A stretch of 64,000 nt of DNA from Halorubrum salipaludis (lineage in GTDB: Archaea; Halobacteriota; Halobacteria; Halobacteriales; Haloferacaceae). Shown in pieces: positions 1 through 64,000 of this stretch (positions within the stretch are counted from its first letter, which is position 1; every line of letters begins with the position of its first letter). The stretch covers positions 248,001 through 312,000 of the forward strand of contig NZ_NSKC01000004.1 of NCBI RefSeq assembly GCF_002286985.1, in the 5' to 3' direction. Made by a program: the position numbers and the translations under genes. The notes beneath the pieces are model-generated. The model did no database searches. It was not told the DNA's origin and saw nothing but the letters and a program-made list of their open reading frames with translations.

Positions 1-54
1 CTGACGGAGAGCGCCGCCTCCCACGAGCGCACGCTCGAAGAGCTGACGAACTAG
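1..54 (+). CDS. 3' end of an unidentified gene
   Basis: An open frame enters from the left edge and reads LTESAASHERTLEELTN before a TAG stop. Only 17 residues are visible, so no function can be assigned. Composition is acidic and typical of the host. It runs toward the transporter gene, but a 419-bp gap containing that gene's own promoter region separates them, so they are probably not co-transcribed. Confidence 0.45.
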   Translation: MTESAASHERTLEELTN

Positions 55-317
55 CGGACCGGCGGGCCGAAACGGCCGAGGTCGCCGCTCCGCGCGGTAA
101 CGAATATCGATGACGCGCGGACACGCGGGCGCCGATCCCCCGCGGCGGCGGTGGCGCGGGAGTAGCGCGGAGGCGGATCGAGAACGGTCGGATAGCACGT
201 CGTTCGGTGGAATGATTGAAGGATTGTCGCTCGTTTCTCGCTGATCGTCTACTACACTGCGGCTATCGGTGTGTATCCCGTCGCATCCGAACCAAGACAC
301 GAATTGCGTTGATCATC

Positions 318-380
318 CATACACAATACATAATCCGAGTAGAAACCGGCTCCTTGAGAAACACTTATTGTGTATAATTT
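318..380 (+). promoter_or_regulatory. Promoter/operator region of the BCCT transporter
   Basis: The 419-bp gap before the transporter is GC-rich at first, then becomes AT-rich here. It holds ATACACAATACATAAT (319-334) and the inverted repeat ACAC-TTATT-GTGT (361-373), which runs directly into a TATA-like stretch (TGTATAATTT, 371-380). Related TACAC/GTGT sites occur before other genes of this cluster (about 2219, 6342 and 10251). That a regulator binds here is inferred. Nothing else recognisable was seen between 55 and 317. Confidence 0.5.
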
Positions 381-473
381 CGATCCACCGTGCATGCCAG
401 CACGTGGCATGGTACTCGGCGGGCGGAGGCAGCGTGGGTCAAGTAGTCGTCGCCGTCGCGGAGGTGTCACCTG

Positions 474-2165
474 ATGAGCGGCTCCGAGTCGGGCGTGATC
501 GCGGAGTTCCGCGAGGAGATCGACCCGATCGTCTTCGCGTTCGGCGCCCTGATAACGCTGGGCGTGATCGCCGCGTTCTTCATCAGCCCGTCGACCGTCG
601 AGAACGGGATCTCGTCGCTCAACGACCAGCTGCTCGGCGCGTTCAACTGGGCGCTGCTGTTGATCGTCTTCCTGATCGTGCTGTTCCTCCTGTTCCTGAT
701 CGTGGGGCCGTGGGGCGGGATCAAGCTCGGCGACGAGCCGCCTGAGTACAGCTTCCTCTCCTTCTTCGCGATGCTGTATTCCGCCGGTTTCGCGGCCGGC
801 GTCGTGTTCTGGGGGCCGACCGAGGCGCTGTTCTACTACGACAACCCCTCGCCGCTGTTCAGCGGCGTCGAAGGGGGAACGGCCGAGGCGATGACGGTCG
901 CCGTCCAGCAGACGCTGTTCCACTGGGCGCTGCCGCAGCTCGCGGTGTTCACGATCATGGGGATCGCGATCGGCTACTTCGCGTACAACTACGAGGACGT
1001 TCCGCTGCGCGTCTCCTCGGCGCTCACGCCGATCCTCGGCGCCGACAACCTCGACGGTCCGGCCGCGAAGGTCGTCGACATCCTCGCCGTCTTCGCGACG
1101 ATCGGCGGCGTCGCCACGTCGCTCGGGTTCATCGGGAGCCAGTTCGTCACCGGCCTCGACTACCAGTGGGGGATCAACATGGGCGATCTGGGGATCCTGC
1201 TCGTCGTCACCATGATGACCCTGCTGTTCACGACCTCGATGGTGCTCGGGGTCGACAAGGGGATCCGGCGGCTGTCGAACTTCAACATGATCCTGTTCGT
1301 CGCGCTCATGCTCGTGACGTTCGTCGTGGGCCCGACGCTGTTCCTCGTGCTGCTCGGCACGCAGGCGTTCGGCGGGATGATAACCGAGTTCGTCTCGATG
1401 AGCCTCTTCACCGGCGCCGGGCCGATGGGCGGCGGCGACGCCAGCGCGACCGGCTGGATGAACGCGTGGACGGTGTTCTACTGGGCGTGGGCGCTCTCGT
1501 GGTCGCCGTTCGCGGGGCTGTTCATCGCCCGGATCTCGAAGGGACGGACCGTCCGCGAGGTGGCGTTCACGGGGATCGTCGCGACCTCCGGCGCCACCAT
1601 CCCGTGGTTCACCTTCGTCGGCGGCACCGCTGTCTGGGCGCAGCACAACGGGATCGCCGACTTCGGCGCGGTGATGTCGGGCGAGGCCGGAGCGGAGGTG
1701 TCCGGATTCATCCTCTTCGAGGCGCTGAACTTCACGCTGAACCTCGGTGGGGCGTCCGTCAGCCTCCCGGTCGGGTCGGTGTTGATCTACGCGTTCATGA
1801 TCCTCGTGACGACGTTCTTCGTCACGTCGGCGGACTCCTCGACGCTCGCCGTCTCGATGATGACCACCGGCGGGAAGGCGAAGCCGTCGAACATCAATCG
1901 GGTCTTCTGGGGCGTCGTCCTCGGGATGACCGCGGCGATCCTGATGATCCTGGGCGGCAGCGGCAGCGCGAACACGCTCCAGCAGGCGGCGATCATCACC
2001 GGCACGCCGTTCGCCTTCGTCTGCTTCCTCGCGATGGTGGCGCTGATCAGGGACTTCGGCAAGCACTACGACCAGGTGCTCTTACAGGACGAGACGGTGC
2101 TGTACGGCCGGAGCGACGAGGCGGACTCGCGGTCCGGACAGGCCGCCGGCTCGGACGACGACTGA
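474..2165 (+). CDS. BCCT-family betaine/carnitine/choline-type transporter
   Basis: A 563-residue membrane protein with about 12 hydrophobic segments. It carries the BCCT signature around FYWAWALSWSPFAGLFIAR, followed by the SKGRTVRE loop. BCCT carriers import quaternary amines or compatible solutes such as glycine betaine and ectoine, driven by Na+ or H+. The ATG is supported by GAGGTG at 461-466. The next gene, a class III aminotransferase, follows in the same direction but has its own promoter. Beside an ectoine-hydrolase-like gene, an ectoine or hydroxyectoine importer is the most likely role. Substrate cannot be read from the sequence, and betaine or choline remain possible. Confidence 0.85.
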   Translation: MSGSESGVIAEFREEIDPIVFAFGALITLGVIAAFFISPSTVENGISSLNDQLLGAFNWALLLIVFLIVLFLLFLIVGPWGGIKLGDEPPEYSFLSFFAMLYSAGFAAGVVFWGPTEALFYYDNPSPLFSGVEGGTAEAMTVAVQQTLFHWALPQLAVFTIMGIAIGYFAYNYEDVPLRVSSALTPILGADNLDGPAAKVVDILAVFATIGGVATSLGFIGSQFVTGLDYQWGINMGDLGILLVVTMMTLLFTTSMVLGVDKGIRRLSNFNMILFVALMLVTFVVGPTLFLVLLGTQAFGGMITEFVSMSLFTGAGPMGGGDASATGWMNAWTVFYWAWALSWSPFAGLFIARISKGRTVREVAFTGIVATSGATIPWFTFVGGTAVWAQHNGIADFGAVMSGEAGAEVSGFILFEALNFTLNLGGASVSLPVGSVLIYAFMILVTTFFVTSADSSTLAVSMMTTGGKAKPSNINRVFWGVVLGMTAAILMILGGSGSANTLQQAAIITGTPFAFVCFLAMVALIRDFGKHYDQVLLQDETVLYGRSDEADSRSGQAAGSDDD

Positions 2166-2191
2166 CGGGCTCGCGTTCCCGGGGCGAACCG

Positions 2192-2237
2192 ATTTATAAC
2201 AAGTTTTAATGTACGTTGTACACATTATCCGTGTATG
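2192..2237 (+). promoter_or_regulatory. Promoter with operator overlapping the aminotransferase start
   Basis: A TATA box (TTTATAA, about 2192-2198) lies some 37 bases before the ATG, so the transcript should have a very short leader. The inverted repeat TACAC-N7-GTGTA spans 2219-2235, and its last base is the A of the start codon. A protein bound here would cover the transcription start, consistent with repression. The half-site is shared with other promoters in the cluster. Confidence 0.55.
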
Positions 2238-3596
2238 GATAGGGACACGGCGGAACCCACCGCGGACGCACTCCCCGGCCCGAACGCGCGGCGTTGGGTC
2301 GAATTCCACCAGGAGAACGCCGCACCCAGCGAGTACTCCCACGAGTTCGTCTGGGACGTGACCCGCGAGGCGGACGGTCCCTTCGTCACGGACGTCGACG
2401 GCAACGTCCTCCTCGATTTCACCTGTCACATCGGCGCCGCGCCGCTCGGGTACAACAACGAGAAGGTGCTCTCGAAGCTCCGGGAGTTCGACCTCGTCGA
2501 GCCGATGAAGATCGCCGGCCAAGACATGTACTTCGGCTCGGGGGCGACGCCGGAGGACGCCTCGTTCCCCGGATCGAGCCACCTCATGGAGAAGCTGACC
2601 GAGGTGTCCGGCCACTACGGGATGGACACCGTGTTCCTCTCGAACTCGGGCGCGGAGGCGATGGAGAACGCGATGAAGATCACGCACGACCACCGCGCGC
2701 CGGCGAAGTACGGCGTGGCGTTCGAGGGGAGCTTCCACGGCCGCACGCTCGGGACCCTCTCGCTGACGAAGTCGAAGGACGTGTACACCCGCCACTACCC
2801 CGAGATCAGCGGCATCGAGACGGTACCGTTCTGCGCGGACCGCGGCTGCGACGCCGCGAGCTGCGACTGCGGCTTCTTCGCGGGCGGCGGCTCGCGGCTC
2901 CGGAACATGCTCGCGCCCGAGGGCGGCCACGTCGACCCCGACGAGATCGCCTTCCTGACGCTGGAGCCGGTCCAGGGCGTCGGCGGCTACCGCTTCCCGA
3001 GCGAGGCGTTCATGGAGGAGGTCGCGGCCGTCACCGAGGAGTACGACATCCCGCTCGTCGTCGACGAGATCCAGTCGGGCGTCGGCCGGACCGGCGAGAT
3101 GTGGGCGGCGGACCACTACGCCATCGAGCCGGACGTGATCGCGAGCGCGAAGGCCCTTCGCGTCGGCGCGACGATCTCCCGGTCGGACGTGTTCCCCTCG
3201 GAGAAGAACCGGCTCGGCTCGACGTTCGGCGGCGGCGACGTCCTCGGCTCGATGATGGGGACGTTCACGCTGGAGGCGATCCAGGAGCACGACCTGCTGG
3301 CCAACGCGACCCGTCGCGGGCGGCAGGCGCGGGAGCTCCTCCGCGACGACGCGCCCGACACCGTCGTCGACGTCCGCGGCAAGGGGCTGATGCTCGCGGT
3401 GGAGTTTGACACGCCCGAGCGCCGCTCCGCGGCCGTGGAGGCCGCCCTCGACCGCGGGCTCCTGACGCTCGGCTGCGGGAAGAAGACGATCCGGCTGCTC
3501 CCGCCGCTCGACGCGACCGAACGCGAGATCGCGCTCGGCACCGGGATCTTCCTCGACGCGATCGACGCCGTCAGCGCGAGCGCGCCGGCGAACTGA
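2235..3596 (+). CDS. Class III PLP aminotransferase, candidate diaminobutyrate transaminase (DoeD-like)
   Basis: A 453-residue fold-type I PLP enzyme. Visible are the SNSGAEAMENAMK cofactor-binding segment (about 136-148), VVDEIQSGVGRTG with PLP aspartate D277, and catalytic K306 in SAKAL. Class III enzymes move omega-amino groups to 2-oxoglutarate. In this cluster the expected step is L-2,4-diaminobutyrate to aspartate semialdehyde. Unusual is a cysteine-rich insertion with C200, C205, C210 and C212 (C-x4-C-x4-C-x-C), which could bind metal. Glutamate dehydrogenase nearby could recycle the glutamate formed. GABA or lysine as substrate cannot be excluded. Confidence 0.75.
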   Translation: MDRDTAEPTADALPGPNARRWVEFHQENAAPSEYSHEFVWDVTREADGPFVTDVDGNVLLDFTCHIGAAPLGYNNEKVLSKLREFDLVEPMKIAGQDMYFGSGATPEDASFPGSSHLMEKLTEVSGHYGMDTVFLSNSGAEAMENAMKITHDHRAPAKYGVAFEGSFHGRTLGTLSLTKSKDVYTRHYPEISGIETVPFCADRGCDAASCDCGFFAGGGSRLRNMLAPEGGHVDPDEIAFLTLEPVQGVGGYRFPSEAFMEEVAAVTEEYDIPLVVDEIQSGVGRTGEMWAADHYAIEPDVIASAKALRVGATISRSDVFPSEKNRLGSTFGGGDVLGSMMGTFTLEAIQEHDLLANATRRGRQARELLRDDAPDTVVDVRGKGLMLAVEFDTPERRSAAVEAALDRGLLTLGCGKKTIRLLPPLDATEREIALGTGIFLDAIDAVSASAPAN

Positions 3597-3706
3597 ACGG
3601 CCGGGGGCGGGCGTTCGCTCGCCGGTTTCGACGGTCGACGCGGTCCCGTTTTCGAGACGACGCAGTCCTTTTCCGACGACGACGCGGTCCGTTTTCGAAC
3701 GACGAC

Positions 3707-4981
3707 TCAGCCGTCGTCTCGCACCGACCGTTCGACCACGGAGACCCCGTCGAGCGCCGAGACCGCCGTCAACACCGCGTCGAGGTGATCGGGGCCGCGC
3801 CCTTCGATCCCGATCGTCACCGGCGTGCGGTTTGGGTGATCGGCCGCCGTGCGGCGCGCGCGCTCGAGGGCGTCGAGTTCGGCGCCTTCGGCGGTCACCG
3901 CCTCCACGACCTCGCCGACTCGCGCCGGCCACGACGCGAGCGCGAGCCGCGCCTCGGCGTAGCGCCCGAGCTCGAACAGCCCGGTGCGCGCGAGCTCGGC
4001 GTGATCGGTGAGGTTCGCGTTGCCGCCCGAGACGACGACGGCCGGGTTGGCGTCGGCGAGGTCCAGCCGGTCCGAGAGGGCGGCGGCGAGCGGCGCGGCG
4101 CCGGCGCCCTCGGCGACCGTCTTCTGGCGTTCGGCCAGCAGCGTCACGGCCGCGGCGATCTCGCGATCGGAGACGGTCACCACGTCGTCGACGACCTCGC
4201 TCGCGATCGCGAACGTGGTCTCCAGCATGCGCGTGTCGGCGATCCCCTCGGCGACCGTGTCCACGCCGTCGAGCGGTCGGATCTCACCGGCCTCCAGCGA
4301 CGGTCCGGCGTGGGCCGCCCCCTCGGGCTGAACGCCGACGACACGGACCTCCCGGTCCGCGGCCGCCGTCGCCGTCCCGATACCGGAGATGAGCCCGCCG
4401 CCGCCGATCGAGACGAGCACGGTGTCCATCGCGGGGTACTGCGCCAGCAGTTCGAGCCCGACCGTCCCCTGTCCGGCGACGACGGCCGCGTCGTCGAAGG
4501 GGTGGACGAACGTCTCGCCGGTCTCTTCGGCGCGCTCCAGGGCGTGTTCGTAGGAGCGCTCGTAGATGTCGCCCTCGACGAGCACGGTCGCCCCGTACTC
4601 CCGCGTCGCCGCGATCTTCGCCGCCGGGGTCACCTCGGGGACGACGATCGTCGTGTCGATCCCGAGCAGGTCGCCCGCGAGGGCCACGCCCTGCGCGTGG
4701 TTGCCCGCGCTGGCGGCGATCACCCCGGTCTCGCGCTCGGCCGGCGAGAGCTGCGCCATCGCGTTGTAGGCCCCGCGGATCTTGAACGAGCCGGTCCGCT
4801 GGAGCTGTTCGAGCTTGAGCCCAAGCGACGCGGCCCCGCTCATGTCGGCGAAGGTCCGCGAGGTGTCGAGCGGCGTCCGGTGGACGACGTTCGCGAGCCG
4901 GCGGCGGGCGGCCTCGATGTCGTCGACCGTGAGGGCCGGACCCCGTTCGGCCTCGTCACTCGCGGAATCCCCGTCAGTCAT
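3707..4981 (-). CDS. Threonine dehydratase-like PLP lyase (IlvA/EutB type) with ACT-like tail
   Basis: A 424-residue fold-type II PLP enzyme with catalytic lysine in SFKIRGAYNAM, the SAGNHAQGVA loop and the glycine-rich SIGGGGLISG phosphate-binding loop. The last 75 residues resemble an ACT domain. Family members deaminate threonine, serine or 3-hydroxyaspartate, and EutB of bacterial hydroxyectoine operons belongs to the same superfamily. Its start overlaps the stop of the M20 gene by 8 bases, so the two are co-translated. That coupling suggests a catabolic job, perhaps removing ammonia from a hydroxylated intermediate. The ACT-like tail and length fit ordinary IlvA, so threonine deamination is the conservative call. 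Confidence 0.75.
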   Translation of the reverse strand: MTDGDSASDEAERGPALTVDDIEAARRRLANVVHRTPLDTSRTFADMSGAASLGLKLEQLQRTGSFKIRGAYNAMAQLSPAERETGVIAASAGNHAQGVALAGDLLGIDTTIVVPEVTPAAKIAATREYGATVLVEGDIYERSYEHALERAEETGETFVHPFDDAAVVAGQGTVGLELLAQYPAMDTVLVSIGGGGLISGIGTATAAADREVRVVGVQPEGAAHAGPSLEAGEIRPLDGVDTVAEGIADTRMLETTFAIASEVVDDVVTVSDREIAAAVTLLAERQKTVAEGAGAAPLAAALSDRLDLADANPAVVVSGGNANLTDHAELARTGLFELGRYAEARLALASWPARVGEVVEAVTAEGAELDALERARRTAADHPNRTPVTIGIEGRGPDHLDAVLTAVSALDGVSVVERSVRDDG

Positions 4982-6299
4982 CGGCGCTCTGGCGGTCGGC
5001 CGCCGGGTCCTCCACCTGCGGAACGGGATGTCTCCGTTCGAGGTCGCGGACCGCGCCCACGAGCACGTCCACGCCGTGCCGGAGGCTCCGCTCGTCCACG
5101 TCGAACGTCGGGGTGTGGTGGCTCGTCGGGTGGTCCGTGCCCACGATGAGGTACGTCGCCAGGCCGCCGTCCCCCTGGACGCGCTCCATCAGGAACGTCG
5201 CGTCCTCGCTCGCGCCGAAGTCCGCCGCCGGGAGCACGGCGTCGATCCCGTCGACCCCCTCGGCGACGTTGCTCACCAGCGCCTGGAGCTCCGGGTCGCT
5301 GTCCGCGCGCGGCGACTCGCTCACCAGGTCGACGGTCGCGCGGCAGCCGTGCATCGTCGCGGCGCCGCGCATGACGCGCTCGAACTCGCGTTTCATGAAC
5401 TCCATCAGCTCGGTCGTCTCGCCGCGCACCTCGGCCTCCATGCGCGCGCGCTCGGCGATGACGTTGCTCGCGGTGCCGGCCTCGGCCTTCCCGACGTTGA
5501 CCCGGGTCATCCCGTCGGCGTGGCGGGCGATCCCGTAGGCGTTCACGATCGCCGTCCCCATCGCCTGCATCGCGTTGTCGCCCTCGTTCGGGGCCTTGCC
5601 GGCGTGCGCCGACGTGCCCTCGATCGTCGCGTCGAGGTGCGCCATCGCCAGCGGCTTCTCGATCCCGGCGACGACCTCGCCGGTCGGGTGATCTAAGCCG
5701 ACGTGGACCGCGAGCAGGTAGTCGAGGTCGTCCGCGAAGCGGCTCTCGGCCATCGGCCGGCCGCCGCCGCCGGTCTCCTCGGCGGGCTGGAAGAAGACGA
5801 CCAGCCGCCCGCCGAAGTCGCTCTCGGCGATCGCCTCGAGGACCGCCAGCCCCCACGTCATGTGGGCGTCGTGGCCGCAGGCGTGCATCGTCCCGTCGAT
5901 CTCCGAGCGGAACCCCTCGTCGACGGGGTCGTGGTCGGGGTCGGTCGACTCCTCGATGAACAGGCCGTCGATGTCGACGCGGAGCCCGATCGCGGGGCCG
6001 TCGCCGCGGTCGAGCACCGCGACGGCGCCGGTGTTGCCGCCGGCCATGCGGTCGAGCAGCTCCTCGTCCGCGCCGTGCTCGCGGGCGCGGTCGATCCACG
6101 GGCCGAGCTCCGTCTCCGGGACGGCCATGCGGTCGGCCGGGTCGTACGCGTCCGGTCCGACCGCGAGCTCGTCGACGCCGATCGACCGGATCTCCTCGAC
6201 GAGCGTCGCCGTCGTGAGGAACTCGCGCCACGCGGGCTCCGGGTGGCGGTGGAATCGTCGGCGGACGCTGGCGAGCCGATCGCGGATCGGTTCGTTCAT
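4974..6299 (-). CDS. M20D-type amidohydrolase, candidate N-acetyl-diaminobutyrate deacetylase
   Basis: A 441-residue M20 metallohydrolase related to amidohydrolases that cleave N-acyl amino acids. Metal-site residues are visible in DGTMHACGHDAH (H139, C141, H143, H146) and QPAEE (E174/E175), with a dimerisation-type insert around GTSAHAGKAPNEGDNAMQ. The ATG is at 6297-6299; longer upstream reading is a shadow. It is first in an operon with the dehydratase-like gene. Bacterial ectoine operons use DoeB, of the aspartoacylase family, to remove the acetyl group. No DoeB is visible here, so this enzyme is the natural substitute. That role is inferred from context. Confidence 0.75.
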   Translation of the reverse strand: MNEPIRDRLASVRRRFHRHPEPAWREFLTTATLVEEIRSIGVDELAVGPDAYDPADRMAVPETELGPWIDRAREHGADEELLDRMAGGNTGAVAVLDRGDGPAIGLRVDIDGLFIEESTDPDHDPVDEGFRSEIDGTMHACGHDAHMTWGLAVLEAIAESDFGGRLVVFFQPAEETGGGGRPMAESRFADDLDYLLAVHVGLDHPTGEVVAGIEKPLAMAHLDATIEGTSAHAGKAPNEGDNAMQAMGTAIVNAYGIARHADGMTRVNVGKAEAGTASNVIAERARMEAEVRGETTELMEFMKREFERVMRGAATMHGCRATVDLVSESPRADSDPELQALVSNVAEGVDGIDAVLPAADFGASEDATFLMERVQGDGGLATYLIVGTDHPTSHHTPTFDVDERSLRHGVDVLVGAVRDLERRHPVPQVEDPAADRQSADD

Positions 6300-6341
6300 G
6301 CGAGTGGCTCTCTCACTCGACCGTCTTAACAGTAGTCCATT

Positions 6342-6360
6342 GTACACGATTGTCGTGTAC
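6342..6360. promoter_or_regulatory. Perfect 19-bp palindromic operator in a divergent promoter
   Basis: GTACACGA-TTG-TCGTGTAC is a perfect 8-bp inverted repeat with a 3-base centre. It lies between the M20 start (6299) and the hydroxyacid dehydrogenase start (6435), which are transcribed away from each other. A further half-site, GATACACAAAAG, follows at 6365-6376. The same half-site occurs at the other cluster promoters, so one regulator probably controls both directions. The regulator gene is not in the window as far as I can see. Confidence 0.65.
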
Positions 6361-6434
6361 GTGAGATACACAAAAGGATAAGGCACCCCCCTCGCATTGA
6401 TCGGCCAACGCGTCGTCTCGACGCGCGCATACCC

Positions 6435-7439
6435 ATGACACAACAGCCCGCAGACTCCGACGGACAGCAGCCGGCCGATCCCGACGTGGTCGTGTTGCGA
6501 GAGGGGACCGAAGGCCTGTCGATGGCGTCGTACGCGGACGCGCTCCGCGAGCGGCTCCCGGACCGGACGGTCGCGCTCGCCCGGACGCCCGCGGAGGAGC
6601 GCGAGCTCGTGCCGAGGGCCCGCGCGGTGACCGGCATCACGCTCGACGCCGATCTGCTCGACCGCGCCGACCGGCTGGAGCTGTTCGCCTGTACCTTCGC
6701 CGGCACCGACCACGTCCCGACCGACGCGCTCCGGGAGCACGGCGTGGCCGTGACGAACGCGGGCGGGATCCACGCGCCGGGCATCGCCGAGCAGACGATC
6801 GCCAACATGCTCGTGTTCGCGCGGAACCTCCACGAGGGGTTCCGCCGGAAGGCGAACGGCGAGTGGCGCCACTTCCAGTCGCGCGAGTTCACCGACAGCA
6901 CGGTGACGGTCGTGGGGCTCGGGTCGATCGGGCAGGCGGTCGTCCAGCGGCTCGCCGGCTTCGAGGTCGAGACGATCGGGATCCGCTACACGCCGGAGAA
7001 GGGCGGGCCGACCGACGAGGTGCTGGGCTTCGACGACGACGACGTCCACGAGGCGTTCGCGCGGAGCGACTACGTCGTGCTCGCGTGCCCCCTCAACGAC
7101 CTGACTCGCGGGTTGGTCGGGGAGGCGGAGCTGGCGACGCTCCCGCCGAACGCGGTCGTCGTGAACGCGGCTCGCGGCGGGCTCGTCGACACCGACGCGC
7201 TCGTCGCCGCGCTCCAGACCGAGGGGATCCGCGGTGCCGCCCTCGACGTGACCGACCCCGAGCCGCTCCCGTCGGACCACGTCCTCTGGGACCTGGAGAA
7301 CTGCCTCATCACCCCGCACACCGGCGGTCACACGCCCAAACACTGGGACCGGCTGGCCGACATCGTCGCGGACAACGTCGCGGCGCTCGACGCGGGCGAG
7401 GAGCTGGAGAACGCGGTCGTCACGCCGGACGACGACTGA
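6435..7439 (+). CDS. D-2-hydroxyacid dehydrogenase (NAD-dependent)
   Basis: A 334-residue enzyme with the Rossmann fingerprint GLGSIGQAVVQRL, the substrate-binding arginine in NAARGGLVD, the catalytic glutamate region DVTDPEPLP and the histidine in TPHTGGH. It should interconvert a 2-oxoacid and a D-2-hydroxyacid with NAD(H). The first 30 residues are a polar tail. It diverges from the M20-dehydratase operon across the shared palindrome. In an ectoine pathway it could handle a 2-oxo or hydroxy product of the lyase, but the substrate is unknown and a glyoxylate/hydroxypyruvate reductase role is equally possible. Confidence 0.8.
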   Translation: MTQQPADSDGQQPADPDVVVLREGTEGLSMASYADALRERLPDRTVALARTPAEERELVPRARAVTGITLDADLLDRADRLELFACTFAGTDHVPTDALREHGVAVTNAGGIHAPGIAEQTIANMLVFARNLHEGFRRKANGEWRHFQSREFTDSTVTVVGLGSIGQAVVQRLAGFEVETIGIRYTPEKGGPTDEVLGFDDDDVHEAFARSDYVVLACPLNDLTRGLVGEAELATLPPNAVVVNAARGGLVDTDALVAALQTEGIRGAALDVTDPEPLPSDHVLWDLENCLITPHTGGHTPKHWDRLADIVADNVAALDAGEELENAVVTPDDD

Positions 7440-7499
7440 TCGGACCGCCGGGTTCGAACGACTGATCAGACGGTTGCCGTCGTCGGCCCGACGCGCCGC

Positions 7500-8822
7500 T
7501 CAGGGCCAGAGGCCGCGCGCGCCCTTCGCCTCGGCGATCCGCGAGAGCGCGACGACGTAGGCGGCGTCCCGCCACGTCAGGTCGCTGTCGACGACCTCGT
7601 CGCGCACGTTCTCCCACGCCTCCAGCATCTGCTCTTCGAGCTCCTCGTTGACGCGTTCGAGCGACCACGTCCGCCGGTTGATGTCCTGGAGCCACTCGAA
7701 GTACGAGACGGTGACGCCGCCCGCGTTCGCGAGGATGTCCGGGATCACCGCCACGCCGCGCTCTGCTAAGATCTCGTCGGCGGCGAACGTCGTTGGCCCG
7801 TTTGCGCCCTCGACGACGATGTCCGCGGCGATGTCATCGGCGTTGTCCGCGGTGATCACGTTGCCGACGGCCGCGGGGATCAGCACGTCGACGTCGAGTT
7901 CGAGGACCTCCTCGTTCGACAGCGTCGCCGGGGCCTCGTGGGAGAGCACCGCCTCGGGCTCCTCCTCGTGCGTGGGAACGTCCCGGGTGTCGAGCCCGTC
8001 GGGGTCGTAGATCGCGCCGTTCACGTCGCTGACGGCGACGACGGTCGCGCCCCAGTCGTCGAGCAGTCGGGCCGCGTTGGCGCCGACGGACCCGAACCCC
8101 TGGACCGCGACGGTCGTCTCCGCGAGGTCGCGGTCGTAGTGGTCGACCGCCTCCCGCGCGGCGATCGCCGTCGACCGTCCCGGCGCCGCCTCGCGGCCGT
8201 ACGACCCGCCGATGACGGGGGGTTTCCCGGTGACGACGCCGGGGATCGTCTCGCCCTGTTGCATCGAGTAGGCGTCCATGAACCACGCCATCGTCTGGGC
8301 GTCGGTCCCCATGTCCGGCGCGGGCACGTCCTTCGTCGGCCCGACCACGTCGCGCAGCTCCTCGGCGAAGCGCCGGGTGAGTCGCTCGTGCTCGTCCTCG
8401 CTCAGCGACTTGGGATCGACCGCGATCCCGCCCTTTCCGCCGCCGAACGGGAGGTCCATCACGGCGCACTTCCAGGTCATCCACATCGAGAGCCCGGTGC
8501 ACTCGGCGGCGGAGACCTCCGGGTGGTAGCGGAGCCCGCCCTTGTACGGGCCGCGGACGTCGTCGTGCTGGGCCCGGTAGCCGGTGAACACGTCGACGGT
8601 GCCGTCGTCGCGTTCGAGCGGGACGGAGACCTGCTGGACCCGCGTGGGGTGTTTGAGGCGCTCCACGATCGCCGGGTCGACGTCGACGTTGGTCGCCGCG
8701 CGCTCGAGCTGTTTGCGCGCGGTGGCGAGCGTTGATTCGGACGTTTCGTCGGTCGCCGCGGTGGTCGCTTCGTCGGGCGTTTCGTCTGTCGCTTCGTCGT
8801 CGGCGGTGGGTGTCGTGCTCAT
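7500..8822 (-). CDS. gdhB: Glutamate dehydrogenase (Glu/Leu/Phe/Val dehydrogenase family)
   Basis: A 440-residue hexameric-type dehydrogenase. Visible are the catalytic lysine segment in [16 protein letters not shown], the [11 protein letters not shown] region and the NAD(P)-binding [13 protein letters not shown]. It interconverts glutamate with 2-oxoglutarate and ammonia. A polar, Thr/Glu-rich tail of about 30 residues precedes the enzyme core. It lies downstream of the ectoine-hydrolase-like gene on the same strand, separated by a tandem repeat. Placed among two aminotransferases, it would release ammonia from the glutamate they produce. Haloarchaea usually have several paralogues, so the symbol is tentative. 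Confidence 0.85.
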
Positions 8823-8867
8823 AGTGGGTGTCGGCCGTAGTGTGGTGGTGGTCGGCGCAGCGGTGGT

Positions 8868-8958
8868 ACGGCGGTGGTCAGCGCGGCGGTGGTCAGCGCG
8901 GCGGTGGTCAGCGCGGCGGTGGTCAGCGCGGCGGTGGTCAGCGCAGCAGTGGTCAGCG
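8868..8958. repeat. 15-bp GC-rich tandem repeat
   Basis: About six copies of GCGGCGGTGGTCAGC run head to tail, degenerating at both ends. They fill the gap between the glutamate dehydrogenase start (8822) and the ectoine-hydrolase stop (9006). The period is a multiple of three, but neither flanking gene is in frame with it. Copy number is likely to vary between strains. It sits where a promoter for the dehydrogenase would be expected, and no clear TATA box is visible there. Confidence 0.85.
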
Positions 8959-9005
8959 TCGTGGCCGCACAGTCGGCGCGGGGCTGGTACCCCCGACGCC
9001 GACGG

Positions 9006-10187
9006 TCAGGCCGTGAACAGCTCGCGGGGGAACTCGGCGAGCGTCTCCGCGCCGGTGGACGTGACGCGGAACGTCTCGCTGATCTCCATGCCGATCTCGT
9101 CGGTCCAGATGCCGGGGATCATGTGGAACGTCATGTCCTCCTCGAGGACGGTCTCGTCGCCCGGGCGGATGCTCGCGGTGTGCTCGCCCCAGTCCGGCGG
9201 GTAGCCGAGCCCCATCGAGTAGCCGATGCGGTCCTCCTTCTCGAGCCCGTACTGCTCGATGGTGGTCCGCCACGCCTTCTCGACGGTCTCGCATTTCACG
9301 CCGGGCGCCGCGGCGTCGAGTGCCGCCTCCAACCCCTCGACGACGATGTCGGCGGTCTCCTGCAGTTCGGCCGGCGGGTCGCCCACGAAGGTGGTCCGGG
9401 CCAGCGGCGAGTGGTAGCGGTGCCGGCAGCCGGAGAGCTCGATGATCACCGGGTCGCCGTCCTCGAACTCCCGATCCGTCCACGTGAGGTGGGGGGTGCC
9501 GGTGTGGTCGCCCGACGGCATCAGGGGGACGATAGCCGGGTAGTCGCCGCCGAACTCGTCAGTCCCGTCGATCAGCTGCTGGTAGATGGCGCCGGCGACC
9601 TCGTACTCCGGAACGCCCTCGCCGACGGCGTCGAGGCCGGCCTGCATCGCGTTCTCGGAGATGCGCGCGGCCTGCCGCATGTACTCCAGCTCCTGGTCCG
9701 ACTTCTTGATCCGGAGCCAGCCGACGAGCAGGGTCGCGTCCTCGAACTCGGCGTCCGGGAGGTTCCCCTGCAGGCGCGTGTACGACTTCGCGGTGAAGTA
9801 GGCGGCGTCCATCTCCAGCCCGATGCGCCCGTCCGCGACGCCCAGCTCGTCGAGGACGCCCGCGACGTAGTCCATCGGGTGGAGGTCGTGCGGCGAGTGG
9901 ACGTGGTCGTCGCTGTACGCGCGGATGCTGTCGTCGGAGAGGTGCGTCGTCGCCCGCGCGCCGTCGCCGTCCATGTCGCGCCCGATCCACACCGGCTCGT
10001 CGCGGTCGGGCGTGACCACGACCGCCTGGTGGACGTAGAAGGACCAGCCGTCGTAGCCGGTCAGGTAGTTCATGTTCGCCGGGTCGGCGACCACGATCGC
10101 GTCGAGGTCGCGCTCGCGCAGCCGCTCCCGCGTCCGGGCCACCCGGCGCTCGTACTCGGACTCGTCGAAGATGTGTTCCCGTGGCAT
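9006..10187 (-). CDS. doeA: Ectoine hydrolase-like M24/creatinase-fold enzyme (DoeA/EutD type)
   Basis: A 393-residue creatinase/aminopeptidase-P fold protein. Segments such as LTGYDGWSFYVHQ, FGGDYPAIVPLMPSG, HLTWTD and YPPDWGEHTAS match what I recall of the bacterial ectoine hydrolases DoeA/EutD, which open ectoine to N-acetyl-diaminobutyrate. The M24 metal ligands are mostly gone: IELSG and SPLAR replace the two aspartate motifs, GYSMG replaces the histidine motif and FHMIPG lacks the glutamate; only E368 of GMEISE remains. That points to metal-independent ring hydrolysis rather than Xaa-Pro peptidase activity. The gene diverges from the aldehyde oxidoreductase over a shared promoter. Homology is judged by eye and memory. 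Confidence 0.8.
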   Translation of the reverse strand: MPREHIFDESEYERRVARTRERLRERDLDAIVVADPANMNYLTGYDGWSFYVHQAVVVTPDRDEPVWIGRDMDGDGARATTHLSDDSIRAYSDDHVHSPHDLHPMDYVAGVLDELGVADGRIGLEMDAAYFTAKSYTRLQGNLPDAEFEDATLLVGWLRIKKSDQELEYMRQAARISENAMQAGLDAVGEGVPEYEVAGAIYQQLIDGTDEFGGDYPAIVPLMPSGDHTGTPHLTWTDREFEDGDPVIIELSGCRHRYHSPLARTTFVGDPPAELQETADIVVEGLEAALDAAAPGVKCETVEKAWRTTIEQYGLEKEDRIGYSMGLGYPPDWGEHTASIRPGDETVLEEDMTFHMIPGIWTDEIGMEISETFRVTSTGAETLAEFPRELFTA

Positions 10188-10223
10188 GACAACAGGTGTC
10201 TACGAAGGCGATTATCCAGCAGC

Positions 10224-10266
10224 AGTATAAATTTATCGTGTATATTGAAAACACATACTGTGTACA
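10224..10266. promoter_or_regulatory. Bidirectional promoter/operator between doeA-like gene and AOR
   Basis: The 130-bp divergent gap contains a nearly symmetric TATA element, TATAAATTTATC (10226-10237), usable in both directions. Beside it are GTGTATATTG (from about 10239) and the inverted repeat ACACA-TAC-TGTGT (10251-10263), followed by ACAG. Read on the minus strand these give TACACAGTATGTGT and TACACGATAAA, the half-site seen at the other cluster promoters. Joint control of both genes is inferred. Confidence 0.55.
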
Positions 10267-10317
10267 GTTTGGCCTCTTCGGCCGGGATTTTTGTACCGCC
10301 CCCGCGGACACTCGCAC

Positions 10318-11985
10318 ATGCTACACAGTACCGGACCGTTGCTGTCGATCGACGTGGGCGAGCGGACGACGACGGAAACCGACATCACGGAGGTTCAGGA
10401 GCGGTATATCGGCGGGCGCGGCGTGGCGACCCGGCTCGCCCACGAGCGGATCCCGTTCGACGCGGACCCGCTCGGTCCCGAGAACCGGGCGGTGTTCACC
10501 ACCGGACCGATGCAGGCCTCCCAGATGAGCTTCACGGGCCGGACGAACTGCACCGCGGTGTCGCCGCTGACGGACGGGCTCCTCTCGTCGAACGCGGGCG
10601 GGTTCGTCTCCCGGCACCTCGCGGCGACGGGGTACGGGGCGGTGGAGCTGGCCGGCGCGAGCGACGAGCTGGTGGTCGTCCACGTGCGCGACGACGGCGT
10701 CGAGTTCGAGGCCGTGCCGGAGCTCGCCGGCGCGACCGTCTCGGAGACGACCGGCTACCTGGAGGCCGAACGCGACATCTCCAGCGACCGGACGGCCGTG
10801 ATCGGCCCGGCGGGCGAGAACGAGGTCCGGTTCGCGTCGGTGATGACGACCGAGGAGCGCGCGTTCGGCCGCGGGGGGCTGGGCGCGGTCCTCGGCTCGA
10901 AGAACGTCAAGGCCGTCACGTTCGGCGGCGACTCGGCGCCCGAGATCGAGATCCCGGCGACCGCGGGCGAGATCCACCGCGAGGCCGCCACCGAGGACCA
11001 CATCATGAAAGAGCAGGGGACGGTGGCCGTGATGGACCTGGCCAACGAGATGGACGGGCTCCCGTCGTACTACTTCTCCGAGCGCTCCTTCGCGGGCGTC
11101 GATGGGATCAACGGCGACGCCGTCGCGGAGAAGAAGTACAAGAAGGGGACCTGTTCGGCCTGCGCGTTCGCCTGCAAGCTCCCGACCCGCGACGAGACCC
11201 GCGGCGTCGAGACCGAGGGGCCGGAGTTCGAGGTGGCGATGGCGTTCGGTTCGAACTCGGGGATCGACGACATCGTCGACGTGATGGAGTCGAACCGGCT
11301 GTGCGACGAGTACGGGCTCGACGCCATCTCCGCGGGCAACACGATCGCCGCGTACCTCGCCGCTGAAGGCGAGTTCGGCAACCGCGAGCTCGTCTGGGAC
11401 CTCGTCGAGAAGACCGCCCACCGCGACGGCGTGGGCGATCAGCTCGCGGAGGGGATCGGCCGGATCCACGACGATCTCGGCGTCGGCAACTGGTCGGTGA
11501 AGAACATGGACTTCGCGGCCCACGAGGGGCGGCTGCTCCACGGGCAGGCGCTCTCGTACGCGGTCGCGAACCGCGGCGCCGACCACATGTACGCGACGTT
11601 CTACTCGGTCGAGTACCCGCTCGTCGAGGAGGACGAGGCGATGGAGCCCGCAGGGTTCGAGGGGAAGGCCGAGCGGCTCGTGCAGCGCGAGAACCTGATG
11701 GCGCTCAACGACAGCGGCGTCGTCTGTAAGTTCTCGCGGGACTTCATGACCCCCGAGCGCTACGAGCTGCTCTTCGACGCCGACTTCGAGGAGCTGCTCG
11801 CGGCGGGCGCGCGGACCGTGACCTTGGAGCGCCACTTCAACAACCGGCGCGGGATCGACGGCGACGACGATCGGCTCCCGTACGAAGAGGAGCTCCCCGG
11901 ACTCGACGACGCCATCAACTCGTACTACGAACTCCGCGGGTGGAACGACGACGGGACGGTGCCCGACGCGGCGCTGCCGGCGTAG
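10318..11985 (+). CDS. Aldehyde ferredoxin oxidoreductase (tungsten/molybdopterin family)
   Basis: A 555-residue AOR-family enzyme. The N-terminal pterin-binding region contains GGRGVATRLAHERI and GRGGLGAVLGSKNVKA. Three [4Fe-4S] cysteines are in CSACAFAC (C279, C282, C286), with a likely fourth in VVCKFSRDF. Family members oxidise aldehydes to acids and pass electrons to ferredoxin. I take the ATG at 10318; an upstream TTG would add nine unsupported residues. It diverges from the ectoine-hydrolase gene over a shared operator, so aspartate semialdehyde, the aldehyde of ectoine breakdown, is an attractive substrate in place of the NAD-dependent DoeC. The substrate is inferred, not shown. Confidence 0.85.
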   Translation: MLHSTGPLLSIDVGERTTTETDITEVQERYIGGRGVATRLAHERIPFDADPLGPENRAVFTTGPMQASQMSFTGRTNCTAVSPLTDGLLSSNAGGFVSRHLAATGYGAVELAGASDELVVVHVRDDGVEFEAVPELAGATVSETTGYLEAERDISSDRTAVIGPAGENEVRFASVMTTEERAFGRGGLGAVLGSKNVKAVTFGGDSAPEIEIPATAGEIHREAATEDHIMKEQGTVAVMDLANEMDGLPSYYFSERSFAGVDGINGDAVAEKKYKKGTCSACAFACKLPTRDETRGVETEGPEFEVAMAFGSNSGIDDIVDVMESNRLCDEYGLDAISAGNTIAAYLAAEGEFGNRELVWDLVEKTAHRDGVGDQLAEGIGRIHDDLGVGNWSVKNMDFAAHEGRLLHGQALSYAVANRGADHMYATFYSVEYPLVEEDEAMEPAGFEGKAERLVQRENLMALNDSGVVCKFSRDFMTPERYELLFDADFEELLAAGARTVTLERHFNNRRGIDGDDDRLPYEEELPGLDDAINSYYELRGWNDDGTVPDAALPA

Positions 11986-12160
11986 GGACCGTCCGCGCTG
12001 CCCGACTACGGCACACCGGATCCCGTTGCGTCCTCGTCGGCCTCGCCTCCGACGGAGCGTGTGCGGTGAGACGGAGGAGAGAGTACCGAATCGTCTCCGC
12101 CGTCGACGGTGTGAGATGAGGCGCAATTGTTATTTCAATCATGGTAATACAGTATCAATA

Positions 12161-12754
12161 ATGGATGCGCCGGGAGACGAACGCGCGGTTACGCCGGCCG
12201 TCGGAGTCGTGCTAATTGTCGCGATTACTGTTGTTCTCGCGGGAGTAATCGGTGTGTTCGCGTTTGGGATCGTCGACGATCTCGGAGAGAGGCCCACCTT
12301 TGCTGCGCTCGACTTGACATTTGAGGAGGAACCCGCTTCGGCACCAGATTACGACGAGTTTCGCTGGGACCTCAAACTCACCAACAGAGGAGGCGAGACG
12401 GTGGAGGCTGACGAAATCGTTGTCTACCTCGATCACGGAGACCAGCGGGTTACTGGAACGCTCAACAGATCGCTCAGATCAGGCGAAACGGTCGAGCTCA
12501 CGGTAGTCCATAACAACCAAGACGGCGAGACGATTCCGGATGGTCTCAGCTGTTCAGACGTCAACGTGGCGTGTCGGTTGGCCGGTGATGAGGACAACTA
12601 TCCCGAGGACGACCGGGTCCGACTCCAGATGATACACGAGCCATCGAATTCGATTCTCTACCGAGAAGAGATCGGCATCTCCGGTGAGTACGGGATATTC
12701 AACGGAAACCCGAGTGATATTGACATCACAGATGAAACGCTGACGTTTGCGTAA
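12161..12754 (+). CDS. Type IV pilin-like protein (archaeal pilin N-terminus)
   Basis: A 197-residue protein starting MDAPGDERAVTPAVGVVL. The short charged leader, a cleavage region near RA-VTP and one hydrophobic helix (about residues 12-34) define archaeal type IV pilins processed by PibD. The rest is a beta-rich extracellular domain with two cysteines (SCSDVNVAC). Base composition is clearly more AT-rich than its neighbours, as is common for haloarchaeal pilins under diversifying selection. It interrupts the catabolic cluster and is probably its own unit. A second pilin lies at 16192. Adhesion or surface structure is likely; its partners are not in the window. Confidence 0.85.
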   Translation: MDAPGDERAVTPAVGVVLIVAITVVLAGVIGVFAFGIVDDLGERPTFAALDLTFEEEPASAPDYDEFRWDLKLTNRGGETVEADEIVVYLDHGDQRVTGTLNRSLRSGETVELTVVHNNQDGETIPDGLSCSDVNVACRLAGDEDNYPEDDRVRLQMIHEPSNSILYREEIGISGEYGIFNGNPSDIDITDETLTFA

Positions 12755-12780
12755 CGCGTGTCCGACCCCGTCGCGCGGCC

Positions 12781-14142
12781 CTACTCCGCGGTCGCCGCGA
12801 TCGCGTCCGCGATGATCTCCGTGCCGACCTCCGCCTGCCGCTGCGTCAGTACGAGCGGCGGGAGCAGGCGCACGACGTTGCCGTACTGGCCGGCCGTCCA
12901 GACGAGCACGCCGTGCTCGTAGCAGTACTCTTGGATCGCGTCGACGCGGTCGTCGTCGGGCTCGCCGTCCGCGTCGACGAACTCGGCGCCGACGAAGAGG
13001 CCCTTGCCGCGGACCTGGCCGAGCCCCGGATCGCCCTCGCCCGCGTCGCGGAGGCGGTCGCGGATCCACGCGCCGACCTCCGTCGCGTGGTCGAGCAGGT
13101 CGTGCGACTCGATGTACTCGATCGCGCGCAGGCCGCCGACCATCGCGGGGACGTGCCCCCGGTAGGTGCCCGCGTGGTCGCCCGACCCCCACGTGTCGAG
13201 GTCCTCGTGGTACATCGTCCCGGAGAGCGGCTGGCCGTTGCCGCCGAGCGCCTTCGCGGTCGTCATCACGTCCGGCGTCACGTCGTAGTGCTCGGAGGCC
13301 CACCACTCGCCGGTGCGCCCCATGCCGACCTGGATCTCGTCGAACACCAAGGGGAGGTCGTTCTCGTCGGCGATCTCGCGCAGCCCCGAGAGGAACCCCT
13401 CGGGCGGGACGACGACGCCGCCCTCACCCTGGATGGGCTCGACGAAGATGCCCGCCGGGTCCGTAAGGCCGCCGTACGGCTCCTCGACGATCGCTCTGAC
13501 CTCTTCGAGCGCGCGGTCGACCGACTCCTCGGGGGAGCGGCCTTCGCGGAACGGGTACGGGAAGGGCGCGTGCACCACGTCGGGTAAAAGCGGCGCGTAC
13601 GGCTTCTTGAACTTCTTGTTCGACGTGATGCTCATCGCGCCGGTCGTCGCGCCGTGGTAGGAGTTGCGGAACGCGAGCAGCCCGTTGCCGCCCGTGTTGT
13701 ACTTCGCGAGCTTGATCGACGCCTCGACGGCGTCGCTGCCGGTGGGGCCGCCGAAGACGAAGCGGCTGTTGCCGGCGAGGCTCCCGGGCGCGATCTCGTC
13801 GAGCTTGTCGATGAGGTCGAGGCGCGGCTCCGTCGGGAAGTCCACGGTGTGGGTGAGCTTGTCGATCTGCTCGTGGACGCCCTCGTTGACGTACGGGTTC
13901 GCGTGGCCGACGTTGTACACGCCGATGCCGGCGAAGAAGTCGAGGAACAGGTTGCCGTCCGCGTCCTTCAGGGACGCCCCCTTGCCCTCCTCGAACGCGA
14001 GCGGAATGTCGTTCGGGTACGCGACCGCGCTGCTGTCGATCGCCTCCTGTCTGTCGAGGAGGCGGCGCGAGTTCGGGCCGGGGACTTGGTCGACGCTCGG
14101 CTCCTCCGCGAAGTGCAAGTCGTGGATGGGCGGTCCCGCCAT
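12781..14142 (-). CDS. Class III aminotransferase of the diaminobutyrate-2-oxoglutarate type
   Basis: A 453-residue PLP enzyme. FVFGGPTGSDAVEASIKLAK is close to the segment typical of EctB/DatA-type diaminobutyrate transaminases; VFDEIQVGMGRTG carries the PLP aspartate and TTAKALGG the catalytic lysine. It likely interconverts L-2,4-diaminobutyrate and aspartate semialdehyde using glutamate/2-oxoglutarate; GABA activity is possible. I choose the MAGPPIHDL start at 14142; an in-frame ATG at 14169 would add MWACRIGWA. No ectA or ectC lies in the window, which argues for breakdown rather than ectoine synthesis. It is the second class III aminotransferase of the region. Confidence 0.8.
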   Translation of the reverse strand: MAGPPIHDLHFAEEPSVDQVPGPNSRRLLDRQEAIDSSAVAYPNDIPLAFEEGKGASLKDADGNLFLDFFAGIGVYNVGHANPYVNEGVHEQIDKLTHTVDFPTEPRLDLIDKLDEIAPGSLAGNSRFVFGGPTGSDAVEASIKLAKYNTGGNGLLAFRNSYHGATTGAMSITSNKKFKKPYAPLLPDVVHAPFPYPFREGRSPEESVDRALEEVRAIVEEPYGGLTDPAGIFVEPIQGEGGVVVPPEGFLSGLREIADENDLPLVFDEIQVGMGRTGEWWASEHYDVTPDVMTTAKALGGNGQPLSGTMYHEDLDTWGSGDHAGTYRGHVPAMVGGLRAIEYIESHDLLDHATEVGAWIRDRLRDAGEGDPGLGQVRGKGLFVGAEFVDADGEPDDDRVDAIQEYCYEHGVLVWTAGQYGNVVRLLPPLVLTQRQAEVGTEIIADAIAATAE

Positions 14143-14170
14143 GGCCCAACCGATACGACACGCCCACATA

Positions 14171-14206
14171 TGGTTGGTGCAACCAGCAATCCATGACAGT
14201 GTATAC
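14171..14206 (-). promoter_or_regulatory. Palindrome and half-site before the diaminobutyrate aminotransferase
   Basis: TGGTTG-GTG-CAACCA is a perfect 6-bp inverted repeat with a 3-base centre (14171-14185), 29 bases upstream of the chosen start. Further upstream, GTGTATAC (14199-14206) reads GTATACAC on the gene's strand, close to the TACAC half-site of the other cluster promoters. The first site differs from the shared one and may belong to a second regulator. Confidence 0.4.
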
Positions 14207-14289
14207 GAAATCCGTTTCCGATCGGTCGCGGAGAGGGGCGATCACCGGTCTCGAGACTCCGTTCGGGGCGACCGGTCGGCCCGCGGCGG

Positions 14290-15720
14290 TCAGCGTCCGG
14301 CGTCTTCGTCGACGGCGTCCTTGTCGGCAGGGTCGCCGAGGGCGGCCAGGTTGTCGTTGATGTCGGCCCCGGAACTCTCCCCGGGGAGGATGTCGCCGAG
14401 GGCGCCGCCGAAGGAGGCGACGGTCCAGACGACGCTGATCCGGGCCAGCGCCACGACCGGCTCCTGCCAGTTCCCCACGCGCCCCCACATCGTCATCAGC
14501 GCCGCTGCGGTCAGGAACGAGACCAGCGCGGTCCCGACCAGTCGCCGGGGGATGAACCCGAAGATCGGCCGCGACACCCGCACGTCCTGCGGTCCCGCCC
14601 AGTAGACGAGCGCCAGGATCATCACCAGGACGAAGGCGGTGTTGACGAGGAAGAAGATCGGGACGAGGCCGATCCGGAACGAGAGGAAGAAGTCGGCCAC
14701 GTCGAAGACGCCGTCCTCCACGAGGAACGGGATCGAGAAGAAGATGCTTCCCACGAACGCCTCCGCGATGTCCCGCGAGGTGTACTTCTGGATCCGGTCT
14801 CCGAACGCGTCGTCGATCGTCGCCTGAATCGCCTCCTCTCTGAGCCGGGTCACTTCGCGCTGGTCGGCGGTGTCGTCGACGACCGCCTCGAGGTCGTCGA
14901 ACTCCTCGTGAAGCGCGTCGACGAGTGCGCCGTCGCTCATGCGCTGTACGTCCTCCGGTCGCTCCGCCGTCCCCGCGGCGTCGACGGGATCGGCTTCCCG
15001 CCGCGGATCGCCGCGCCGCGGATCGTCCCCCCGCGGATCGCCCTCCCGGAGAGCCTCCCGCGTCGACGCGCTCGACACGCTCGACGCGGCGACCGGCGCG
15101 GGGTCGCCGTCGGAGAGGATGTCCCCGAGCGCCGCACCGAGCGATCCGACCGTCCAGATGACGTTGATGCGGGCGATCGCCTCGATCGGTGAGCCCCAGC
15201 CGTCCACTCGGCCCCAGACGGTCATCAGGACCGTCGCGACGACGAACGAGACCGTCAGGATCATAAACACGCGCACCGGCACGACGCCGAACAGCGTCCG
15301 CGTCTCCTCTTTGTTCCGACCGGTCCACTCGAGCAGCGCGTAGGTCATGAACACGACGAACAGCGTGTTCGCTATCAGGAACACCGGAACCTCGGCGATC
15401 GTGAACGCGAAGAGGAAGTCGGCGATGTCGAAGATCCCGTCCTCGACGAGGAGCGGCGAGGCGAAGATGACGCTCCCGACGAACGCCTCCGCGGCGTCAC
15501 GCGCGTCGAGGTCCCGCACTCCCGACTCGATCAGTCCCCGATCGTGGGCCTCCGCCAGCAGGTGTTTGATGTCCCACACCTCGTCGTGCGTGTCGGCGTC
15601 GGACGTGCTCTCCATCAGATCGCGGAGGTCCGAAAGGAGGTCCTCGACCGTGGCGGGCGTCGCTCCCTCGTCACCGCCCGCGACGTCGGCGCGGTCGTTC
15701 GAAGCCGGACCGGATCCCAT
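14290..15720 (-). CDS. Integral membrane protein with two tandem DUF2391-like halves
   Basis: A 476-residue membrane protein built from two homologous halves. Residues about 60-205 and 295-460 share the order AEAFVGS, LVEDG(I/V)FD(I/V)ADF, a hydrophobic pair, FG-(V/F)-(V/I)-P, (V)SF, LMT-WGRV, then ALGDIL at the end. Each half has four or so membrane segments. This resembles the DUF2391/TIGR02587 family, whose function is unknown to me; members usually appear to carry one such unit, so this looks like an internal duplication and fusion. The linker is charged and rich in EGDPRGDD-type repeats. It is transcribed alone from a TATA box 30 bases upstream. Confidence 0.75.
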   Translation of the reverse strand: MGSGPASNDRADVAGGDEGATPATVEDLLSDLRDLMESTSDADTHDEVWDIKHLLAEAHDRGLIESGVRDLDARDAAEAFVGSVIFASPLLVEDGIFDIADFLFAFTIAEVPVFLIANTLFVVFMTYALLEWTGRNKEETRTLFGVVPVRVFMILTVSFVVATVLMTVWGRVDGWGSPIEAIARINVIWTVGSLGAALGDILSDGDPAPVAASSVSSASTREALREGDPRGDDPRRGDPRREADPVDAAGTAERPEDVQRMSDGALVDALHEEFDDLEAVVDDTADQREVTRLREEAIQATIDDAFGDRIQKYTSRDIAEAFVGSIFFSIPFLVEDGVFDVADFFLSFRIGLVPIFFLVNTAFVLVMILALVYWAGPQDVRVSRPIFGFIPRRLVGTALVSFLTAAALMTMWGRVGNWQEPVVALARISVVWTVASFGGALGDILPGESSGADINDNLAALGDPADKDAVDEDAGR

Positions 15721-15746
15721 GTCGTGTCCCCGTGGATTCGCCGGGG

Positions 15747-15757
15747 GAATATAAATT
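15747..15757 (-). promoter_or_regulatory. TATA box of the DUF2391-like gene
   Basis: On the minus strand AATTTATATT lies about 28-37 bases before the ATG at 15720, the usual spacing for a haloarchaeal promoter with a leaderless or very short-leader transcript. The remaining gap to the pilin at 16192 holds no convincing gene; ACTAAGTACATAAG near 16055 may contribute to the pilin promoter. Confidence 0.5.
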
Positions 15758-16191
15758 CGTACTCGCTGATCGGGAGCCCGAGATCGGCGGCGACGGCCCC
15801 ATCGGTGTGACGGACCGCGACGGTCGCGGGTCGGCCGGGACCGATGCGTTGCCGACGCGAGTCCGCCCCGCGTTCGGTTTGCTGGCCGCGTACTCGAGGA
15901 CGCGGTGGTGATCGAGGACCTCCTGCCGCGGGTCAGGGGACACCCGATCGCTGTCGGTGCGAGCGAGCGGTCGGGGCGCGGGCCGTGCGGCCATCACGTG
16001 TCAACCGGCTGGATTGAGGGGTCTCGCCTAATTTTCGGCGGTGATATTCCCGCCACTAAGTACATAAGTCTGGTCTCCGTTTGTAGAGGTAACCAGCAAC
16101 CGATCGGAACGTGCTCGGGGTTTCAACGTCGCCTATACCGGCTTGAGAGCCCCTCAGTCGACGTTCCTCGGTGAACCGCTGGGTTCAAACC

Positions 16192-16674
16192 ATGAAACCA
16201 AGCAACATGTTCAACACGGACGACCGTGCCGTGAGCCCCGTGATCGGGGTCATTCTGATGGTCGCGATCACCGTCATACTGGCCGCCGTCATCGGGACGT
16301 TCGTGCTCGGGCTCGGTGACTCGCTCGGAGACAGTCAGCCGACAGCGCAGATCGACGCAGACATTTCTATTGTGGACGACACAACTGCAACACTCTCGGT
16401 CGAGCATAGCGGTGGTGACTCGATTGACACGGATGCTCTGAGAGTGGTTGTTACAGATTCGAATGACAATACAGCAGAGAATACGTCTGTCTTCCCGAGT
16501 CGTTTCTCAGTTGGTGACACTTCCTCTGCAGATTTCACCACAAGTGGGACTGATGCTGAGGAGGTTCGTATCCGGATCATCCACAAGCCCAGTGATTCCA
16601 TCCTTCTTGATCGGACTACCGAAATTGAAGGACTTGGAACCATTGACGGCGATCAGACTCTGACGTTCAGCTAA
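16192..16674 (+). CDS. Type IV pilin (PilA-like)
   Basis: A 160-residue protein starting MKPSNMFNTDDRAVSPVIGV. DDRAVSPVIGVILMVAITV is the classical haloarchaeal pilin motif, with PibD cleavage expected around RA-VSP, followed by a single hydrophobic helix ending in FVLGLGDSLGD. The remainder is a Ser/Thr-rich beta domain. Starts at 16171 (GTG) or 16207 (ATG) are also open; 16192 gives the usual length of charged leader. The coding region is markedly AT-richer than its flanks. It resembles the pilin at 12161 in layout, and both end in a DxTLTF motif, so the two are probably paralogues. Confidence 0.9.
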   Translation: MKPSNMFNTDDRAVSPVIGVILMVAITVILAAVIGTFVLGLGDSLGDSQPTAQIDADISIVDDTTATLSVEHSGGDSIDTDALRVVVTDSNDNTAENTSVFPSRFSVGDTSSADFTTSGTDAEEVRIRIIHKPSDSILLDRTTEIEGLGTIDGDQTLTFS

Positions 16675-16683
16675 TCAGAGTTA

Positions 16684-16699
16684 CCGCCAGCGGCTTTTT
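16684..16699 (+). terminator. Possible T-tract terminator after the pilin gene
   Basis: CCGCCAGCGGC followed by TTTTTATT lies just after the pilin stop. The run of Ts is the kind of signal that ends archaeal transcription; the preceding dyad is too short to form a convincing hairpin. Confidence 0.35.
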
Positions 16700-17161
16700 A
16701 TTCGCGTGCGATACTGAAGCCCGAGAGCCGACGTGTTACAGCGCTGCTGAACCGTCTCGAAGTCGTACTTGCACGTCCCTCGCGAATGCTCACGTCATTC
16801 TCTACCAAGTGCGCGACCGCAACGTCGATCTCGATCGACTGACCGGATTCGTTTTTATACCCTCGCCGTCGACGACGGCGGACGGGGTCGATCGAGTCGA
16901 TGCCGAACTCCGTCCGATCGACGTTCAAGTTCTAGGGAGACCAGCATGCGGCGCTTACCGATGTTGACGGTGGGACGCGCTCGTGTGGTACAAGAGGAGG
17001 GGCGGGAGATTACGGTCGCGACGTCACGGGCGATCCGCGCTCGGGACTGGGAGATCACTAACTGGATGAATGCCGGTGAGGCGTACTATCGGTCTGACAG
17101 TCCGGGGTCTCAAGTCCTGGCGAGGAGACTAAGTCACGGAATTGTGCTGTATACCTCTCTT
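16700..17161. other. Gene-poor stretch of mixed composition
   Basis: No convincing gene was found here. Open frames of 76 codons on the minus strand (16698-16928) and about 90 codons on the plus strand (from about 16946) lack recognisable motifs or ribosome-binding sites. Composition switches from GC-rich to AT-rich toward 17,160, marking the left side of foreign-looking DNA. Confidence 0.4.
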
Positions 17162-17884
17162 TTAATCAAAGATTGGCTCTCCCACATGCTCAATTGATCT
17201 AAAATCCTGAATATCTCCCAAATCGACTCTTGAGCGGAACAATGTCTTTGGCTCACCGTACCCTACTCCATCTCGGTAGTGTATTTTCAGACCAACTTCT
17301 ATTTCTTGTTCTCCAGAATCCTGTATCAGCCACATTACTTCTGTCGGAGATAACATATCTGGCTCACTACCCTCCAGATCCCATCTCTCCGGCAATTCGT
17401 CTTTTGATACAGAGAATTCGCTATGAAATCGGACATCCTTTTCTTCTGCGCCAATTACTCCACCTTCTCCGGTGAATGCGAGCGGATCAAAATGACTTCC
17501 ATAGCTCAATATTGTGTTGATACTCAGATAGGACTGACCTCCGTCAAAATATAATTCTGCTCTTAAATCATCTGCGGCTGCCTTGCCAAAATTTGATAGT
17601 CTCACAATCACAACGCCAGAATTGATACTATCATCTCTTCCGAGCCCAGCTTCCTCCCGGATATCTGTTATATCGTATTGTGATGCTAAGCCGTAGTCTT
17701 CAATTCTCAGAATAGCTTCATGAGAGCTTTCTGATAACGATTTCTGTTGTTCTTGTATCTCAGTTTGTATTTTATAAAGGTATACAAGTCCCGCAGTTAG
17801 GACGAAAGACCCGACCCCAGTAATTACAGGAGCCCAATTCATCAGCCAAGTAGCAGCGGATTCCAAGATCGGAATGACAACCAT
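17162..17884 (-). CDS. AT-rich hypothetical protein with one N-terminal membrane helix
   Basis: A 240-residue protein that I do not recognise. Residues about 17-37 form a membrane helix (WAPVITGVGSFVLTAGLVYLY), followed by a short coiled-coil-like stretch (KIQTEIQEQQKSL) and a soluble domain, probably cytoplasmic. The gene is far more AT-rich than the chromosome, with many A/T-ending codons, so recent transfer is likely. It lies just left of the integrative element rather than inside its proposed ends, and has no operon partner. Single-helix proteins of this layout occur in archaeal mobile DNA, but no function should be assigned. Confidence 0.65.
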   Translation of the reverse strand: MVVIPILESAATWLMNWAPVITGVGSFVLTAGLVYLYKIQTEIQEQQKSLSESSHEAILRIEDYGLASQYDITDIREEAGLGRDDSINSGVVIVRLSNFGKAAADDLRAELYFDGGQSYLSINTILSYGSHFDPLAFTGEGGVIGAEEKDVRFHSEFSVSKDELPERWDLEGSEPDMLSPTEVMWLIQDSGEQEIEVGLKIHYRDGVGYGEPKTLFRSRVDLGDIQDFRSIEHVGEPIFD

Positions 17885-18417
17885 ATCTTGGAAATATATT
17901 CTATTCTAATAAATGCTGGATAAATTAGACGTTGTCCAAGATTTTGGTGCGCCACACACGTACAACCGCCGCGAAAACGGTGTGATACCGTAGCTACTGC
18001 ACCCTTCACCACCTCCCTAGCTGCCAACCGACCTCCTAGAGTCGATCCGATCCCGTCGGTCGACGACAAGATCCCCCTTGTATTGCGGTCGCGATCGACC
18101 CTGCTCGATGTTCCGATCCGAGTCGATCAGGACGAGAACGACCACAGAAAGCGGGTCGAAGTAGAGTTACTACTCACGAGGGCCACGCTACCAGAGGATC
18201 CAACCACCCGTCCACGCACCTCACGCTGGCCAGATCGTTGGGCCCGCCGCGTCGCGGTCGTGCGCCACCGCCTCCGTGAGCCGCTCCGGATCGCGACCCG
18301 CGTCGATCCGGTGCCGTTCCAGCCGCGTCGCCGGCTGCGAACCCGACTCGCCCGCGACGGTCCGCGATCCGCGGAGCGCCGTACGCCGCGCTCCCGGTGA
18401 GAAATCGACGATCGCGA
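17885..18417. other. Intergenic region with a possible decayed frame
   Basis: The first part is AT-rich and empty. From about 18080 it becomes GC-rich again. On the minus strand a short frame without a start codon (about 18430 down to a TGA at 18221) reads host-like, acidic/basic protein sequence, such as ERHRIDAGRDPERLTEAV. Its upstream end falls on the proposed attachment site, so it may be the 3' remnant of a gene cut by integration. Support is weak. Confidence 0.25.
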
Positions 18418-18429
18418 GGGCGCGACGGG
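18418..18429. repeat. Candidate left attachment site (copy of tRNA-Arg 3' end)
   Basis: GGGCGCGACGGG equals the last 12 bases of the tRNA-Arg(CCG) gene at 23943-23954, read on the plus strand. It covers the 3' half of the T stem and the acceptor stem. It lies 103 bases before the integrase start. Such a duplicated tRNA 3' end is the usual scar of tyrosine-recombinase integration. Confidence 0.6.
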
Positions 18430-18531
18430 CGCGAGTTCACACTGAGAACGGATCGTCCTTTCGGGCCTGTACCGACCGAAATCGGGGACTTCAGATCGGG
18501 GTTCTGACTACGATTCGCGCACCCAAGAGCG

Positions 18532-19542
18532 ATGAGTCTCGAACCAATCGACCCGGAAACAGCCGTGGAACTGTACCTCGCCGATCGGGAAGCCGAGGTC
18601 TCCAAGGCAACGCTGTACTCGCACAGCTCTCGCCTCGGTCACTTCGTTCGCTGGTGTGGTGAGGAAGAGATAGACAATCTGAACGTGCTCAGCGGACGGA
18701 CGCTACACGAGTACCGCCTCTGGCGACGTCGTGACGGTGACCTCGCACCCGCTAGCGAGAAGACGCAGATGGACACGCTCCGCGTCTTCGTGAAGTGGCT
18801 CGAGAGCATCGACGCCGTCGTCGACGACCTCCATACGAAGGTCCGGTCGCCCGTCTTACGAGACGGGCAGAACGTCCGTGACGTGATGCTCGAGTCCGAT
18901 CGTGCTGAGGAGGTTCTCGACCACCTCTCGAAGTACGAGTATGCCTCGCGTCCTCACGTCGTTCTCACGCTGATGTGGCACACGATGATGCGAACCGGTG
19001 CAGTCCACTCGCTGGACGTCGACGACTACGACCCGGATGCGCAGTACATCGCTGTCATCCATCGACCTGGGGAGGGAACGACGATCAAGAACGGAAAAGG
19101 TGGAGAGCGGCTGATCGCGTTATCGAACGACGTGTGCCAGGTTCTTGACGACTGGATCGCAGATCGGAGACCCGATGTCGACGACGAGTTCGGCAGGCGA
19201 CCACTCGTATCGACGGTAGACGGGCGTGCGCATCGATCGACGCTCCGAGGAGATTGTTACAGATACACAAGGCCCTGTGTTTCTACTGGAGAGTGTCCAC
19301 ACGACCGCGATCCGGAGAGTTGCGAGGCGATGGTGTATACCGCCGCCTTCGACTGTCCCTCGAGCGTCAGTCCACACGCCCTTCGGCGTGGTGGCATCAC
19401 TCACCATCTGAACAGTGATGTTCCGAAAGACATCGTCAGTGACCGTGCAAACGTGACTGCAGGTGTTCTCGACGAACACTACGACCGGCGGAGTCAGCGT
19501 GAGAAAATGGAGCAGCGACGGGGGTACCTCGATAACATCTAA
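18532..19542 (+). CDS. Tyrosine recombinase (XerC/D-like integrase)
   Basis: A 336-residue site-specific recombinase. An N-terminal SAM-like DNA-binding domain (about 10-95) precedes the catalytic domain with R154 (MRTGAVHSLDVDD), HALR (H282, R285), and HYDRR with H316 and nucleophile Y317. The active-site set looks intact. Four cysteines (C249, C255, C264, C275) form a likely metal-binding insert before the HxxR box. It would integrate and excise the surrounding element at tRNA-Arg. It lies directly inside the left repeat and points toward the cargo. Confidence 0.9.
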   Translation: MSLEPIDPETAVELYLADREAEVSKATLYSHSSRLGHFVRWCGEEEIDNLNVLSGRTLHEYRLWRRRDGDLAPASEKTQMDTLRVFVKWLESIDAVVDDLHTKVRSPVLRDGQNVRDVMLESDRAEEVLDHLSKYEYASRPHVVLTLMWHTMMRTGAVHSLDVDDYDPDAQYIAVIHRPGEGTTIKNGKGGERLIALSNDVCQVLDDWIADRRPDVDDEFGRRPLVSTVDGRAHRSTLRGDCYRYTRPCVSTGECPHDRDPESCEAMVYTAAFDCPSSVSPHALRRGGITHHLNSDVPKDIVSDRANVTAGVLDEHYDRRSQREKMEQRRGYLDNI

Positions 19543-19612
19543 GACGTACTCAGTGACTGCCACTTGTTGTCGTCGAGCCGATGCGGGTAGTCGGTAACAA
19601 CATCGACAATAC

Positions 19613-20458
19613 CTACGATCGCGTAAATTCGTCGTGCTTGCCAGTATCTTGAATCCCCTCAGAAGTTCGCTCAGCGAATCCGTATTCCTCGAGATACTCG
19701 TATCGACGTTCGATCTCCTCTTCTGAAACGCCCAACTCAGCGGCTAGTTCGCTTACAGATCTGGGTGCTTTCTCGTCCAACTGTATTCGGAGCTCATATC
19801 CTTCCATGTACCGCTGATAGTACTCCCGAACGACATCATCAAGTGGCGTTTGGATGCCCTCGGTCTCATCGAGTCGCTCCAGAGACGCAGAGACAACCGT
19901 GACGAAGAACTCCCCACCCAAGAGCTCTACTTGGCGTTCGAGTTCGTCTGATATGACATCGAAGTCGAGTTCCGTTTGGACGAGCGTAGCCATGTCACCG
20001 ATGTCGTCCGGACGCTCTGCGACGGCTTTGAACAGGAAGATATCCTCGAACGAGACGAGGCCGACGGAGAAGCTCTCTGAAGAGAGAAACTGTTGGCTCC
20101 GTGCTTGCATCCCGTCGCTGAAGAACAGCTTATCGGCAATCTGGCGATAAAAGACGTCGAACTGGCAGCCGGCATCGTTCCGTACGCAATGGCGTGCGCC
20201 CAGCCGATCGTACTCGTCACCGAGATCGGTGACCTCCTCATAGCCGAGCTCGTCGAGTACGCCCATCAGGCGGCTGAGGGCCGTCTCATCTACAACAACG
20301 AGATCGATGTCCTTGGTCGTGTCCTTGAGAGATGGCTGGTGAAGTGCCATCGCGCCACCACCGATGAGATACGCCTCCACCTCTGTTCGGAGGTGATCCG
20401 CGATCTTCTGAAGTTCGGCCTCGATATAACCACGGCCGAATCGTTCACGAGAGCTCAT
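19613..20458 (-). CDS. Nucleotidyltransferase, AbiEii-like toxin candidate
   Basis: A 281-residue protein with a DNA polymerase beta-type nucleotidyltransferase core: IGGGAMAL (G33-G35) followed by KDIDLVV (D50, D52). The last 60 residues (SVSELAAELGVSEEEIERR) look like a small helix-turn-helix. Such enzymes in AbiE-type systems modify tRNA or related targets and block growth; others are antibiotic or RNA nucleotidyltransferases. Its start overlaps the stop of the upstream HTH gene by four bases (ATGA), so the two are translated together, as in AbiEi-AbiEii pairs. The function as a toxin is inferred from that pairing. Confidence 0.7.
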   Translation of the reverse strand: MSSRERFGRGYIEAELQKIADHLRTEVEAYLIGGGAMALHQPSLKDTTKDIDLVVVDETALSRLMGVLDELGYEEVTDLGDEYDRLGARHCVRNDAGCQFDVFYRQIADKLFFSDGMQARSQQFLSSESFSVGLVSFEDIFLFKAVAERPDDIGDMATLVQTELDFDVISDELERQVELLGGEFFVTVVSASLERLDETEGIQTPLDDVVREYYQRYMEGYELRIQLDEKAPRSVSELAAELGVSEEEIERRYEYLEEYGFAERTSEGIQDTGKHDEFTRS

Positions 20459-21405
20459 AGAGTGACCTCATACTCCCTAGCTGTTTGCTTGAACTCTTCC
20501 CATTCGGGGAGGTGCTCAGCCGTCGTTTCTCCACTGGTCTCCAAGTATTCAATGAGGCCGTCGACGATAGTGCGTAAATCGATCGTCGCCTCAGGGTGAT
20601 AGTGTTCAGCGCGCTCTCGTAGTTCCGTTCGATCGATATCCTGTTTCTGTATCAGTAACAGACAGTACGTTCGGTACCGAGAGCCATCATCGATTAAGAG
20701 AGTATGGCATACTAGCTCAACAGGGTCAACCTCTGTGAGTCGATCTGTCCGGAAGTAGTGGCGGCGGTCGCGGGTGAGCAGTGGAACGCCGAACTCACCG
20801 AACAGTGCTGGTCCAGTTAGATGAAACCCTTCAGTGCTGATGTCGCTGTCGCATGCAAAAAGATACTCGTCGTGTGTTTCCCAGAGGAAATTGAGTCCAA
20901 CGACGTGCTCTCTTGTTTCACGGCGATGCTTCTGATGGAACAGTCCTCGTGCGATCGAGGCCAATACGGTGAATGGCTCGTTGAGACGATACCGAGATTT
21001 CGATTTCCCGATGACACCGACTAGCTGGAGATCATCTAACCGGCGGTAGACTGTTGCCCGACTAACGCCACTTCGCTCGGCTAATTCGGTAGCCGTCCGT
21101 CCTCGGTCAAGATAATAGAGGATTTGTAATCCGGAGCCGGCGAGGAGTGCCGGTAGGTCCATATGGCGATATTCCGTGAGGAGTCCTTCGAGCTGCTCTA
21201 TCGGTTCGATTTCAGTAAGAGAAACCAGCTTTTCTCGACCGCTTTGTTTGGTTTGGACGCAGCCGTAGGCTTCTAATTCGGTGATAACCCGTGAGGCGTG
21301 ACTGGTACTCCACTCGAGTTGGTCAGCGAGTGTACTGATACTCACTTCCGGGTCACCCCCATCTATGAGCTGAGAGATTACCCGCAAGTGACTCTCCGAC
21401 ATCAT
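20455..21405 (-). CDS. Two-winged-helix regulator, AbiEi-like antitoxin candidate
   Basis: A 316-residue protein with two helix-turn-helix units: VSISTLADQLEWSTSHASRVI (about 21-41) and a second at about 105-140 (TELAERSGVSRATVYRRL). The C-terminal half is of unknown fold. It is first in a two-gene operon with the nucleotidyltransferase. A long inverted repeat spans its promoter, which fits negative autoregulation as described for AbiEi antitoxins. A second in-frame ATG follows the first immediately. It may be a plain transcription regulator of a nucleotidyltransferase cassette rather than a true antitoxin. Confidence 0.7.
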   Translation of the reverse strand: MMSESHLRVISQLIDGGDPEVSISTLADQLEWSTSHASRVITELEAYGCVQTKQSGREKLVSLTEIEPIEQLEGLLTEYRHMDLPALLAGSGLQILYYLDRGRTATELAERSGVSRATVYRRLDDLQLVGVIGKSKSRYRLNEPFTVLASIARGLFHQKHRRETREHVVGLNFLWETHDEYLFACDSDISTEGFHLTGPALFGEFGVPLLTRDRRHYFRTDRLTEVDPVELVCHTLLIDDGSRYRTYCLLLIQKQDIDRTELRERAEHYHPEATIDLRTIVDGLIEYLETSGETTAEHLPEWEEFKQTAREYEVTL

Positions 21406-21408
21406 ATT

Positions 21409-21456
21409 GTCTCAAATAACGCAAGTATATTATAAAACAGTTTTGCGATTTGAGAC
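21409..21456 (-). promoter_or_regulatory. Inverted-repeat operator over the HTH gene promoter
   Basis: GTCTCAAAT (21409-21417) and ATTTGAGAC (21448-21456) form a perfect 9-bp inverted repeat. Inside it, CGCAA (21420-21424) and TTGCG (21443-21447) form a second pair. The TATA-like core TATATTATAAAA lies between the arms, and the start codon is only four bases beyond the left arm. Binding by the HTH protein would close its own promoter. Confidence 0.7.
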
Positions 21457-21499
21457 GAAAGGTAGATTTTCTAATATAATTGGCACCGTATCTGACTAA

Positions 21500-21848
21500 T
21501 CTCGGATCTACTCTAATTTTGATTTAGAAGAATTCTCGATCACCGGTACTCCGAAATATGATATTTCAGAATATGATTATTCAGAGTATTTTATTCAGTA
21601 CCCTCTAAATCAGCGCTATGAGAGACTTCGTGAACGGGTCAGAGAAGCTAGATCGGCTTCACAGCCATTTGACTCGAAGAACGCGGAGATCGCCGTCGTC
21701 GTATACGGACGGCGACGGCTCAGAAAGGCGCCACTCATCAGAAAGGCGTTTGGGGGACGAGAGAACACAGTCTTCTACCAGACACGACAGAAGACGAGAG
21801 AGGTCCAACGAGACAGTTTTTTGCTAATACCGAGGAACTCTATCTTGA
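21500..21848 (+). pseudogene. Open frame without start codon, possible gene remnant
   Basis: A plus-strand frame runs from a TAA at 21497 through the start of the methyltransferase (stop at 21929) without ATG, GTG or TTG near its beginning. It reads coherent protein such as YERLRERVREARSASQPF and AEIAVVVYGRRRLRKAPL. A different frame with an ATG (21618-21827) is less protein-like. I read it as the 3' part of a broken gene, overwritten by the methyltransferase start. I do not recognise the family. Confidence 0.3.
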
Positions 21849-22718
21849 ATGGTGGAGCCGATATTGAAATGGGCGGGTGGAAAGCGCCAGCTTCTCTCAG
21901 AAATCACGGCGTTGTTTCCGACCTCGTATGAGGCGTATCATGAGCCGTTCGTCGGTGGTGGTGCTGTCTTTTTCGATCAGGATCCTGACGATGGAACGAT
22001 TAACGATCTGAACACGCGGCTAACAACGTTTTATGAGATCGTTCGGGACCAACCGGACGCCCTTATTACCGAGAACAAAACGCATGAGCATACGGAAGAA
22101 TACTACTACAACGCTCGCTCCGAGTTCAATGCGCTCCTTACACAGTCGACTCTCACACAGGACGATCGAGTTCGGGAGGCAAGCCTACTATTATACCTGA
22201 ATCGGACATGCTTCAACGGATTGTATCGAGAGAACAGTGACGGTGAATTCAACGTCTCTTTCGGACGATATTCCAATCCAGATTGGATACAAGAGCAGCG
22301 AATTCGGAAGGCATCACGTGTTCTCCAAGACACGGCGGTATTCAATACGGATTTTAGCTACGTCGTCGATGAGGCTTCAGTTGGTGATCTCGTATATTTA
22401 GATCCGCCGTACGAACCGGTGTCGAAAACGGCGGATTTCAATTCATATCAGGCAGGCGGATTCGACCGAGAGGACCAACGGCGACTTCGTGATATCGTCA
22501 TAGAACTCACCGAGATGAATGTTTCCGTGGTCCTCTCGAATTCACCCCCAGTCACGGAATTGTACGAAGACCACGACGTATTCTCGATCAGCTACGTAGA
22601 CGCCGCTCGTGCGATAAATAGTGATGCCACCAGTCGCGGGGAAGTCTCGGAAGTACTCATCACGAACGTTCCGCCGGATGACCAAAGGCGAAAGACTCTC
22701 TCTGACTTTACTGAATGA
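21849..22718 (+). CDS. DNA adenine N6-methyltransferase (Dam / D12 class)
   Basis: A 289-residue alpha-class adenine methyltransferase. It starts with the AdoMet-binding LKWAGGKRQLL motif, continues with EPFVGGGAVFF, NDLNTRL and LNRTCFNGLYREN, and has the catalytic DPPY in VYLDPPYEPVS. It transfers a methyl group to adenine in a short target. GATC is the commonest target in this class but cannot be read from the sequence. It converges on an Mrr-type nuclease gene with 15 bases between stops, which suggests a restriction-modification pair. It lies inside the tRNA-Arg element and is AT-richer than core genes. Confidence 0.9.
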   Translation: MVEPILKWAGGKRQLLSEITALFPTSYEAYHEPFVGGGAVFFDQDPDDGTINDLNTRLTTFYEIVRDQPDALITENKTHEHTEEYYYNARSEFNALLTQSTLTQDDRVREASLLLYLNRTCFNGLYRENSDGEFNVSFGRYSNPDWIQEQRIRKASRVLQDTAVFNTDFSYVVDEASVGDLVYLDPPYEPVSKTADFNSYQAGGFDREDQRRLRDIVIELTEMNVSVVLSNSPPVTELYEDHDVFSISYVDAARAINSDATSRGEVSEVLITNVPPDDQRRKTLSDFTE

Positions 22719-22733
22719 GTCGTCGAAGATCGC

Positions 22734-23771
22734 TTAACGTGGCGTCGAAGATAGGACGTATTGTTGCTCGGATCCTCGACCGGTTGTAGTGATCTCAGGG
22801 AGGCGGACGAGCCACTGTCCGACGGTTCGAGCGCGTCGACGAGTAGTTGAATCCGAGAGATCTGTTTCGGCGGCGAGAATCTCCGTAATATCATGTCGGA
22901 AAAGCGTACCGTCTGCTTCTAGCTGAGCGTATACGCGGGAAATGATCTCGACATCACGGATCTGCTGTGTGAGAAGGTCATCCGCGGATTCTCGATTGCC
23001 ACGATCGAGATGTGTGACGTATTCCTCGCCGAGCCGAGTGAGTCCCCAACGACGGATGGTGCGGTTGTCGATTTCGATCTCCTGTTCTTTGTGGAGAAAC
23101 TGGAGAAGCCACGCGGCGATACCGTAATAATCTGCTTGCCGTGGATCGAACGTATCTGTATCCATCTGTTTTTGAACGTATGCCGCGATATCGGGCTTGA
23201 TATCCGAACCCGTATCTACCGCTCGGATGACGGTGCGTATCACGTCAAAGTTGTCAGCCTGTGGTACCTCTAGCGACGGGATCGTGTCGGTGCGCTCCGG
23301 CTTCTCGAACGCACTCCAGAACGTGGGATCGAGTTCATATGATTCGCCGTCTGTAACGACGCCGATACTGCTCTCGATCATGATATCCGTGAGCCGGTCA
23401 CCGTCGATCAATCGGATGAAATCTTGGTCTGCGCTCGTCTCGGCTCCAGACGTGAACGAGGATGTCGTGATCACCGTCCCGATGTGATACTGTTGCTCTG
23501 AGAGTGCGCCTTTAAATCCGCGGAGAGTTCGAGCGCCGACGGTGTTCCCGATAGCGTATTGTTTTGCTTGTACACCGAGTCTCGCGTGGAACAGTTCTCG
23601 ATCGATGACAGCGTGAATATCGATCCCACCATCGCCGCGGAACGGTGTTAGCTCAAGCTCACGAGTCGGCTCTGCACGCTCGATCACCATTTTACAGAGC
23701 TGTTCAAACTGCTCGTGATCAATCTGTAACCCCTTATCGAGCAGTTCCTCTTTCGCCGTCGATGCTCTCAT
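22734..23771 (-). CDS. Mrr-type restriction endonuclease
   Basis: A 345-residue protein with an N-terminal PD-(D/E)XK nuclease domain of the Mrr kind: FRGDGGIDIHA (D47, D51) followed by GVQAKQY (Q68, K70), then ARTLRGFKGALSEQ. The C-terminal 200 residues look like winged-helix modules that could recognise DNA. It is convergent with the adenine methyltransferase. Mrr enzymes may cut methylated DNA, while type II enzymes with this fold cut unmethylated sites. Pairing with a methyltransferase favours a classical restriction role, but methyl-dependent cutting is possible. Confidence 0.75.
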   Translation of the reverse strand: MRASTAKEELLDKGLQIDHEQFEQLCKMVIERAEPTRELELTPFRGDGGIDIHAVIDRELFHARLGVQAKQYAIGNTVGARTLRGFKGALSEQQYHIGTVITTSSFTSGAETSADQDFIRLIDGDRLTDIMIESSIGVVTDGESYELDPTFWSAFEKPERTDTIPSLEVPQADNFDVIRTVIRAVDTGSDIKPDIAAYVQKQMDTDTFDPRQADYYGIAAWLLQFLHKEQEIEIDNRTIRRWGLTRLGEEYVTHLDRGNRESADDLLTQQIRDVEIISRVYAQLEADGTLFRHDITEILAAETDLSDSTTRRRARTVGQWLVRLPEITTTGRGSEQQYVLSSTPR

Positions 23772-23861
23772 TCAACTTTGAGGTTTTCACGGCTGAACAA
23801 AAATCCTCTTGCGGGACAGAATCACGGTCGGACAGGTACCGTTAAACACACAAAAACGCAA

Positions 23862-23874
23862 GGGCGCGACGGGA
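23862..23874. repeat. Second copy of the tRNA-Arg 3' end
   Basis: GGGCGCGACGGGA repeats the tRNA-Arg terminus (23943-23955) 81 bases outside the tRNA. The short segment between carries the GC-rich GAGCGxAGCGAxCGAGC-type sequence common between haloarchaeal genes. It may be the right end of the element or the scar of an earlier insertion. Confidence 0.5.
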
Positions 23875-23941
23875 CCCTCGCGAGTGAGCGGAGCGAACGA
23901 GCGAGGGTCAGTCGCGCCCGTGACTGAGCGAAGCGAAGGAA

Positions 23942-24014
23942 CGGGCGCGACGGGATTTGAACCCGCGGCATCTTGGTCCGGAACCAAGTGCTCTGTCCGC
24001 TGAGCTACGCGCCC
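23942..24014 (-). tRNA. tRNA-Arg (anticodon CCG)
   Basis: On the minus strand the gene folds into a full cloverleaf: acceptor GGGCGCG/CGCGCCC, D arm GCTC-AGCGGACA-GAGC, anticodon stem CTTGG/CCAAG around loop TTCCGGA with anticodon CCG, and T arm GCGGG-TTCAAAT-CCCGT. It has no intron and no encoded CCA; the discriminator is G. Its 3' end faces the integrative element and is duplicated at 23862 and 18418, making it the likely integration target. Confidence 0.95.
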
Positions 24015-24041
24015 TCACGACCGGGTATCCGCGGCGAGCGT

Positions 24042-26720
24042 TTAACGCTTCTGACTGCGGTCGTCCGGGTCGTCCGGATCGGCCGGCGACGGGGGATCGG
24101 TGCGATCCGGGGCGGCGCCGTCGTCTCGCGGGGACGCCTCGAGGGGCGGGCGCCACTCGAAGCGGTCCCCCTCGCCGACGACCCCGCCGTCGGTGCGGGC
24201 GTCCTCCGCGGCGCGGTCGACGCCGTCGGGGGCGCCGGCGCCGCTACCGTCCTCGCTTCCGGACCCGATCGCGCCGACCAGCCGGCCGACCCACAGCAGG
24301 TCGGGGCGGCGCTCCACGGCGGCGGCCCAGACGACGAGCGCCGGCGGCAGCACCACGAGCGAGGCGACGTAGGCGAGCGAGATGCTCGCGGCGGTCAGGA
24401 GGCCGAACTGGCCGAGGATCGGAGTGATCGCGAGCACGAGCACGCCCGTCCCGAGCGCGGTGGTCGCCATGGTTCCGGTGAGCGCGCCGCCGGTGCCGCG
24501 GAGGGTGGTCTCGACCGCGGCGTCGGCGTCGCCGCACTCGACGTACTCGTCGTGGAAGCGGTGGGCGACGTGGACCGTGTAGTCGACCCCGAGCCCGATG
24601 GTGATAGAGAGGATCGTCGCGGTGAGCGCGTTGAAGGGGATCCCCGCCAGCCGCATCGTCGCCGTGAGCGCCGCGACGGTGACCGCCACCGGCACGAGCG
24701 TGACGAGCCCGAGCGCCGGACTGTCGAGGAACAGCCGGAAGAGGACGATCAACAGCAGCGCCGAGAGCCCCAGGGCGGCCGACAGCGAGACGATCGCCGA
24801 CTCGAAGATCGTCTCGCTCACGGCCTGGAAGACGACGATCTGGCCGGTCGCGGTGGCGTCCCCGCGGTAGCGGTCGGCCACCGCGCGGGCGTCGGCGGTG
24901 ATCGCGGCGTCGGAGGCGTCCGACTCCACGTCGTACACCACCCGCGTCGACCGGTCGTCGTCCGCGAGGTACTCGCCGGTGAAGCCGGCGTACCCCGAGT
25001 CGCGCAGCTCGCCGTAGATCCGGTCGAGGTTCCGGTTCGGCGGGCCGTCGTCGAGCGCCGACTCGTCGACGAGCCGCTCGAACTCGGGGTTCTGGTCGGC
25101 GTAGCCGTCGATCGCGTCGGTGACGCCGGTGGCGCTGGCGCGGCCGTCGCTCTCGACGAAGGTGTCGGGCGGGTCGCGCTCCGCGCGGTCGAGGCTCCGG
25201 AGGGCCGCGTCGCTGGTCATCCGCCGCTCGACGTATATCGTCACGGTGTCGTCCTCGCTGGTGGCGAAGTTCTCCGAGAGGAAGTCGATCGTCTCGGTCG
25301 CGGTGTACTCGCCGGGCTGCATCGGGGCGGGGAAGTAGTCGACGTAGCCGGGCTGCTCGCTCGGCGGCAGGAAGTCGTCGTCGTCGAACGTCGTGTCGAC
25401 GCCCGCGCCGTAGCCGGCCGCGCCGGCGGTCAGGAGGAGGACGACGGCGAGGAAGACCGCGGGGGCCGGCCGAGAGATCGCGGTCAGCGACGGGAGCAGC
25501 CGCCCGAGCGCCGAGTCCTCGGATCCGAGCGGGCGGGAGCCGAACTCGGGGAGCGAGCGCTCCGCGCGCCAGCGGTCGACGAGCAGCTTCGCCGCCGGGA
25601 GGAAGCCGACGAAGATGACGAGGGTGAAACAGATGCCGATGCCGGCGACGAGCCCGAACTCCCGGAGGGGGTCGAGCGCGCTGGTCAGGTTCGCGAGGAA
25701 GCCGATGATCGTCGTCCCCGCGATGATCGAGTACGCGACCGTCAGCTGGCCGAGCGCGTCGCGCATCGCGGTCGTCGGCTCGACGCCGTCGGCTCGCTCC
25801 TCGCGGTAGCGGTTCACCGTGTGGATCCCGAAGTCGATCCCGATCGCGAGCAGGAGCACGGGCACCGCGATCAGCACGTCGGAGAAGGCGATGCCGGCGT
25901 AGCCGGTGAACCCGAACGTCCAGACGACGGTCATCAGCAGCGCGACCCCGCCCAGCACGAAGTCGAACGGGTCCCGGTACGCGTACGCCAAGAGCCCGAG
26001 GATGACGGCGAGCGCCGCCGGCACGACGATCGCGAGCGAGTCGAAGATCACCTGCGCGAACTCGTTGTCGACGATGCCGCCCCCGAAGGCGGTGACGTCG
26101 CCCGGCCCGCGCTCGGCGACGTCGCGCGCCTCAAGCTGGAGCGCCTGGGCGTCGGCCGACGCGGGGAACGAGTGGGTGACGACGCCGAGCGCGGCGGACG
26201 CGGTCTGCGACTCCCGGTTGTAGTCGTCCGAGAGCAGCGTGTCGAACGCGGGGTCCTCGGCGGCCGCGGCGACCGCCTCGTCGATCTCCCCCTCGCTGGC
26301 GCGCTCGACCGCGTCGCGCGCGTCGGCCGCGGTCTCGACGTCCTCGTCGAGCTCGGTCGCCACGTCCATCGCCGGTGCGGACACCTCGGTCACCCGGAGG
26401 TCGTCCCGCTCTTCCAGCCGCTCCGCGGTCTCCAGCATCGCGAGCAGCCCGCGCCGGTCGAGCACGTTGCCGTCGCGCTGGATCAGCTGCGTCGTCGGCT
26501 CGTCGCCGCCGAACGCGGGCTCGAACTGTTCGTTCACCCGGTCGAGCGCGTCGGCCTCGTCGATCCCCTCGGTGAACTGGTCGCTGCCGGCCTCGGACTC
26601 CAGCAGGGCCATCCCCGGCGCGAAAAGCGCCGTGACGAGCAGGCAGGCGACGACGACCCGCTTCGGCCGGTCGACCACACGGTCCGTGATCGCCCGGAAG
26701 AGGCGCTCGACCCCCGGCAT
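24042..26720 (-). CDS. MMPL/RND-family exporter
   Basis: An 892-residue transporter of the RND superfamily, made of two repeats of one helix, a large extracytoplasmic loop and five helices. GIDFGIHTVNRYREER and GLGVDYTVHVAHRF are the paired proton-relay motifs. Such proteins export lipids, hopanoid-like molecules or drugs using the proton gradient. The C-terminus is a long acidic, Pro/Asp-rich tail. It begins directly after the stop of the upstream NEW3-type gene, so they form an operon, with a TrmB-type regulator divergent upstream. The cargo is unknown. Confidence 0.85.
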   Translation of the reverse strand: MPGVERLFRAITDRVVDRPKRVVVACLLVTALFAPGMALLESEAGSDQFTEGIDEADALDRVNEQFEPAFGGDEPTTQLIQRDGNVLDRRGLLAMLETAERLEERDDLRVTEVSAPAMDVATELDEDVETAADARDAVERASEGEIDEAVAAAAEDPAFDTLLSDDYNRESQTASAALGVVTHSFPASADAQALQLEARDVAERGPGDVTAFGGGIVDNEFAQVIFDSLAIVVPAALAVILGLLAYAYRDPFDFVLGGVALLMTVVWTFGFTGYAGIAFSDVLIAVPVLLLAIGIDFGIHTVNRYREERADGVEPTTAMRDALGQLTVAYSIIAGTTIIGFLANLTSALDPLREFGLVAGIGICFTLVIFVGFLPAAKLLVDRWRAERSLPEFGSRPLGSEDSALGRLLPSLTAISRPAPAVFLAVVLLLTAGAAGYGAGVDTTFDDDDFLPPSEQPGYVDYFPAPMQPGEYTATETIDFLSENFATSEDDTVTIYVERRMTSDAALRSLDRAERDPPDTFVESDGRASATGVTDAIDGYADQNPEFERLVDESALDDGPPNRNLDRIYGELRDSGYAGFTGEYLADDDRSTRVVYDVESDASDAAITADARAVADRYRGDATATGQIVVFQAVSETIFESAIVSLSAALGLSALLLIVLFRLFLDSPALGLVTLVPVAVTVAALTATMRLAGIPFNALTATILSITIGLGVDYTVHVAHRFHDEYVECGDADAAVETTLRGTGGALTGTMATTALGTGVLVLAITPILGQFGLLTAASISLAYVASLVVLPPALVVWAAAVERRPDLLWVGRLVGAIGSGSEDGSGAGAPDGVDRAAEDARTDGGVVGEGDRFEWRPPLEASPRDDGAAPDRTDPPSPADPDDPDDRSQKR

Positions 26721-28505
26721 CTACCGGTCGCCGCCGAACCGCTCGCGGGCCCGGTCGCGGAGCCGCGAGAGTTCTCGGCTCACCCGACCGCGCTTCCAGA
26801 CCGCCGCGGCGCCGAGCGCGAGCGCGCTCAGCAGGGCGACGATCCCGACCGGGGACCGGAGCACGCTGCCGCCGTCGTCGGTCGCGACGACGACGGGGAG
26901 CCGGTAGGTGTCGGAGAGCTGCTCGTCGCCGTCGGCGTCGTCGTACCGGAAGTCGACCGCGGCCGAGTAGGTCTTCCGCGCGGCGCCGCCGTCGGCGCTC
27001 ACCTCGAAGGAGAGGGTCGTCTCCTCGCCCGGGTCCAGCGAGGTGACGAACGCCTCGTCGTCGTCCGAGGAGATGGGCTCGTCGACGAACAGCTTCGCCT
27101 GCACGTCCGTGACCGGCTCGGAGCCCGTGTTGCGGACGACCACGTCGTACCGGGCGGTCCCGCCGGGTTCGACCGACCCCGCGACGCCGCCGGCGTCGGT
27201 CCCGTTACCGCCCTCGCCGGCGTCGTCGCCGCTCGGCGCGACCGGCGAGACGGCGAACGCCTCCTGTTCCGGGCGCACGTCGACGACGGCGTCGTACGCG
27301 TCGGAGACGACCACGTCGTTGTCGAGCCCGCGGTAGCGCACCGCGAGGTTGAGCGTCCGGTTGCCCGGGGTCGCGTCGCTGCGGATCCCGGCGTCGAACG
27401 TCGCCGTCGCGGTCTCGCCGACCCCGAGGTCGCCGACGGTCACCCGCGTCTCGCGGGGGACGACGTTCTCGTCGGCCGGGACCGTCTCCGCGCCGATGCC
27501 CTCCGGCGCCGGTGCCTCGTTGTCGAAGGCGACGACCGCGTTCTCCACCGGCCGGGGGCCGTCGTTGCGGACCTCGACCGTGAACGAGCCGTCCTTGCCG
27601 ACCTCCAGCGAGCTGTTCAGCCCGGTCATGTCGAACGTCTGCCGCGAGAGGGGCGTCACGCCGGTCCGGACGGTCCGGGCGGTCGCGTCGGCGCGCTCGG
27701 CGTCGCGGTACTCCACGTCGAACTCCAGCGTCGAGGCCCGCGGCGTCGCGTCGGCCGCGGCGTCGAGCCGGTAGGTGAAGGTGCGGTTCTCGCCAGGCGC
27801 CCAGTCGTCGACGTACGTCTCCGTGCTCTCGGCGTCGGTGGCGAAGGTGAGGTCGGCGTCGACCGGCGTCGCCGTCACCGAGGCCTCGCGGGCGCTCTCG
27901 TTTTGCACGTTCCGCATCGTCACGTTCACCACGCCGGTGTCGCCGGCCTGCACCGCGCCATCGACGGCGGTGACCGCGAACTGCGCGCGGTCGGTGATCT
28001 CCACGTCGACGAACACGGTCTCGGTCTCGACGCGCTCGTCGCGGAGGGTCGCGCCGTTGTCGTCCTCCGCGTTGTAGACGTTCCGGTACTCCAGCTCGAT
28101 CGGGACCCGGTACACGCCCGGCTCCGCGTCCTCGTCGGGGACGACGGTGAAGTCGATCGGTCCCGCCGTGCCGCGTCCCACGTCGCCGACGGTCTGCTCG
28201 CCGGTCCGCACGTCGAAGGGGACCTCGCGGTCGGTCTCGTCGCCGGTGAGGATCCGCGCGGTGGTCTCGTGGGCGGTCACCACCTCGGTCTCGAGGTCGT
28301 CGAACCCCTCTTCGTCCACGTCACCGCGGTTGTTCAGGCTCACCTGCAGCGTCGACTCTTCGCCGGGCACGAACGCCGTCTCCGGCGCGAACGCCTCGAT
28401 GTCGGGATCGCCGCTGACCGTGTCGTTGGCGGCGACCAAGGCGGTGCCGGCCGCCAGCAGACAGCAGACCAGCGCGACGACCGCGACCCTCCGGATGCGA
28501 CTCAT
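26721..28505 (-). CDS. Secreted COG1361-like protein with NEW3/CARDB-type repeats
   Basis: A 594-residue protein with an N-terminal signal sequence (VALVCCLLAAGTALVAA), several immunoglobulin-like repeats marked by motifs such as LNNRGDVDEEG, VRNDGPRPVENAVV and VRNTGSEPVTDVQ, and a C-terminal membrane helix (SPVGIVALLSALALGAAAVW) with a basic tail. It should be anchored outside the membrane. It is the first gene of an operon ending with the MMPL exporter, and pairs of this kind are common in archaea. It probably works as a partner or periplasm-like adaptor of the exporter. Confidence 0.75.
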   Translation of the reverse strand: MSRIRRVAVVALVCCLLAAGTALVAANDTVSGDPDIEAFAPETAFVPGEESTLQVSLNNRGDVDEEGFDDLETEVVTAHETTARILTGDETDREVPFDVRTGEQTVGDVGRGTAGPIDFTVVPDEDAEPGVYRVPIELEYRNVYNAEDDNGATLRDERVETETVFVDVEITDRAQFAVTAVDGAVQAGDTGVVNVTMRNVQNESAREASVTATPVDADLTFATDAESTETYVDDWAPGENRTFTYRLDAAADATPRASTLEFDVEYRDAERADATARTVRTGVTPLSRQTFDMTGLNSSLEVGKDGSFTVEVRNDGPRPVENAVVAFDNEAPAPEGIGAETVPADENVVPRETRVTVGDLGVGETATATFDAGIRSDATPGNRTLNLAVRYRGLDNDVVVSDAYDAVVDVRPEQEAFAVSPVAPSGDDAGEGGNGTDAGGVAGSVEPGGTARYDVVVRNTGSEPVTDVQAKLFVDEPISSDDDEAFVTSLDPGEETTLSFEVSADGGAARKTYSAAVDFRYDDADGDEQLSDTYRLPVVVATDDGGSVLRSPVGIVALLSALALGAAAVWKRGRVSRELSRLRDRARERFGGDR

Positions 28506-28693
28506 ATCGGTTGTCCGCGATAGGCCGCGCCGACGTAATACCCTTCGGGAACCTGAGAAAACATCGTATCAGTTTTCAGAAATAGATCGCGAACCGATCG
28601 GGAGACGAATACCGGTCCTCGATGCCTCGATCCGGATTCAGTCCCGAAATCGAGACGGGCGTGGCGAAACTAGCTCCGGTTTCAGCGCCACTC

Positions 28694-28703
28694 ATTTATA
28701 TAT
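28694..28703 (+). promoter_or_regulatory. TATA box of the TrmB-like regulator
   Basis: ATTTATATAT lies 20-29 bases before the ATG at 28723, so the transcript should start at or next to the start codon (leaderless). The rest of the 217-bp divergent gap shows no strong palindrome; TATC/GATA-type stretches near 28565-28590 could belong to the exporter promoter. Confidence 0.55.
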
Positions 28704-28722
28704 ACTCGACGTAGCCCGTCGC

Positions 28723-29529
28723 ATGGAGTCGCTTCGCGACCTGGGGCTGTCGAGCTACGAGGACCGAGCGTACCGCGGGCTGCTCGCGCTCGGCACCGGG
28801 ACCGCCGCGGACGTCGCCGCCGAGAGCGACGTGCCGAAGGGGCGCATCTACGACGCGCTCGGGGGGCTGGAGTCCCGCGGGCTCGTCCGGGTCCAGAGCG
28901 ACCGGGAGCCGAAGCGGTACGCGCCGGTCGAGCCCGCGGTCGCCGTCGACCGGCTCGTCGGAGCGAAGCGCCGGGAGCTGGAGCGCCGGATCGAGACGTA
29001 CGAGTCGGGGAAAGACGACCTGATCGACCAGCTGGCCGACGCGGAGACGACCGACGACCGGTTCTGGACCGCCGCGGTCGGCGCCGACGACTCGCTCGAC
29101 CTCCTCTTCGAGCGGATCGACGCCGCGTCGGAGTCGCTCGTGGTCGTCGCCACCGAGGTCTCCTCGCAGTTCGAGGTGGACCGCGAGGGGCCGGTCCTCC
29201 TCGACCGGCTGCTCTCCGCGATCCGGCGCGGCGTTGACGTCTCGGTGCTGCTGTCGCCGGCGATGTTCGACGAGGCGCTGACCGCGATCGACGAGGACCG
29301 CGCCGTGCTCGCGATGGCGCAGGGGGCGTTCGCGCTCCGCGTGACCGACGACGTGTACGGGAACTTCTACCTCATCGACGACGAGGAGGTGTGCCTGGAG
29401 GTCGCCGACCCGCTCGCGCCGGACCGGCTGTTCGGCATGCTCGACCTGCGCGACCGCGGCTTCGCGACCCGCGTGAGCGACGGCTTCGCCGAGGCGTGGG
29501 AGTCGGCCGAGATCGTCGAGGACGTTTAA
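28723..29529 (+). CDS. TrmB-family transcription regulator
   Basis: A 268-residue protein with an N-terminal winged helix (LRDLGLSSYEDRAYRGLLALG, VAAESDVPKGRIYDALGGLE; about 1-70), a coiled linker (KRRELERRIETYESG) and a C-terminal phospholipase-D-like sensor domain, the standard TrmB layout. The ATG at 28723 follows a TATA box; reading further upstream is an artefact of an open frame. It is divergent from the NEW3-MMPL operon and probably controls that exporter in response to a bound ligand. TrmB proteins often sense sugars, but the effector here is unknown. Confidence 0.85.
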   Translation: MESLRDLGLSSYEDRAYRGLLALGTGTAADVAAESDVPKGRIYDALGGLESRGLVRVQSDREPKRYAPVEPAVAVDRLVGAKRRELERRIETYESGKDDLIDQLADAETTDDRFWTAAVGADDSLDLLFERIDAASESLVVVATEVSSQFEVDREGPVLLDRLLSAIRRGVDVSVLLSPAMFDEALTAIDEDRAVLAMAQGAFALRVTDDVYGNFYLIDDEEVCLEVADPLAPDRLFGMLDLRDRGFATRVSDGFAEAWESAEIVEDV

Positions 29530-29595
29530 AAACGGGCGGAACGGCTCACCGATCCGATGACGGGATATCGCCCGAAGCAATCGGGCCCCGACACC

Positions 29596-29615
29596 AATTA
29601 TCTTCTCCGATAATT
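29596..29615. promoter_or_regulatory. Palindrome in the histidine kinase promoter
   Basis: AATTATC-TTCTCC-GATAATT is a perfect 7-bp inverted repeat with a six-base centre, 50 bases before the GTG of the kinase gene. A TATA-like CTTTATCC follows at about 29627. It could be an operator; no partner site was found in the window. Confidence 0.45.
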
Positions 29616-29664
29616 TCGGGGCGCAGCTTTATCCGATCGCGTCCGAAGGGGAGACCGAACCACC

Positions 29665-31266
29665 GTGACCCTCCGCCCGACCGACCGCCCGTCGACCGCC
29701 CCCGGCGACGACCGACGGGAATCGGGCGACGGGTCAGGCGACGGGTCCGCTCCCCCGCCGGCGGGCCGGAACGGCGACGCGGGTGCGGGGAGCGGGGCCG
29801 ACGGGGCCGAATCGTCCGACTCCGCCGCGTCGACCGGTCCGTCCGTCCCGGGCGCCGACCGGTTCGTCGCGGCGGTCGCGGTCGACGGCGAGGTGCTGTT
29901 CGCCGGCCCCTCGGTGCCCGCGGTGCTCGGGGTCGATCGGGCGGCCCTCGTCGGCGAGGACCTGCTGGAGCGCGTCCACCCGAACGACCGCGAGCCCGTC
30001 TCCGACGCGCTCTCGGCGGTCGCGACCGACCGCGTCGTCACCCACCGGCTCCGCCACGCGAACGGCGGATTCGTCTGGGTCGAGTCCGTCGTCGACGAGG
30101 AGCTGGCCCCCGAGTTCGGCGGGCGCGTCGTCACGGCGCGCCGCGTCGACGCGGAGACGAGGTTCCCGGAGCGGTTCCGGGAGTTCTTAGAGTACGGGAC
30201 CGACCTGGTCACCGTCGTCGACGCGGACGGCCGGGTCCGGTACGAGAGCCCCTCCGTCGAGGAGGTGCTCGGCTACGAGCAGGGGTCGACCGTGGGGCGC
30301 TCGCCGCTCGGCTACGTCCACCCGGACGACCGCGAGCGCGTGACCGAGCGCTTCTACCGCGCGCTCAACGACCCCGACGCGACCCCCACGATGGAGTACC
30401 GCTACCGCACCGCCGAGGGCGACTGGGTCTGGCTGGAGTCGCGAACCCGGTCGCTGCCGGCCGACGCCGCGGTCGGCGACCTGCTCATCAACTCGCGGGA
30501 CGTGAGCGAGCGCAAGGCGCGCGAGCGCCGGCTCACCGACCGCAACGAGCGGCTCGACCGGTTCGCCAGCATCGTCTCGCACGACCTCCGGAACCCGCTG
30601 TCCGTGATCCGGGGGTCGATGGAGATGGCGCGGCTGAAAGAGGACACCGAGCCCTTAGAGCGCGGCGAGCGCGCCGTCGACCGGATCGACCAGCTGGTCT
30701 CGGAGCTGCTGACGCTCGCCCGGCAGGGCTCGGGGATCGACGAACCGACCGAGTTCGCGCTCGGCGCCGTCGCCCGCGAGGCGTGGGACACCGCCGGATG
30801 CGAGCGGGCGAGGCTCGTCGTGGGCGCCGACGCGACGGTTCGCGGCGACCGCGGCCGCCTGCGGCAGGCGCTCGAGAACCTGTTCCGGAACGCGACGGAA
30901 CACGCGGTTCCCGGCGGCTCGAACGACGCCCGAACGACCGACGGCGGGGAGGACCTCCCACTCACCGTGGTCGTGACCGCGACCGACGGGGGATTCCTCG
31001 TCGCCGACGACGGGCCCGGGATCGACCCGGCGCACCGCGAGGACGTCTTCGACCCCGGTTTCACGACCCGCGAAGACGGGACGGGATACGGGCTCGACAT
31101 CGTCCGCGAGGTCGTCGAGTCGCACGGCTGGGCGATCGGCCTCCGGGGCGACGACACCGAGCCCGCGGCCCCCGACGACGTGCCGGTCCCGGACGGCGCG
31201 TGCTTCGTGGTCCGGGGCCCCGACCCCGACGCGGCCGAGGCGGGCGAGCCGTGGATCGACGGGTGA
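29665..31266 (+). CDS. PAS-domain sensor histidine kinase
   Basis: A 533-residue soluble sensor kinase. After a low-complexity Gly/Asp-rich tail (1-60), a PAS-like region (about 65-155) and a clear PAS domain (about 170-280: VTVVDADGRVRYESPS, YVHPDDRERV) lead to HisKA with the phospho-acceptor in IVSHDLRNPLSVIRGSME, then a HATPase with N box NLFRNATEHA and G box DDGPGI. There is no membrane helix, so it senses inside the cell. The start is GTG. No response regulator is adjacent, as is common for haloarchaeal kinases. The signal is unknown. Confidence 0.9.
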   Translation: MTLRPTDRPSTAPGDDRRESGDGSGDGSAPPPAGRNGDAGAGSGADGAESSDSAASTGPSVPGADRFVAAVAVDGEVLFAGPSVPAVLGVDRAALVGEDLLERVHPNDREPVSDALSAVATDRVVTHRLRHANGGFVWVESVVDEELAPEFGGRVVTARRVDAETRFPERFREFLEYGTDLVTVVDADGRVRYESPSVEEVLGYEQGSTVGRSPLGYVHPDDRERVTERFYRALNDPDATPTMEYRYRTAEGDWVWLESRTRSLPADAAVGDLLINSRDVSERKARERRLTDRNERLDRFASIVSHDLRNPLSVIRGSMEMARLKEDTEPLERGERAVDRIDQLVSELLTLARQGSGIDEPTEFALGAVAREAWDTAGCERARLVVGADATVRGDRGRLRQALENLFRNATEHAVPGGSNDARTTDGGEDLPLTVVVTATDGGFLVADDGPGIDPAHREDVFDPGFTTREDGTGYGLDIVREVVESHGWAIGLRGDDTEPAAPDDVPVPDGACFVVRGPDPDAAEAGEPWIDG

Positions 31267-31380
31267 GCAGGGGCGGCGCGGCGTGAGGGCAGCGCGGCGT
31301 GAGGGCGGCGCGGAGCTGACCCGCGCGCCGACGCCGGGCCGTCCCGTCGCGTTTATTTCTCTCGCCCGCCAATCCGGCCC

Positions 31381-31863
31381 GTGACCCCCGTCGACGCCAC
31401 CGTCCGGCCGGTCGACCGCGCCGACCTCCTCGCCGTGGTGCGGATCGAGCGCGCGTGCTTCTCGGACCCGTGGCCGTACGACGCCTTCGAGCGGCTGCTC
31501 GACGAGCCGGCGTTCCTCGTCGCGGAGCGGGAGGGGGCGGTGGTCGGCTACGTCGTCGCGGACTCGACCCCGAACCACGGGCGCGACATCGGCCACGTCA
31601 AGGACCTGGCGGTCCACCCCGAGGCGCGCGAGCAGGGGATCGGGCGGACCCTGCTCCGGTCCGCGCTCGCGCGGCTCCGCGCCGTCGGCGTCGCCGTCGT
31701 GCGGCTGGAGGTCCGCGAGAGCAACGCGGCCGCGCGCTCGCTGTACGCGGACGAGGGGTTCGACCCGATCCGCCGCGTCTCGAACTACTACCGGGACGGC
31801 GAGGACGCGCTCGTGCTCGTCGTGGACCTCGCGGAGTGGAGCGCGGGGGTCGACGCCGGCTGA
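31381..31863 (+). CDS. rimI: RimI-type N-alpha-acetyltransferase
   Basis: A 160-residue GNAT acetyltransferase with IERACFSDPWPYDAFE near the N-terminus, acetyl-CoA loop VHPEAREQGIGRTLL and the RLEVRESNAAARSLYADEGF segment typical of RimI/Ard1. It acetylates protein N-termini. The start is GTG, 25 bases after a TATA-like TTTATTT (31350). The archaeal homologue acts on a broad range of N-termini rather than only ribosomal protein S18. It is alone between the kinase and pepF. Confidence 0.85.
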   Translation: MTPVDATVRPVDRADLLAVVRIERACFSDPWPYDAFERLLDEPAFLVAEREGAVVGYVVADSTPNHGRDIGHVKDLAVHPEAREQGIGRTLLRSALARLRAVGVAVVRLEVRESNAAARSLYADEGFDPIRRVSNYYRDGEDALVLVVDLAEWSAGVDAG

Positions 31864-31936
31864 CCGCCGGGCGACGAAGCGGCTCGCCGGGCGGGGTTTG
31901 ACAAGGCTTAGTGCCCGCGAGACCGACCGGACCGAC

Positions 31937-33736
31937 ATGAGTTCGGTTCCCGAGCGGTCCGACATCGACGAGACGTACAAGTGGGATCTGGAGAGCATCT
32001 ACGCGGACGACGAGGCGTGGGAGGCGGCCTACGAGGCGGTCTCGGACCGGATCGAGGAGCTCGCGGCGTACGAGGGACGGGTCGCCGACGACGCCGCGAC
32101 GCTCCTCGAACTGCTCGAACTCCGCGAGGAGATCTTCCGCGAACTTCAGCAGGTGACGACGTACGCCCGGCTCCGCAGCGCCGAGGACACACGGAACCAG
32201 GAGTACCAGGCGATGTCCGCGAAGGCGTCGGCGCTCGGCTCCGAGGCGTCGAGCGCGATCTCCTACCTCGAACCGGAGCTGCAGTCGCTCTCCGAGGCGG
32301 CGGTGGACTCGTTCGTCGACGACGAGCCCGACCTCGCCGAGTACGAGCACTACCTCGACGACGTGTTGCGGATGAAGGAACACACGCGCTCGGCGGAGGT
32401 CGAGGAGGTGCTCGCGGACCTGTCGGAGGTCACCGACGCCCCGAGCGAGATCTACTCGATGCTGACGAACGCCGACATGACCTACGGCGTCGTGGAGGAC
32501 CCCGACGGCGAGGAGGTCGAGATCACGCAGGCGAACTTCACGAAGCTCCAGAAGAACCCGGACCGCGAGTTCCGCGAGCGCGTCCACGAGACGTTCTACG
32601 ACGAGTGGGCGGGCGTCCGCAACACCGTGGGCACCTCCTTAGAGAAGGCCGTCCGCGAGCACGCGACGAGCGCCGAGATCCGCGGCTACGACTCCGCGCG
32701 GCAGGCCGCGCTCGACGGCTCGAACGTCCCGGTCGAGGTGTACGACACCCTCGTCGACAGCGTCGACGACAACCTCGACGTGCTCCACCGCCACGCGGAG
32801 CTGAAGGCGGAGGCCCTCGGCGTCGACCAGCTGCAGAGCCACGACCTCTACATGTCGCTGACGGGCGATCAGGGCCCCGACGTGGAGTACGAGCAGGCCC
32901 GCGAGTGGGTGATCGAGGCGGTCGCGCCGCTCGGCGAGACGTACCAGGAGCGGATGGCCGAGGGGCTCGACTCGCGGTGGGTCGACGTGTACGAGAACCG
33001 CGGGAAGCGCTCCGGCGCGTTCTCCTCGGGGACGTACGACACCCAGCCGTTCATCCTGATGAACTACCAGGACGACATCTCCTCGATGTTCACGCTGGCC
33101 CACGAGCTGGGCCACTCGATGCACTCGGAGCTGGCTGGCGACGCGCAGCCGTGGCACGACGCGAGCTACGAGATCTTCGTCGCCGAGATCGCCTCCACCG
33201 TCAACGAGACGCTGCTCACCCACCACCTGCTCGACACGGTCGAGGACGACGCGCTCCGTACCCACGTCCTCGACGAGTACCTCGAACGCTTCCGCTCGAC
33301 GCTCTTCCGCCAGACGATGTTCGCGGCCTTCGAGCAGCGCATCCACGAGCGCGTCGAGGCCGGCGAGGCGCTCACGCCCGACGCCTTCGACGAGATCTAC
33401 GCCGACCTCAAGGGCGACTACTACGCGCCCGCGGAGCTGACCGGCGGCATCGAGCGCGAGTGGGAGCGGATCCCTCATTTTTACTACAACTTCTACGTCT
33501 ACCAGTACGCGACCGGGATCTCGGCCGCCGCGGCGATCGTCGAGCGCGTCTTAGAGGAGGGCGAGGCGGCCGCCGCCGACTACCGCGAGATGCTGAAGGC
33601 GGGCGGCTCCGACTACCCCCTCGACGTCGTCGAGCTCGCGGGGATCGACATGGCCTCGCCCGACCCGATCGAGTCGGCCGTCGGGATTTACGACGAGTAC
33701 CTCGACGAGGTCGCGGCGCTGCTCGACCTGGAGTAG
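31937..33736 (+). CDS. pepF: Oligoendopeptidase F (M3B metallopeptidase)
   Basis: A 599-residue cytoplasmic zinc peptidase. The catalytic motif is HELGHSMH (starting at residue 389), with the third ligand region in the following SYEIFVAEIAST segment. It cleaves peptides of roughly 7-17 residues, finishing protein turnover. I start at the ATG of MSSVPERSDIDETYKWDL; an upstream TTG frame at 31898 has no support. Length matches the family. It is a single gene, followed 54 bases later by a membrane transporter with its own start region. Confidence 0.92.
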   Translation: MSSVPERSDIDETYKWDLESIYADDEAWEAAYEAVSDRIEELAAYEGRVADDAATLLELLELREEIFRELQQVTTYARLRSAEDTRNQEYQAMSAKASALGSEASSAISYLEPELQSLSEAAVDSFVDDEPDLAEYEHYLDDVLRMKEHTRSAEVEEVLADLSEVTDAPSEIYSMLTNADMTYGVVEDPDGEEVEITQANFTKLQKNPDREFRERVHETFYDEWAGVRNTVGTSLEKAVREHATSAEIRGYDSARQAALDGSNVPVEVYDTLVDSVDDNLDVLHRHAELKAEALGVDQLQSHDLYMSLTGDQGPDVEYEQAREWVIEAVAPLGETYQERMAEGLDSRWVDVYENRGKRSGAFSSGTYDTQPFILMNYQDDISSMFTLAHELGHSMHSELAGDAQPWHDASYEIFVAEIASTVNETLLTHHLLDTVEDDALRTHVLDEYLERFRSTLFRQTMFAAFEQRIHERVEAGEALTPDAFDEIYADLKGDYYAPAELTGGIEREWERIPHFYYNFYVYQYATGISAAAAIVERVLEEGEAAAADYREMLKAGGSDYPLDVVELAGIDMASPDPIESAVGIYDEYLDEVAALLDLE

Positions 33737-33790
33737 GCGGCGAGGGCCCCTCGGGGAAATAGTGAAGACGCCGACGCGAGTCGTCACGGT

Positions 33791-35632
33791 ATGCTCGGCG
33801 TCGAGGTGTCAGGAGCCGCCATCGTCTTCCTCCTCATTCTCGTCGTGTTGGCGGCGTTTATCACCGAGGTGGTTCCGAACGACGTGACCGCGATCGGCGT
33901 CGTCGCCACGCTGGCGATCCTCGAGCCGTGGACCGGTGTCGGGTCACGGACGGCGATTTCGGGGTTCGCGAACCCCGCGACCGTCACGATCATCGCGATG
34001 TACATGCTCAGCGCGGGCGTCCAAGCCACCGGACTCGTGGAGCGTCTCGGCGTGTATCTCGCCGATTTCACCGCCGGACGGGAGTTTCGCGCCCTCGTCG
34101 CGACCGTCTGTACGACCGGACCGATCGCGGGATTCGTGAACAACACGCCCGTCGTCGCGGTGTTCATCCCGATGGTCACCGGACTCGCGGAGGACACGGA
34201 TCTGAGCCCCTCGAAGCTCCTGCTCCCGCTGTCGTACGCCGCCATCCTCGGCGGAACGCTGACCCTCATCGGGACCTCGACGAACATCCTCGCGAGCGAC
34301 TTCGCTCGCCTCCTCATCGACGGCCGGAACGGTATCAGCATGTTCGAGTTCACGGGGCTCGGTGTCGTCCTCCTCGCCGTCGGGCTCGCGTACCTGCTCA
34401 CGGTCGGGTGGCGACTCACCCCCGCTCGCGTCCCGGTCGACAGCGACCCGGTCGCGGAGTTCGATCTGAGCGACTATCTCGCGTTCCTGTACGTCAGACC
34501 GGACGCCGCTCCCGTCGGCCAGTCGGTCGAGGCGTTCGACACCGAGCATCCGGATGTCCGCGTTCTACAGGTGCGGCGGGGCGGGGAGGCGTACGCCGGC
34601 CCGCACTCCGACCGGATCATCGAGACCGGCGACCTGCTCGTCGTTCACGGCGAACTCCGGGATGTCAACCGGTTTCGCGAGCGAACGGGACTCGGCCGGC
34701 GACCGCGGAGGTCCGTGACGGAAGCGACGTTCGAGTCGGCCGAGACCGACGGGATACTCGCCAAGGCGGTCGTTCCCGAGCACTCCTCGTTCGTGGGCGA
34801 AACCGTCTCCGAGACCGGCCTCCACGAGTTCCACGAGACCACCGTGCTCGCGGTCCGTCGCGGAGACGAGCTGACGCGGACCGATCTCTCTGATTACGCG
34901 TTACAGGCGGGCGATCTCCTGCTCGTGCGGACGACGCCGGCGTCGGTCCGATACTTCACCGACACCGGTGACCTCGTCGTCGCCGACGAGCGCGCGCTCG
35001 ATCGGTTGGCCGACGCCGACGCCGACGAGCTCGCGCCCCTGTCCCCGAAGACGCCGATCGCGGTCGGGATCCTCGCCGGCGTCGTCGGCCTCGCCGCGTT
35101 CGACGTGCTTCCGATCGTGATCGCCGCGCTGGCGGGCGTCGTCGCGATGGTCACCACCGGCTGTCTGACGACCGCGGACGCGTACGACGCCGTCTCGTGG
35201 AACGTGATCTTCCTGCTGGCCGGGGTGATCCCGCTCGGCGTCGCGTTGGAGTCCACCGGCGGCGCCGCGCTCGTCTCCGAGTTCCTCGTCTCGACGGGGA
35301 GCGTCCTGCCGCCGATCGGAGTGATGTTCGCGCTGTACGCGGTCGCCAGCGTGCTCGCGAGCGTGATCACCCCGGTGGCGACGGCGGTGTTGATGATCCC
35401 CGTCGGCGTGAACGCCGCGACGCAGCTCGGTGCGAACGAGTTCTCGTTCCTCCTCGCGGTGATGTTCGCGTCCGCGACGTCGTTCATGACCCCGGTCGGC
35501 TATCAGACGAACCTCATGGTGTACGGGCCGGGCGGATACGAGTTCGCCGACTTCCTGCGCGTCGGCGGACCGCTCCAACTGCTGCTCGCCGTCGTCGCGA
35601 CCGCCGGTATCGCCGCCATCTGGGGGGTCTAG
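33791..35632 (+). CDS. SLC13/DASS-type transporter with two RCK_C domains
   Basis: A 613-residue membrane protein. About six helices (10-225) contain FANPATVTIIAMYMLS and NNTPVVAVFIPMV; two RCK_C/TrkA-C domains follow (about 230-300 and 320-395: VLQVRRGGEAYAGPHSDR, LAVRRGDELTRTD), then six more helices with the second SNP-like region ITPVATAVLMIP. The layout is that of ion-transporter family proteins annotated as sodium:sulfate or dicarboxylate symporters. The cytosolic RCK_C pair suggests gating by a small ligand, perhaps a cyclic dinucleotide. Substrate unknown; sulfate, phosphate-like anions and dicarboxylates are options. Confidence 0.85.
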   Translation: MLGVEVSGAAIVFLLILVVLAAFITEVVPNDVTAIGVVATLAILEPWTGVGSRTAISGFANPATVTIIAMYMLSAGVQATGLVERLGVYLADFTAGREFRALVATVCTTGPIAGFVNNTPVVAVFIPMVTGLAEDTDLSPSKLLLPLSYAAILGGTLTLIGTSTNILASDFARLLIDGRNGISMFEFTGLGVVLLAVGLAYLLTVGWRLTPARVPVDSDPVAEFDLSDYLAFLYVRPDAAPVGQSVEAFDTEHPDVRVLQVRRGGEAYAGPHSDRIIETGDLLVVHGELRDVNRFRERTGLGRRPRRSVTEATFESAETDGILAKAVVPEHSSFVGETVSETGLHEFHETTVLAVRRGDELTRTDLSDYALQAGDLLLVRTTPASVRYFTDTGDLVVADERALDRLADADADELAPLSPKTPIAVGILAGVVGLAAFDVLPIVIAALAGVVAMVTTGCLTTADAYDAVSWNVIFLLAGVIPLGVALESTGGAALVSEFLVSTGSVLPPIGVMFALYAVASVLASVITPVATAVLMIPVGVNAATQLGANEFSFLLAVMFASATSFMTPVGYQTNLMVYGPGGYEFADFLRVGGPLQLLLAVVATAGIAAIWGV

Positions 35633-35748
35633 CGACGCCCGTCCCGTTTCGGCGGCTGCCCCATCCCGCCGGACGCGCGGGGACCGGCGGACCCGCCCTC
35701 GACCCGCCGACGCAACCCTTACGCCTCGTGACCGTCAAAACCGGGTAT

Positions 35749-36651
35749 ATGACCGACGAACGCGACGACGACCGCCACGAGTTCTCCGCCGGGCAGGGCG
35801 TCGACGCCGGCTACGAGGAGTTCACCCTCGACCCCGAGGAGATCGACGCGGACCCGAACACGGTCGACCCGGTCGACTCCCGCGTCCTCACCGACATCAT
35901 GGACAGGCGGAACGTCGAGAGCGACGCCGTCGACGTGGAGCGACTCATCGACGTGGGGCTGTCGTACATGGGGATAAACAGGTTCGAGGAGGCGACGGAG
36001 ACGTTCGAGCGCGCCGCCAGCTTCGCCGAGGAGGACTCGCTTGAAGCCCAGGAGGCGTGGGTGAACAAGGGCGCGGCCCACGCCGAGCTCGAGGAGTTCG
36101 ACCAGGCGATCGGCGCCTATCAGGAGGCGCTGCGGATCGACGACGACTCCGAGCACGCCGCGACCGCCGAGACCAACCTCGCGTACGCGCTCTGGGAGTC
36201 GGGACAGGGCGAGCAGGCGCTCCGACACGCCGAGCGCGCGGTCGAGACCGACCCGCGCTTCGCGGAAGCGTGGTACAACCGCGGGTTCCTGCTGGTCGAG
36301 CGCGGGCTCGCCGAGGACGCCGTCAGCTGCTTCGACAACGCGATTCGCCTCGGCTACCGGAACGCGGACGTGTTAGAGGAGAAGGCCCGCGCGCTCGAGG
36401 AGGCCGGCGAGCACGAGCAGGCCGAGGAGGTCGCCGACCGCGCCGAGGAGCTCCGCCGCGAGACCGAAGAGGAGCTGATCGAAGAGCAGACCGGACAGGC
36501 GCCCGGTCCCGGCGGCCAGCGGCGTCAGGGTGGCGCCCCCGGCGGGCGACCGGGCGCCGGCGGGCAGCCCGGCGCCGGCGGTCGCGGCGGGCAGGGCGGA
36601 CGCGAGGAGCCGGAGCGGGAGCTCCAGGGCGAGGGGCCAGAGGGCTTCTGA
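35749..36651 (+). CDS. TPR-repeat protein
   Basis: A 300-residue acidic protein with four or five tetratricopeptide repeats from about residue 60 to 225 (LIDVGLSYMGINRFEEATETFE, AWVNKGAAHAELEEFDQAIGAYQEAL, AWYNRGFLLVERGLAEDAVSCFDNAI), a charged helix, and a Gly/Pro/Gln-rich tail (about 255-290). The ATG at 35749 is preferred; a GTG seven codons upstream is possible. It should serve as a protein-binding scaffold in the cytosol. DUF424 starts at the very next base after its stop, so the two form an operon, and a third small gene follows. Confidence 0.85.
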   Translation: MTDERDDDRHEFSAGQGVDAGYEEFTLDPEEIDADPNTVDPVDSRVLTDIMDRRNVESDAVDVERLIDVGLSYMGINRFEEATETFERAASFAEEDSLEAQEAWVNKGAAHAELEEFDQAIGAYQEALRIDDDSEHAATAETNLAYALWESGQGEQALRHAERAVETDPRFAEAWYNRGFLLVERGLAEDAVSCFDNAIRLGYRNADVLEEKARALEEAGEHEQAEEVADRAEELRRETEEELIEEQTGQAPGPGGQRRQGGAPGGRPGAGGQPGAGGRGGQGGREEPERELQGEGPEGF

Positions 36652-36951
36652 ATGCTCCTCCGCGAGCGCGAGACCGCCGAGGGGCGGCTCGTCTCCGTCT
36701 GCGACGCCGACTGCCTCGGCGAGACGTACGACAACGGGCGCGCGACGATCACCGTCAGCGAGGAGTTCTACGGCGGCGACGACGCGGTCGAGGCGACGGC
36801 CGAGGAGGTCGTCGCGGGGCTCCACCGCGCGCAGGTCGCGAACATCGTCGGCACCGAGGCGGTCGGCGTCGCGGTCGACGCCGGGCTCGTCGACGAGGAG
36901 ACCGTCCTGGAGTTCGACGAGACCCGACACGCACAACTGCTCTGGCTCTGA
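36652..36951 (+). CDS. DUF424 family protein
   Basis: A 99-residue conserved archaeal protein. It begins at the base after the TGA of the TPR gene, so translation is coupled. Typical segments are VCDADCLGETYDNGRATITVSEEFY and a C-terminal helix pair ending in ETRHAQLLWL. DUF424 is nearly universal in archaea, often near translation genes; its molecular role is not known to me. The operon with a TPR scaffold and a small basic protein is the main clue here. Confidence 0.85.
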   Translation: MLLRERETAEGRLVSVCDADCLGETYDNGRATITVSEEFYGGDDAVEATAEEVVAGLHRAQVANIVGTEAVGVAVDAGLVDEETVLEFDETRHAQLLWL

Positions 36952-36960
36952 GGTGCGCGT

Positions 36961-37272
36961 ATGAAGCGACTCACGCGAGCGGAGCTGGCGGAGCGGCTCG
37001 GCCCGCGACCGCCCTCCGACGCGTTCTGGAACCGCGTGATCGCGGCCGAACGCGGGACGATCAGCGTCGGCCCCGAGGTCGTCGGCGACACCGACCGGCG
37101 CGCGAGGGAGAACCGGCGACGGCGCGGGGAGTCGGGCGAGGACGGCCCCCTGTCGCCCGGCGACATGATCGACGTGGGCGAGGAGTCGTTCGTCGTCGTT
37201 GGCGTCGAGGAGACGCATTCGGGCGGACGGCGGTACCGGATCGATCTGGTGGAGCCGCGGCGAGACGGGTAG
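36961..37272 (+). CDS. Small conserved haloarchaeal protein of unknown function
   Basis: A 103-residue protein starting MKRLTRAELAERLGPRPPSD, nine bases after DUF424. It is unusually basic for the host in its middle (RRARENRRRRGESGED), then has a compact beta region (DMIDVGEESFVVVGVEETHSGGRRYRIDLVEP). The layout suggests a nucleic-acid-binding or small OB/SH3-like domain. It is the last gene of the TPR-DUF424 operon and converges on the class V aminotransferase. I do not recognise the family. Confidence 0.7.
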   Translation: MKRLTRAELAERLGPRPPSDAFWNRVIAAERGTISVGPEVVGDTDRRARENRRRRGESGEDGPLSPGDMIDVGEESFVVVGVEETHSGGRRYRIDLVEPRRDG

Positions 37273-37302
37273 CAGTGCCGAAGTGAGACCGGGGCGCCCG
37301 CG

Positions 37303-38415
37303 CTACAGGTCCGCGACGTCTTCGATCGCGTCGGTGAGCTCCTTGACGCTCTCGACGGTGTGTTCGCCCATGTGGCCGATCCGGAACGTCTCCTCGCCGA
37401 GCTGCGAGCCGTAGCCGTTCGAGAACGCCATGTCGTACTCCTCGCTCACCTGCTCGATGGTCGCGGCGACGTCGATATCTTGGGTGTTCTCGATGCAGGC
37501 GACCGTCTGCGACTCGTACCCCTCCTCGGGGAACATCGCGAAGTGCTCGTCCGCCCAGTCGTGGACGTACTCCATCATCTCGCGGTGGCGCTCGTCGCGG
37601 GCGCGGTGGCCCTCTTCGAGCATGTGTTTCATCTGCTTGCGGTACGCTAACATGACCGGGATCGCGGGGGTCGAGTGGGTCTGGCCCTTCCGGTCGTAGT
37701 AGTCGATGGTGCGGCGGAAGCCGCCGTACCACGAGGAGTCGCCCTTCTCGACCTCGCGGTCGTAGGCGTCGTCGCTGACGACGCAGACGGCGAGCCCTGG
37801 CGGCATCGCGAACGCCTTCTGGGTCGACGCGAAGATCACGTCGATGTCGTGTGCGTCGATGTCGACGTGGTCGCCGCCCAGCGCGGAGACGGCGTCGACG
37901 ACGAAGTACGTGTCCGGGTACTCCGCGACCACGTCGCCGATCTCCTCGATGGGGTTGCGGACGCCGGTCGACGACTCGTTCATCACGGTCGCGACCACGT
38001 CGTAGTGTTTGTCCGACGATTCGAGGTGCTCGCGGATGTCCTCGGGCTTGACGGCCTCGCCCCACTCGTACTCCAGCCGGTCGACGTCTTTGCCGAGCCG
38101 CTCGGCGACGTTGGCGTGGCGCTCGCTGAAGCTCCCGCAGGTCGGCACTAATATGTTCTCGTCCACGAGGTTCAGCGTCGACGCCTCCCAGAACTCGGTG
38201 CCGGAGGCGGTGAGGATGACGACCTCGTTGTCGGTGCCGAGGAACGTCTTCGTGTCCTCGACGATGGTGGTGTACAGGTCGGTCATCCGGTCCATCCGGT
38301 GGCCGAACATCGGCTCCGCCATCGCCTCGATCACGTCGTCGCGGACCTCCGTCGGGCCGGGGATGTACAGCGTCTTGTCGTCGTAGTCGTCGCGGTATTC
38401 GCGTTTCTCGGTCAC
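37303..38415 (-). CDS. Class V aminotransferase (alanine-glyoxylate / serine-pyruvate type)
   Basis: A 370-residue fold-type I PLP enzyme with N-terminal YIPGPTEVRDDV, the TASGTEFWEAS cofactor loop, PLP aspartate in VVDAVSALGG and catalytic lysine in ASTQKAFAMPPGLAV. It should transaminate alanine or serine with glyoxylate or pyruvate. The start is GTG at 38413-38415, supported by AGGTGAT shortly upstream; longer frames run into a tandem repeat and are not coding. It is transcribed alone. Phosphonate-type (2-aminoethylphosphonate) transaminases share this family, but no phosphonate genes are nearby. Confidence 0.85.
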   Translation of the reverse strand: MTEKREYRDDYDDKTLYIPGPTEVRDDVIEAMAEPMFGHRMDRMTDLYTTIVEDTKTFLGTDNEVVILTASGTEFWEASTLNLVDENILVPTCGSFSERHANVAERLGKDVDRLEYEWGEAVKPEDIREHLESSDKHYDVVATVMNESSTGVRNPIEEIGDVVAEYPDTYFVVDAVSALGGDHVDIDAHDIDVIFASTQKAFAMPPGLAVCVVSDDAYDREVEKGDSSWYGGFRRTIDYYDRKGQTHSTPAIPVMLAYRKQMKHMLEEGHRARDERHREMMEYVHDWADEHFAMFPEEGYESQTVACIENTQDIDVAATIEQVSEEYDMAFSNGYGSQLGEETFRIGHMGEHTVESVKELTDAIEDVADL

Positions 38416-38506
38416 GGGATCACCTGTTGTGTGGGAGAGGGACGCGTGCGGGTATGTTCCTTGTGATACGCTCGAAAAATCGCGGCGGCGACGCGCTGTG
38501 AACGCC

Positions 38507-38610
38507 GATCGGTTCGGGAATCCCACGGCGTTGATCGGTTCGAGAATCCCACGGCGTTGATCGGTTCGAGAATCCCACGGCGTTGATCGGTTCGAGAATC
38601 CCACGGCGTT
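38507..38610. repeat. 26-bp tandem repeat, four copies
   Basis: Four head-to-tail copies of GATCGGTTCGAGAATCCCACGGCGTT, written here as GATCGGTTCGAGAATCC plus CACGGCGTT. Copy 1 differs by one base (G for A). They lie between the divergent class V aminotransferase (38415) and APC transporter (38700). The period is not a multiple of three, so it is not coding. Each copy contains GATC, the usual target of Dam-type enzymes. Confidence 0.9.
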
Positions 38611-38699
38611 GCCCGGATTAGCCGGCTTTATACCGGCGGAGGAGAGAAACAGGGTATGACACACGCCCGAGGAGTTACAACCGTCCGAGGTGGTCCGCC

Positions 38700-41054
38700 G
38701 TGAGCGGGGACGAGGAGCTCGCGAAGGACCTCGGACTCGTCTCGGCGATGACGATCGGTATCGGGACGATGATCGGCGCCGGGATCTTCGTGCTACCGGG
38801 CCTCGCAGCCCGAGAGGCAGGTCCCATTGTCGTCGTCTCGTTCATTGTCGGGGGGATAATCGCGATGGTGAACGCGTTCTCCGTTTCGGAGCTCGGAACG
38901 GCGATGCCACGGGCCGGCGGCGGGTACTACTACGTTAACCGCGCGCTCGGTCCGCTTTTCGGGTCAATTGCTGGGATGGGTGACTGGATGGGACTCGCGT
39001 TTGCCTCTGCGTTCTACAGTATCGGATTCGGACAGTATCTGGCGACGCTCGCGCCGATCCCTGGATTCTGGTTCCTCACCGACATCCAGATCGGCGCGCT
39101 GATCGCCGGGAGCATCTTCGTCTTGGTGAACTACGTCGGGGCGAAGGAGACCGGCGGTGTCCAGACGGTAATCGTCACGGGGCTGTTGGTGATCCTCGGA
39201 CTGTTTGCAATACAGGGCTGGCTCTCGTTCGACTACGCGACGCTCGCCGGTACCGACGGGCTCGCACCGAAGGGATACGGTGCGATCCTCCCCGGCACGG
39301 CGTTGGTGTTCGTCTCCTTCCTCGGGTACGCGAAGATAGCGACCGTCGCCGAGGAGCTCAAGAACCCCGGGAAGAACCTCCCCCGCGCGGTCATCGGGAG
39401 CGTTGCGATCGTCACCGTGATCTACGCCATCCTCGTCAGTATCATGCTCGGCGTGGTTCCGTGGCCGGAACTGAGTACGGACGCGCCGCTGACGCAGGCC
39501 ACTGACGTGGCTTTTTCGGGAGCCTACTCTCCCGCGGTCACTGCGGCTGCGGTGACGATCGTGACCGCCGGCGCGCTACTCGCGACCGCCTCCAGTGCGA
39601 ACGCGTCGATCCTCGCGTCCGCACGGATCAACTTCGCGATGGGACGCGACAAGATCGTCACGAACTGGCTCAATCAGATCCACCCGCAGTTCGCGACCCC
39701 GTACCGTTCGATCCTCGTGACCGGGATCATGATCATCGTCTTTATCGCGGCACTCGGTCAAGACGTCGAGATCCTCTCGAAGGCCGCGAGCGTACTGCAT
39801 CTCGTCGTGTACGCGTTGATGAACGTGGCACTCATCGTCTTCCGTGAGGCGGATATCGCCGAGTACGACCCCGAATTCGAAGTGCCGTTCTATCCGCTCA
39901 CCCCGATCGCAGGGATCGTCTTCTCGCTCGGGCTCCTCCCGTTCGTCGGCGCCGTCGAGGTCGGACTGGCGGGGGCGTTCATCGTCGCTGCGATCCTGTG
40001 GTACTTCCTGTACGCCCGCCGGAAGGTCGAGCGTTCCGGCCTTCTCGGTCGGTGGATCCTCGACCGCTCCGATGACCTGCCGGAACAGGCCGTGTCGGCC
40101 GCCACCTCGGTCCAGCCAAGCGGCGGCGACTACCGGGTGATGGTGCCGCTCGCGAACCCCGCGACCGAGGAGCACCTGATCACGCTGGCGTCGGCGATCG
40201 CCAAACAGCGGAACGGGACAGTCGTCGCCGTCAACATCGCGAACGTGCCCGACCAGACCTCGCTGGAGGCCGCCCGCGACCGGGGCGCCCACGAGTCGGC
40301 ACACGAGCTGCTCGACTGCGCGAGGGACGACGCCGAGACGTTCGGCGTCGACGTGGAGACCCACGTCGTCTTATCGCACCGCGTGTTCGAGGAGGTGTTC
40401 GACGCCGCGCGCACCTACGGCGCCGACCTCACCGTGATGGGCTGGGGCGAGGACTCCCACGGGGCGCCGGGGCGCGCCGAGTCCGCCGTCGACGAGCTGG
40501 CGTACTCGCTCCCCTCCGACTTCCTCGTGTTCCGCGACCGCGGCTTCGACGCCTCGCGGATCTTGGTGCCGACCGCCGGCGGTCCGGCCTCGGACCTGTC
40601 CGGCGCCGTCGCGAAGATGCTCCAGGCCGAGTTCGACAGCGAGGTCACCCTGCTCCACGTCGCCGACGACGAGGCCGAGGGGCGGGCGTTCCTCTCGGCG
40701 TGGGCCGACGACCACGGTCTCTCGGACGCAACCCTGCGCGTCGAGAGCGGCGACGTCGAGGCGTCCATCGAGCGCGCCGCGCGCGACGCCACGATGCTCA
40801 TCGTGGGCGCGACCGAGAAGGGGCTGCTCTCGCGGCTGGTCACCGGATCGCTCGTGTTGGACGTGTTGAACGAGGTGGAGTGCTCCGTCCTGCTCGCGGA
40901 GAAGCGCAGCGAGCGCGGGATCCGCGCCCGGCTGTTCGGCAGCGGCGCGCGCTCGAACGACATCGTCGAGACCGACGAGACGCCCGCCGACACGGGCGTC
41001 GAACCGGAGCCGTCGACGCCGGAGCTCGACGGCGACGGCGACGCGGAGAAGTGA
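38700..41054 (+). CDS. APC-family amino-acid transporter fused to two USP domains
   Basis: A 784-residue protein. Residues about 10-440 form a 12-helix APC permease ([15 protein letters not shown] is the helix-1 signature). Two universal-stress-protein domains follow (about 475-620 and 625-745), starting [15 protein letters not shown] and [14 protein letters not shown], and a Glu/Asp/Pro tail ends it. The USP pair sits in the cytosol and probably binds nucleotide to regulate amino-acid uptake. The start is GTG with GAGGTGG upstream and a TATA box at about 38628. The first half is less GC-biased than the second. Substrate unknown. Confidence 0.9.
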
Positions 41055-41145
41055 GGTGCGAGCCGGCGGCCGGACACGCGGCTCCGGTCGGCGGGAGCGA
41101 TTTATCAGTGACCGCGGAAACGGTGGATCCCCTTCAAAAGAGATG

Positions 41146-41535
41146 TGCGGTGGCGCGTGCCTGTGAGGCCGCATCGCGGCCGAACAGCACGCGCGAGGTC
41201 GCCGGCGCTCCGCGCCGGCTGCCAGAGGGACCTCCGGTCCCTCGCTGGAGTCGCTGGCGCCTTATAAGTCGCCAGCGACGAGGCTGGGGAGGCGTGAGGC
41301 TGTGCGGTACTGTGCGGGGCGGGATTCAAAGGGGCAGCCGTGAGAGCGGCGTACGCTCGTTGCGCTCCTCGTCACTCGCTGCGCTCGTTCCTGCGGTGCT
41401 TACGTCCCCTACGCCACTCTCACGGCTGGGGCTTTGGTGGCGTTCACCGCGGAGGTTTCGATCGCGTATCGCCGAGCGGCTGGGGCTTTGGCGGTGTTCA
41501 CCGTCGATCCGCAATCAACTACTTATAAGCGATCG
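41146..41535 (+). repeat. Structured interspersed repeat, copy 1
   Basis: One of three related copies (others at 47750 and 48432). In order: GCGGTGGCGCGTGCCT; a stem GTCGCTGGCG/CGCCAGCGAC (41250-41279); the conserved block GAGGCTGGGGAGGCGTGA (from 41280); then CAAAG-GGG-CAG opening a 19-bp stem (41335-41353 with 41410-41428, one mismatch) that closes as CTG-GGG-CTTTG; and two tails with CTGGGGCTTTGG and GTTCACCG (41426, 41480), the second ending in CTTATAAGCGATC. No protein is encoded. It fills the gap between the APC transporter and hisA. A structured RNA or a non-autonomous mobile element are the two readings. Confidence 0.75.
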
Positions 41536-41558
41536 ACGACAGCCTCTCCCTCAGACGC

Positions 41559-42299
41559 TTAAGCCTCGTCGGCCGCGTCCTGCGCCTCCCGGAGCGTGAA
41601 CGCGCCCTCGTAGAGGGCGGTCCCCACGACGACCGCGGCCGCGCCGGCCGCCTTCAGCGCGACCACGTCGTCGGTCGTCGCCACGCCGCCGGAGGCGATC
41701 ACCGGAATATCGACCGCGTCGACCACGCTCTCGACCGCGTCGCGGTCGATCCCCTCGAGCTGTCCCTCCACGTCGACGTTCGTGAACAGGATCGCGCCGG
41801 CGCCCAGCGCCTCGTAGCGCGCGGCCGCCTCGGCGGGGTCGAGGCCGGTCCCCTCGGTCCAGCCGCTCACGACGACCTCGCCGTCCTTCGCGTCGAGGCT
41901 GACGACGACGCTTCCGGGGTGGGTCTCGTCGATCTCGGCGACGATCTCGGGCGACTCGACCGCCGCGGTCCCGAGGATCACGCGGTCGAGCCCCAGATCG
42001 AGGAGGTCGCGCGCGCCCTCGGCGGTCCGGATCCCGCCGCCCAGCTGGAGGCCGATCCCGTCCGGAACGCTCTCGACGACCGCCTCGATCGCGTCGGCGT
42101 TGACGCGCTCCCCCTCGAACGCCCCGTCGAGGTCGACGAGGTGGAGCGTCTCGGCGCCCGCCTCGATCCAGCGGTCGGCGGCCTCGACGGGGTCGCCGTA
42201 CCGCTTGCCCGTGCCGCGCTCGCCGCCGACCAGCTGGACGACCTCGCCGTCCTGCACGTCGACGGCGGGGATCACCTCGAAGGAAGGGAAGTGGCTCAT
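41559..42299 (-). CDS. hisA: Phosphoribosyl-formimino-AICAR ribotide isomerase
   Basis: A 246-residue TIM-barrel enzyme of histidine synthesis. The first catalytic aspartate is in VIPAVDVQDGEVVQL; the phosphate-binding glycine motifs are in QLGGGIRT and IASGGVAT, and the second aspartate is near SLDAKDGEVVVSGW. It converts ProFAR to PRFAR. Length is standard. It is a single gene here; hisB lies 6.6 kb away on the other strand, in line with scattered histidine genes in haloarchaea. Its stop borders repeat copy 1. Confidence 0.95.
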   Translation of the reverse strand: MSHFPSFEVIPAVDVQDGEVVQLVGGERGTGKRYGDPVEAADRWIEAGAETLHLVDLDGAFEGERVNADAIEAVVESVPDGIGLQLGGGIRTAEGARDLLDLGLDRVILGTAAVESPEIVAEIDETHPGSVVVSLDAKDGEVVVSGWTEGTGLDPAEAAARYEALGAGAILFTNVDVEGQLEGIDRDAVESVVDAVDIPVIASGGVATTDDVVALKAAGAAAVVVGTALYEGAFTLREAQDAADEA

Positions 42300-42359
42300 A
42301 CCCGGGCAGAGCCGCGCGTGCCGATTAAACCGGTCGGTTCGTTCGCTCCCCTCGGAGCC

Positions 42360-43265
42360 TCACTCCACCGATATCAGCAGCTGCGAGACGTCCTCGTCGA
42401 AGGCGGCGGGGTCGGTCGCGAGCGCGTCCGCCGTCTCCTCGTCCGCCAGCTCCGTCACGACCGTCTCCGCGTCGGCCAGGTCCGGGAGGGCGTCGTCGAT
42501 GACCTCGATCAGCGGGTCCGTCGGGTAGGCGCCGCCCGCGACCAACACGTCGGTCCCGTCGTGCCAGACGCCCAGCCGCGACTCGATCTCGACGGTCTCG
42601 CCGAGACTCGTCGTCGACCCGTCGGGGAGCGGGACTTCGCCGTCGAAGGCGTACTCCCCCTCCAGCCGCCACGCCGTAGCGGTGTGGCCGCTCCGTACCG
42701 TAGTCGTCCCCTCGTCGACGATCTCCACGTTCTCGATGCCGCTGTTCCGGAGCTGCGAGCGGAACGCGTCGACCGCGGCGGTCTCCACCTCCTCCATCAG
42801 CCGCTCTCGCCCGACCTCGGCCGGGAGGCTGTCGATCGCCGGCCGGACGTCGATCCGAGTGGCGAAGAAGACCACCGGCGACCCGCTCGCGTCGAACGTC
42901 TCCGCGAGCGCCTCGGCGACGTCGACGTACTCGTAGATCCGCGTGTGTTCGAGCGCGGTCACCGTCACCGGCCCGTACGACTGCTCGAACACCGTGCTCT
43001 CGGACTCGTCTATCTGTCGCCAGTCGTCGATCCGATCGCTCGTCACCGTCGGCGCCGGCACCGGCCCGTCGCGCCCGCCGAGACAGCCCGCCAGCCCCGC
43101 GACCGCGACCGCCGCGCCGCCCGCGAGCAGGCGCCGCCGCGTGACGCCGTTTCCGGCCCCGATCGACCCGTTCCCGCCCTCGATTGACCCGTCACCGCCA
43201 CCGGTCGACCCCTCACCGCCTTCGATCGGCCCCGGCGTCTGCCGTCCGGTCGGCTTCTCGTTCAT
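42360..43265 (-). CDS. Tat-exported lipoprotein of unknown function
   Basis: A 301-residue protein. After a Gly/Ser repeat (GSIEGGNGSIGAGNG), the twin-arginine signal TRRRLLAGGAAVAVAGLAGC carries a lipobox (LAGC), so it should be folded, exported and lipid-anchored. The mature part is a single acidic domain with no motif I recognise; haloarchaea have families of such proteins (DUF6517-like). The ATG at 43263-43265 is preferred because the signal starts close behind. It is divergent from the thiamine-type transporter operon, with which it may share regulation. Surface binding is the only safe inference. Confidence 0.7.
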   Translation of the reverse strand: MNEKPTGRQTPGPIEGGEGSTGGGDGSIEGGNGSIGAGNGVTRRRLLAGGAAVAVAGLAGCLGGRDGPVPAPTVTSDRIDDWRQIDESESTVFEQSYGPVTVTALEHTRIYEYVDVAEALAETFDASGSPVVFFATRIDVRPAIDSLPAEVGRERLMEEVETAAVDAFRSQLRNSGIENVEIVDEGTTTVRSGHTATAWRLEGEYAFDGEVPLPDGSTTSLGETVEIESRLGVWHDGTDVLVAGGAYPTDPLIEVIDDALPDLADAETVVTELADEETADALATDPAAFDEDVSQLLISVE

Positions 43266-43435
43266 GGAACGACGGAGGTCGGGACGCGGTATATCGGTGT
43301 CGCCGGCGCTATCGAGGCTGATACGCCGCCTCGTTGGTGCGTTTCGCTCCCGTCGCTCTCGGCGCCGCTCCCGACCTCGACCCTCCGCCGCCGACACGGA
43401 TCCCTTATGTAATCACTGGGTGTAACTACTCGGTA

Positions 43436-44743
43436 ATGACCGACGACGACGCGACCGAGACGGACCGGCGCGACGCTCCGGACGACCGGCAGGCTGATTC
43501 CCTCGATCCCGCTTCCGGACTCGCCGGCGGACGCGGCGGGCGCCCCACGCGGCGCCGGTTCCTCGCGCTCGGCGGCGCGGCGGGGGCCGTCGCGCTCGCG
43601 GGGTGCAGCGCCGAGCCGACGGACGGCGGGGACGGAAGCGACAACTCTGACGGCTCTGACGGCTCCGACGCCGAGGACGAAAGCGACGGGAGTGACGGTG
43701 ACGGGGAAGACGGCGACGACGGCGACGACGAGGAGACCCCCACGCTGACGGTCGCGACCTACGGCAGCTTCATCGACGCGCCGTCGGTGAGCCCGGGCGA
43801 GTGGCTCAAAGAGGCGTTCGAGTCGCGCGTCGACGCCGAGCTGGAGTGGGCGACTCCGGACAACGAGGTGAACTACTACGTCGAGCGCGCGGGCTCCGGC
43901 GTGTCGATCGACGCCGACCTCTACGTCGGGCTCACCACCGAGGACCTCGTGCGCGTCGACGAGGCGCTCGACGACGACCTGTTCGCCGAGCGCGGCGAGA
44001 TCGACGGGTTCGGCGACGTGCGCGACGGGCTGCTGTTCGACCCGTTCGACCGCGCCGTCCCCTTCGACACCGGCTACGTGAGCCTCGTGTACGACGGCAC
44101 CGCGACCGAGGCGCCGGAGACGTTCGAGGGCCTGCTCGACGACGAGCACGCGGGCGCGCTCATCGCGCAGAACCCCGGCGGCTCCTCGACGGGACGGTCG
44201 TTCCTGCTCCACACGGTCCACCGGTTCGGCGACGGGCCGGACGGGTCGGTGGAGGGCGGCGACGGCGACGCGGACTACGACTACCTCGACTACTGGGCGG
44301 AGCTGCAGGACAACGACGTGCGCGTGCTCGGCTCGTGGGACGACGCCTACACCGCCTGGAGCAACGGCGAGGCCCCGATGGTCGTCTCCTACTCGACCGA
44401 CCAGGTGTTCGCGGACATGGAGGGCGAGCCCCTCGAAGAGCACCAGATCCGGTTCCTGAACGATCAGGCGTACGCCAACCCGGAGGGGATGGCCGTCTTC
44501 GCCGACGCCGACGAGCCCGAGCTCGCCCGCGAGTTCATGTCGTTCATGCTGGAGCCGGACGTGCAGGGCGAGATCGCACAGCGCAACGTCGCCTTCCCGG
44601 CGACCGACACCGCGGAGCTCCCCGACGACTACGCCGACCTGGCCCAGGAGCCGGCCGAACCGGTGACGTTCACGTACGACGAGCTCCAAGGCTCGGCCGG
44701 TGAGTGGGTCGAAGACTGGGAGCGGCAGTTCGCCGGGAACTGA
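43436..44743 (+). CDS. thiB: Thiamine-type ABC transporter substrate-binding lipoprotein
   Basis: A 435-residue Tat lipoprotein: RRRFLALGGAAGAVALAGC contains both the twin-arginine motif and the lipobox. A 60-residue Asp/Ser/Gly linker follows, then a periplasmic-binding fold with segments typical of TbpA/ThiB: PGEWLKEAFE, PFDTGYVSLVYD, NPGGSSTGRSFLLHTV and PMVVSYSTDQV. It captures thiamine or its phosphates outside the cell. It is first in a three-gene operon with permease and ATPase. I see no TPP riboswitch upstream; TGTAA occurs twice at about 43408 and 43421 and could be part of an operator. Confidence 0.85.
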   Translation: MTDDDATETDRRDAPDDRQADSLDPASGLAGGRGGRPTRRRFLALGGAAGAVALAGCSAEPTDGGDGSDNSDGSDGSDAEDESDGSDGDGEDGDDGDDEETPTLTVATYGSFIDAPSVSPGEWLKEAFESRVDAELEWATPDNEVNYYVERAGSGVSIDADLYVGLTTEDLVRVDEALDDDLFAERGEIDGFGDVRDGLLFDPFDRAVPFDTGYVSLVYDGTATEAPETFEGLLDDEHAGALIAQNPGGSSTGRSFLLHTVHRFGDGPDGSVEGGDGDADYDYLDYWAELQDNDVRVLGSWDDAYTAWSNGEAPMVVSYSTDQVFADMEGEPLEEHQIRFLNDQAYANPEGMAVFADADEPELAREFMSFMLEPDVQGEIAQRNVAFPATDTAELPDDYADLAQEPAEPVTFTYDELQGSAGEWVEDWERQFAGN

Positions 44744-44750
44744 CGGCGGC

Positions 44751-46592
44751 GTGTCGGACGCCAGCCGCGGCGCCGCTTCCGGCGGCGCCGACGACTCGCC
44801 CGCGACCCGACCCCTCCGCGAGCGGGTCGCCCGACGCCTCCGCGGGCGCCTGCTGACCGCGCTCGCCGTCGTCACGAGCGCCGTGCTCGTCGCCGCGTTC
44901 TACTACCCGGTCGGCACCGTCCTGATCGAGGCGGTCGTCGTCGACGGCGTCGCCACCCTCGCCGTGTTCGCCGAGCTGCTCCGCGACCCCTTCTACTTCG
45001 GGGAGCTCGCCCGCCTGTTCGCGGGCGAGTCGCCGCTCGCGGTCGCGCGCGCCCTGCTCGGGCCGGACCGCAGGCTCGGGATCGTCGGCTTCACCGCGTA
45101 CCAGGCCGCGCTGTCGACGGTCGCCAGCGTCGCCTTGGGGCTCCCGGCCGCCTACCTCCTCGCGCGCTTCGAGTTCCCCGGCCGGCGGACCCTGCGGTCG
45201 CTGACGATCGTCCCGTTCGTGCTTCCTTCGATCATGGTCGCCGTCGGCTTCGTCGCCACGTTCGGCGCCAACGGGACCCTCAACCGGGTCCTCGGCGCGC
45301 TCGGCCTCCCGCCGGTCGACCTCATGTTCACGCTTCAGGCGATCGTGATCGCCCACGCGTTCTACAACGCGCCGCTCGTCGCTCGCGTGACGACCGCGGC
45401 GTGGGAGTCGGTCGACGCGAGCGCGGTCGAGACCGCCCGGAGCCTCGGCGCGGGACCGGTCCGGGCGTTCTTCGACGTGGTCGCGCCGCAGGTGTACCCC
45501 GCCGTGCTGACGGGCGCGGCGCTCACCTTCGTGTTCACGTTCGGCACCTTCCCCATCGTGCTCGCGCTCGGCGGGTTCGAGCTGGCGACCGTCGAGGTGT
45601 TCGTCTACCGGCTCGTCCGCGACCTGAACTACGCGGAGGCGGCCGCGCTGGCGATCGTCGAGCTCCTCATTTCGCTCGGGGTGCTCCTCGCGTACCTGCG
45701 CTACGAGGCGCGCAACGCGGTCAGTTCACGGGGCGTGCGGCCGCTTCCCCGGAAGTCGCTGCTCCCCTCGACGCCGACGGCGCGGGAGCTCCTGCCGCGC
45801 GCGGGCCTGGCCGTCTACGCCGCCGTCGCCGCGCTCCTCTTTCTCGCGCCGCTCGCCTCGATGGTCCTCGCGAGCGTCACGGGCGGCGACGGGGCGCTCA
45901 CGCTCGACCACTACCGGTTCCTCCTCGACCGCCAGCGCACGGGGGCGGCGTTTCAGGTGCGGCCGTGGCCGGCGATCCGCAACTCGCTCGCGTTCGCGTC
46001 GGCGTCGACCCTGCTCGCGCTCCCGATGGGGGTCGTCGTCGCGGTGCTGACGACCCGCCGGTACCGCGGGCGGAAGCTGGTCGACGCGGCCGCGATGGCT
46101 CCCCTCGCCGTCTCCGGGATCATCGTCGGGCTCGGGCTCCTCCGCGGGCTCGTCTTCGGCGTGGAGATCGCGGGCTGGCGGTTCGCGGCGACCGGCGCGG
46201 CCGCCATCGTCGTCGCGCACGCGGTCGCGGGCTACCCCTTCGTCGTCCGGACGGTCGCGCCCGGGCTGGAGGGGCTCGACCGCTCGCTGATCGAGTCGGC
46301 GCGGGCGCTCGGCGCGTCGCGGGCCCGGGTGATCCGCGACGTGGAGCTCCCCCTCGTCTGGCCGGGGGTCGTTGCGGGCGCGGCGTTCGCGTTCGCCATC
46401 TCGATCGGGGAGTTCACGGCGACGGTGGTGCTCGCGACCGGCGCCGACGCGTACACGATGCCGGTCGCCATCGAACGGTTCATCGGGCGCCGGCTCGGAC
46501 CGGCGACCGCAATGGGCGTCGTCCTGCTCGTGGTGACCGGGCTCAGCTTCGTCGTGATCGAGCGGCTCGGAGGTGAGACGCGTGGGCTCTGA
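44751..46592 (+). CDS. thiP: Thiamine-type ABC transporter permease (fused two-domain)
   Basis: A 613-residue permease containing two transmembrane domains in tandem, each with an EAA loop: ETARSLGAGPVRAFFDVVAPQ in the first half and ESARALGASRARVIRDVELP in the second. This is the ThiP/FbpB layout. I choose the GTG at 44751, seven bases after the stop of thiB; a GTG at 44700 would overlap thiB by 44 bases and add an unlikely Gly/Ser tail. It carries the substrate delivered by ThiB and overlaps the ATPase gene by 11 bases. Iron permeases share the layout, but the binding protein points to thiamine. Confidence 0.85.
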   Translation: MSDASRGAASGGADDSPATRPLRERVARRLRGRLLTALAVVTSAVLVAAFYYPVGTVLIEAVVVDGVATLAVFAELLRDPFYFGELARLFAGESPLAVARALLGPDRRLGIVGFTAYQAALSTVASVALGLPAAYLLARFEFPGRRTLRSLTIVPFVLPSIMVAVGFVATFGANGTLNRVLGALGLPPVDLMFTLQAIVIAHAFYNAPLVARVTTAAWESVDASAVETARSLGAGPVRAFFDVVAPQVYPAVLTGAALTFVFTFGTFPIVLALGGFELATVEVFVYRLVRDLNYAEAAALAIVELLISLGVLLAYLRYEARNAVSSRGVRPLPRKSLLPSTPTARELLPRAGLAVYAAVAALLFLAPLASMVLASVTGGDGALTLDHYRFLLDRQRTGAAFQVRPWPAIRNSLAFASASTLLALPMGVVVAVLTTRRYRGRKLVDAAAMAPLAVSGIIVGLGLLRGLVFGVEIAGWRFAATGAAAIVVAHAVAGYPFVVRTVAPGLEGLDRSLIESARALGASRARVIRDVELPLVWPGVVAGAAFAFAISIGEFTATVVLATGADAYTMPVAIERFIGRRLGPATAMGVVLLVVTGLSFVVIERLGGETRGL

Positions 46593-47724
46593 GCGGGGCG
46601 CCGACTCGACGGACGCCGCCGGCGACAGCGACGGGGCTCCGTCCGACGACCCCCCGGCCGTCGAGCTCGACGGCGTCACCAAGCGCTACGGCGACGCCGC
46701 CGCGGTCGACGACGTGAGCCTCGCCGTGCGCGAGGGGGAGTTCTTTACGCTGGTCGGCCCCTCCGGCTGCGGGAAGACCACGACCCTCCGGCTGATCGCG
46801 GGATTCGAGGAGCCGACTACGGGGACGGTCCGCTTCTCGGGCGAGTCGGTCGCCGGAGTGCCCCCGGAGGACCGCGACGTGGGCGTCGTCTTCCAGAACT
46901 ACGCGCTGTTCCCCCACATGACCGTCGGCGAGAACGTCGGATACGGGCTCAACTTCGCGGACCCGCCCGAGGGAACGAGCCGCGACGAGCGCGTCGCCGA
47001 GCTGCTCGAACTGGTGGACCTCCCGGACGCCGCCGACCGCGACCCCGAGAGCCTCTCCGGGGGGCAGCGGCAGCGCGTCGCGATGGCCCGCGCGCTCGCG
47101 CCCGGTCCCGATCTGCTCCTCTTAGACGAGCCGATGAGCGCGCTCGACGCGCAGCTCCGCGAGCGCCTCCGGGTGCAGGTCCGGCGCATCCAGTCGGAGC
47201 TCGGAATTACCACCGTCTACGTCACCCACGACCAGGAGGAGGCGCTGGCGATCTCCGACCGCGTCGCGGTGATGCGCGACGGGCGCCCGGAGCAGATCGC
47301 GCCCCCGCGGACGGTGTACCGGGAGCCGTCGAGCCGCTTCGTCGCCGAGTTCGTCGGCGACAACAACGTCTTCGCGGGGCGGGTGGTCGACGTGGAGGGA
47401 GGAGAGGCCGGGGACGAGGACGCCTCCCGGACCGTCGGCGTCGACGTCGGCGGCGAGGTGCTGCGGGTCGAGGCAGACGAGGGAGTAGTCTCCGGCGACC
47501 GCCTCGCGTTCTGCGTCCGCCCCGAGTACCTGCGGATCGGCGAGGGCGAGAACCGGGTCCGCGCGACCGTCGCGAGCGCGGAGTTCCTCGGCGAGACGAC
47601 CCGCGTGACGCTCGACTGGGGCGGGCGCGACCTCGTGGTCCGGACGCGCGACCCGCTCTCCGGCGAGGTCGTCGTCGGCTTCGATCCCGAAGACGCGCAC
47701 GTGATCGACGGCGACGAGGCGTGA
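46582..47724 (+). CDS. thiQ: ABC transporter ATPase (ThiQ/PotA type)
   Basis: A 380-residue ATPase with Walker A GPSGCGKTT, Q loop VVFQNYALFPHM, signature LSGGQRQRVAMARALA, Walker B LLLLDEPMSALD and H loop VTHDQ. A C-terminal TOBE/MOP-like domain (about 275-375) may allow regulation. GGAGGTGA at 46570-46577 favours the GTG at 46582 over one three codons earlier. It overlaps the permease gene, confirming the operon. It powers uptake of thiamine or a related compound. The TOBE tail is also common in spermidine and iron systems, so the substrate rests on ThiB. Confidence 0.88.
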   Translation: MGSERGADSTDAAGDSDGAPSDDPPAVELDGVTKRYGDAAAVDDVSLAVREGEFFTLVGPSGCGKTTTLRLIAGFEEPTTGTVRFSGESVAGVPPEDRDVGVVFQNYALFPHMTVGENVGYGLNFADPPEGTSRDERVAELLELVDLPDAADRDPESLSGGQRQRVAMARALAPGPDLLLLDEPMSALDAQLRERLRVQVRRIQSELGITTVYVTHDQEEALAISDRVAVMRDGRPEQIAPPRTVYREPSSRFVAEFVGDNNVFAGRVVDVEGGEAGDEDASRTVGVDVGGEVLRVEADEGVVSGDRLAFCVRPEYLRIGEGENRVRATVASAEFLGETTRVTLDWGGRDLVVRTRDPLSGEVVVGFDPEDAHVIDGDEA

Positions 47725-47749
47725 CGGACGACGATTTATAACTGAACGA

Positions 47750-48105
47750 GGCGGTGGCGCGCGCCTCCGAGCGCCCTCTTAAGGGCGCGAGGAGCGCCGC
47801 GCGAGGGAGTCAGTCGCCCGGAGCGACGCGGAGGGCGACTGACGAGGCTGGGGAGGCGTGAGGCTGCGGTTGCGGTCGGGTGGGACTCAAAGGGGCAGTC
47901 GTGAGGGCGGCGTAGGCGATGTAAGCACCGCAGCGAAGGAGCGTGAGCGACTAAGCGAGGAGCGCAACGAGCGTACGCCGCCCTCACGACTGGGGCTTTG
48001 ATGGTGTTCACCGTCGATCTGATCGTAGCTATTTATAAGTGATCGGCTGGGGCTTTGGAAGGCCTCACCGTCGCTCCGGTAACAACGATTTATAGGGGAT
48101 CGACC
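47750..48105 (+). repeat. Structured interspersed repeat, copy 2
   Basis: Same order as copy 1. GCGGTGGCGCGCGCCT starts it; a small hairpin GCGCCC/GGGCGC (47771-47788) follows; then stem GTCAGTCGCCC/GGGCGACTGAC (47809-47843) and the conserved GAGGCTGGGGAGGCGTGA (47844). CAAAG-GGG leads into a perfect 19-bp stem (47896-47914 with 47974-47992), closing with GGG-CTTTG. Two tails with CTGGGGCTTTG (47990, 48047) and TTTATAAGTGAT follow. The stem bases differ from copy 1 but still pair. The copy follows the thiamine-type operon and may carry its terminator. No coding potential is seen. Confidence 0.75.
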
Positions 48106-48127
48106 GGGGAAACGCGCTCCAAGCCGT

Positions 48128-48385
48128 CTACTTCCAGTGCCAGAAGTGGTTCCCGTCGTCCTCGACGGGCTCGGTCCGCTCCCGGAGGGCGGCGACGTCG
48201 TCGGCGGTCGGCTCGTGGTCGTCCGGGAGCGACTCCATGCACTCGAAACAGAGGAAGAACTCGGAGCCGTCGGTCAGCTCCAGCGTCAGTCCCTGCGTCG
48301 ACTCGAACGCGAAGTTCCACAGGTCGCCGATCCCGCCGGCGATCCTGACGGACCGCTCGCAGACGTCACAGGACTCCGAGGCCAT
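48128..48385 (-). CDS. Small zinc-ribbon-like protein
   Basis: An 85-residue acidic protein starting MASESCDVCERSVRIAGG. It has two cysteine pairs, CDVC (residues 6 and 9) and CFEC (about 45 and 48), enough to hold one zinc, and an acidic C-terminal helix ending HFWHWK. I do not recognise a named family beyond small haloarchaeal zinc-finger proteins. The gene is boxed between repeat copies 2 and 3, which face each other, so it may be cargo of a mobile segment or simply sit between two insertion points. The role may be nucleic-acid or protein binding. Confidence 0.7.
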   Translation of the reverse strand: MASESCDVCERSVRIAGGIGDLWNFAFESTQGLTLELTDGSEFFLCFECMESLPDDHEPTADDVAALRERTEPVEDDGNHFWHWK

Positions 48386-48431
48386 ACCACCGGTTGCGGC
48401 TCCGAGCGCTAATGCGTGTCGCCGCGGAGAC

Positions 48432-48797
48432 TCCGACGATCGCTTATAAGTATCATACGTGGCTGCCGGCTGATCGACGGTGAACACCGCCAAAGCCCCA
48501 GCCGCTCGCTTATAAATCGCGGACTGCAGATCGACGGCGAACACGTCCAAAGCCCCAGCCGCGAGGCGGGCGCACGCTCGCTGCGCTCCTCACTCGGTCG
48601 CTATCGCTCCCTCGTTGCGGTGCTTGTGTCGCCTGCGCCCGCCTCGCGGCTGCCCCTTTGAATCCCGCCCCGCACAGTACCGCACAGCCTCACACCTCCC
48701 CAGCCTCGCGGTTCGCGCTCTCCGAGCGCTCACCGCGTCCCTCGCGCGTGCTGGTTCGGCCGCGAGGCGGCCTCGCAGGCACGCGCCACCGCACACC
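48432..48797 (-). repeat. Structured interspersed repeat, copy 3 (inverted)
   Basis: Read on the minus strand it matches copies 1 and 2: GCGGTGGCGCGTGCCT (around 48790), a stem GCGGT-ga-GCGCTC/GAGCGC-ga-ACCGC, the conserved GAGGCTGGGGAGGTGTGA (block 48685-48707), CAAAG-GGG, a perfect 19-bp stem (48634-48652 with 48556-48574), GGG-CTTTG, and two CTGGGGCTTTGG tails ending in TTATAA. It lies between the zinc-ribbon gene and hisB. Its 5' part is nearly identical to copy 1 over TGCGGTACTGTGCGGGGCGG, so copies 1 and 3 are the closer pair. Confidence 0.75.
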
Positions 48798-48867
48798 CTT
48801 CAGTAACGAATTCGCTACCCCCACGGAGCTCCCCTCTCGTTCCGATCCGAACCCCGCCACACCCGCA

Positions 48868-48877
48868 ATTCCCTTAA
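48868..48877 (+). promoter_or_regulatory. TATA box of hisB
   Basis: CCCTTAAGAA lies 23-32 bases before the ATG at 48900, placing transcription start at or next to the start codon (leaderless), the commonest haloarchaeal arrangement. Confidence 0.45.
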
Positions 48878-48899
48878 GAACCGCCCGTGACGGTCACGT

Positions 48900-49496
48900 A
48901 TGAGCGAGCACGACCGGGTCGCGGCCGTCTCCCGCGAGACGAGCGAGACGACGATCGACCTCACTCTCGCGATCGACGGCGACGGCGACAGCGAGGTCTC
49001 GACCGGGATCGGCTTTTACGACCACATGCTGGCGTCGTTCGCGAAACACGGCCTGTTCGACCTGACGGTCGACTGCGACGGCGACCTCGAGATCGACGAC
49101 CACCACACCGTCGAGGACGTGGCGATCTGCCTCGGCGAGGCGTTCGACGAGGCGCTCGGCGACAAGCGCGGCATCCGGCGGTACGCCGACCGGCGCGTCC
49201 CCCTCGACGAGGCGGTCGCGAGCGTCGTCGTCGACGTGGCCGGCCGCCCGTACTACGAGTTCTCGGGGGAATTCTCCCAGGAGTCGATCGGCGAGTTCAC
49301 GAGCGTCATGGCCGACCACTTCGCGATGTCTTTGGCGCACAACGCCGGCCTGACGCTCCACGCCGAGATCGAGCGCGGCGACAACGCCCACCACGAGGTG
49401 GAGGCGCTGTTCAAGGCGCTCGCGCGGGCGCTCGACGACGCGACGCGGCTCGACGAGCGCCGCAGCGACACGCCGAGCACGAAGGGCGAACTGTAG
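48900..49496 (+). CDS. hisB: Imidazoleglycerol-phosphate dehydratase
   Basis: A 198-residue enzyme of histidine synthesis. The duplicated metal-binding fold is marked by [42 protein letters not shown] and [17 protein letters not shown], whose histidines and glutamates bind two manganese ions. It dehydrates IGP to imidazole acetol phosphate. Monofunctional, as in archaea, without a phosphatase domain. It is probably transcribed alone from the TATA box just upstream. Confidence 0.95.
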
Positions 49497-49587
49497 CGGG
49501 CGACCGCGCCGACGGCGCACCGGCCGCCGATCCCAGCCACCGCCCCGTTCCGACGGTTTAAATCGGATCGGAGCCCACTCTCCGGTA

Positions 49588-52071
49588 ATGCAACCGAGTT
49601 CGCTCGCCGGGCTCCCCGCGGGCGTCGGCGAGGCGCTCGAAGCGGAGGGCGTCGCGGAGCTGTATCCCCCGCAGGAGGCCGCCGTCGAGGCCGGCGTCGC
49701 CGACGGCGAGAGCCTCGTCGCCGCGGTCCCGACCGCCTCCGGGAAGACGCTGATCGCCGAGCTCGCCATGCTCTCCGCGGTCGAGCGCGGCGGGAAGGCG
49801 CTGTACATCGTCCCCCTGCGCGCGCTCGCCAGCGAGAAGAAGACCGAGTTCGAGCGCTGGGAGGAGTTCGGCGTCACCGTCGGCGTCTCCACCGGCAACT
49901 ACGAGTCCGACGGCGAGTGGCTCGCCAGCCGCGACATCATCGTCGCCACCTCGGAGAAGGTCGACTCGCTGATCCGGAACGGCGCGCCGTGGATCGACGA
50001 CCTCACCTGCGTCGTGAGCGACGAGGTCCACCTCGTCGACGACCCGAACCGCGGCCCCACCCTCGAAGTGACCCTCGCGAAGCTCCGGAAGGTGAACCCC
50101 GGCCTCCAGACGGTCGCGCTCTCGGCGACCGTCGGCAACGCCGACGTGATCGCCGAGTGGCTCGACGCCGAACTCGTCGAGTCCGACTGGCGGCCCATCG
50201 ACCTCCGGATGGGCGTCCACTTCGGCAACGCGGTCGACTTCGCCGACGGGAGCAAACGTGAGGTCCCCGTCGAGCGCGGCGAGGACCAGACCGCCCGGCT
50301 CGTCGCCGACGCCTTGGACACCGAGGAGGACGGGCAGGGCGGCTCCTCGCTCGTCTTCGTCAACTCCCGGCGCAACGCCGAGTCGTCGGCCCGGAAGCTC
50401 ACCGACGTGACCGGCCCGCGGCTCACCACCGACGAGCGCGACCGGCTCCGCGAGCTGGCCGAGGAGATCCGGTCGGGCTCCGACACCGACACCGCCGCCG
50501 ACCTCGCGGACGCGGTCGAGAAGGGGTCCGCCTTCCACCACGCGGGGCTCCGGAGCGAGGACCGCGCCCGCGTCGAGGACGCGTTCCGCGACCGGCTGAT
50601 CAAGTGCATCTCCGCGACGCCGACGCTCGCCGCCGGCGTCAACACCCCCGCCCGCCGGGTGATCGTCCGCGACTGGCGCCGCTACGACGGGGAGTTCGGC
50701 GGGATGAAACCCTTAGACGTCTTGGAGGTCCACCAGATGTGCGGCCGCGCAGGACGCCCCGGCCTCGACCCGTACGGCGAGGCGGTCCTGCTCGCGAACG
50801 ACGCCGACACAAAAGAGGAGCTGTTCGAGCGGTACCTCTGGGCCGACCCCGAGCCGGTCCGCTCGAAGCTCGCCGCCGAGCCCGCGCTCCGGACTCACGT
50901 GCTCGCCACCGTCGCCTCCGGGTTCGCCTCCACGCGCGACGGCCTGCTCTCCTTCCTCGACAACACCCTCTACGCCACCCAGACCGACGACGAAGGGCGG
51001 CTCGCGGCCGTCACCGACACCGTCCTCGACTACCTCGCCGTCAACGACTTCGTCGAGCGCGACCGCGACGACGGAAGCGAGAGTCTGACCGCGACCGGCA
51101 TCGGCCACACCGTCTCGCGGCTCTACCTCGACCCGATGAGCGCGGCCGAGATGATCGACGGGCTCCGGTCGGTCGCCCGGGACGCCGGCGCCGCGACCGC
51201 GGGCGCCGACGGAGAGGCCGGCGAGTTCGTCAGGACCGGCGACGACGGCGACGAGCCCGGGTTCGGGACGTACGCTCGGCCGGGCGAGGACGGCTCGCCG
51301 GACGAAGGGGAAGTGGAAGGGGAAGCGGAGGAGACAGGGGGGAAAGCGACCGACGAGGCGGCGACGGACTCCCCCGAAGTCACCCCGCTCGGCTGCTATC
51401 ACCTCGTCAGTCGCACCCCCGACATGTACGAGCTCTACCTGAAGTCGGGGGACCGCGAGGAGTACACCGAGCTCTGCTACGAGCGCGAGGCGGAGTTCCT
51501 CGGCGACGTGCCTTCCGAGTACGAGGACGTGCGCTTCGAGGACTGGCTCGCGTCGCTGAAGACCGCCCGCCTGCTGGAGGACTGGGCGAACGAGGTCGAC
51601 GAGGACCGCATCACGGAGCGGTACGGCGTCGGCCCGGGCGACATCCGCGGCAAGGTCGACACCGCCGAGTGGCTCCTGCGCGCGGCCGAGACCCTCGCGC
51701 GCGACGTGGAGGGAATCGACGGCGACGCGGTGGTCGCGGTCCGGGAGGCGAGAAAGCGCATCGAGTACGGCGTCCGCGAGGAGCTGCTCGACCTGGCCGG
51801 CGTCCGCAACGTCGGCCGGAAGCGCGCCCGGCGGCTGTTCGAGGCCGGGATCGAGACCCGCGCGGACCTCCGCGAGGCAGACAAGGCGGTCGTCCTCGGC
51901 GCGCTCCGCGGGCGCGAGCGCACCGCCGAGCGCATCCTCGAACACGCCGGCCGCGAGGACCCCTCGATGGACGACGTGCGGCCGGACAAGTCGGCCTCCG
52001 CGGCGGCGACCGCCGGCTCCGCGAGCGACGACGACGGCGAGGGACAGGCGAGCCTGGGTGATTTCCGATGA
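49588..52071 (+). CDS. hel308: ATP-dependent DNA helicase Hel308
   Basis: An 827-residue Ski2-like superfamily 2 helicase. Visible are Walker [13 protein letters not shown], motif [11 protein letters not shown], motif [17 protein letters not shown], motif [12 protein letters not shown], and the C-terminal helix-hairpin-helix region [22 protein letters not shown]. It unwinds lagging strands at stalled forks (3'-5'). An acidic insertion of about 60 residues (around 540-600, DDGDEPGFG to TDSPEV) is longer than I expect for the family. TTTAAAT at about 49557 gives a leaderless promoter. It overlaps cgi121 by four bases, so the two are coupled. Confidence 0.95.
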
Positions 52072-52670
52072 GCGGGGAGTCCGACTCGGCTTCGTCTCAC
52101 CGAAATCCGCCCCACCGGACCCCGCCTCACCGCCTCGTCGCGGGCACCGCGGCCATCGACGACCTCGACGCCTTCCTCGGGGCCCTCGACGAGATCGCGG
52201 CGGAGACGGGCGCGGTCGTACAGGCGTTCGACGCGGAGCTGGTCGTCTCGACCGAACACCTCCGCGAGGCGACCCGGCTCGCGGCGCGGTCGATCGCTCG
52301 GGACGAGGCCGTCGCCCGCGATCCGGGCGTCGAGGTCATGCTGTACGCGGCCGGCAGACGCCAGATCGACCGGGCGTTCGCGCTCGGCGTCGAGGAGGGC
52401 GAGCGGCGCGCGGTCGTCCTCGTCGCCGACTTCGGAGGGGTTCCGGGCGCGGACCGTCCCGACGCGGACCTCGACGCGGCCGCCGCGTCGGTGCGGGAGC
52501 TGCTCGCGTCGCCGGCGGCCGACACCGGAGGCGGCGAGTTCGAGCCCGCGTTCGACGCGGAGCGGGTCCGGGGGTTCTACGACATCGGGGAGCGCGAGCT
52601 CGCGGCGACCGCCGGCGACCTCCCGGACATCGTCCGCGAACGCGTCGCGCTGCTGGACGTCGAGAAGTAG
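52068..52670 (+). CDS. cgi121: KEOPS complex subunit Cgi121
   Basis: A 200-residue protein starting [19 protein letters not shown], with a fold matching Cgi121/[44 protein letters not shown] and the C-terminal [30 protein letters not shown]. In KEOPS, Cgi121 binds Bud32 and the tRNA CCA end to support t6A37 synthesis. It shares ATGA with the end of hel308. The first 20 residues are a low-complexity tail. Genome-maintenance and tRNA-modification genes are joined here by translation coupling. Confidence 0.85.
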
Positions 52671-52843
52671 TCGAAACCCCCTTGCTTCGATTGGAAAACG
52701 CGGTACGTGACGGGGATTCGGTTCCAGTCGAAATGTCGACAGAGACCGGGCCGAAGCGCGACCATGAGGGAGATCGAGACGCGGGCCCGGCGGCGAGCGG
52801 ATCGACGCGCCGGACGAAAACCGACCGAAGCGAACCGCGAGAA

Positions 52844-52916
52844 TAGTCCATCCTGGATTCGAACCAGGGTCGTTGCCCCCAGAAGGCAACAGGATTGGCC
52901 ACTACCCCAATGGACT
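52844..52916 (-). tRNA. tRNA-Gln (anticodon CTG)
   Basis: On the minus strand: acceptor AGTCCAT/ATGGACT, D arm around GGGGTAGTGGCCAATCC, anticodon stem TTGCC/GGCAA with loop TTCTGGG and anticodon CTG, T arm CCTGG-TTCGAAT-CCAGG, discriminator A. No intron is visible. It reads CAG codons. The rest of the 450-bp gap between cgi121 and purO holds no other gene that I can support, and no duplicate of the tRNA end was seen nearby. Confidence 0.93.
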
Positions 52917-53123
52917 GTGCGCACTCATCGATAGCCAGTGGGTCTTTGTAAGCGTTGCGCGTCGCCGGCCCTCTGTCACGCGTTCACAGGATCTCGAAGG
53001 CGGAGCGGGGCGCGAGGGGGTGTGAGACCGGCGGAGGAGATGGCGACGAGCGTCCCCGGGAGACCGATCGCCGAACGTGCGTATATCGATGCGCTTTAGC
53101 CGGTCGGATAGCCACGAACCTGT

Positions 53124-53732
53124 ATGTACGTCGGACGATTCGTCGTCGTCGCGCCCGGTATCGGCGCCTACCGCGTCTCCTCGCGCTCGTTCCCGAACCG
53201 CCGCGTGACCGACCGGGACGGAACGCTCACGGTCGGCCCCACTCCGGACGCGCCCGAGACGGACAACCCGTACGTCTCGTACAACTGCGCGCGGGCGGTC
53301 CGGACCCCCGCGGACGAGCCGCTGGCGGTCGTCGGCAACGGCTCACACGTCGACCCGATCGCGGAGAAGCTCGAACTGGGGTACCCCGCCCGCGACGCGC
53401 TGGCGACGCCCCTGCTCGCGCTCGACTTCGAGAAGGACGACTACGACACGCCCCGTATCGCCGGCGTCGTCGGCGCCGAGACCGCGACGATCGGGGTCGT
53501 CCGCCGCGACGGCCTCGTCGTCGAGGCCGTCGACGAGCCCACCATCGTCGCCACCTACGAAACGGACAGCCCCGAGCCGTACGACTTCGCGGCCGCGGAC
53601 GCCGAGGCGCCCGACGCCGCGGCGGCCGCGACGGAGCTCCTCGGCGCCGACTTCGAACACCCGGTGTGCGCCGCGGGCGCGACCGTCGACGCCGACGGCG
53701 TGACGCTGGCGTTCGACAACGACGCGGAGTAG
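53124..53732 (+). CDS. purO: Archaeal IMP cyclohydrolase
   Basis: A 202-residue enzyme of purine synthesis, archaeal type. [23 protein letters not shown] and [10 protein letters not shown] are characteristic of PurO, which closes the ring of FAICAR to IMP with a fold unrelated to bacterial PurH. Length is normal. It is a single gene preceded by a short gap after tRNA-Gln and followed by an S9 peptidase gene on the same strand after 98 bases, which probably has its own promoter. Confidence 0.92.
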
Positions 53733-53830
53733 CCGGGCAGCGGACGGAGCTCCGCCCGCTCCGCCGTTTCCGCCTCATGGCCCCTTTCCGCCTCCCGACC
53801 CCTTTTGAGTCCGGCGGGCGACCCGCGGGC

Positions 53831-55972
53831 ATGGAGCGCGTCACTGCGGCCGACTACCACGACATCGCGACGCCCGCGGACCCGCGGCTCTCGCCCGACG
53901 GCGACCGCGTCGCCTTCCTGCGGCAGGAGCCGATCGACGGCGAGACGACCGAGTCGACGGTGTATCTCGTCGACGCCGCCGGCGACGAAGGCGACGACGC
54001 CGGCGACACCGCCGAGGACCCCCGCCGGCTCACCCTCGCCGAGGGCGCCGACGCGGAGCCGCGCTGGAGCCCCTCCGGCGACCGGATCGCGTTCACCGCC
54101 ACCCGCGGGGCCGACGACGACCGCCAACAGCTGTGGGTGCTCCCCCTCGCCGCCGGCGAGGCCCGGCGGGTCACCGACGTCGTCGGCGGCGTCTCGGAGA
54201 TCGCGTGGTCGCCCGACGGCGAGCGGATCGCCTTCGTCCAGTCGGTGACGGCCGAGGACCGCGAGGCCGACCGGGACCTCTCGGTCCCCGAGGAGTACGA
54301 GCCGGAAGACCACCCGGACCCGCGGGTGATCGACCGGACCGTCTACCGCTCCGGACAGCGCTACTTCGACGGCCGGCGGTCGCACGTCTACGTCGCCGAC
54401 GCCGACGCGGCGGTCGACGGCGCGACCGGCGGCGACCCGGCCGCGGGGATCGAGCGCGTCACCGACGGCGACGCCGACTTCGGCGCGCCCGAGTGGGGAG
54501 GCGCGGAGACGCTCTACTTCACCGAGGCGGTCGGCGACGACCCCGACGACTCGGTCGAGATCGCGATCCGCGCACACGACTTCGGGACGGACGAGACCGA
54601 GACCGTCCACGAGACGACGGGGTGGGGCGCCGCGCTCGCGGCGACCGGCGACGGGCAGATCGCGTTCACCCACGCGGAGGCGGAGCGGGTGTCCATGCGG
54701 CAGACGGACCTGCGCGTGCTCGACCGCGAGAGCGGGGACGTGACGGAACTCACCGCGGACCTCGACCGCGGCGTCGGTCGCGCGCTCGCCCCGCAGTGGG
54801 GCCCCGACGACGCGACGCTGTACTTCGCGACGCCCGACGAGGGGAAGACCGCCGTCTGGCACGTCCCGGGGGACGGGAACGACGAACCCGAGCGGCTCTG
54901 CCGGCCCGGCACGGTGGCGGGCGGTACCGTCGGCGGCGAGGCGGGCGCCGGCCCCGAGGAGGTGACCGTCGCGTTCGCCGCCAGCGAGTGGGACCACCCG
55001 GGCGACGTCTTCGTCTACGACGCCGGGGACGGCGAGAAGCGGCGGCTGACCGAGCTCAACGCCGACTACCTCGCCGAGCGCGCTGTGGGCGAGCCCGAGG
55101 AGGTCCGGTTCGAGTCGGACGGGACGGAGATTCAGGGATGGGTGTTGACGCCGCCGGAGTTCGACCCCGAAGGGGAATATCCCCTCGCCGTCGAGATCCA
55201 CGGCGGTCCGCACGCGATGTGGTCGACGGCGGGGACGATGTGGCACGAGTTCCAGACGCTCGCGGCCCGCGGGTACGTCGTCTTCTGGTCGAACCCGCGC
55301 GGCTCGACCGGCTACGGCGAGGCGTTCATGCAGGCCATCGAGCGCGACTGGGGCGCGGTCACCCTCGCGGACGTGATGGCCGGCGTCGAGGCGGTCGCGG
55401 ACCGACCGTACGTCGACGAGGCGAACGCCTTCGTCACCGGCGGCTCCTTCGGCGGGTTCATGACGGCGTGGACGGTCGGCCAGACGGACTACTTCCGCGC
55501 GGCCGTCTCCCAGCGCGGCGTGTACGACCTGACCGGATTCTACGGGTCGACGGACGCCGCCTACAAGCTCGTCGAGGGGGACTTCGACGCGGTCCCCTCG
55601 GAGGAGCCGGCGTGGCTCTGGGAGCAGTCGCCGACCGGCCACGCCGACGCGGTCGACACGCCGACGCTGTTGGTCCACGCCGAGGACGACACCCGGACGC
55701 CGATCTGCACGGCGGAGCTGTACCACCGGCTGCTCCGCAAGAACGGCGTCGACACGCGGTTCGTGCGCTACCCGCGCGAGGGCCACGAGCTCTCGCGGTC
55801 GGGGGAGCCCGCCCACGTGGTCGACCGCATCGAGCGGATCGCCCGCTGGTTCGACGGCTACTCCGAGCACCACGACGCGCCGCGCGCGCTCGACCGTCCC
55901 GACGAGGAGGGGTTGAGCGCGGCGGACGACGAGGGCGGCGAGGGCGGCGAGGAGTCGAACGACGAGGGGTAG
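53831..55972 (+). CDS. S9-family prolyl oligopeptidase / acylaminoacyl peptidase
   Basis: A 713-residue serine peptidase. The first 430 residues form a beta-propeller with WD-like sheets (PRWSPSGDRIAFTATRG, EIAWSPDGERIAFVQS). The alpha/beta-hydrolase domain carries the nucleophile in GGSFGGFM (S539), the aspartate in HAEDDTRTP and the histidine in REGHELSR. It releases acylated or short peptides in the cytosol. A Glu/Gly-rich tail ends it. The ATG at 53831 is preferred over much longer frames that cross purO. It converges with a small HTH gene five bases away. Confidence 0.9.
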   Translation: MERVTAADYHDIATPADPRLSPDGDRVAFLRQEPIDGETTESTVYLVDAAGDEGDDAGDTAEDPRRLTLAEGADAEPRWSPSGDRIAFTATRGADDDRQQLWVLPLAAGEARRVTDVVGGVSEIAWSPDGERIAFVQSVTAEDREADRDLSVPEEYEPEDHPDPRVIDRTVYRSGQRYFDGRRSHVYVADADAAVDGATGGDPAAGIERVTDGDADFGAPEWGGAETLYFTEAVGDDPDDSVEIAIRAHDFGTDETETVHETTGWGAALAATGDGQIAFTHAEAERVSMRQTDLRVLDRESGDVTELTADLDRGVGRALAPQWGPDDATLYFATPDEGKTAVWHVPGDGNDEPERLCRPGTVAGGTVGGEAGAGPEEVTVAFAASEWDHPGDVFVYDAGDGEKRRLTELNADYLAERAVGEPEEVRFESDGTEIQGWVLTPPEFDPEGEYPLAVEIHGGPHAMWSTAGTMWHEFQTLAARGYVVFWSNPRGSTGYGEAFMQAIERDWGAVTLADVMAGVEAVADRPYVDEANAFVTGGSFGGFMTAWTVGQTDYFRAAVSQRGVYDLTGFYGSTDAAYKLVEGDFDAVPSEEPAWLWEQSPTGHADAVDTPTLLVHAEDDTRTPICTAELYHRLLRKNGVDTRFVRYPREGHELSRSGEPAHVVDRIERIARWFDGYSEHHDAPRALDRPDEEGLSAADDEGGEGGEESNDEG

Positions 55973-55976
55973 GCGT

Positions 55977-56354
55977 TCACTCCCGGTCGTCCGGGTCGAA
56001 CGCGTCGATCGCGCTATGAACCCCCTCGACCCACTCGTCTAAGGCGTCGTGGAGCCGCTGTTTCGCCTCCGGGACCGGGATCGCGGTGTACTGGTAGACG
56101 TAGCCGCCCGAGTCGAGCAGGCGGCGGCGGCGCTCCACGAGCCCCTTCTCGCGCAGGGTCGACAGCGACCGGTTCACGTTCGATCGGTCCCGGTCGAGGG
56201 TCTCGGCGAGCTCGGCGACGGTGCTCCCCGGGTGATCGAGCAGCGTCAGGTACGTGCGGCTCTCGTGGTCCCGGACGCCGAACACGCAGGAGAGCACGTG
56301 ATCGAAGGACGGGGAGACGTCGCCGACGAGGTCCTCGATCTCGGGATCGCTCAT
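55977..56354 (-). CDS. Winged-helix transcription regulator
   Basis: A 125-residue regulator with one winged helix (about 30-90): YLTLLDHPGSTVAELAETLD, RSNVNRSLSTLREKGLVERRRR and the wing GGYVYQYTAIPV. It resembles the DNA-binding part of TrmB/MarR proteins, without a separate sensor domain. The C-terminal helix (KQRLHDALDEWVEGVHSAI) is likely for dimerisation. It converges on the S9 peptidase with four bases between stops. Targets are unknown. Confidence 0.8.
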   Translation of the reverse strand: MSDPEIEDLVGDVSPSFDHVLSCVFGVRDHESRTYLTLLDHPGSTVAELAETLDRDRSNVNRSLSTLREKGLVERRRRLLDSGGYVYQYTAIPVPEAKQRLHDALDEWVEGVHSAIDAFDPDDRE

Positions 56355-56468
56355 GGACTCCGTTCGACGGCGGACGGGTTAAAAGCCGCCATCCGGCCCG
56401 TGGGGTCGCAGCGTCCCCCGACCGCGAGCGGCCTCGCCGGCCAGCTATCGGTCGGGGCTCGCCGGCGA

Positions 56469-56711
56469 TCAGTCGTCCGCCGCGGCGTACCCCATCCGGC
56501 GGACGCAGCCGCGCATCGCCGACTCGTCGCTGTGGCGGTGGAGGTTCGTCGGCGTGTCGCAGTGATAGGTCTCGCCGTCGTACCGGAGCACGACCTCGTG
56601 GTCGCCGCCGGCGACCTCGACGTCGACGAGGACTCGCCGGCCCTCGTTGAGCGCGTCGATGATCTCGTCGACCGACAGCTCGCCGGCCGCCACCCGGAGT
56701 ACCTCGGTCAT
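56469..56711 (-). CDS. Small haloarchaeal protein of unknown function
   Basis: An 80-residue acidic protein, MTEVLRVAAGELSVDEIIDA at the start, with a helix then a beta meander (RRVLVDVEVAGGDHEVVLRYDGETYHCDTPT) and a cysteine/histidine-containing end (LHRHSDESAMRGCVRRMGYA). No family recognised. It resembles small conserved haloarchaeal proteins and has typical codon use, so I consider it real. It is followed downstream by the winged-helix regulator on the same strand after 114 bases. Confidence 0.65.
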   Translation of the reverse strand: MTEVLRVAAGELSVDEIIDALNEGRRVLVDVEVAGGDHEVVLRYDGETYHCDTPTNLHRHSDESAMRGCVRRMGYAAADD

Positions 56712-56787
56712 TGGCGTGTGTTCGCGGCTCCGCGAGTTAAGTTCGGCGTGTTGGCGTCGGCGGGGCGTCGGGGAGCGGGAGATCGGG

Positions 56788-57474
56788 TCAGGTCATCGTC
56801 GAGTCCGGCCCGCCCTCCTCCTGGGGCGGCTCGACCCCTTCGGCGGCGGCCACGTCCTCGGTCCGCTTTTCGGCCTCGACGTGCCAGCGGTCGATCTCGG
56901 ACTCGTACTCGGCGAGGATGTCGCTCACCTCCGCTTTCAGCTCGTCGTCGTTGACGTTCACCTCGAAGACGAACGTCTCGCCGTCCTCGCCGCGGCCGAC
57001 CTCCTGGATGTTGGCGCTGACGAGCTCGTTGTCGAAGTAGTACGGCGCCATCTGGGTCATCACCTTCCGGTACACCGTGTCCTCAACCTTCCGGAGCGCC
57101 TTGCGGCTCGCGGAGTCGGCCGCGCGGGCGACGTGGCCGATCGACTCGCCCCACCTCTCCATCGCGCTCTCGGTGTCGTTCTCCTCGACCTTCTCGTAGG
57201 ACTCGGTGAGCTTCTCGCCGGCCGTCTGGAGGTCTTCGCCGGGCGACTTCCCGGCCTGCTCGCCCTCCCCCTCGCTGACGGACGCCTGCTCGGCGGTCTT
57301 CGCCGACACGTCCTCGTCGATGCGCTCGTGGGACTTCGGGCGCCAGTCGTCGAACTCGTGGAACGCGTCGCCGTCGGCGCCCGTCTCCCGGAGCGCCAAG
57401 GCGATCCGCTCCCCGTGTTCGACCACGTCGCCCCAGTCTCCGCGCACCTTGAAGCCGGAGATGCTCTCTTCCAT
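56788..57474 (-). CDS. DUF5828-like haloarchaeal protein
   Basis: A 228-residue, highly acidic soluble protein starting MEESISGFKVRGDWGDVVEH. The middle (about 60-115) is a charged, probably helical linker with many Glu, Lys and Ser. The C-terminal half (RKALRKVEDTVYRKVMTQMAPYYFDNELVSANI, FVFEVNVNDDELKAEVSDIL) is compact and well conserved-looking. I associate it with the haloarchaeal family DUF5828, from memory. Function unknown. It stands alone with a TATA-like TTTATACG just before the start. Confidence 0.7.
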   Translation of the reverse strand: MEESISGFKVRGDWGDVVEHGERIALALRETGADGDAFHEFDDWRPKSHERIDEDVSAKTAEQASVSEGEGEQAGKSPGEDLQTAGEKLTESYEKVEENDTESAMERWGESIGHVARAADSASRKALRKVEDTVYRKVMTQMAPYYFDNELVSANIQEVGRGEDGETFVFEVNVNDDELKAEVSDILAEYESEIDRWHVEAEKRTEDVAAAEGVEPPQEEGGPDSTMT

Positions 57475-57589
57475 CGATTGGCCCCGCTACGGAACGAACG
57501 CGTATAAATCTCTCCGAACTGACGTGAGCCGGCGTCGACGGGCGGCGGCGGTTCCGACGCGGCCGGAGCGGCGTCGACGGGCGGCGGCG

Positions 57590-57850
57590 CTACTTCCCGT
57601 ACGCGATCCGGCGACCGAGCTCGTTGATCCGGTCTTTGAGGTCGCCGAGGACTCCCGCGGGCGAGATCCGGCGGATGGACGACTCGTCGACCTCGATCCG
57701 CTCGCCGGCGAACGGGTCGCGCTCGGCGCGCTCGTCCGGGCTCTGGTCGCCCGCCACCGCCCCGACGACGGTCGACATCGAACACCGGCCGCACGCCTCC
57801 GCTTCGATCGTCGCGTCGGTCGGCTCCGATGTGGCTGTCTCGTCTGTCAT
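57590..57850 (-). CDS. Small acidic haloarchaeal protein with CxxC
   Basis: An 86-residue protein starting MTDETATSEPTDATIEAEAC, with EACGRCSMSTVVG (a CxxC pair at 20 and 23) and a C-terminal helix LGDLKDRINELGRRIAYGK. A lone CxxC may take part in redox or metal exchange. I chose the ATG at 57848-57850; the frame extends further upstream but crosses into the next promoter. It is divergent from the cupin gene. No family recognised. Confidence 0.6.
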   Translation of the reverse strand: MTDETATSEPTDATIEAEACGRCSMSTVVGAVAGDQSPDERAERDPFAGERIEVDESSIRRISPAGVLGDLKDRINELGRRIAYGK

Positions 57851-57989
57851 GTGCTCTCTACCCACGGGTAGGCGGCTCAGTTCCTTAAAACCGCGCCTCG
57901 GACCCGCTCGACGCGGTCGAGGTCGGCGGTCGGCGCAATCGGAACCGCCTCCCGACGCCCTTTTTACCTGCACCGTGGAACGAGTTCGC

Positions 57990-58400
57990 ATGGGATATCG
58001 CGTCGTCGACGTCGACTCGGTCGACCCGGAGTCGGGCCGCCCCTGCGAGTGTCGCAAGCTGTCCGAGCCCGGCGGGCTCGACGCCGCGGCGATCAATCGA
58101 TTCCGCGCGGAGCCGGGCGAACAGCTCCCGCTGGCGTACCACTACCACGAGACGCAACAGGAGGCGTTCTACGTGCTCGACGGGACGCTCTCGGTGGAGA
58201 CGCCCGAGGGGACCCACGAGGTGCCGGCCGACGACCTGTTCGTCGTCGACCCCGAGAGCCCCCAGCGCGCGTACAACCCCGCGGACGCCGACGGCCCGGT
58301 GACCGTGCTCGCGGTCGGCGCGCCGCCGGCCGACGACGACGCCGTCGCGTACGACCCCGACGAGGACGGCGCGGGGGCGGGCGACGCCGACGATGAGTGA
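57990..58400 (+). CDS. Cupin-domain protein
   Basis: A 136-residue single-domain cupin. The metal-binding motifs are YHYHETQQEAFYVLDG (two histidines and a glutamate) and the second motif around DLFVVDPESPQRAYNP, where the usual last histidine is replaced. A short acidic tail follows. Such proteins act as isomerases, dioxygenase-like enzymes or ligand sensors. It overlaps the next gene by eight bases, so both are translated together. Function cannot be assigned. Confidence 0.8.
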   Translation: MGYRVVDVDSVDPESGRPCECRKLSEPGGLDAAAINRFRAEPGEQLPLAYHYHETQQEAFYVLDGTLSVETPEGTHEVPADDLFVVDPESPQRAYNPADADGPVTVLAVGAPPADDDAVAYDPDEDGAGAGDADDE

Positions 58401-59061
58401 GAACGCGACGCCGGGCGAGGGCGCCGAGACGGACGGGACTGCCCAGCCCGGCGAGGGGCCCCGGCGGGACCCCGAGGAGCTGCCGGCGGAGATTCGCGAG
58501 GCGGTCCCGGAGTACGACGACGAGTACCTCGACCGCGTCTCCGACCGCCTGATGTACAGCTACGACCTCGACCGCGACGTCGTCGTCGACGGCGAGCGGT
58601 TCGAGCTGTCCGCCGAGATGCGGGTGCGGAACCAGAAGCAGTTCCTCCACCCCGCCCTGAGCTACGCGGACCACGACATGATGGAGTTCCTGTTCGCCCG
58701 GCGCGTCTCCACGCCGTCGGTCGCCGAGCTGGAGCGGCTCGTCGAGTTCGCTCACGGCGTCGCCGACGAGCGCGTCGAGGGCGACGAGGAGCACTACGGC
58801 ACCGACGTCACCGTCGCGCTCGTCGCGGACCGGATCCCGGAGGCGGTCGCCGACTTCGTCGACGGGTTCCGCGACCGCACGCTCCTGAAGTTCGGCTACT
58901 ACGGCCACTACGAGGTGAATCTGATCGTCGTCGCGCCCGACGAGGAGTCGCTGGTGGCGAGCGAGACTGCCGACGTGGCCGGCGCGTTTCGCCTGTGGGA
59001 GCCGGTCGCGGAGCCGGACGAGGGGTTCTTCTCGCGGCTCGCGAAGCGGTTCTGGCGGTGA
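58393..59061 (+). CDS. Haloarchaeal protein of unknown function, coupled to the cupin
   Basis: A 222-residue acidic protein. After a 40-residue disordered, Glu/Gly-rich start, RDVVVDGERFELSAEMRVRN leads to a mixed alpha/beta domain ending with FFSRLAKRFWR, a basic amphipathic end that may touch the membrane. No motif is recognised. It shares eight bases with the cupin gene and probably works in the same process. It converges on cstA. Confidence 0.7.
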   Translation: MSENATPGEGAETDGTAQPGEGPRRDPEELPAEIREAVPEYDDEYLDRVSDRLMYSYDLDRDVVVDGERFELSAEMRVRNQKQFLHPALSYADHDMMEFLFARRVSTPSVAELERLVEFAHGVADERVEGDEEHYGTDVTVALVADRIPEAVADFVDGFRDRTLLKFGYYGHYEVNLIVVAPDEESLVASETADVAGAFRLWEPVAEPDEGFFSRLAKRFWR

Positions 59062-59132
59062 CGGTCGCCGGCTTTCCCGAAAAATGACCGCGGAGCGTGC
59101 GGAGGGCGCGGAAGCGGGGGCGGTCGCTCGCG

Positions 59133-60989
59133 TCAGTCGTCGCTCGGCTCCGCGGCCGGGCGGTCCCCGTCGCGAACGCTCGTGATGTTGCCGTAGCCGA
59201 TGCGCACGAGCGACAGCGCGAGGTAGACGAGCACGACCGCGAGCGCGATGCGGACGACCATCGATATCTGGTTGCCGATACCGGTCACGCCGCCCTGTAT
59301 CAGGTTGACGAACAGCCACTGATACCCCGCCAGGAACGCCAAGGCGATCACGGTGATGGCGACCATGATGGCCATCGGCACGCCCGTGCTGACGAGCTGT
59401 TTCGTCTCGTCCCAGTTGGCGAGCCAGACCGTTCCGGTGAGCAGCGCGAGCGCGGCGAGCAGCTGGTTCGCGCTGCCGAACAGCGCCCACAGGGTCGCCC
59501 ACTCGCCGGAGATGACCAGCGCGTACGCGATCAGCCCCTGAACGACCGGATTCGTGTACCGGCCGCGGGCGAACGAGCCGATCCCGCCGCCGAAGCCGGT
59601 CTCGCTCTGGGTCCCTTTCGTGCCGACGATCTCCTCCATCATGTACCGGCCGAGCCGCGCGGCCGTGTCCGTGGAGGTGAGCAGGAAGCTCACGAGCACC
59701 AGCGCCATGAACGGGGCGCCGTACTCGGCGGGAATGCCGAGGCTCGTCAGGATGATCCCGCCGCCGCTCGCGAAGTTCGGCAGCGCGCCGCCGATGCCGC
59801 CGGCCGCGGCGTCGGAGGCGAATCCGGCGATAGCGAGCGCGGACAGCGCCGTCGCCGCGAGCAGCCCCTCGCCGAGCATGCCGCCGTAGCCGATGAGCCG
59901 GGCGTCGCTCTCCTTGTTCAGCTGCTTCGCCGTCGTCCCCGAGGAGACCAGCGAGTGGAACCCGCTGATGGTCCCGCAGGCGATGGTGACGAACAGCATG
60001 GGGAAAAGCGGGTACGGCGCCCGGCTGTCGACCCCCATGAACCCCTGGAACGGCTGGATGCTGCTGTCGATCACGAGCGGCTGCGACGAGGTGCCGAAGA
60101 TCGTTCCGACGATGATCGCCAGCAGCGCGCCACCGACGCCCGCGTACAGCAGGAACGACGAGAGGTAGTCGCGCGGCTGCAGCAGCGTCCAGACCGGGAG
60201 CGCGCTCGCGATGACCGCGTAGATCAGGATGACGGGCACCCAGGCCGCCGTGTTACCGCCGAGCGCGCCCGCGCCGGGCACCCACGAGCCCGTGCTCCCC
60301 TCGAAGAGGACGAACGTGCCCGCCGTGTGAGAGGCGTCGCCCGCCAGCTGGAAGAACGCGAACGGGTACTGGATGCCGACCCAGACGCCCGCGAACACAC
60401 CGGCGACGAACAGGGCGGTCCCCGGGATGAACGGGCCGTCGAGCTGGTAGAGGTACACGCCGAACACGACCGCGAGCGCGATGTACACGAAGCTCGCGGT
60501 CGCCGCCGACGGGAACGCGTTCAACACGATCCCGACGACGAGGGCGAACACGGCGACGACGAGGATGATCGTCAGGAACGCGAACCACAGCAGCAGGTTC
60601 TTCCCGCGTTCGCCGACGTACTGCCCCACGATGTACCCGATCGACCGCCCCTCGTGGCGGATCGAGCTCGACAGCGAGATGAAGTCGTGGACCGCGCCCA
60701 TCAGGGGGTTCCCGATGGCGACCCACAGAAGCGCCGGGACCCATCCCCAGATGGCCCCGGCCGTGATCGGGCCGACGATCGGCGCGCCGCCCGCGATGCT
60801 CGAGAAGTGATGCCCCAGTAGTACCGGCTTCTTCGACGGTACGTACTCCTGTCCGTCCTCGTACTTGTGCGCCGGCGTCTCCCGTTCGTCATCGAGTTCG
60901 ACGAACTGCGAGAGGTACCGGGAGTACCCCATGTACCCCACGGTGAAGGTGCCGAGCACAGCGACGACGATCCAAATTACACTTGTCAT
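59133..60989 (-). CDS. cstA: Carbon starvation protein A (CstA family)
   Basis: A 618-residue membrane protein with about 15 helices. Family landmarks are GHHFSSIAGGAPIVGPITAG, WVAIGNPLMGAVHDF, the MISLSSSIRHEGRSIG-like loop, and GSANQLLAALALL near the end. CstA carriers import peptides or pyruvate when carbon is short. Length fits the family. The gene is transcribed alone; AT-rich sequence upstream (61,040-61,130) probably holds its promoter. Pyruvate is the better supported substrate in bacteria; here it is inferred. Confidence 0.92.
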   Translation of the reverse strand: MTSVIWIVVAVLGTFTVGYMGYSRYLSQFVELDDERETPAHKYEDGQEYVPSKKPVLLGHHFSSIAGGAPIVGPITAGAIWGWVPALLWVAIGNPLMGAVHDFISLSSSIRHEGRSIGYIVGQYVGERGKNLLLWFAFLTIILVVAVFALVVGIVLNAFPSAATASFVYIALAVVFGVYLYQLDGPFIPGTALFVAGVFAGVWVGIQYPFAFFQLAGDASHTAGTFVLFEGSTGSWVPGAGALGGNTAAWVPVILIYAVIASALPVWTLLQPRDYLSSFLLYAGVGGALLAIIVGTIFGTSSQPLVIDSSIQPFQGFMGVDSRAPYPLFPMLFVTIACGTISGFHSLVSSGTTAKQLNKESDARLIGYGGMLGEGLLAATALSALAIAGFASDAAAGGIGGALPNFASGGGIILTSLGIPAEYGAPFMALVLVSFLLTSTDTAARLGRYMMEEIVGTKGTQSETGFGGGIGSFARGRYTNPVVQGLIAYALVISGEWATLWALFGSANQLLAALALLTGTVWLANWDETKQLVSTGVPMAIMVAITVIALAFLAGYQWLFVNLIQGGVTGIGNQISMVVRIALAVVLVYLALSLVRIGYGNITSVRDGDRPAAEPSDD

Positions 60990-61283
60990 AGGTTCCCTCC
61001 CTCATGGTACCGATTCACGATCGGCCACTTAAGTATTATCTTCAATAGTGATCTATCGGCGGATCCCGCCGCAGGTGCGCGATTTCGATCCGTCGAATTG
61101 CGTTTATTTAATTTATTCTTATATGAAAGGTTCCGCGACGGCGGTCGCGGTCGCCGCCGCGCGCCCGCGTACCGGGGACCGGAGACTGGAACCGGTGGTG
61201 AGAACGGAGACCGGGAATCGGTGGTGACGAACCGGAGATCGAGCGCGAGCGGGACTGCGACCCGGTGTCGGCTCCGGAGACGG
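60990..61283. other. AT-rich then GC-rich intergenic region
   Basis: Between the cstA start and the Get3-like stop there is no credible gene. The stretch TTTATTTAATTTATTCTTATAT (61,101-61,122 region) is unusually AT-rich for this genome. From 61,180 an irregular repeat of GGAGACCGGGAAT/GGTGGTGACGAA type appears. Confidence 0.4.
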
Positions 61284-62294
61284 CTACCGCTCGGCGGAGG
61301 CGGGGTCCTCGGCGACCTCGCCGTCGCCGCCGTCGCCGCCCGTCTCGACGTCGAGCGCGGCCGCCACCTCGGCGAGCACGTCGCCGCGGACCTCGCTGGT
61401 CCGCGACTCGATCTCGGCGACGAGCGGGGGATCGAACCGCTCGCGGACCTGCCGGAGGCGGTCGCGTTCGGTCGCCGCCTTCTCGCGGAGGTAGCGCGCT
61501 CCGCGGCCCTCCTCGTCGTCGTCGGGCTCGGGGGTGAGCTTGTTCGCGACGAGCCCGCGGACGCGCAGATCGCGCTCGCCGAACCCCTCGATCGCCCGCT
61601 CCGTCTCGTTGACCGAGAGCTGGTCGGGGTTCAACACGAGGAAGAAGGCCGCGTCCTCCCGCATGGTGTCGCCCGCGAACTCGAAGAACTCCTTGCGCCG
61701 CTGGAGGCGCTCCAAGACGGGGTCGCCGTCCATCAGTCGGCGCGGCTCCATGTCGCCGATCGCGGCCTTCTCGAACAGGTCGATCGACTGCCTGCGCTTG
61801 TACAGCAGCCGGTCGATCCAGTCGCCGAGGAAGTCGGGGAGTTCCAAGAGCCGCAGCGTCGAGCCGGTCGGCGCGGTGTCGAAGACCACCCGGTCGTACG
61901 CCTCCCCCTCCTCGCGCATCACGCTCACGAACGCGTCGAACAGCGCGGCTTCGTACGCGCCCGGGGTCCCGTGCGACAGCTCCAGCTGGCGGTTGATCTC
62001 CGAGACCATCGCCGCCGACACCTGCTCGGAGAGCGACTCGCGGATCTCTTGAAGGTGCCGCTGCATCTCGTCTTCGGGGTCGATCTCCATCGCGTCGAGG
62101 CCATCGATCCCGTCGACCGGAGCCGGTTCGTCGCCGAACTGCTGGTCGAACACGTCCGACACCGAGTGCGCGGGGTCCGTCGAGACGACCAGCGTCCGCA
62201 CCCCGTCGTTCGCGCAGCGGGACGCGTACGCGCAGGAGACGGTGGTCTTGCCGACCCCGCCCTTCCCGCCGAAGAAGACGAACCGCTCCATCAC
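61284..62294 (-). CDS. Get3/ArsA-family ATPase
   Basis: A 336-residue P-loop ATPase of the SIMIBI class. FFGGKGGVGKTTVSCAYA is the deviant Walker A, VVSTDPAHSVSDVFDQ is switch I, and VVFDTAPTGSTLRLLELP is switch II. Archaeal Get3 proteins deliver tail-anchored membrane proteins; true ArsA pumps are double-length. The zinc-binding CxxC of eukaryotic Get3 is absent. It ends in a Gly/Asp/Glu tail. It is downstream of a 98-residue gene on the same strand with a 25-base gap, a likely partner. Confidence 0.88.
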   Translation of the reverse strand: MMERFVFFGGKGGVGKTTVSCAYASRCANDGVRTLVVSTDPAHSVSDVFDQQFGDEPAPVDGIDGLDAMEIDPEDEMQRHLQEIRESLSEQVSAAMVSEINRQLELSHGTPGAYEAALFDAFVSVMREEGEAYDRVVFDTAPTGSTLRLLELPDFLGDWIDRLLYKRRQSIDLFEKAAIGDMEPRRLMDGDPVLERLQRRKEFFEFAGDTMREDAAFFLVLNPDQLSVNETERAIEGFGERDLRVRGLVANKLTPEPDDDEEGRGARYLREKAATERDRLRQVRERFDPPLVAEIESRTSEVRGDVLAEVAAALDVETGGDGGDGEVAEDPASAER

Positions 62295-62319
62295 CGGCCC
62301 CCGGAGGTCGGTCCCGTCA

Positions 62320-62616
62320 TCAGAAGTGGTACTGCTGTCCCTTCCGCTCGATCAGGGTCTCGCGGTCCCACAGCCGCCGCTCCCACGCCTCGAACTCGTC
62401 TTCGAGGTACGGGAGGAGCTCCGCGGTGTAGTACGAGATCGGCGAGGGGATCCCGAAGGCGTCGGGGAAACACGCGAGCATGAACTCGTCTTCCGCGTCC
62501 TCCGCCTCCTTCTCGATCTTCTCGTAGGCCGGGTGCGTGATCATCCCGTGGTACAGCCCACGGAGCCACTCGTCGAGCGCGGCCCGAAAGGCGGCGATCC
62601 GGTCTGCGATCGTCAT
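62320..62616 (-). CDS. Small protein upstream of the Get3-like ATPase
   Basis: A 98-residue protein, mostly helical: MTIADRIAAFRAALDEWLRG, HGMITHPAYEKIEKEAEDAEDEF, then FPDAFGIPSPISYYTAELLPYLEDEFEAWERRLWDRE. No membrane helix or known motif. It is probably in an operon with the Get3-like ATPase and may act with it as adaptor, as small Get4/5- or Bag6-like partners do elsewhere. That analogy is inference from position only. Confidence 0.7.
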   Translation of the reverse strand: MTIADRIAAFRAALDEWLRGLYHGMITHPAYEKIEKEAEDAEDEFMLACFPDAFGIPSPISYYTAELLPYLEDEFEAWERRLWDRETLIERKGQQYHF

Positions 62617-62673
62617 GATCCATCGTGATGCCCCGGCGCGGTAAAAGCTGTCGCGGGCGGTCGAGACGGCTGG

Positions 62674-62817
62674 GACGGATGAAAAAGCGAGAGCGGGCGA
62701 GGCGGCCGGGGGGGACGGAAAAGCGAGAGCGGGCGAGGCGGCCGGGGGGGACGGGAAAGCGAGAGCGGGCGAGGCGGCCGAGGCGGACGGGAAAGCGAGA
62801 GCGGGCGAGACGGTCAG
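62674..62817. repeat. 36-bp GC-rich tandem repeat, four copies
   Basis: Four copies of a unit beginning GCGAGAGCGGGCGAGGCGG start at 62687, 62723, 62759 and 62795; the last copy is incomplete and differs. It lies between the 98-residue gene (start 62616) and the stop of the small membrane protein gene (62814). The period is divisible by three and an open frame crosses it (KRERARRPGGT), but basic low-complexity protein is untypical of this host, so I regard it as non-coding. Confidence 0.85.
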
Positions 62818-63020
62818 GCCGAGTTGCCGTCGGCGGCGAGTTCGCCCTGCGGCTCGTCGGCGTCGTCGCCCTCGCCGAGCTCCGGCTTGTCGTTGTCGCC
62901 GGGACTGGGGGAATGGACGCTGTTACCGATCGCGCCCCAGACGAGGTACAGCATCGCGACGACCATGAGCAGCGTCATGACCGTCGCAGCGATCCCCACC
63001 GCGGACACGTACTGGAACAT
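62814..63020 (-). CDS. Small single-helix membrane protein
   Basis: A 68-residue protein starting [20 protein letters not shown]. One membrane helix covers residues about 6-28, followed by an acidic cytoplasmic or external tail ([17 protein letters not shown]). Its ATG at 63018-63020 is preferred over an upstream one with a basic lead. Small proteins of this kind often accompany transport or secretion factors; the next gene upstream is the divergent CobW GTPase. Confidence 0.65.
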
Positions 63021-63139
63021 GGTGCGCGGTCCGCGGGCGCGACGTATCAACGTATCGGCTTTCGACGGCGGGACGGCGCTCGCCGTCTCGGGAGACGCCT
63101 CCCCGCGGAGTTGAAGGGAGTCGCCGACCGAGGGGCCCC

Positions 63140-64000
63140 ATGGACGACCGGATCCCGGTGACCGTGCTCTCGGGGAGCCTCGGCGCGGGCAAGACGACGC
63201 TGCTGAACCACCTCTTGCGGAACGCCGGCGACCGCGACGTCGCGGTGCTCGTCAACGACATGGGCGACGTGAACGTCGACGCCGAGCTGATCGCCGAGGA
63301 GTCGGAGGTCGGCGTCGAGGGCGTCACCGAGCTCTCGAACGGCTGCATCTGCTGCGAGCTGCAGGACGACCTGGAGACGGCCGTGGTGCGGCTCGCCAAC
63401 GAGCGCTCCTTCGACGCCCTGGTCGTCGAGTCCTCGGGGATTTCGGAGCCCGCGCCGGTCGCTCGGCTGTTCACGACCGAGTCGCGCGCGGCGGCCCGGT
63501 ATCGGGTCGACGCGCTGGTGACCGTGATCGACACGCGGCAGTTCCTCGACGCGTTCGCGGGCGACGAGGTCCCGGAGCGGCGGGTCAACCCGGACGCGGA
63601 GGGGGAAAGCGGGAGCGTCGAAGGCGGCGACGGAGGGGGAGACAGCGACGGAGGCGGCGACGGCGACGAGGGCGACGCCGAGCGCCCCCTCTCGGACCTC
63701 CTCGTCGAACAGATCGAGGTGTCGAACCTCGTCGTCTGTAACAAGGCCGACCTCTGTACCGACGCGGAGATCGACGAGGCGGTCGAGCTCGTGGGCGCGC
63801 TCCAGCCCGACGCGGAGACGGTCGTCACGGAGTTCTCCGCGGTCGATCCGGACCGGATCCTCGGCGTCGGCCTGTTCGACGAGCGCGCGGTCGGCGACCT
63901 GCCGGGGTGGAAGCGGGCGCTGGCCGAGGGGGAGGGAAGTCACGGCAACGGGAGTGACGGGGACGACCACGACCACCGCCACCCCGACGAGGTGTACGGC
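63140..64000 (+). CDS. CobW/P47K-family GTPase (metallochaperone), 3' end missing
   Basis: The first 287 residues of a G3E GTPase. Visible are Walker [16 protein letters not shown] (from residue 9), the metal motif GCICCELQ (CxCC), [13 protein letters not shown] and NKADLCTD. These proteins insert metals such as zinc, cobalt or nickel. An acidic, Gly-rich insertion (around 155-180) interrupts the GTPase domain, and a histidine/aspartate-rich stretch ([10 protein letters not shown]) follows near 280, suggesting metal storage or delivery. The gene runs off the window end. Metal not determinable. Confidence 0.88.

Follow-up and report, generated by a model that had tools for sequence, protein, structure and literature searches.

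The window analysed here, a 64-kb stretch of the Halorubrum salipaludis genome, contains a cluster in which a BCCT transporter, the class-III aminotransferase AT2, a threonine-ammonia-lyase-like protein (TDH), an M20 amidohydrolase, a D-2-hydroxyacid dehydrogenase, the glutamate dehydrogenase GdhB, a DoeA-like hydrolase, an AOR-family oxidoreductase, a pilin and a second class-III aminotransferase, AT1, follow one another in this order (Table 1). The preliminary description of this DNA had placed a tungsten-type aldehyde oxidoreductase directly divergent from an ectoine-hydrolase-like gene, and the arrangement was confirmed: the AOR reading frame is intact at exactly the coordinates given in Table 1 and matches both family domains, AFOR_N and AFOR_C, while its neighbour on the opposite strand has DoeA of Halomonas elongata as its best match in the PDB.

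Table 1. Genes and promoter features of the DoeA-type cluster, numbered from the first nucleotide of the window.
Feature	Position	Strand	Evidence or remark
BCCT-family transporter, betaine/ectoine type	474-2165	+	PF02028; in most DoeA clusters
Class-III aminotransferase AT2	2235-3596	+	PRK05769, 298 bits
Threonine ammonia-lyase/EutB-like PLP enzyme (TDH)	3707-4981	-	TIGR01127, 380.6 bits (cut-off 378.75)
M20 amidohydrolase, candidate ADABA deacetylase	4974-6299	-	PF01546; TIGR01891, 257 bits
D-2-hydroxyacid dehydrogenase, cluster core	6435-7439	+	PF02826/PF00389; conserved among DoeA clusters
Glutamate dehydrogenase GdhB	7500-8822	-	NF041398, 792 bits (cut-off 620)
DoeA/EutD-like M24-fold hydrolase	9006-10187	-	PDB 6twk/6twj (DoeA), E 6e-113
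Bipartite operator-like element of the DoeA promoter	10232-10265	-	GTACACAGTATGTGT-TTTCAAT-ATACACGATAAA
TATA-like box of the AOR promoter	10286-10296	+	TTTTTGTA; conserved among clade relatives
AOR-family oxidoreductase, AOR-A clade, 555 aa	10318-11985	+	PF02730 and PF01314
Class-III aminotransferase AT1, recurrent AOR partner	12781-14169 (likely start 14142)	-	PF00202

The hydrolase is called DoeA-like rather than DoeA because its score against the DoeA model TIGR02993, 456.7 bits, falls under the cut-off of 613. Its sequence shares 48% identity with a rhizobial DoeA and 56% with a Priestia protein from a eutB/eutC cluster. In the alignment, the two positions that hold Asp metal ligands in prolidases are occupied by Glu250 and Pro261, the same replacement of one Asp by Glu and loss of the other that is seen in H. 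elongata DoeA (Glu255 and Pro266). A covalent mechanism via Glu255 is reported. The model score, the identities and the Glu250/Pro261 pattern together make an ectoine-hydrolase-like chemistry likely for the window enzyme.

Several of the other genes resemble those of bacterial ectoine clusters to varying degrees. AT1 scores 406 bits against PRK05769 and 380 bits against the diaminobutyrate transaminase model PRK06938, with 32% identity to Ensifer Atf; the whole genome holds five class-III transaminase genes only. TDH gives 257 and 231 bits with the EutB models and is 40% identical to Ensifer EutB. The M20 amidohydrolase reaches just 108 bits against the DoeB2 model, which has a cut-off of 550, and is thus not assigned to the DoeB/EutE deacetylases. 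GdhB is proposed to regenerate 2-oxoglutarate for the transaminases. Just upstream of gdhB, between it and doeA, lies a 15-bp tandem repeat, GGTGGTCAGCGCGGC, in 7.7 copies (8847-8958), and a type IV pilin-like gene (12155-12754) separates AOR from AT1; the latter is missing from that place in Halobaculum (L004).

Both AOR domains are matched at full length (AFOR_N, E 5.5e-63, 212.8 bits; AFOR_C, E 5.9e-77, 259.8 bits), which puts the window protein in the AOR/WOR family of tungsten-type aldehyde oxidoreductases. The nearest PDB structure is 1aor (258 bits). With Pyrococcus furiosus AOR and the other AORs sensu stricto (1aor, 9mqx, 9g7j, 8c0z) it shares, besides the two domains, the Fe4S4 cysteines (CX2CX3C...C; C279, C282, C286 and C470) and the residue Thr243 and the catalytic Glu313 and His448, the window AOR having T235 conserved and E305 and H423 as the equivalents of the latter two. 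On the other hand, it is shorter (555 aa versus about 605 aa), and Tyr427, Tyr312 and Tyr452 of the P. furiosus enzyme are replaced in it by His402, Phe304 and Thr427, respectively. When 53 AOR sequences were aligned, the Fe4S4 cysteines and the equivalents of Thr243, Glu311, Glu313 and His448 (P. furiosus numbering) proved invariant; the Tyr427 position is His in all 53, the Tyr312 position Phe in 51, and the Tyr452 position Thr, Val or Ser. The change of Tyr427 to His is clade-wide and not restricted to ectoine clusters. Tyr427 is a catalytic second-shell residue conserved in most AORs, but His is found there in C. formicoaceticum AOR and in WOR5/ASOR (PMC12096430), and since the residue varies inside the family, its replacement does not exclude AOR/WOR membership. 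Given the conserved cofactor residues and this replacement, the group to which the window enzyme belongs, here called AOR-A, forms a clade of its own, one that is probably active and has an altered proton relay. A paralogue on another contig of the same genome (C12) keeps the canonical Tyr and belongs to a different clade. WOR83 of Haloferax volcanii (9q1t), a haloarchaeal tungsten-dependent enzyme of the family, is further from the window AOR (195.5 bits) than P. furiosus AOR is. The formaldehyde oxidoreductase FOR (1b25/1b4n) gives 168.9 bits in an alignment reaching only residue 432, and its conserved Tyr is replaced in the window AOR. Glutaric semi- or dialdehyde is the presumed substrate of FOR (PMC12096430), so that semialdehyde use by the AOR family has a precedent. 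By analogy with the family, ferredoxin would be the electron acceptor. The genome has just a weak TupA-like gene (172.7 versus 400 bits).

The association of AOR with DoeA extends well beyond the window. We compared 292 haloarchaeal genomes, 103 of which have DoeA, and found the AOR-A clade, defined at ≥74% identity, in 63. Where both are present (34 genomes), no more than 20 kb separates AOR-A from DoeA in 27, compared with 0.47 genomes expected within 25 kb; this linkage is not due to chance. Nor is it one inherited accident, as the ectoine-linkage label changes at least 3 times on the tree of the 53 AOR sequences. In the genus of the window organism and its near kin, AOR directly abuts DoeA, while in Haloprofundus, Haladaptatus, Halomarina, Halopiger and others it is usually found 9-20 kb away, at the opposite end of the cluster, where it and AT1 stand back to back and a gene for a Rid protein often adjoins; in Haladaptatus caseinilyticus and in genome G122, it is placed between AT1 and DoeA. 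Of the 18 AOR-bearing DoeA loci that were read, which cover several families, 17 have AT1 no more than 3 kb from AOR. Among the 37 AOR-A loci without DoeA, a class-III transaminase is found at this distance or closer in 7, versus none of the 20 loci of the sister clade AOR-B. The pattern as a whole points to oxidation of transaminase-made aldehydes by AOR. Five loci (L126, L127, L132, L136 and L009) combine AOR with a class-III transaminase and an Lrp regulator, in some cases also with an agmatinase-family gene; these might represent a further pairing of transaminase and AOR, one that handles polyamine or guanidino compounds.

The DoeA cluster can do without AOR, and AOR also occurs outside it. 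There is no linked AOR in 76 of the 103 DoeA genomes, and most of these also have no linked aldehyde dehydrogenase (ALDH). In one congener, G209, whose DoeA is 91% identical to that of the window, AOR has been deleted while the cluster has otherwise been kept except for the TDH gene; GdhB was not seen in the stretch of G209 that was read. The deletion has left a scar (L111:9090-9173), a 3' remnant of the last 28 AOR codons upstream of DoeA. The space up to AT1 is now occupied by two other genes, one SDR-like and one for a protein that is probably exported. Conversely, the AORs of G194 and G226 are 93-94% identical to the window enzyme and nested within the ectoine-linked clade of the 53-sequence tree, yet they stand downstream of a CurA-like reductase, with no AT1 and in genomes where the search for DoeA found none.

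It had also been claimed that AOR and the hydrolase gene share a divergent promoter and operator. The pair is indeed divergent, and a real conserved element lies between the two genes; however, this element belongs to the DoeA promoter, and AOR has a TATA-like box of its own. The DoeA-AOR spacer measures 130 bp in the window and 224-236 bp in ten relatives, and the comparison indicates that the former is a shortened form of the latter. The element, a 34-bp bipartite motif (nTAnACAnTATCnGTnnnnAnnnTACACGAAAAA), precedes DoeA in most clusters, with or without an adjoining AOR; at the DoeA promoter it recurs in nearly all such clusters of haloarchaea, even where there is no AOR in the vicinity. 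In the window it begins about 78 bp upstream of the DoeA ATG, scores 56.7 bits with a weight matrix built from 47 DoeA upstream sites, and is both the sole strong site in the 64 kb and a unique match in the genome at ≤2 mismatches. Weaker copies precede AT2 (2203-2236, 13.4 bits) and the hydroxyacid-dehydrogenase/M20 pair, and a related element, judged by eye, is seen at the AT1 promoter of clusters with a back-to-back AT1-AOR pair. The TATA-like box, about 30 bp upstream of the AOR ATG, is unchanged in G194 and G226, congeners devoid of both DoeA and the element. Since the motif tracks DoeA and not AOR, the shared-operator argument was dropped, although control of AOR by the DoeA-promoter element is possible.

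As the preliminary description had stated, no aldehyde dehydrogenase is encoded in the locus: PF00171 has no match in the window or anywhere on its contig (C22). The genome (3.5 Mb, 99.85% complete) does have such matches on contigs C1, C26, C23, C12 and C21, among them four full-length ALDHs, all off the window's contig. One of them (C23:69403-70773) is a clear succinate-semialdehyde-type dehydrogenase (SSADH; NF006916, 742 bits against a cut-off of 521), so that the search for a DoeC-like dehydrogenase elsewhere, which the description had called for, yielded an unlinked DoeC-family enzyme, and the idea that the genome has none was rejected. The same unlinked SSADH occurs in 8 of 9 AOR-linked congeners, counting the window genome. 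A second SSADH-like ALDH, with 586 bits to PRK09406, is found within 30 kb of DoeA in 6 of the 76 genomes whose DoeA clusters have no AOR (0.77 expected) and in none of the 27 with a linked AOR. In G138 and G281 this ALDH stands back to back with DoeA, in the very arrangement of the window AOR, and the DoeA clusters of Ensifer and Priestia also have an ALDH. G209, which has lost AOR, carries the G138-type ALDH elsewhere in its genome. In three Halobaculum genomes (G088, G097 and G196), AOR is in the cluster and neither SSADH type of their relatives was found; for G088 and G196 the G138-type enzyme is absent from among the matches listed, an absence further backed for G088. Within the genus, AOR and ALDH are complementary (p 0.009), a value confounded by shared ancestry; we have downgraded it as proof because a single DoeA lineage largely accounts for the AOR-less genomes and the other SSADH type is also present in most of the AOR-linked congeners. 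The alternation of SSADH-like ALDH and AOR at the same slot speaks for a step, next to the transaminase, at which an aldehyde is oxidised.

AOR had been proposed to act as the aspartate-semialdehyde oxidase of the ectoine locus. With the regulatory argument gone, the proposal now rests on the 27 of 34 linked cases, on the AT1 neighbour and on the ALDH in the same slot, and we put at about 0.5 the probability that AOR serves as the aldehyde-oxidising step, downstream of AT1, of a DoeA-type (probably ectoine or hydroxyectoine) cluster. In such a pathway, BCCT would import the substrate, DoeA would open the ectoine ring, the M20 amidohydrolase would take off the acetyl group, and AT1 (or AT2) would convert diaminobutyrate to aspartate semialdehyde, which we infer to be the likeliest substrate of AOR. 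Oxidation to aspartate would take place at a tungsten (or molybdenum) bispterin site, with electrons leaving through the Fe4S4 cluster, probably to ferredoxin, and GdhB would recycle the amino acceptor. While gene content, linkage, ALDH alternation and intact cofactor residues were observed directly, the substrates, the metal, the electron acceptor and the order of steps are deduced from them.

An assignment of AOR to the ectoine pathway has to be weighed against a broader role, in which it would be a general amino-aldehyde or short-aldehyde oxidase, protective, recruited to any place where aldehydes arise from a class-III transaminase or some other source, and accessory in the ectoine locus rather than obligatory. 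This is a rather unlikely reading, though one that many observations fit: the neighbours of AOR-A include other transaminases, Lrp regulators and agmatinase-like genes, many of its locations are unrelated, it stands alone beside the CurA-like reductase in G194 and G226, it was lost from G209, and a broad aldehyde range is common among known AORs (PMC12096430). What an accessory role would not predict is as many as 27 linked cases, mostly beside AT1, together with an ALDH in the same slot.

If instead the unlinked SSADH performed the DoeC step, AOR would have no connection with ectoine. The NF006916 score, the description of DoeC as SSADH-related (PMC5924519), the presence of the gene in nearly all AOR-linked congeners and the AORs of G194 and G226 with no operator all agree with this; yet the enzyme is missing from the three Halobaculum genomes that have AOR in the cluster, the AOR-DoeA linkage statistics speak against it, and neither the weight-matrix scan nor the genome search at ≤2 mismatches found an operator-like element at the SSADH gene of the window genome, so that we regard it as improbable. 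Very unlikely, in our view, is a third possibility, that AOR oxidises hydroxyectoine-derived 3-hydroxy-aspartate semialdehyde and that TDH deaminates the product to oxaloacetate. TDH does score 304 bits against threo-3-hydroxyaspartate ammonia-lyase, next to its EutB scores of 231-257 bits, and a hydroxyacid dehydrogenase belongs to the cluster core, but TDH is found in many AOR-less clusters, and the model that it fits best, with a score barely over the cut-off, is that of ordinary threonine ammonia-lyase.

Compared with the bacterial doeABCD and eutABCDE-atf-ssd systems, the window cluster has in common a DoeA-like hydrolase, a transaminase, an EutB-like enzyme and a transporter. It differs in having the M20 amidohydrolase in place of DoeB/EutE, AOR in place of DoeC/Ssd and a transporter of the BCCT type; thus it is not a canonical doeABCD cluster, which would include a DoeC/Ssd ALDH. 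Neither EnuR nor EutC was seen in the haloarchaeal DoeA clusters compared with the bacterial ones. Putative EutD clusters with aminotransferase and BCCT genes were provisionally reported in Halobacteria in 2026 (PMC13188858). AOR and ferredoxin go unmentioned in the main text of that report.

More tentatively, and doubtful as it stands, the His-for-Tyr AORs might form a haloarchaeal subfamily specialised for the amino-semialdehydes made by class-III transaminases, having displaced the NAD(P)-dependent DoeC so that aerobic osmolyte breakdown feeds ferredoxin via a tungsten enzyme. If the ectoine assignment of AOR is true, aerobic haloarchaea would need a tungsten (or molybdenum) enzyme to break down ectoine, the electrons of ectoine would go to ferredoxin rather than to NAD(P)H, and a physiological role would be found for one of the orphan AORs that are common in these organisms. 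The natural swaps, with AOR or ALDH at one slot and the AOR deletion in a close relative, make the assignment directly testable in tractable strains.

Beyond the cluster, a probable restriction-modification island occupies positions 18532-23771 of the window, with genes for an integrase, an HVO_2833-type HTH protein, a D12-class DNA adenine methylase and an Mrr-type endonuclease.
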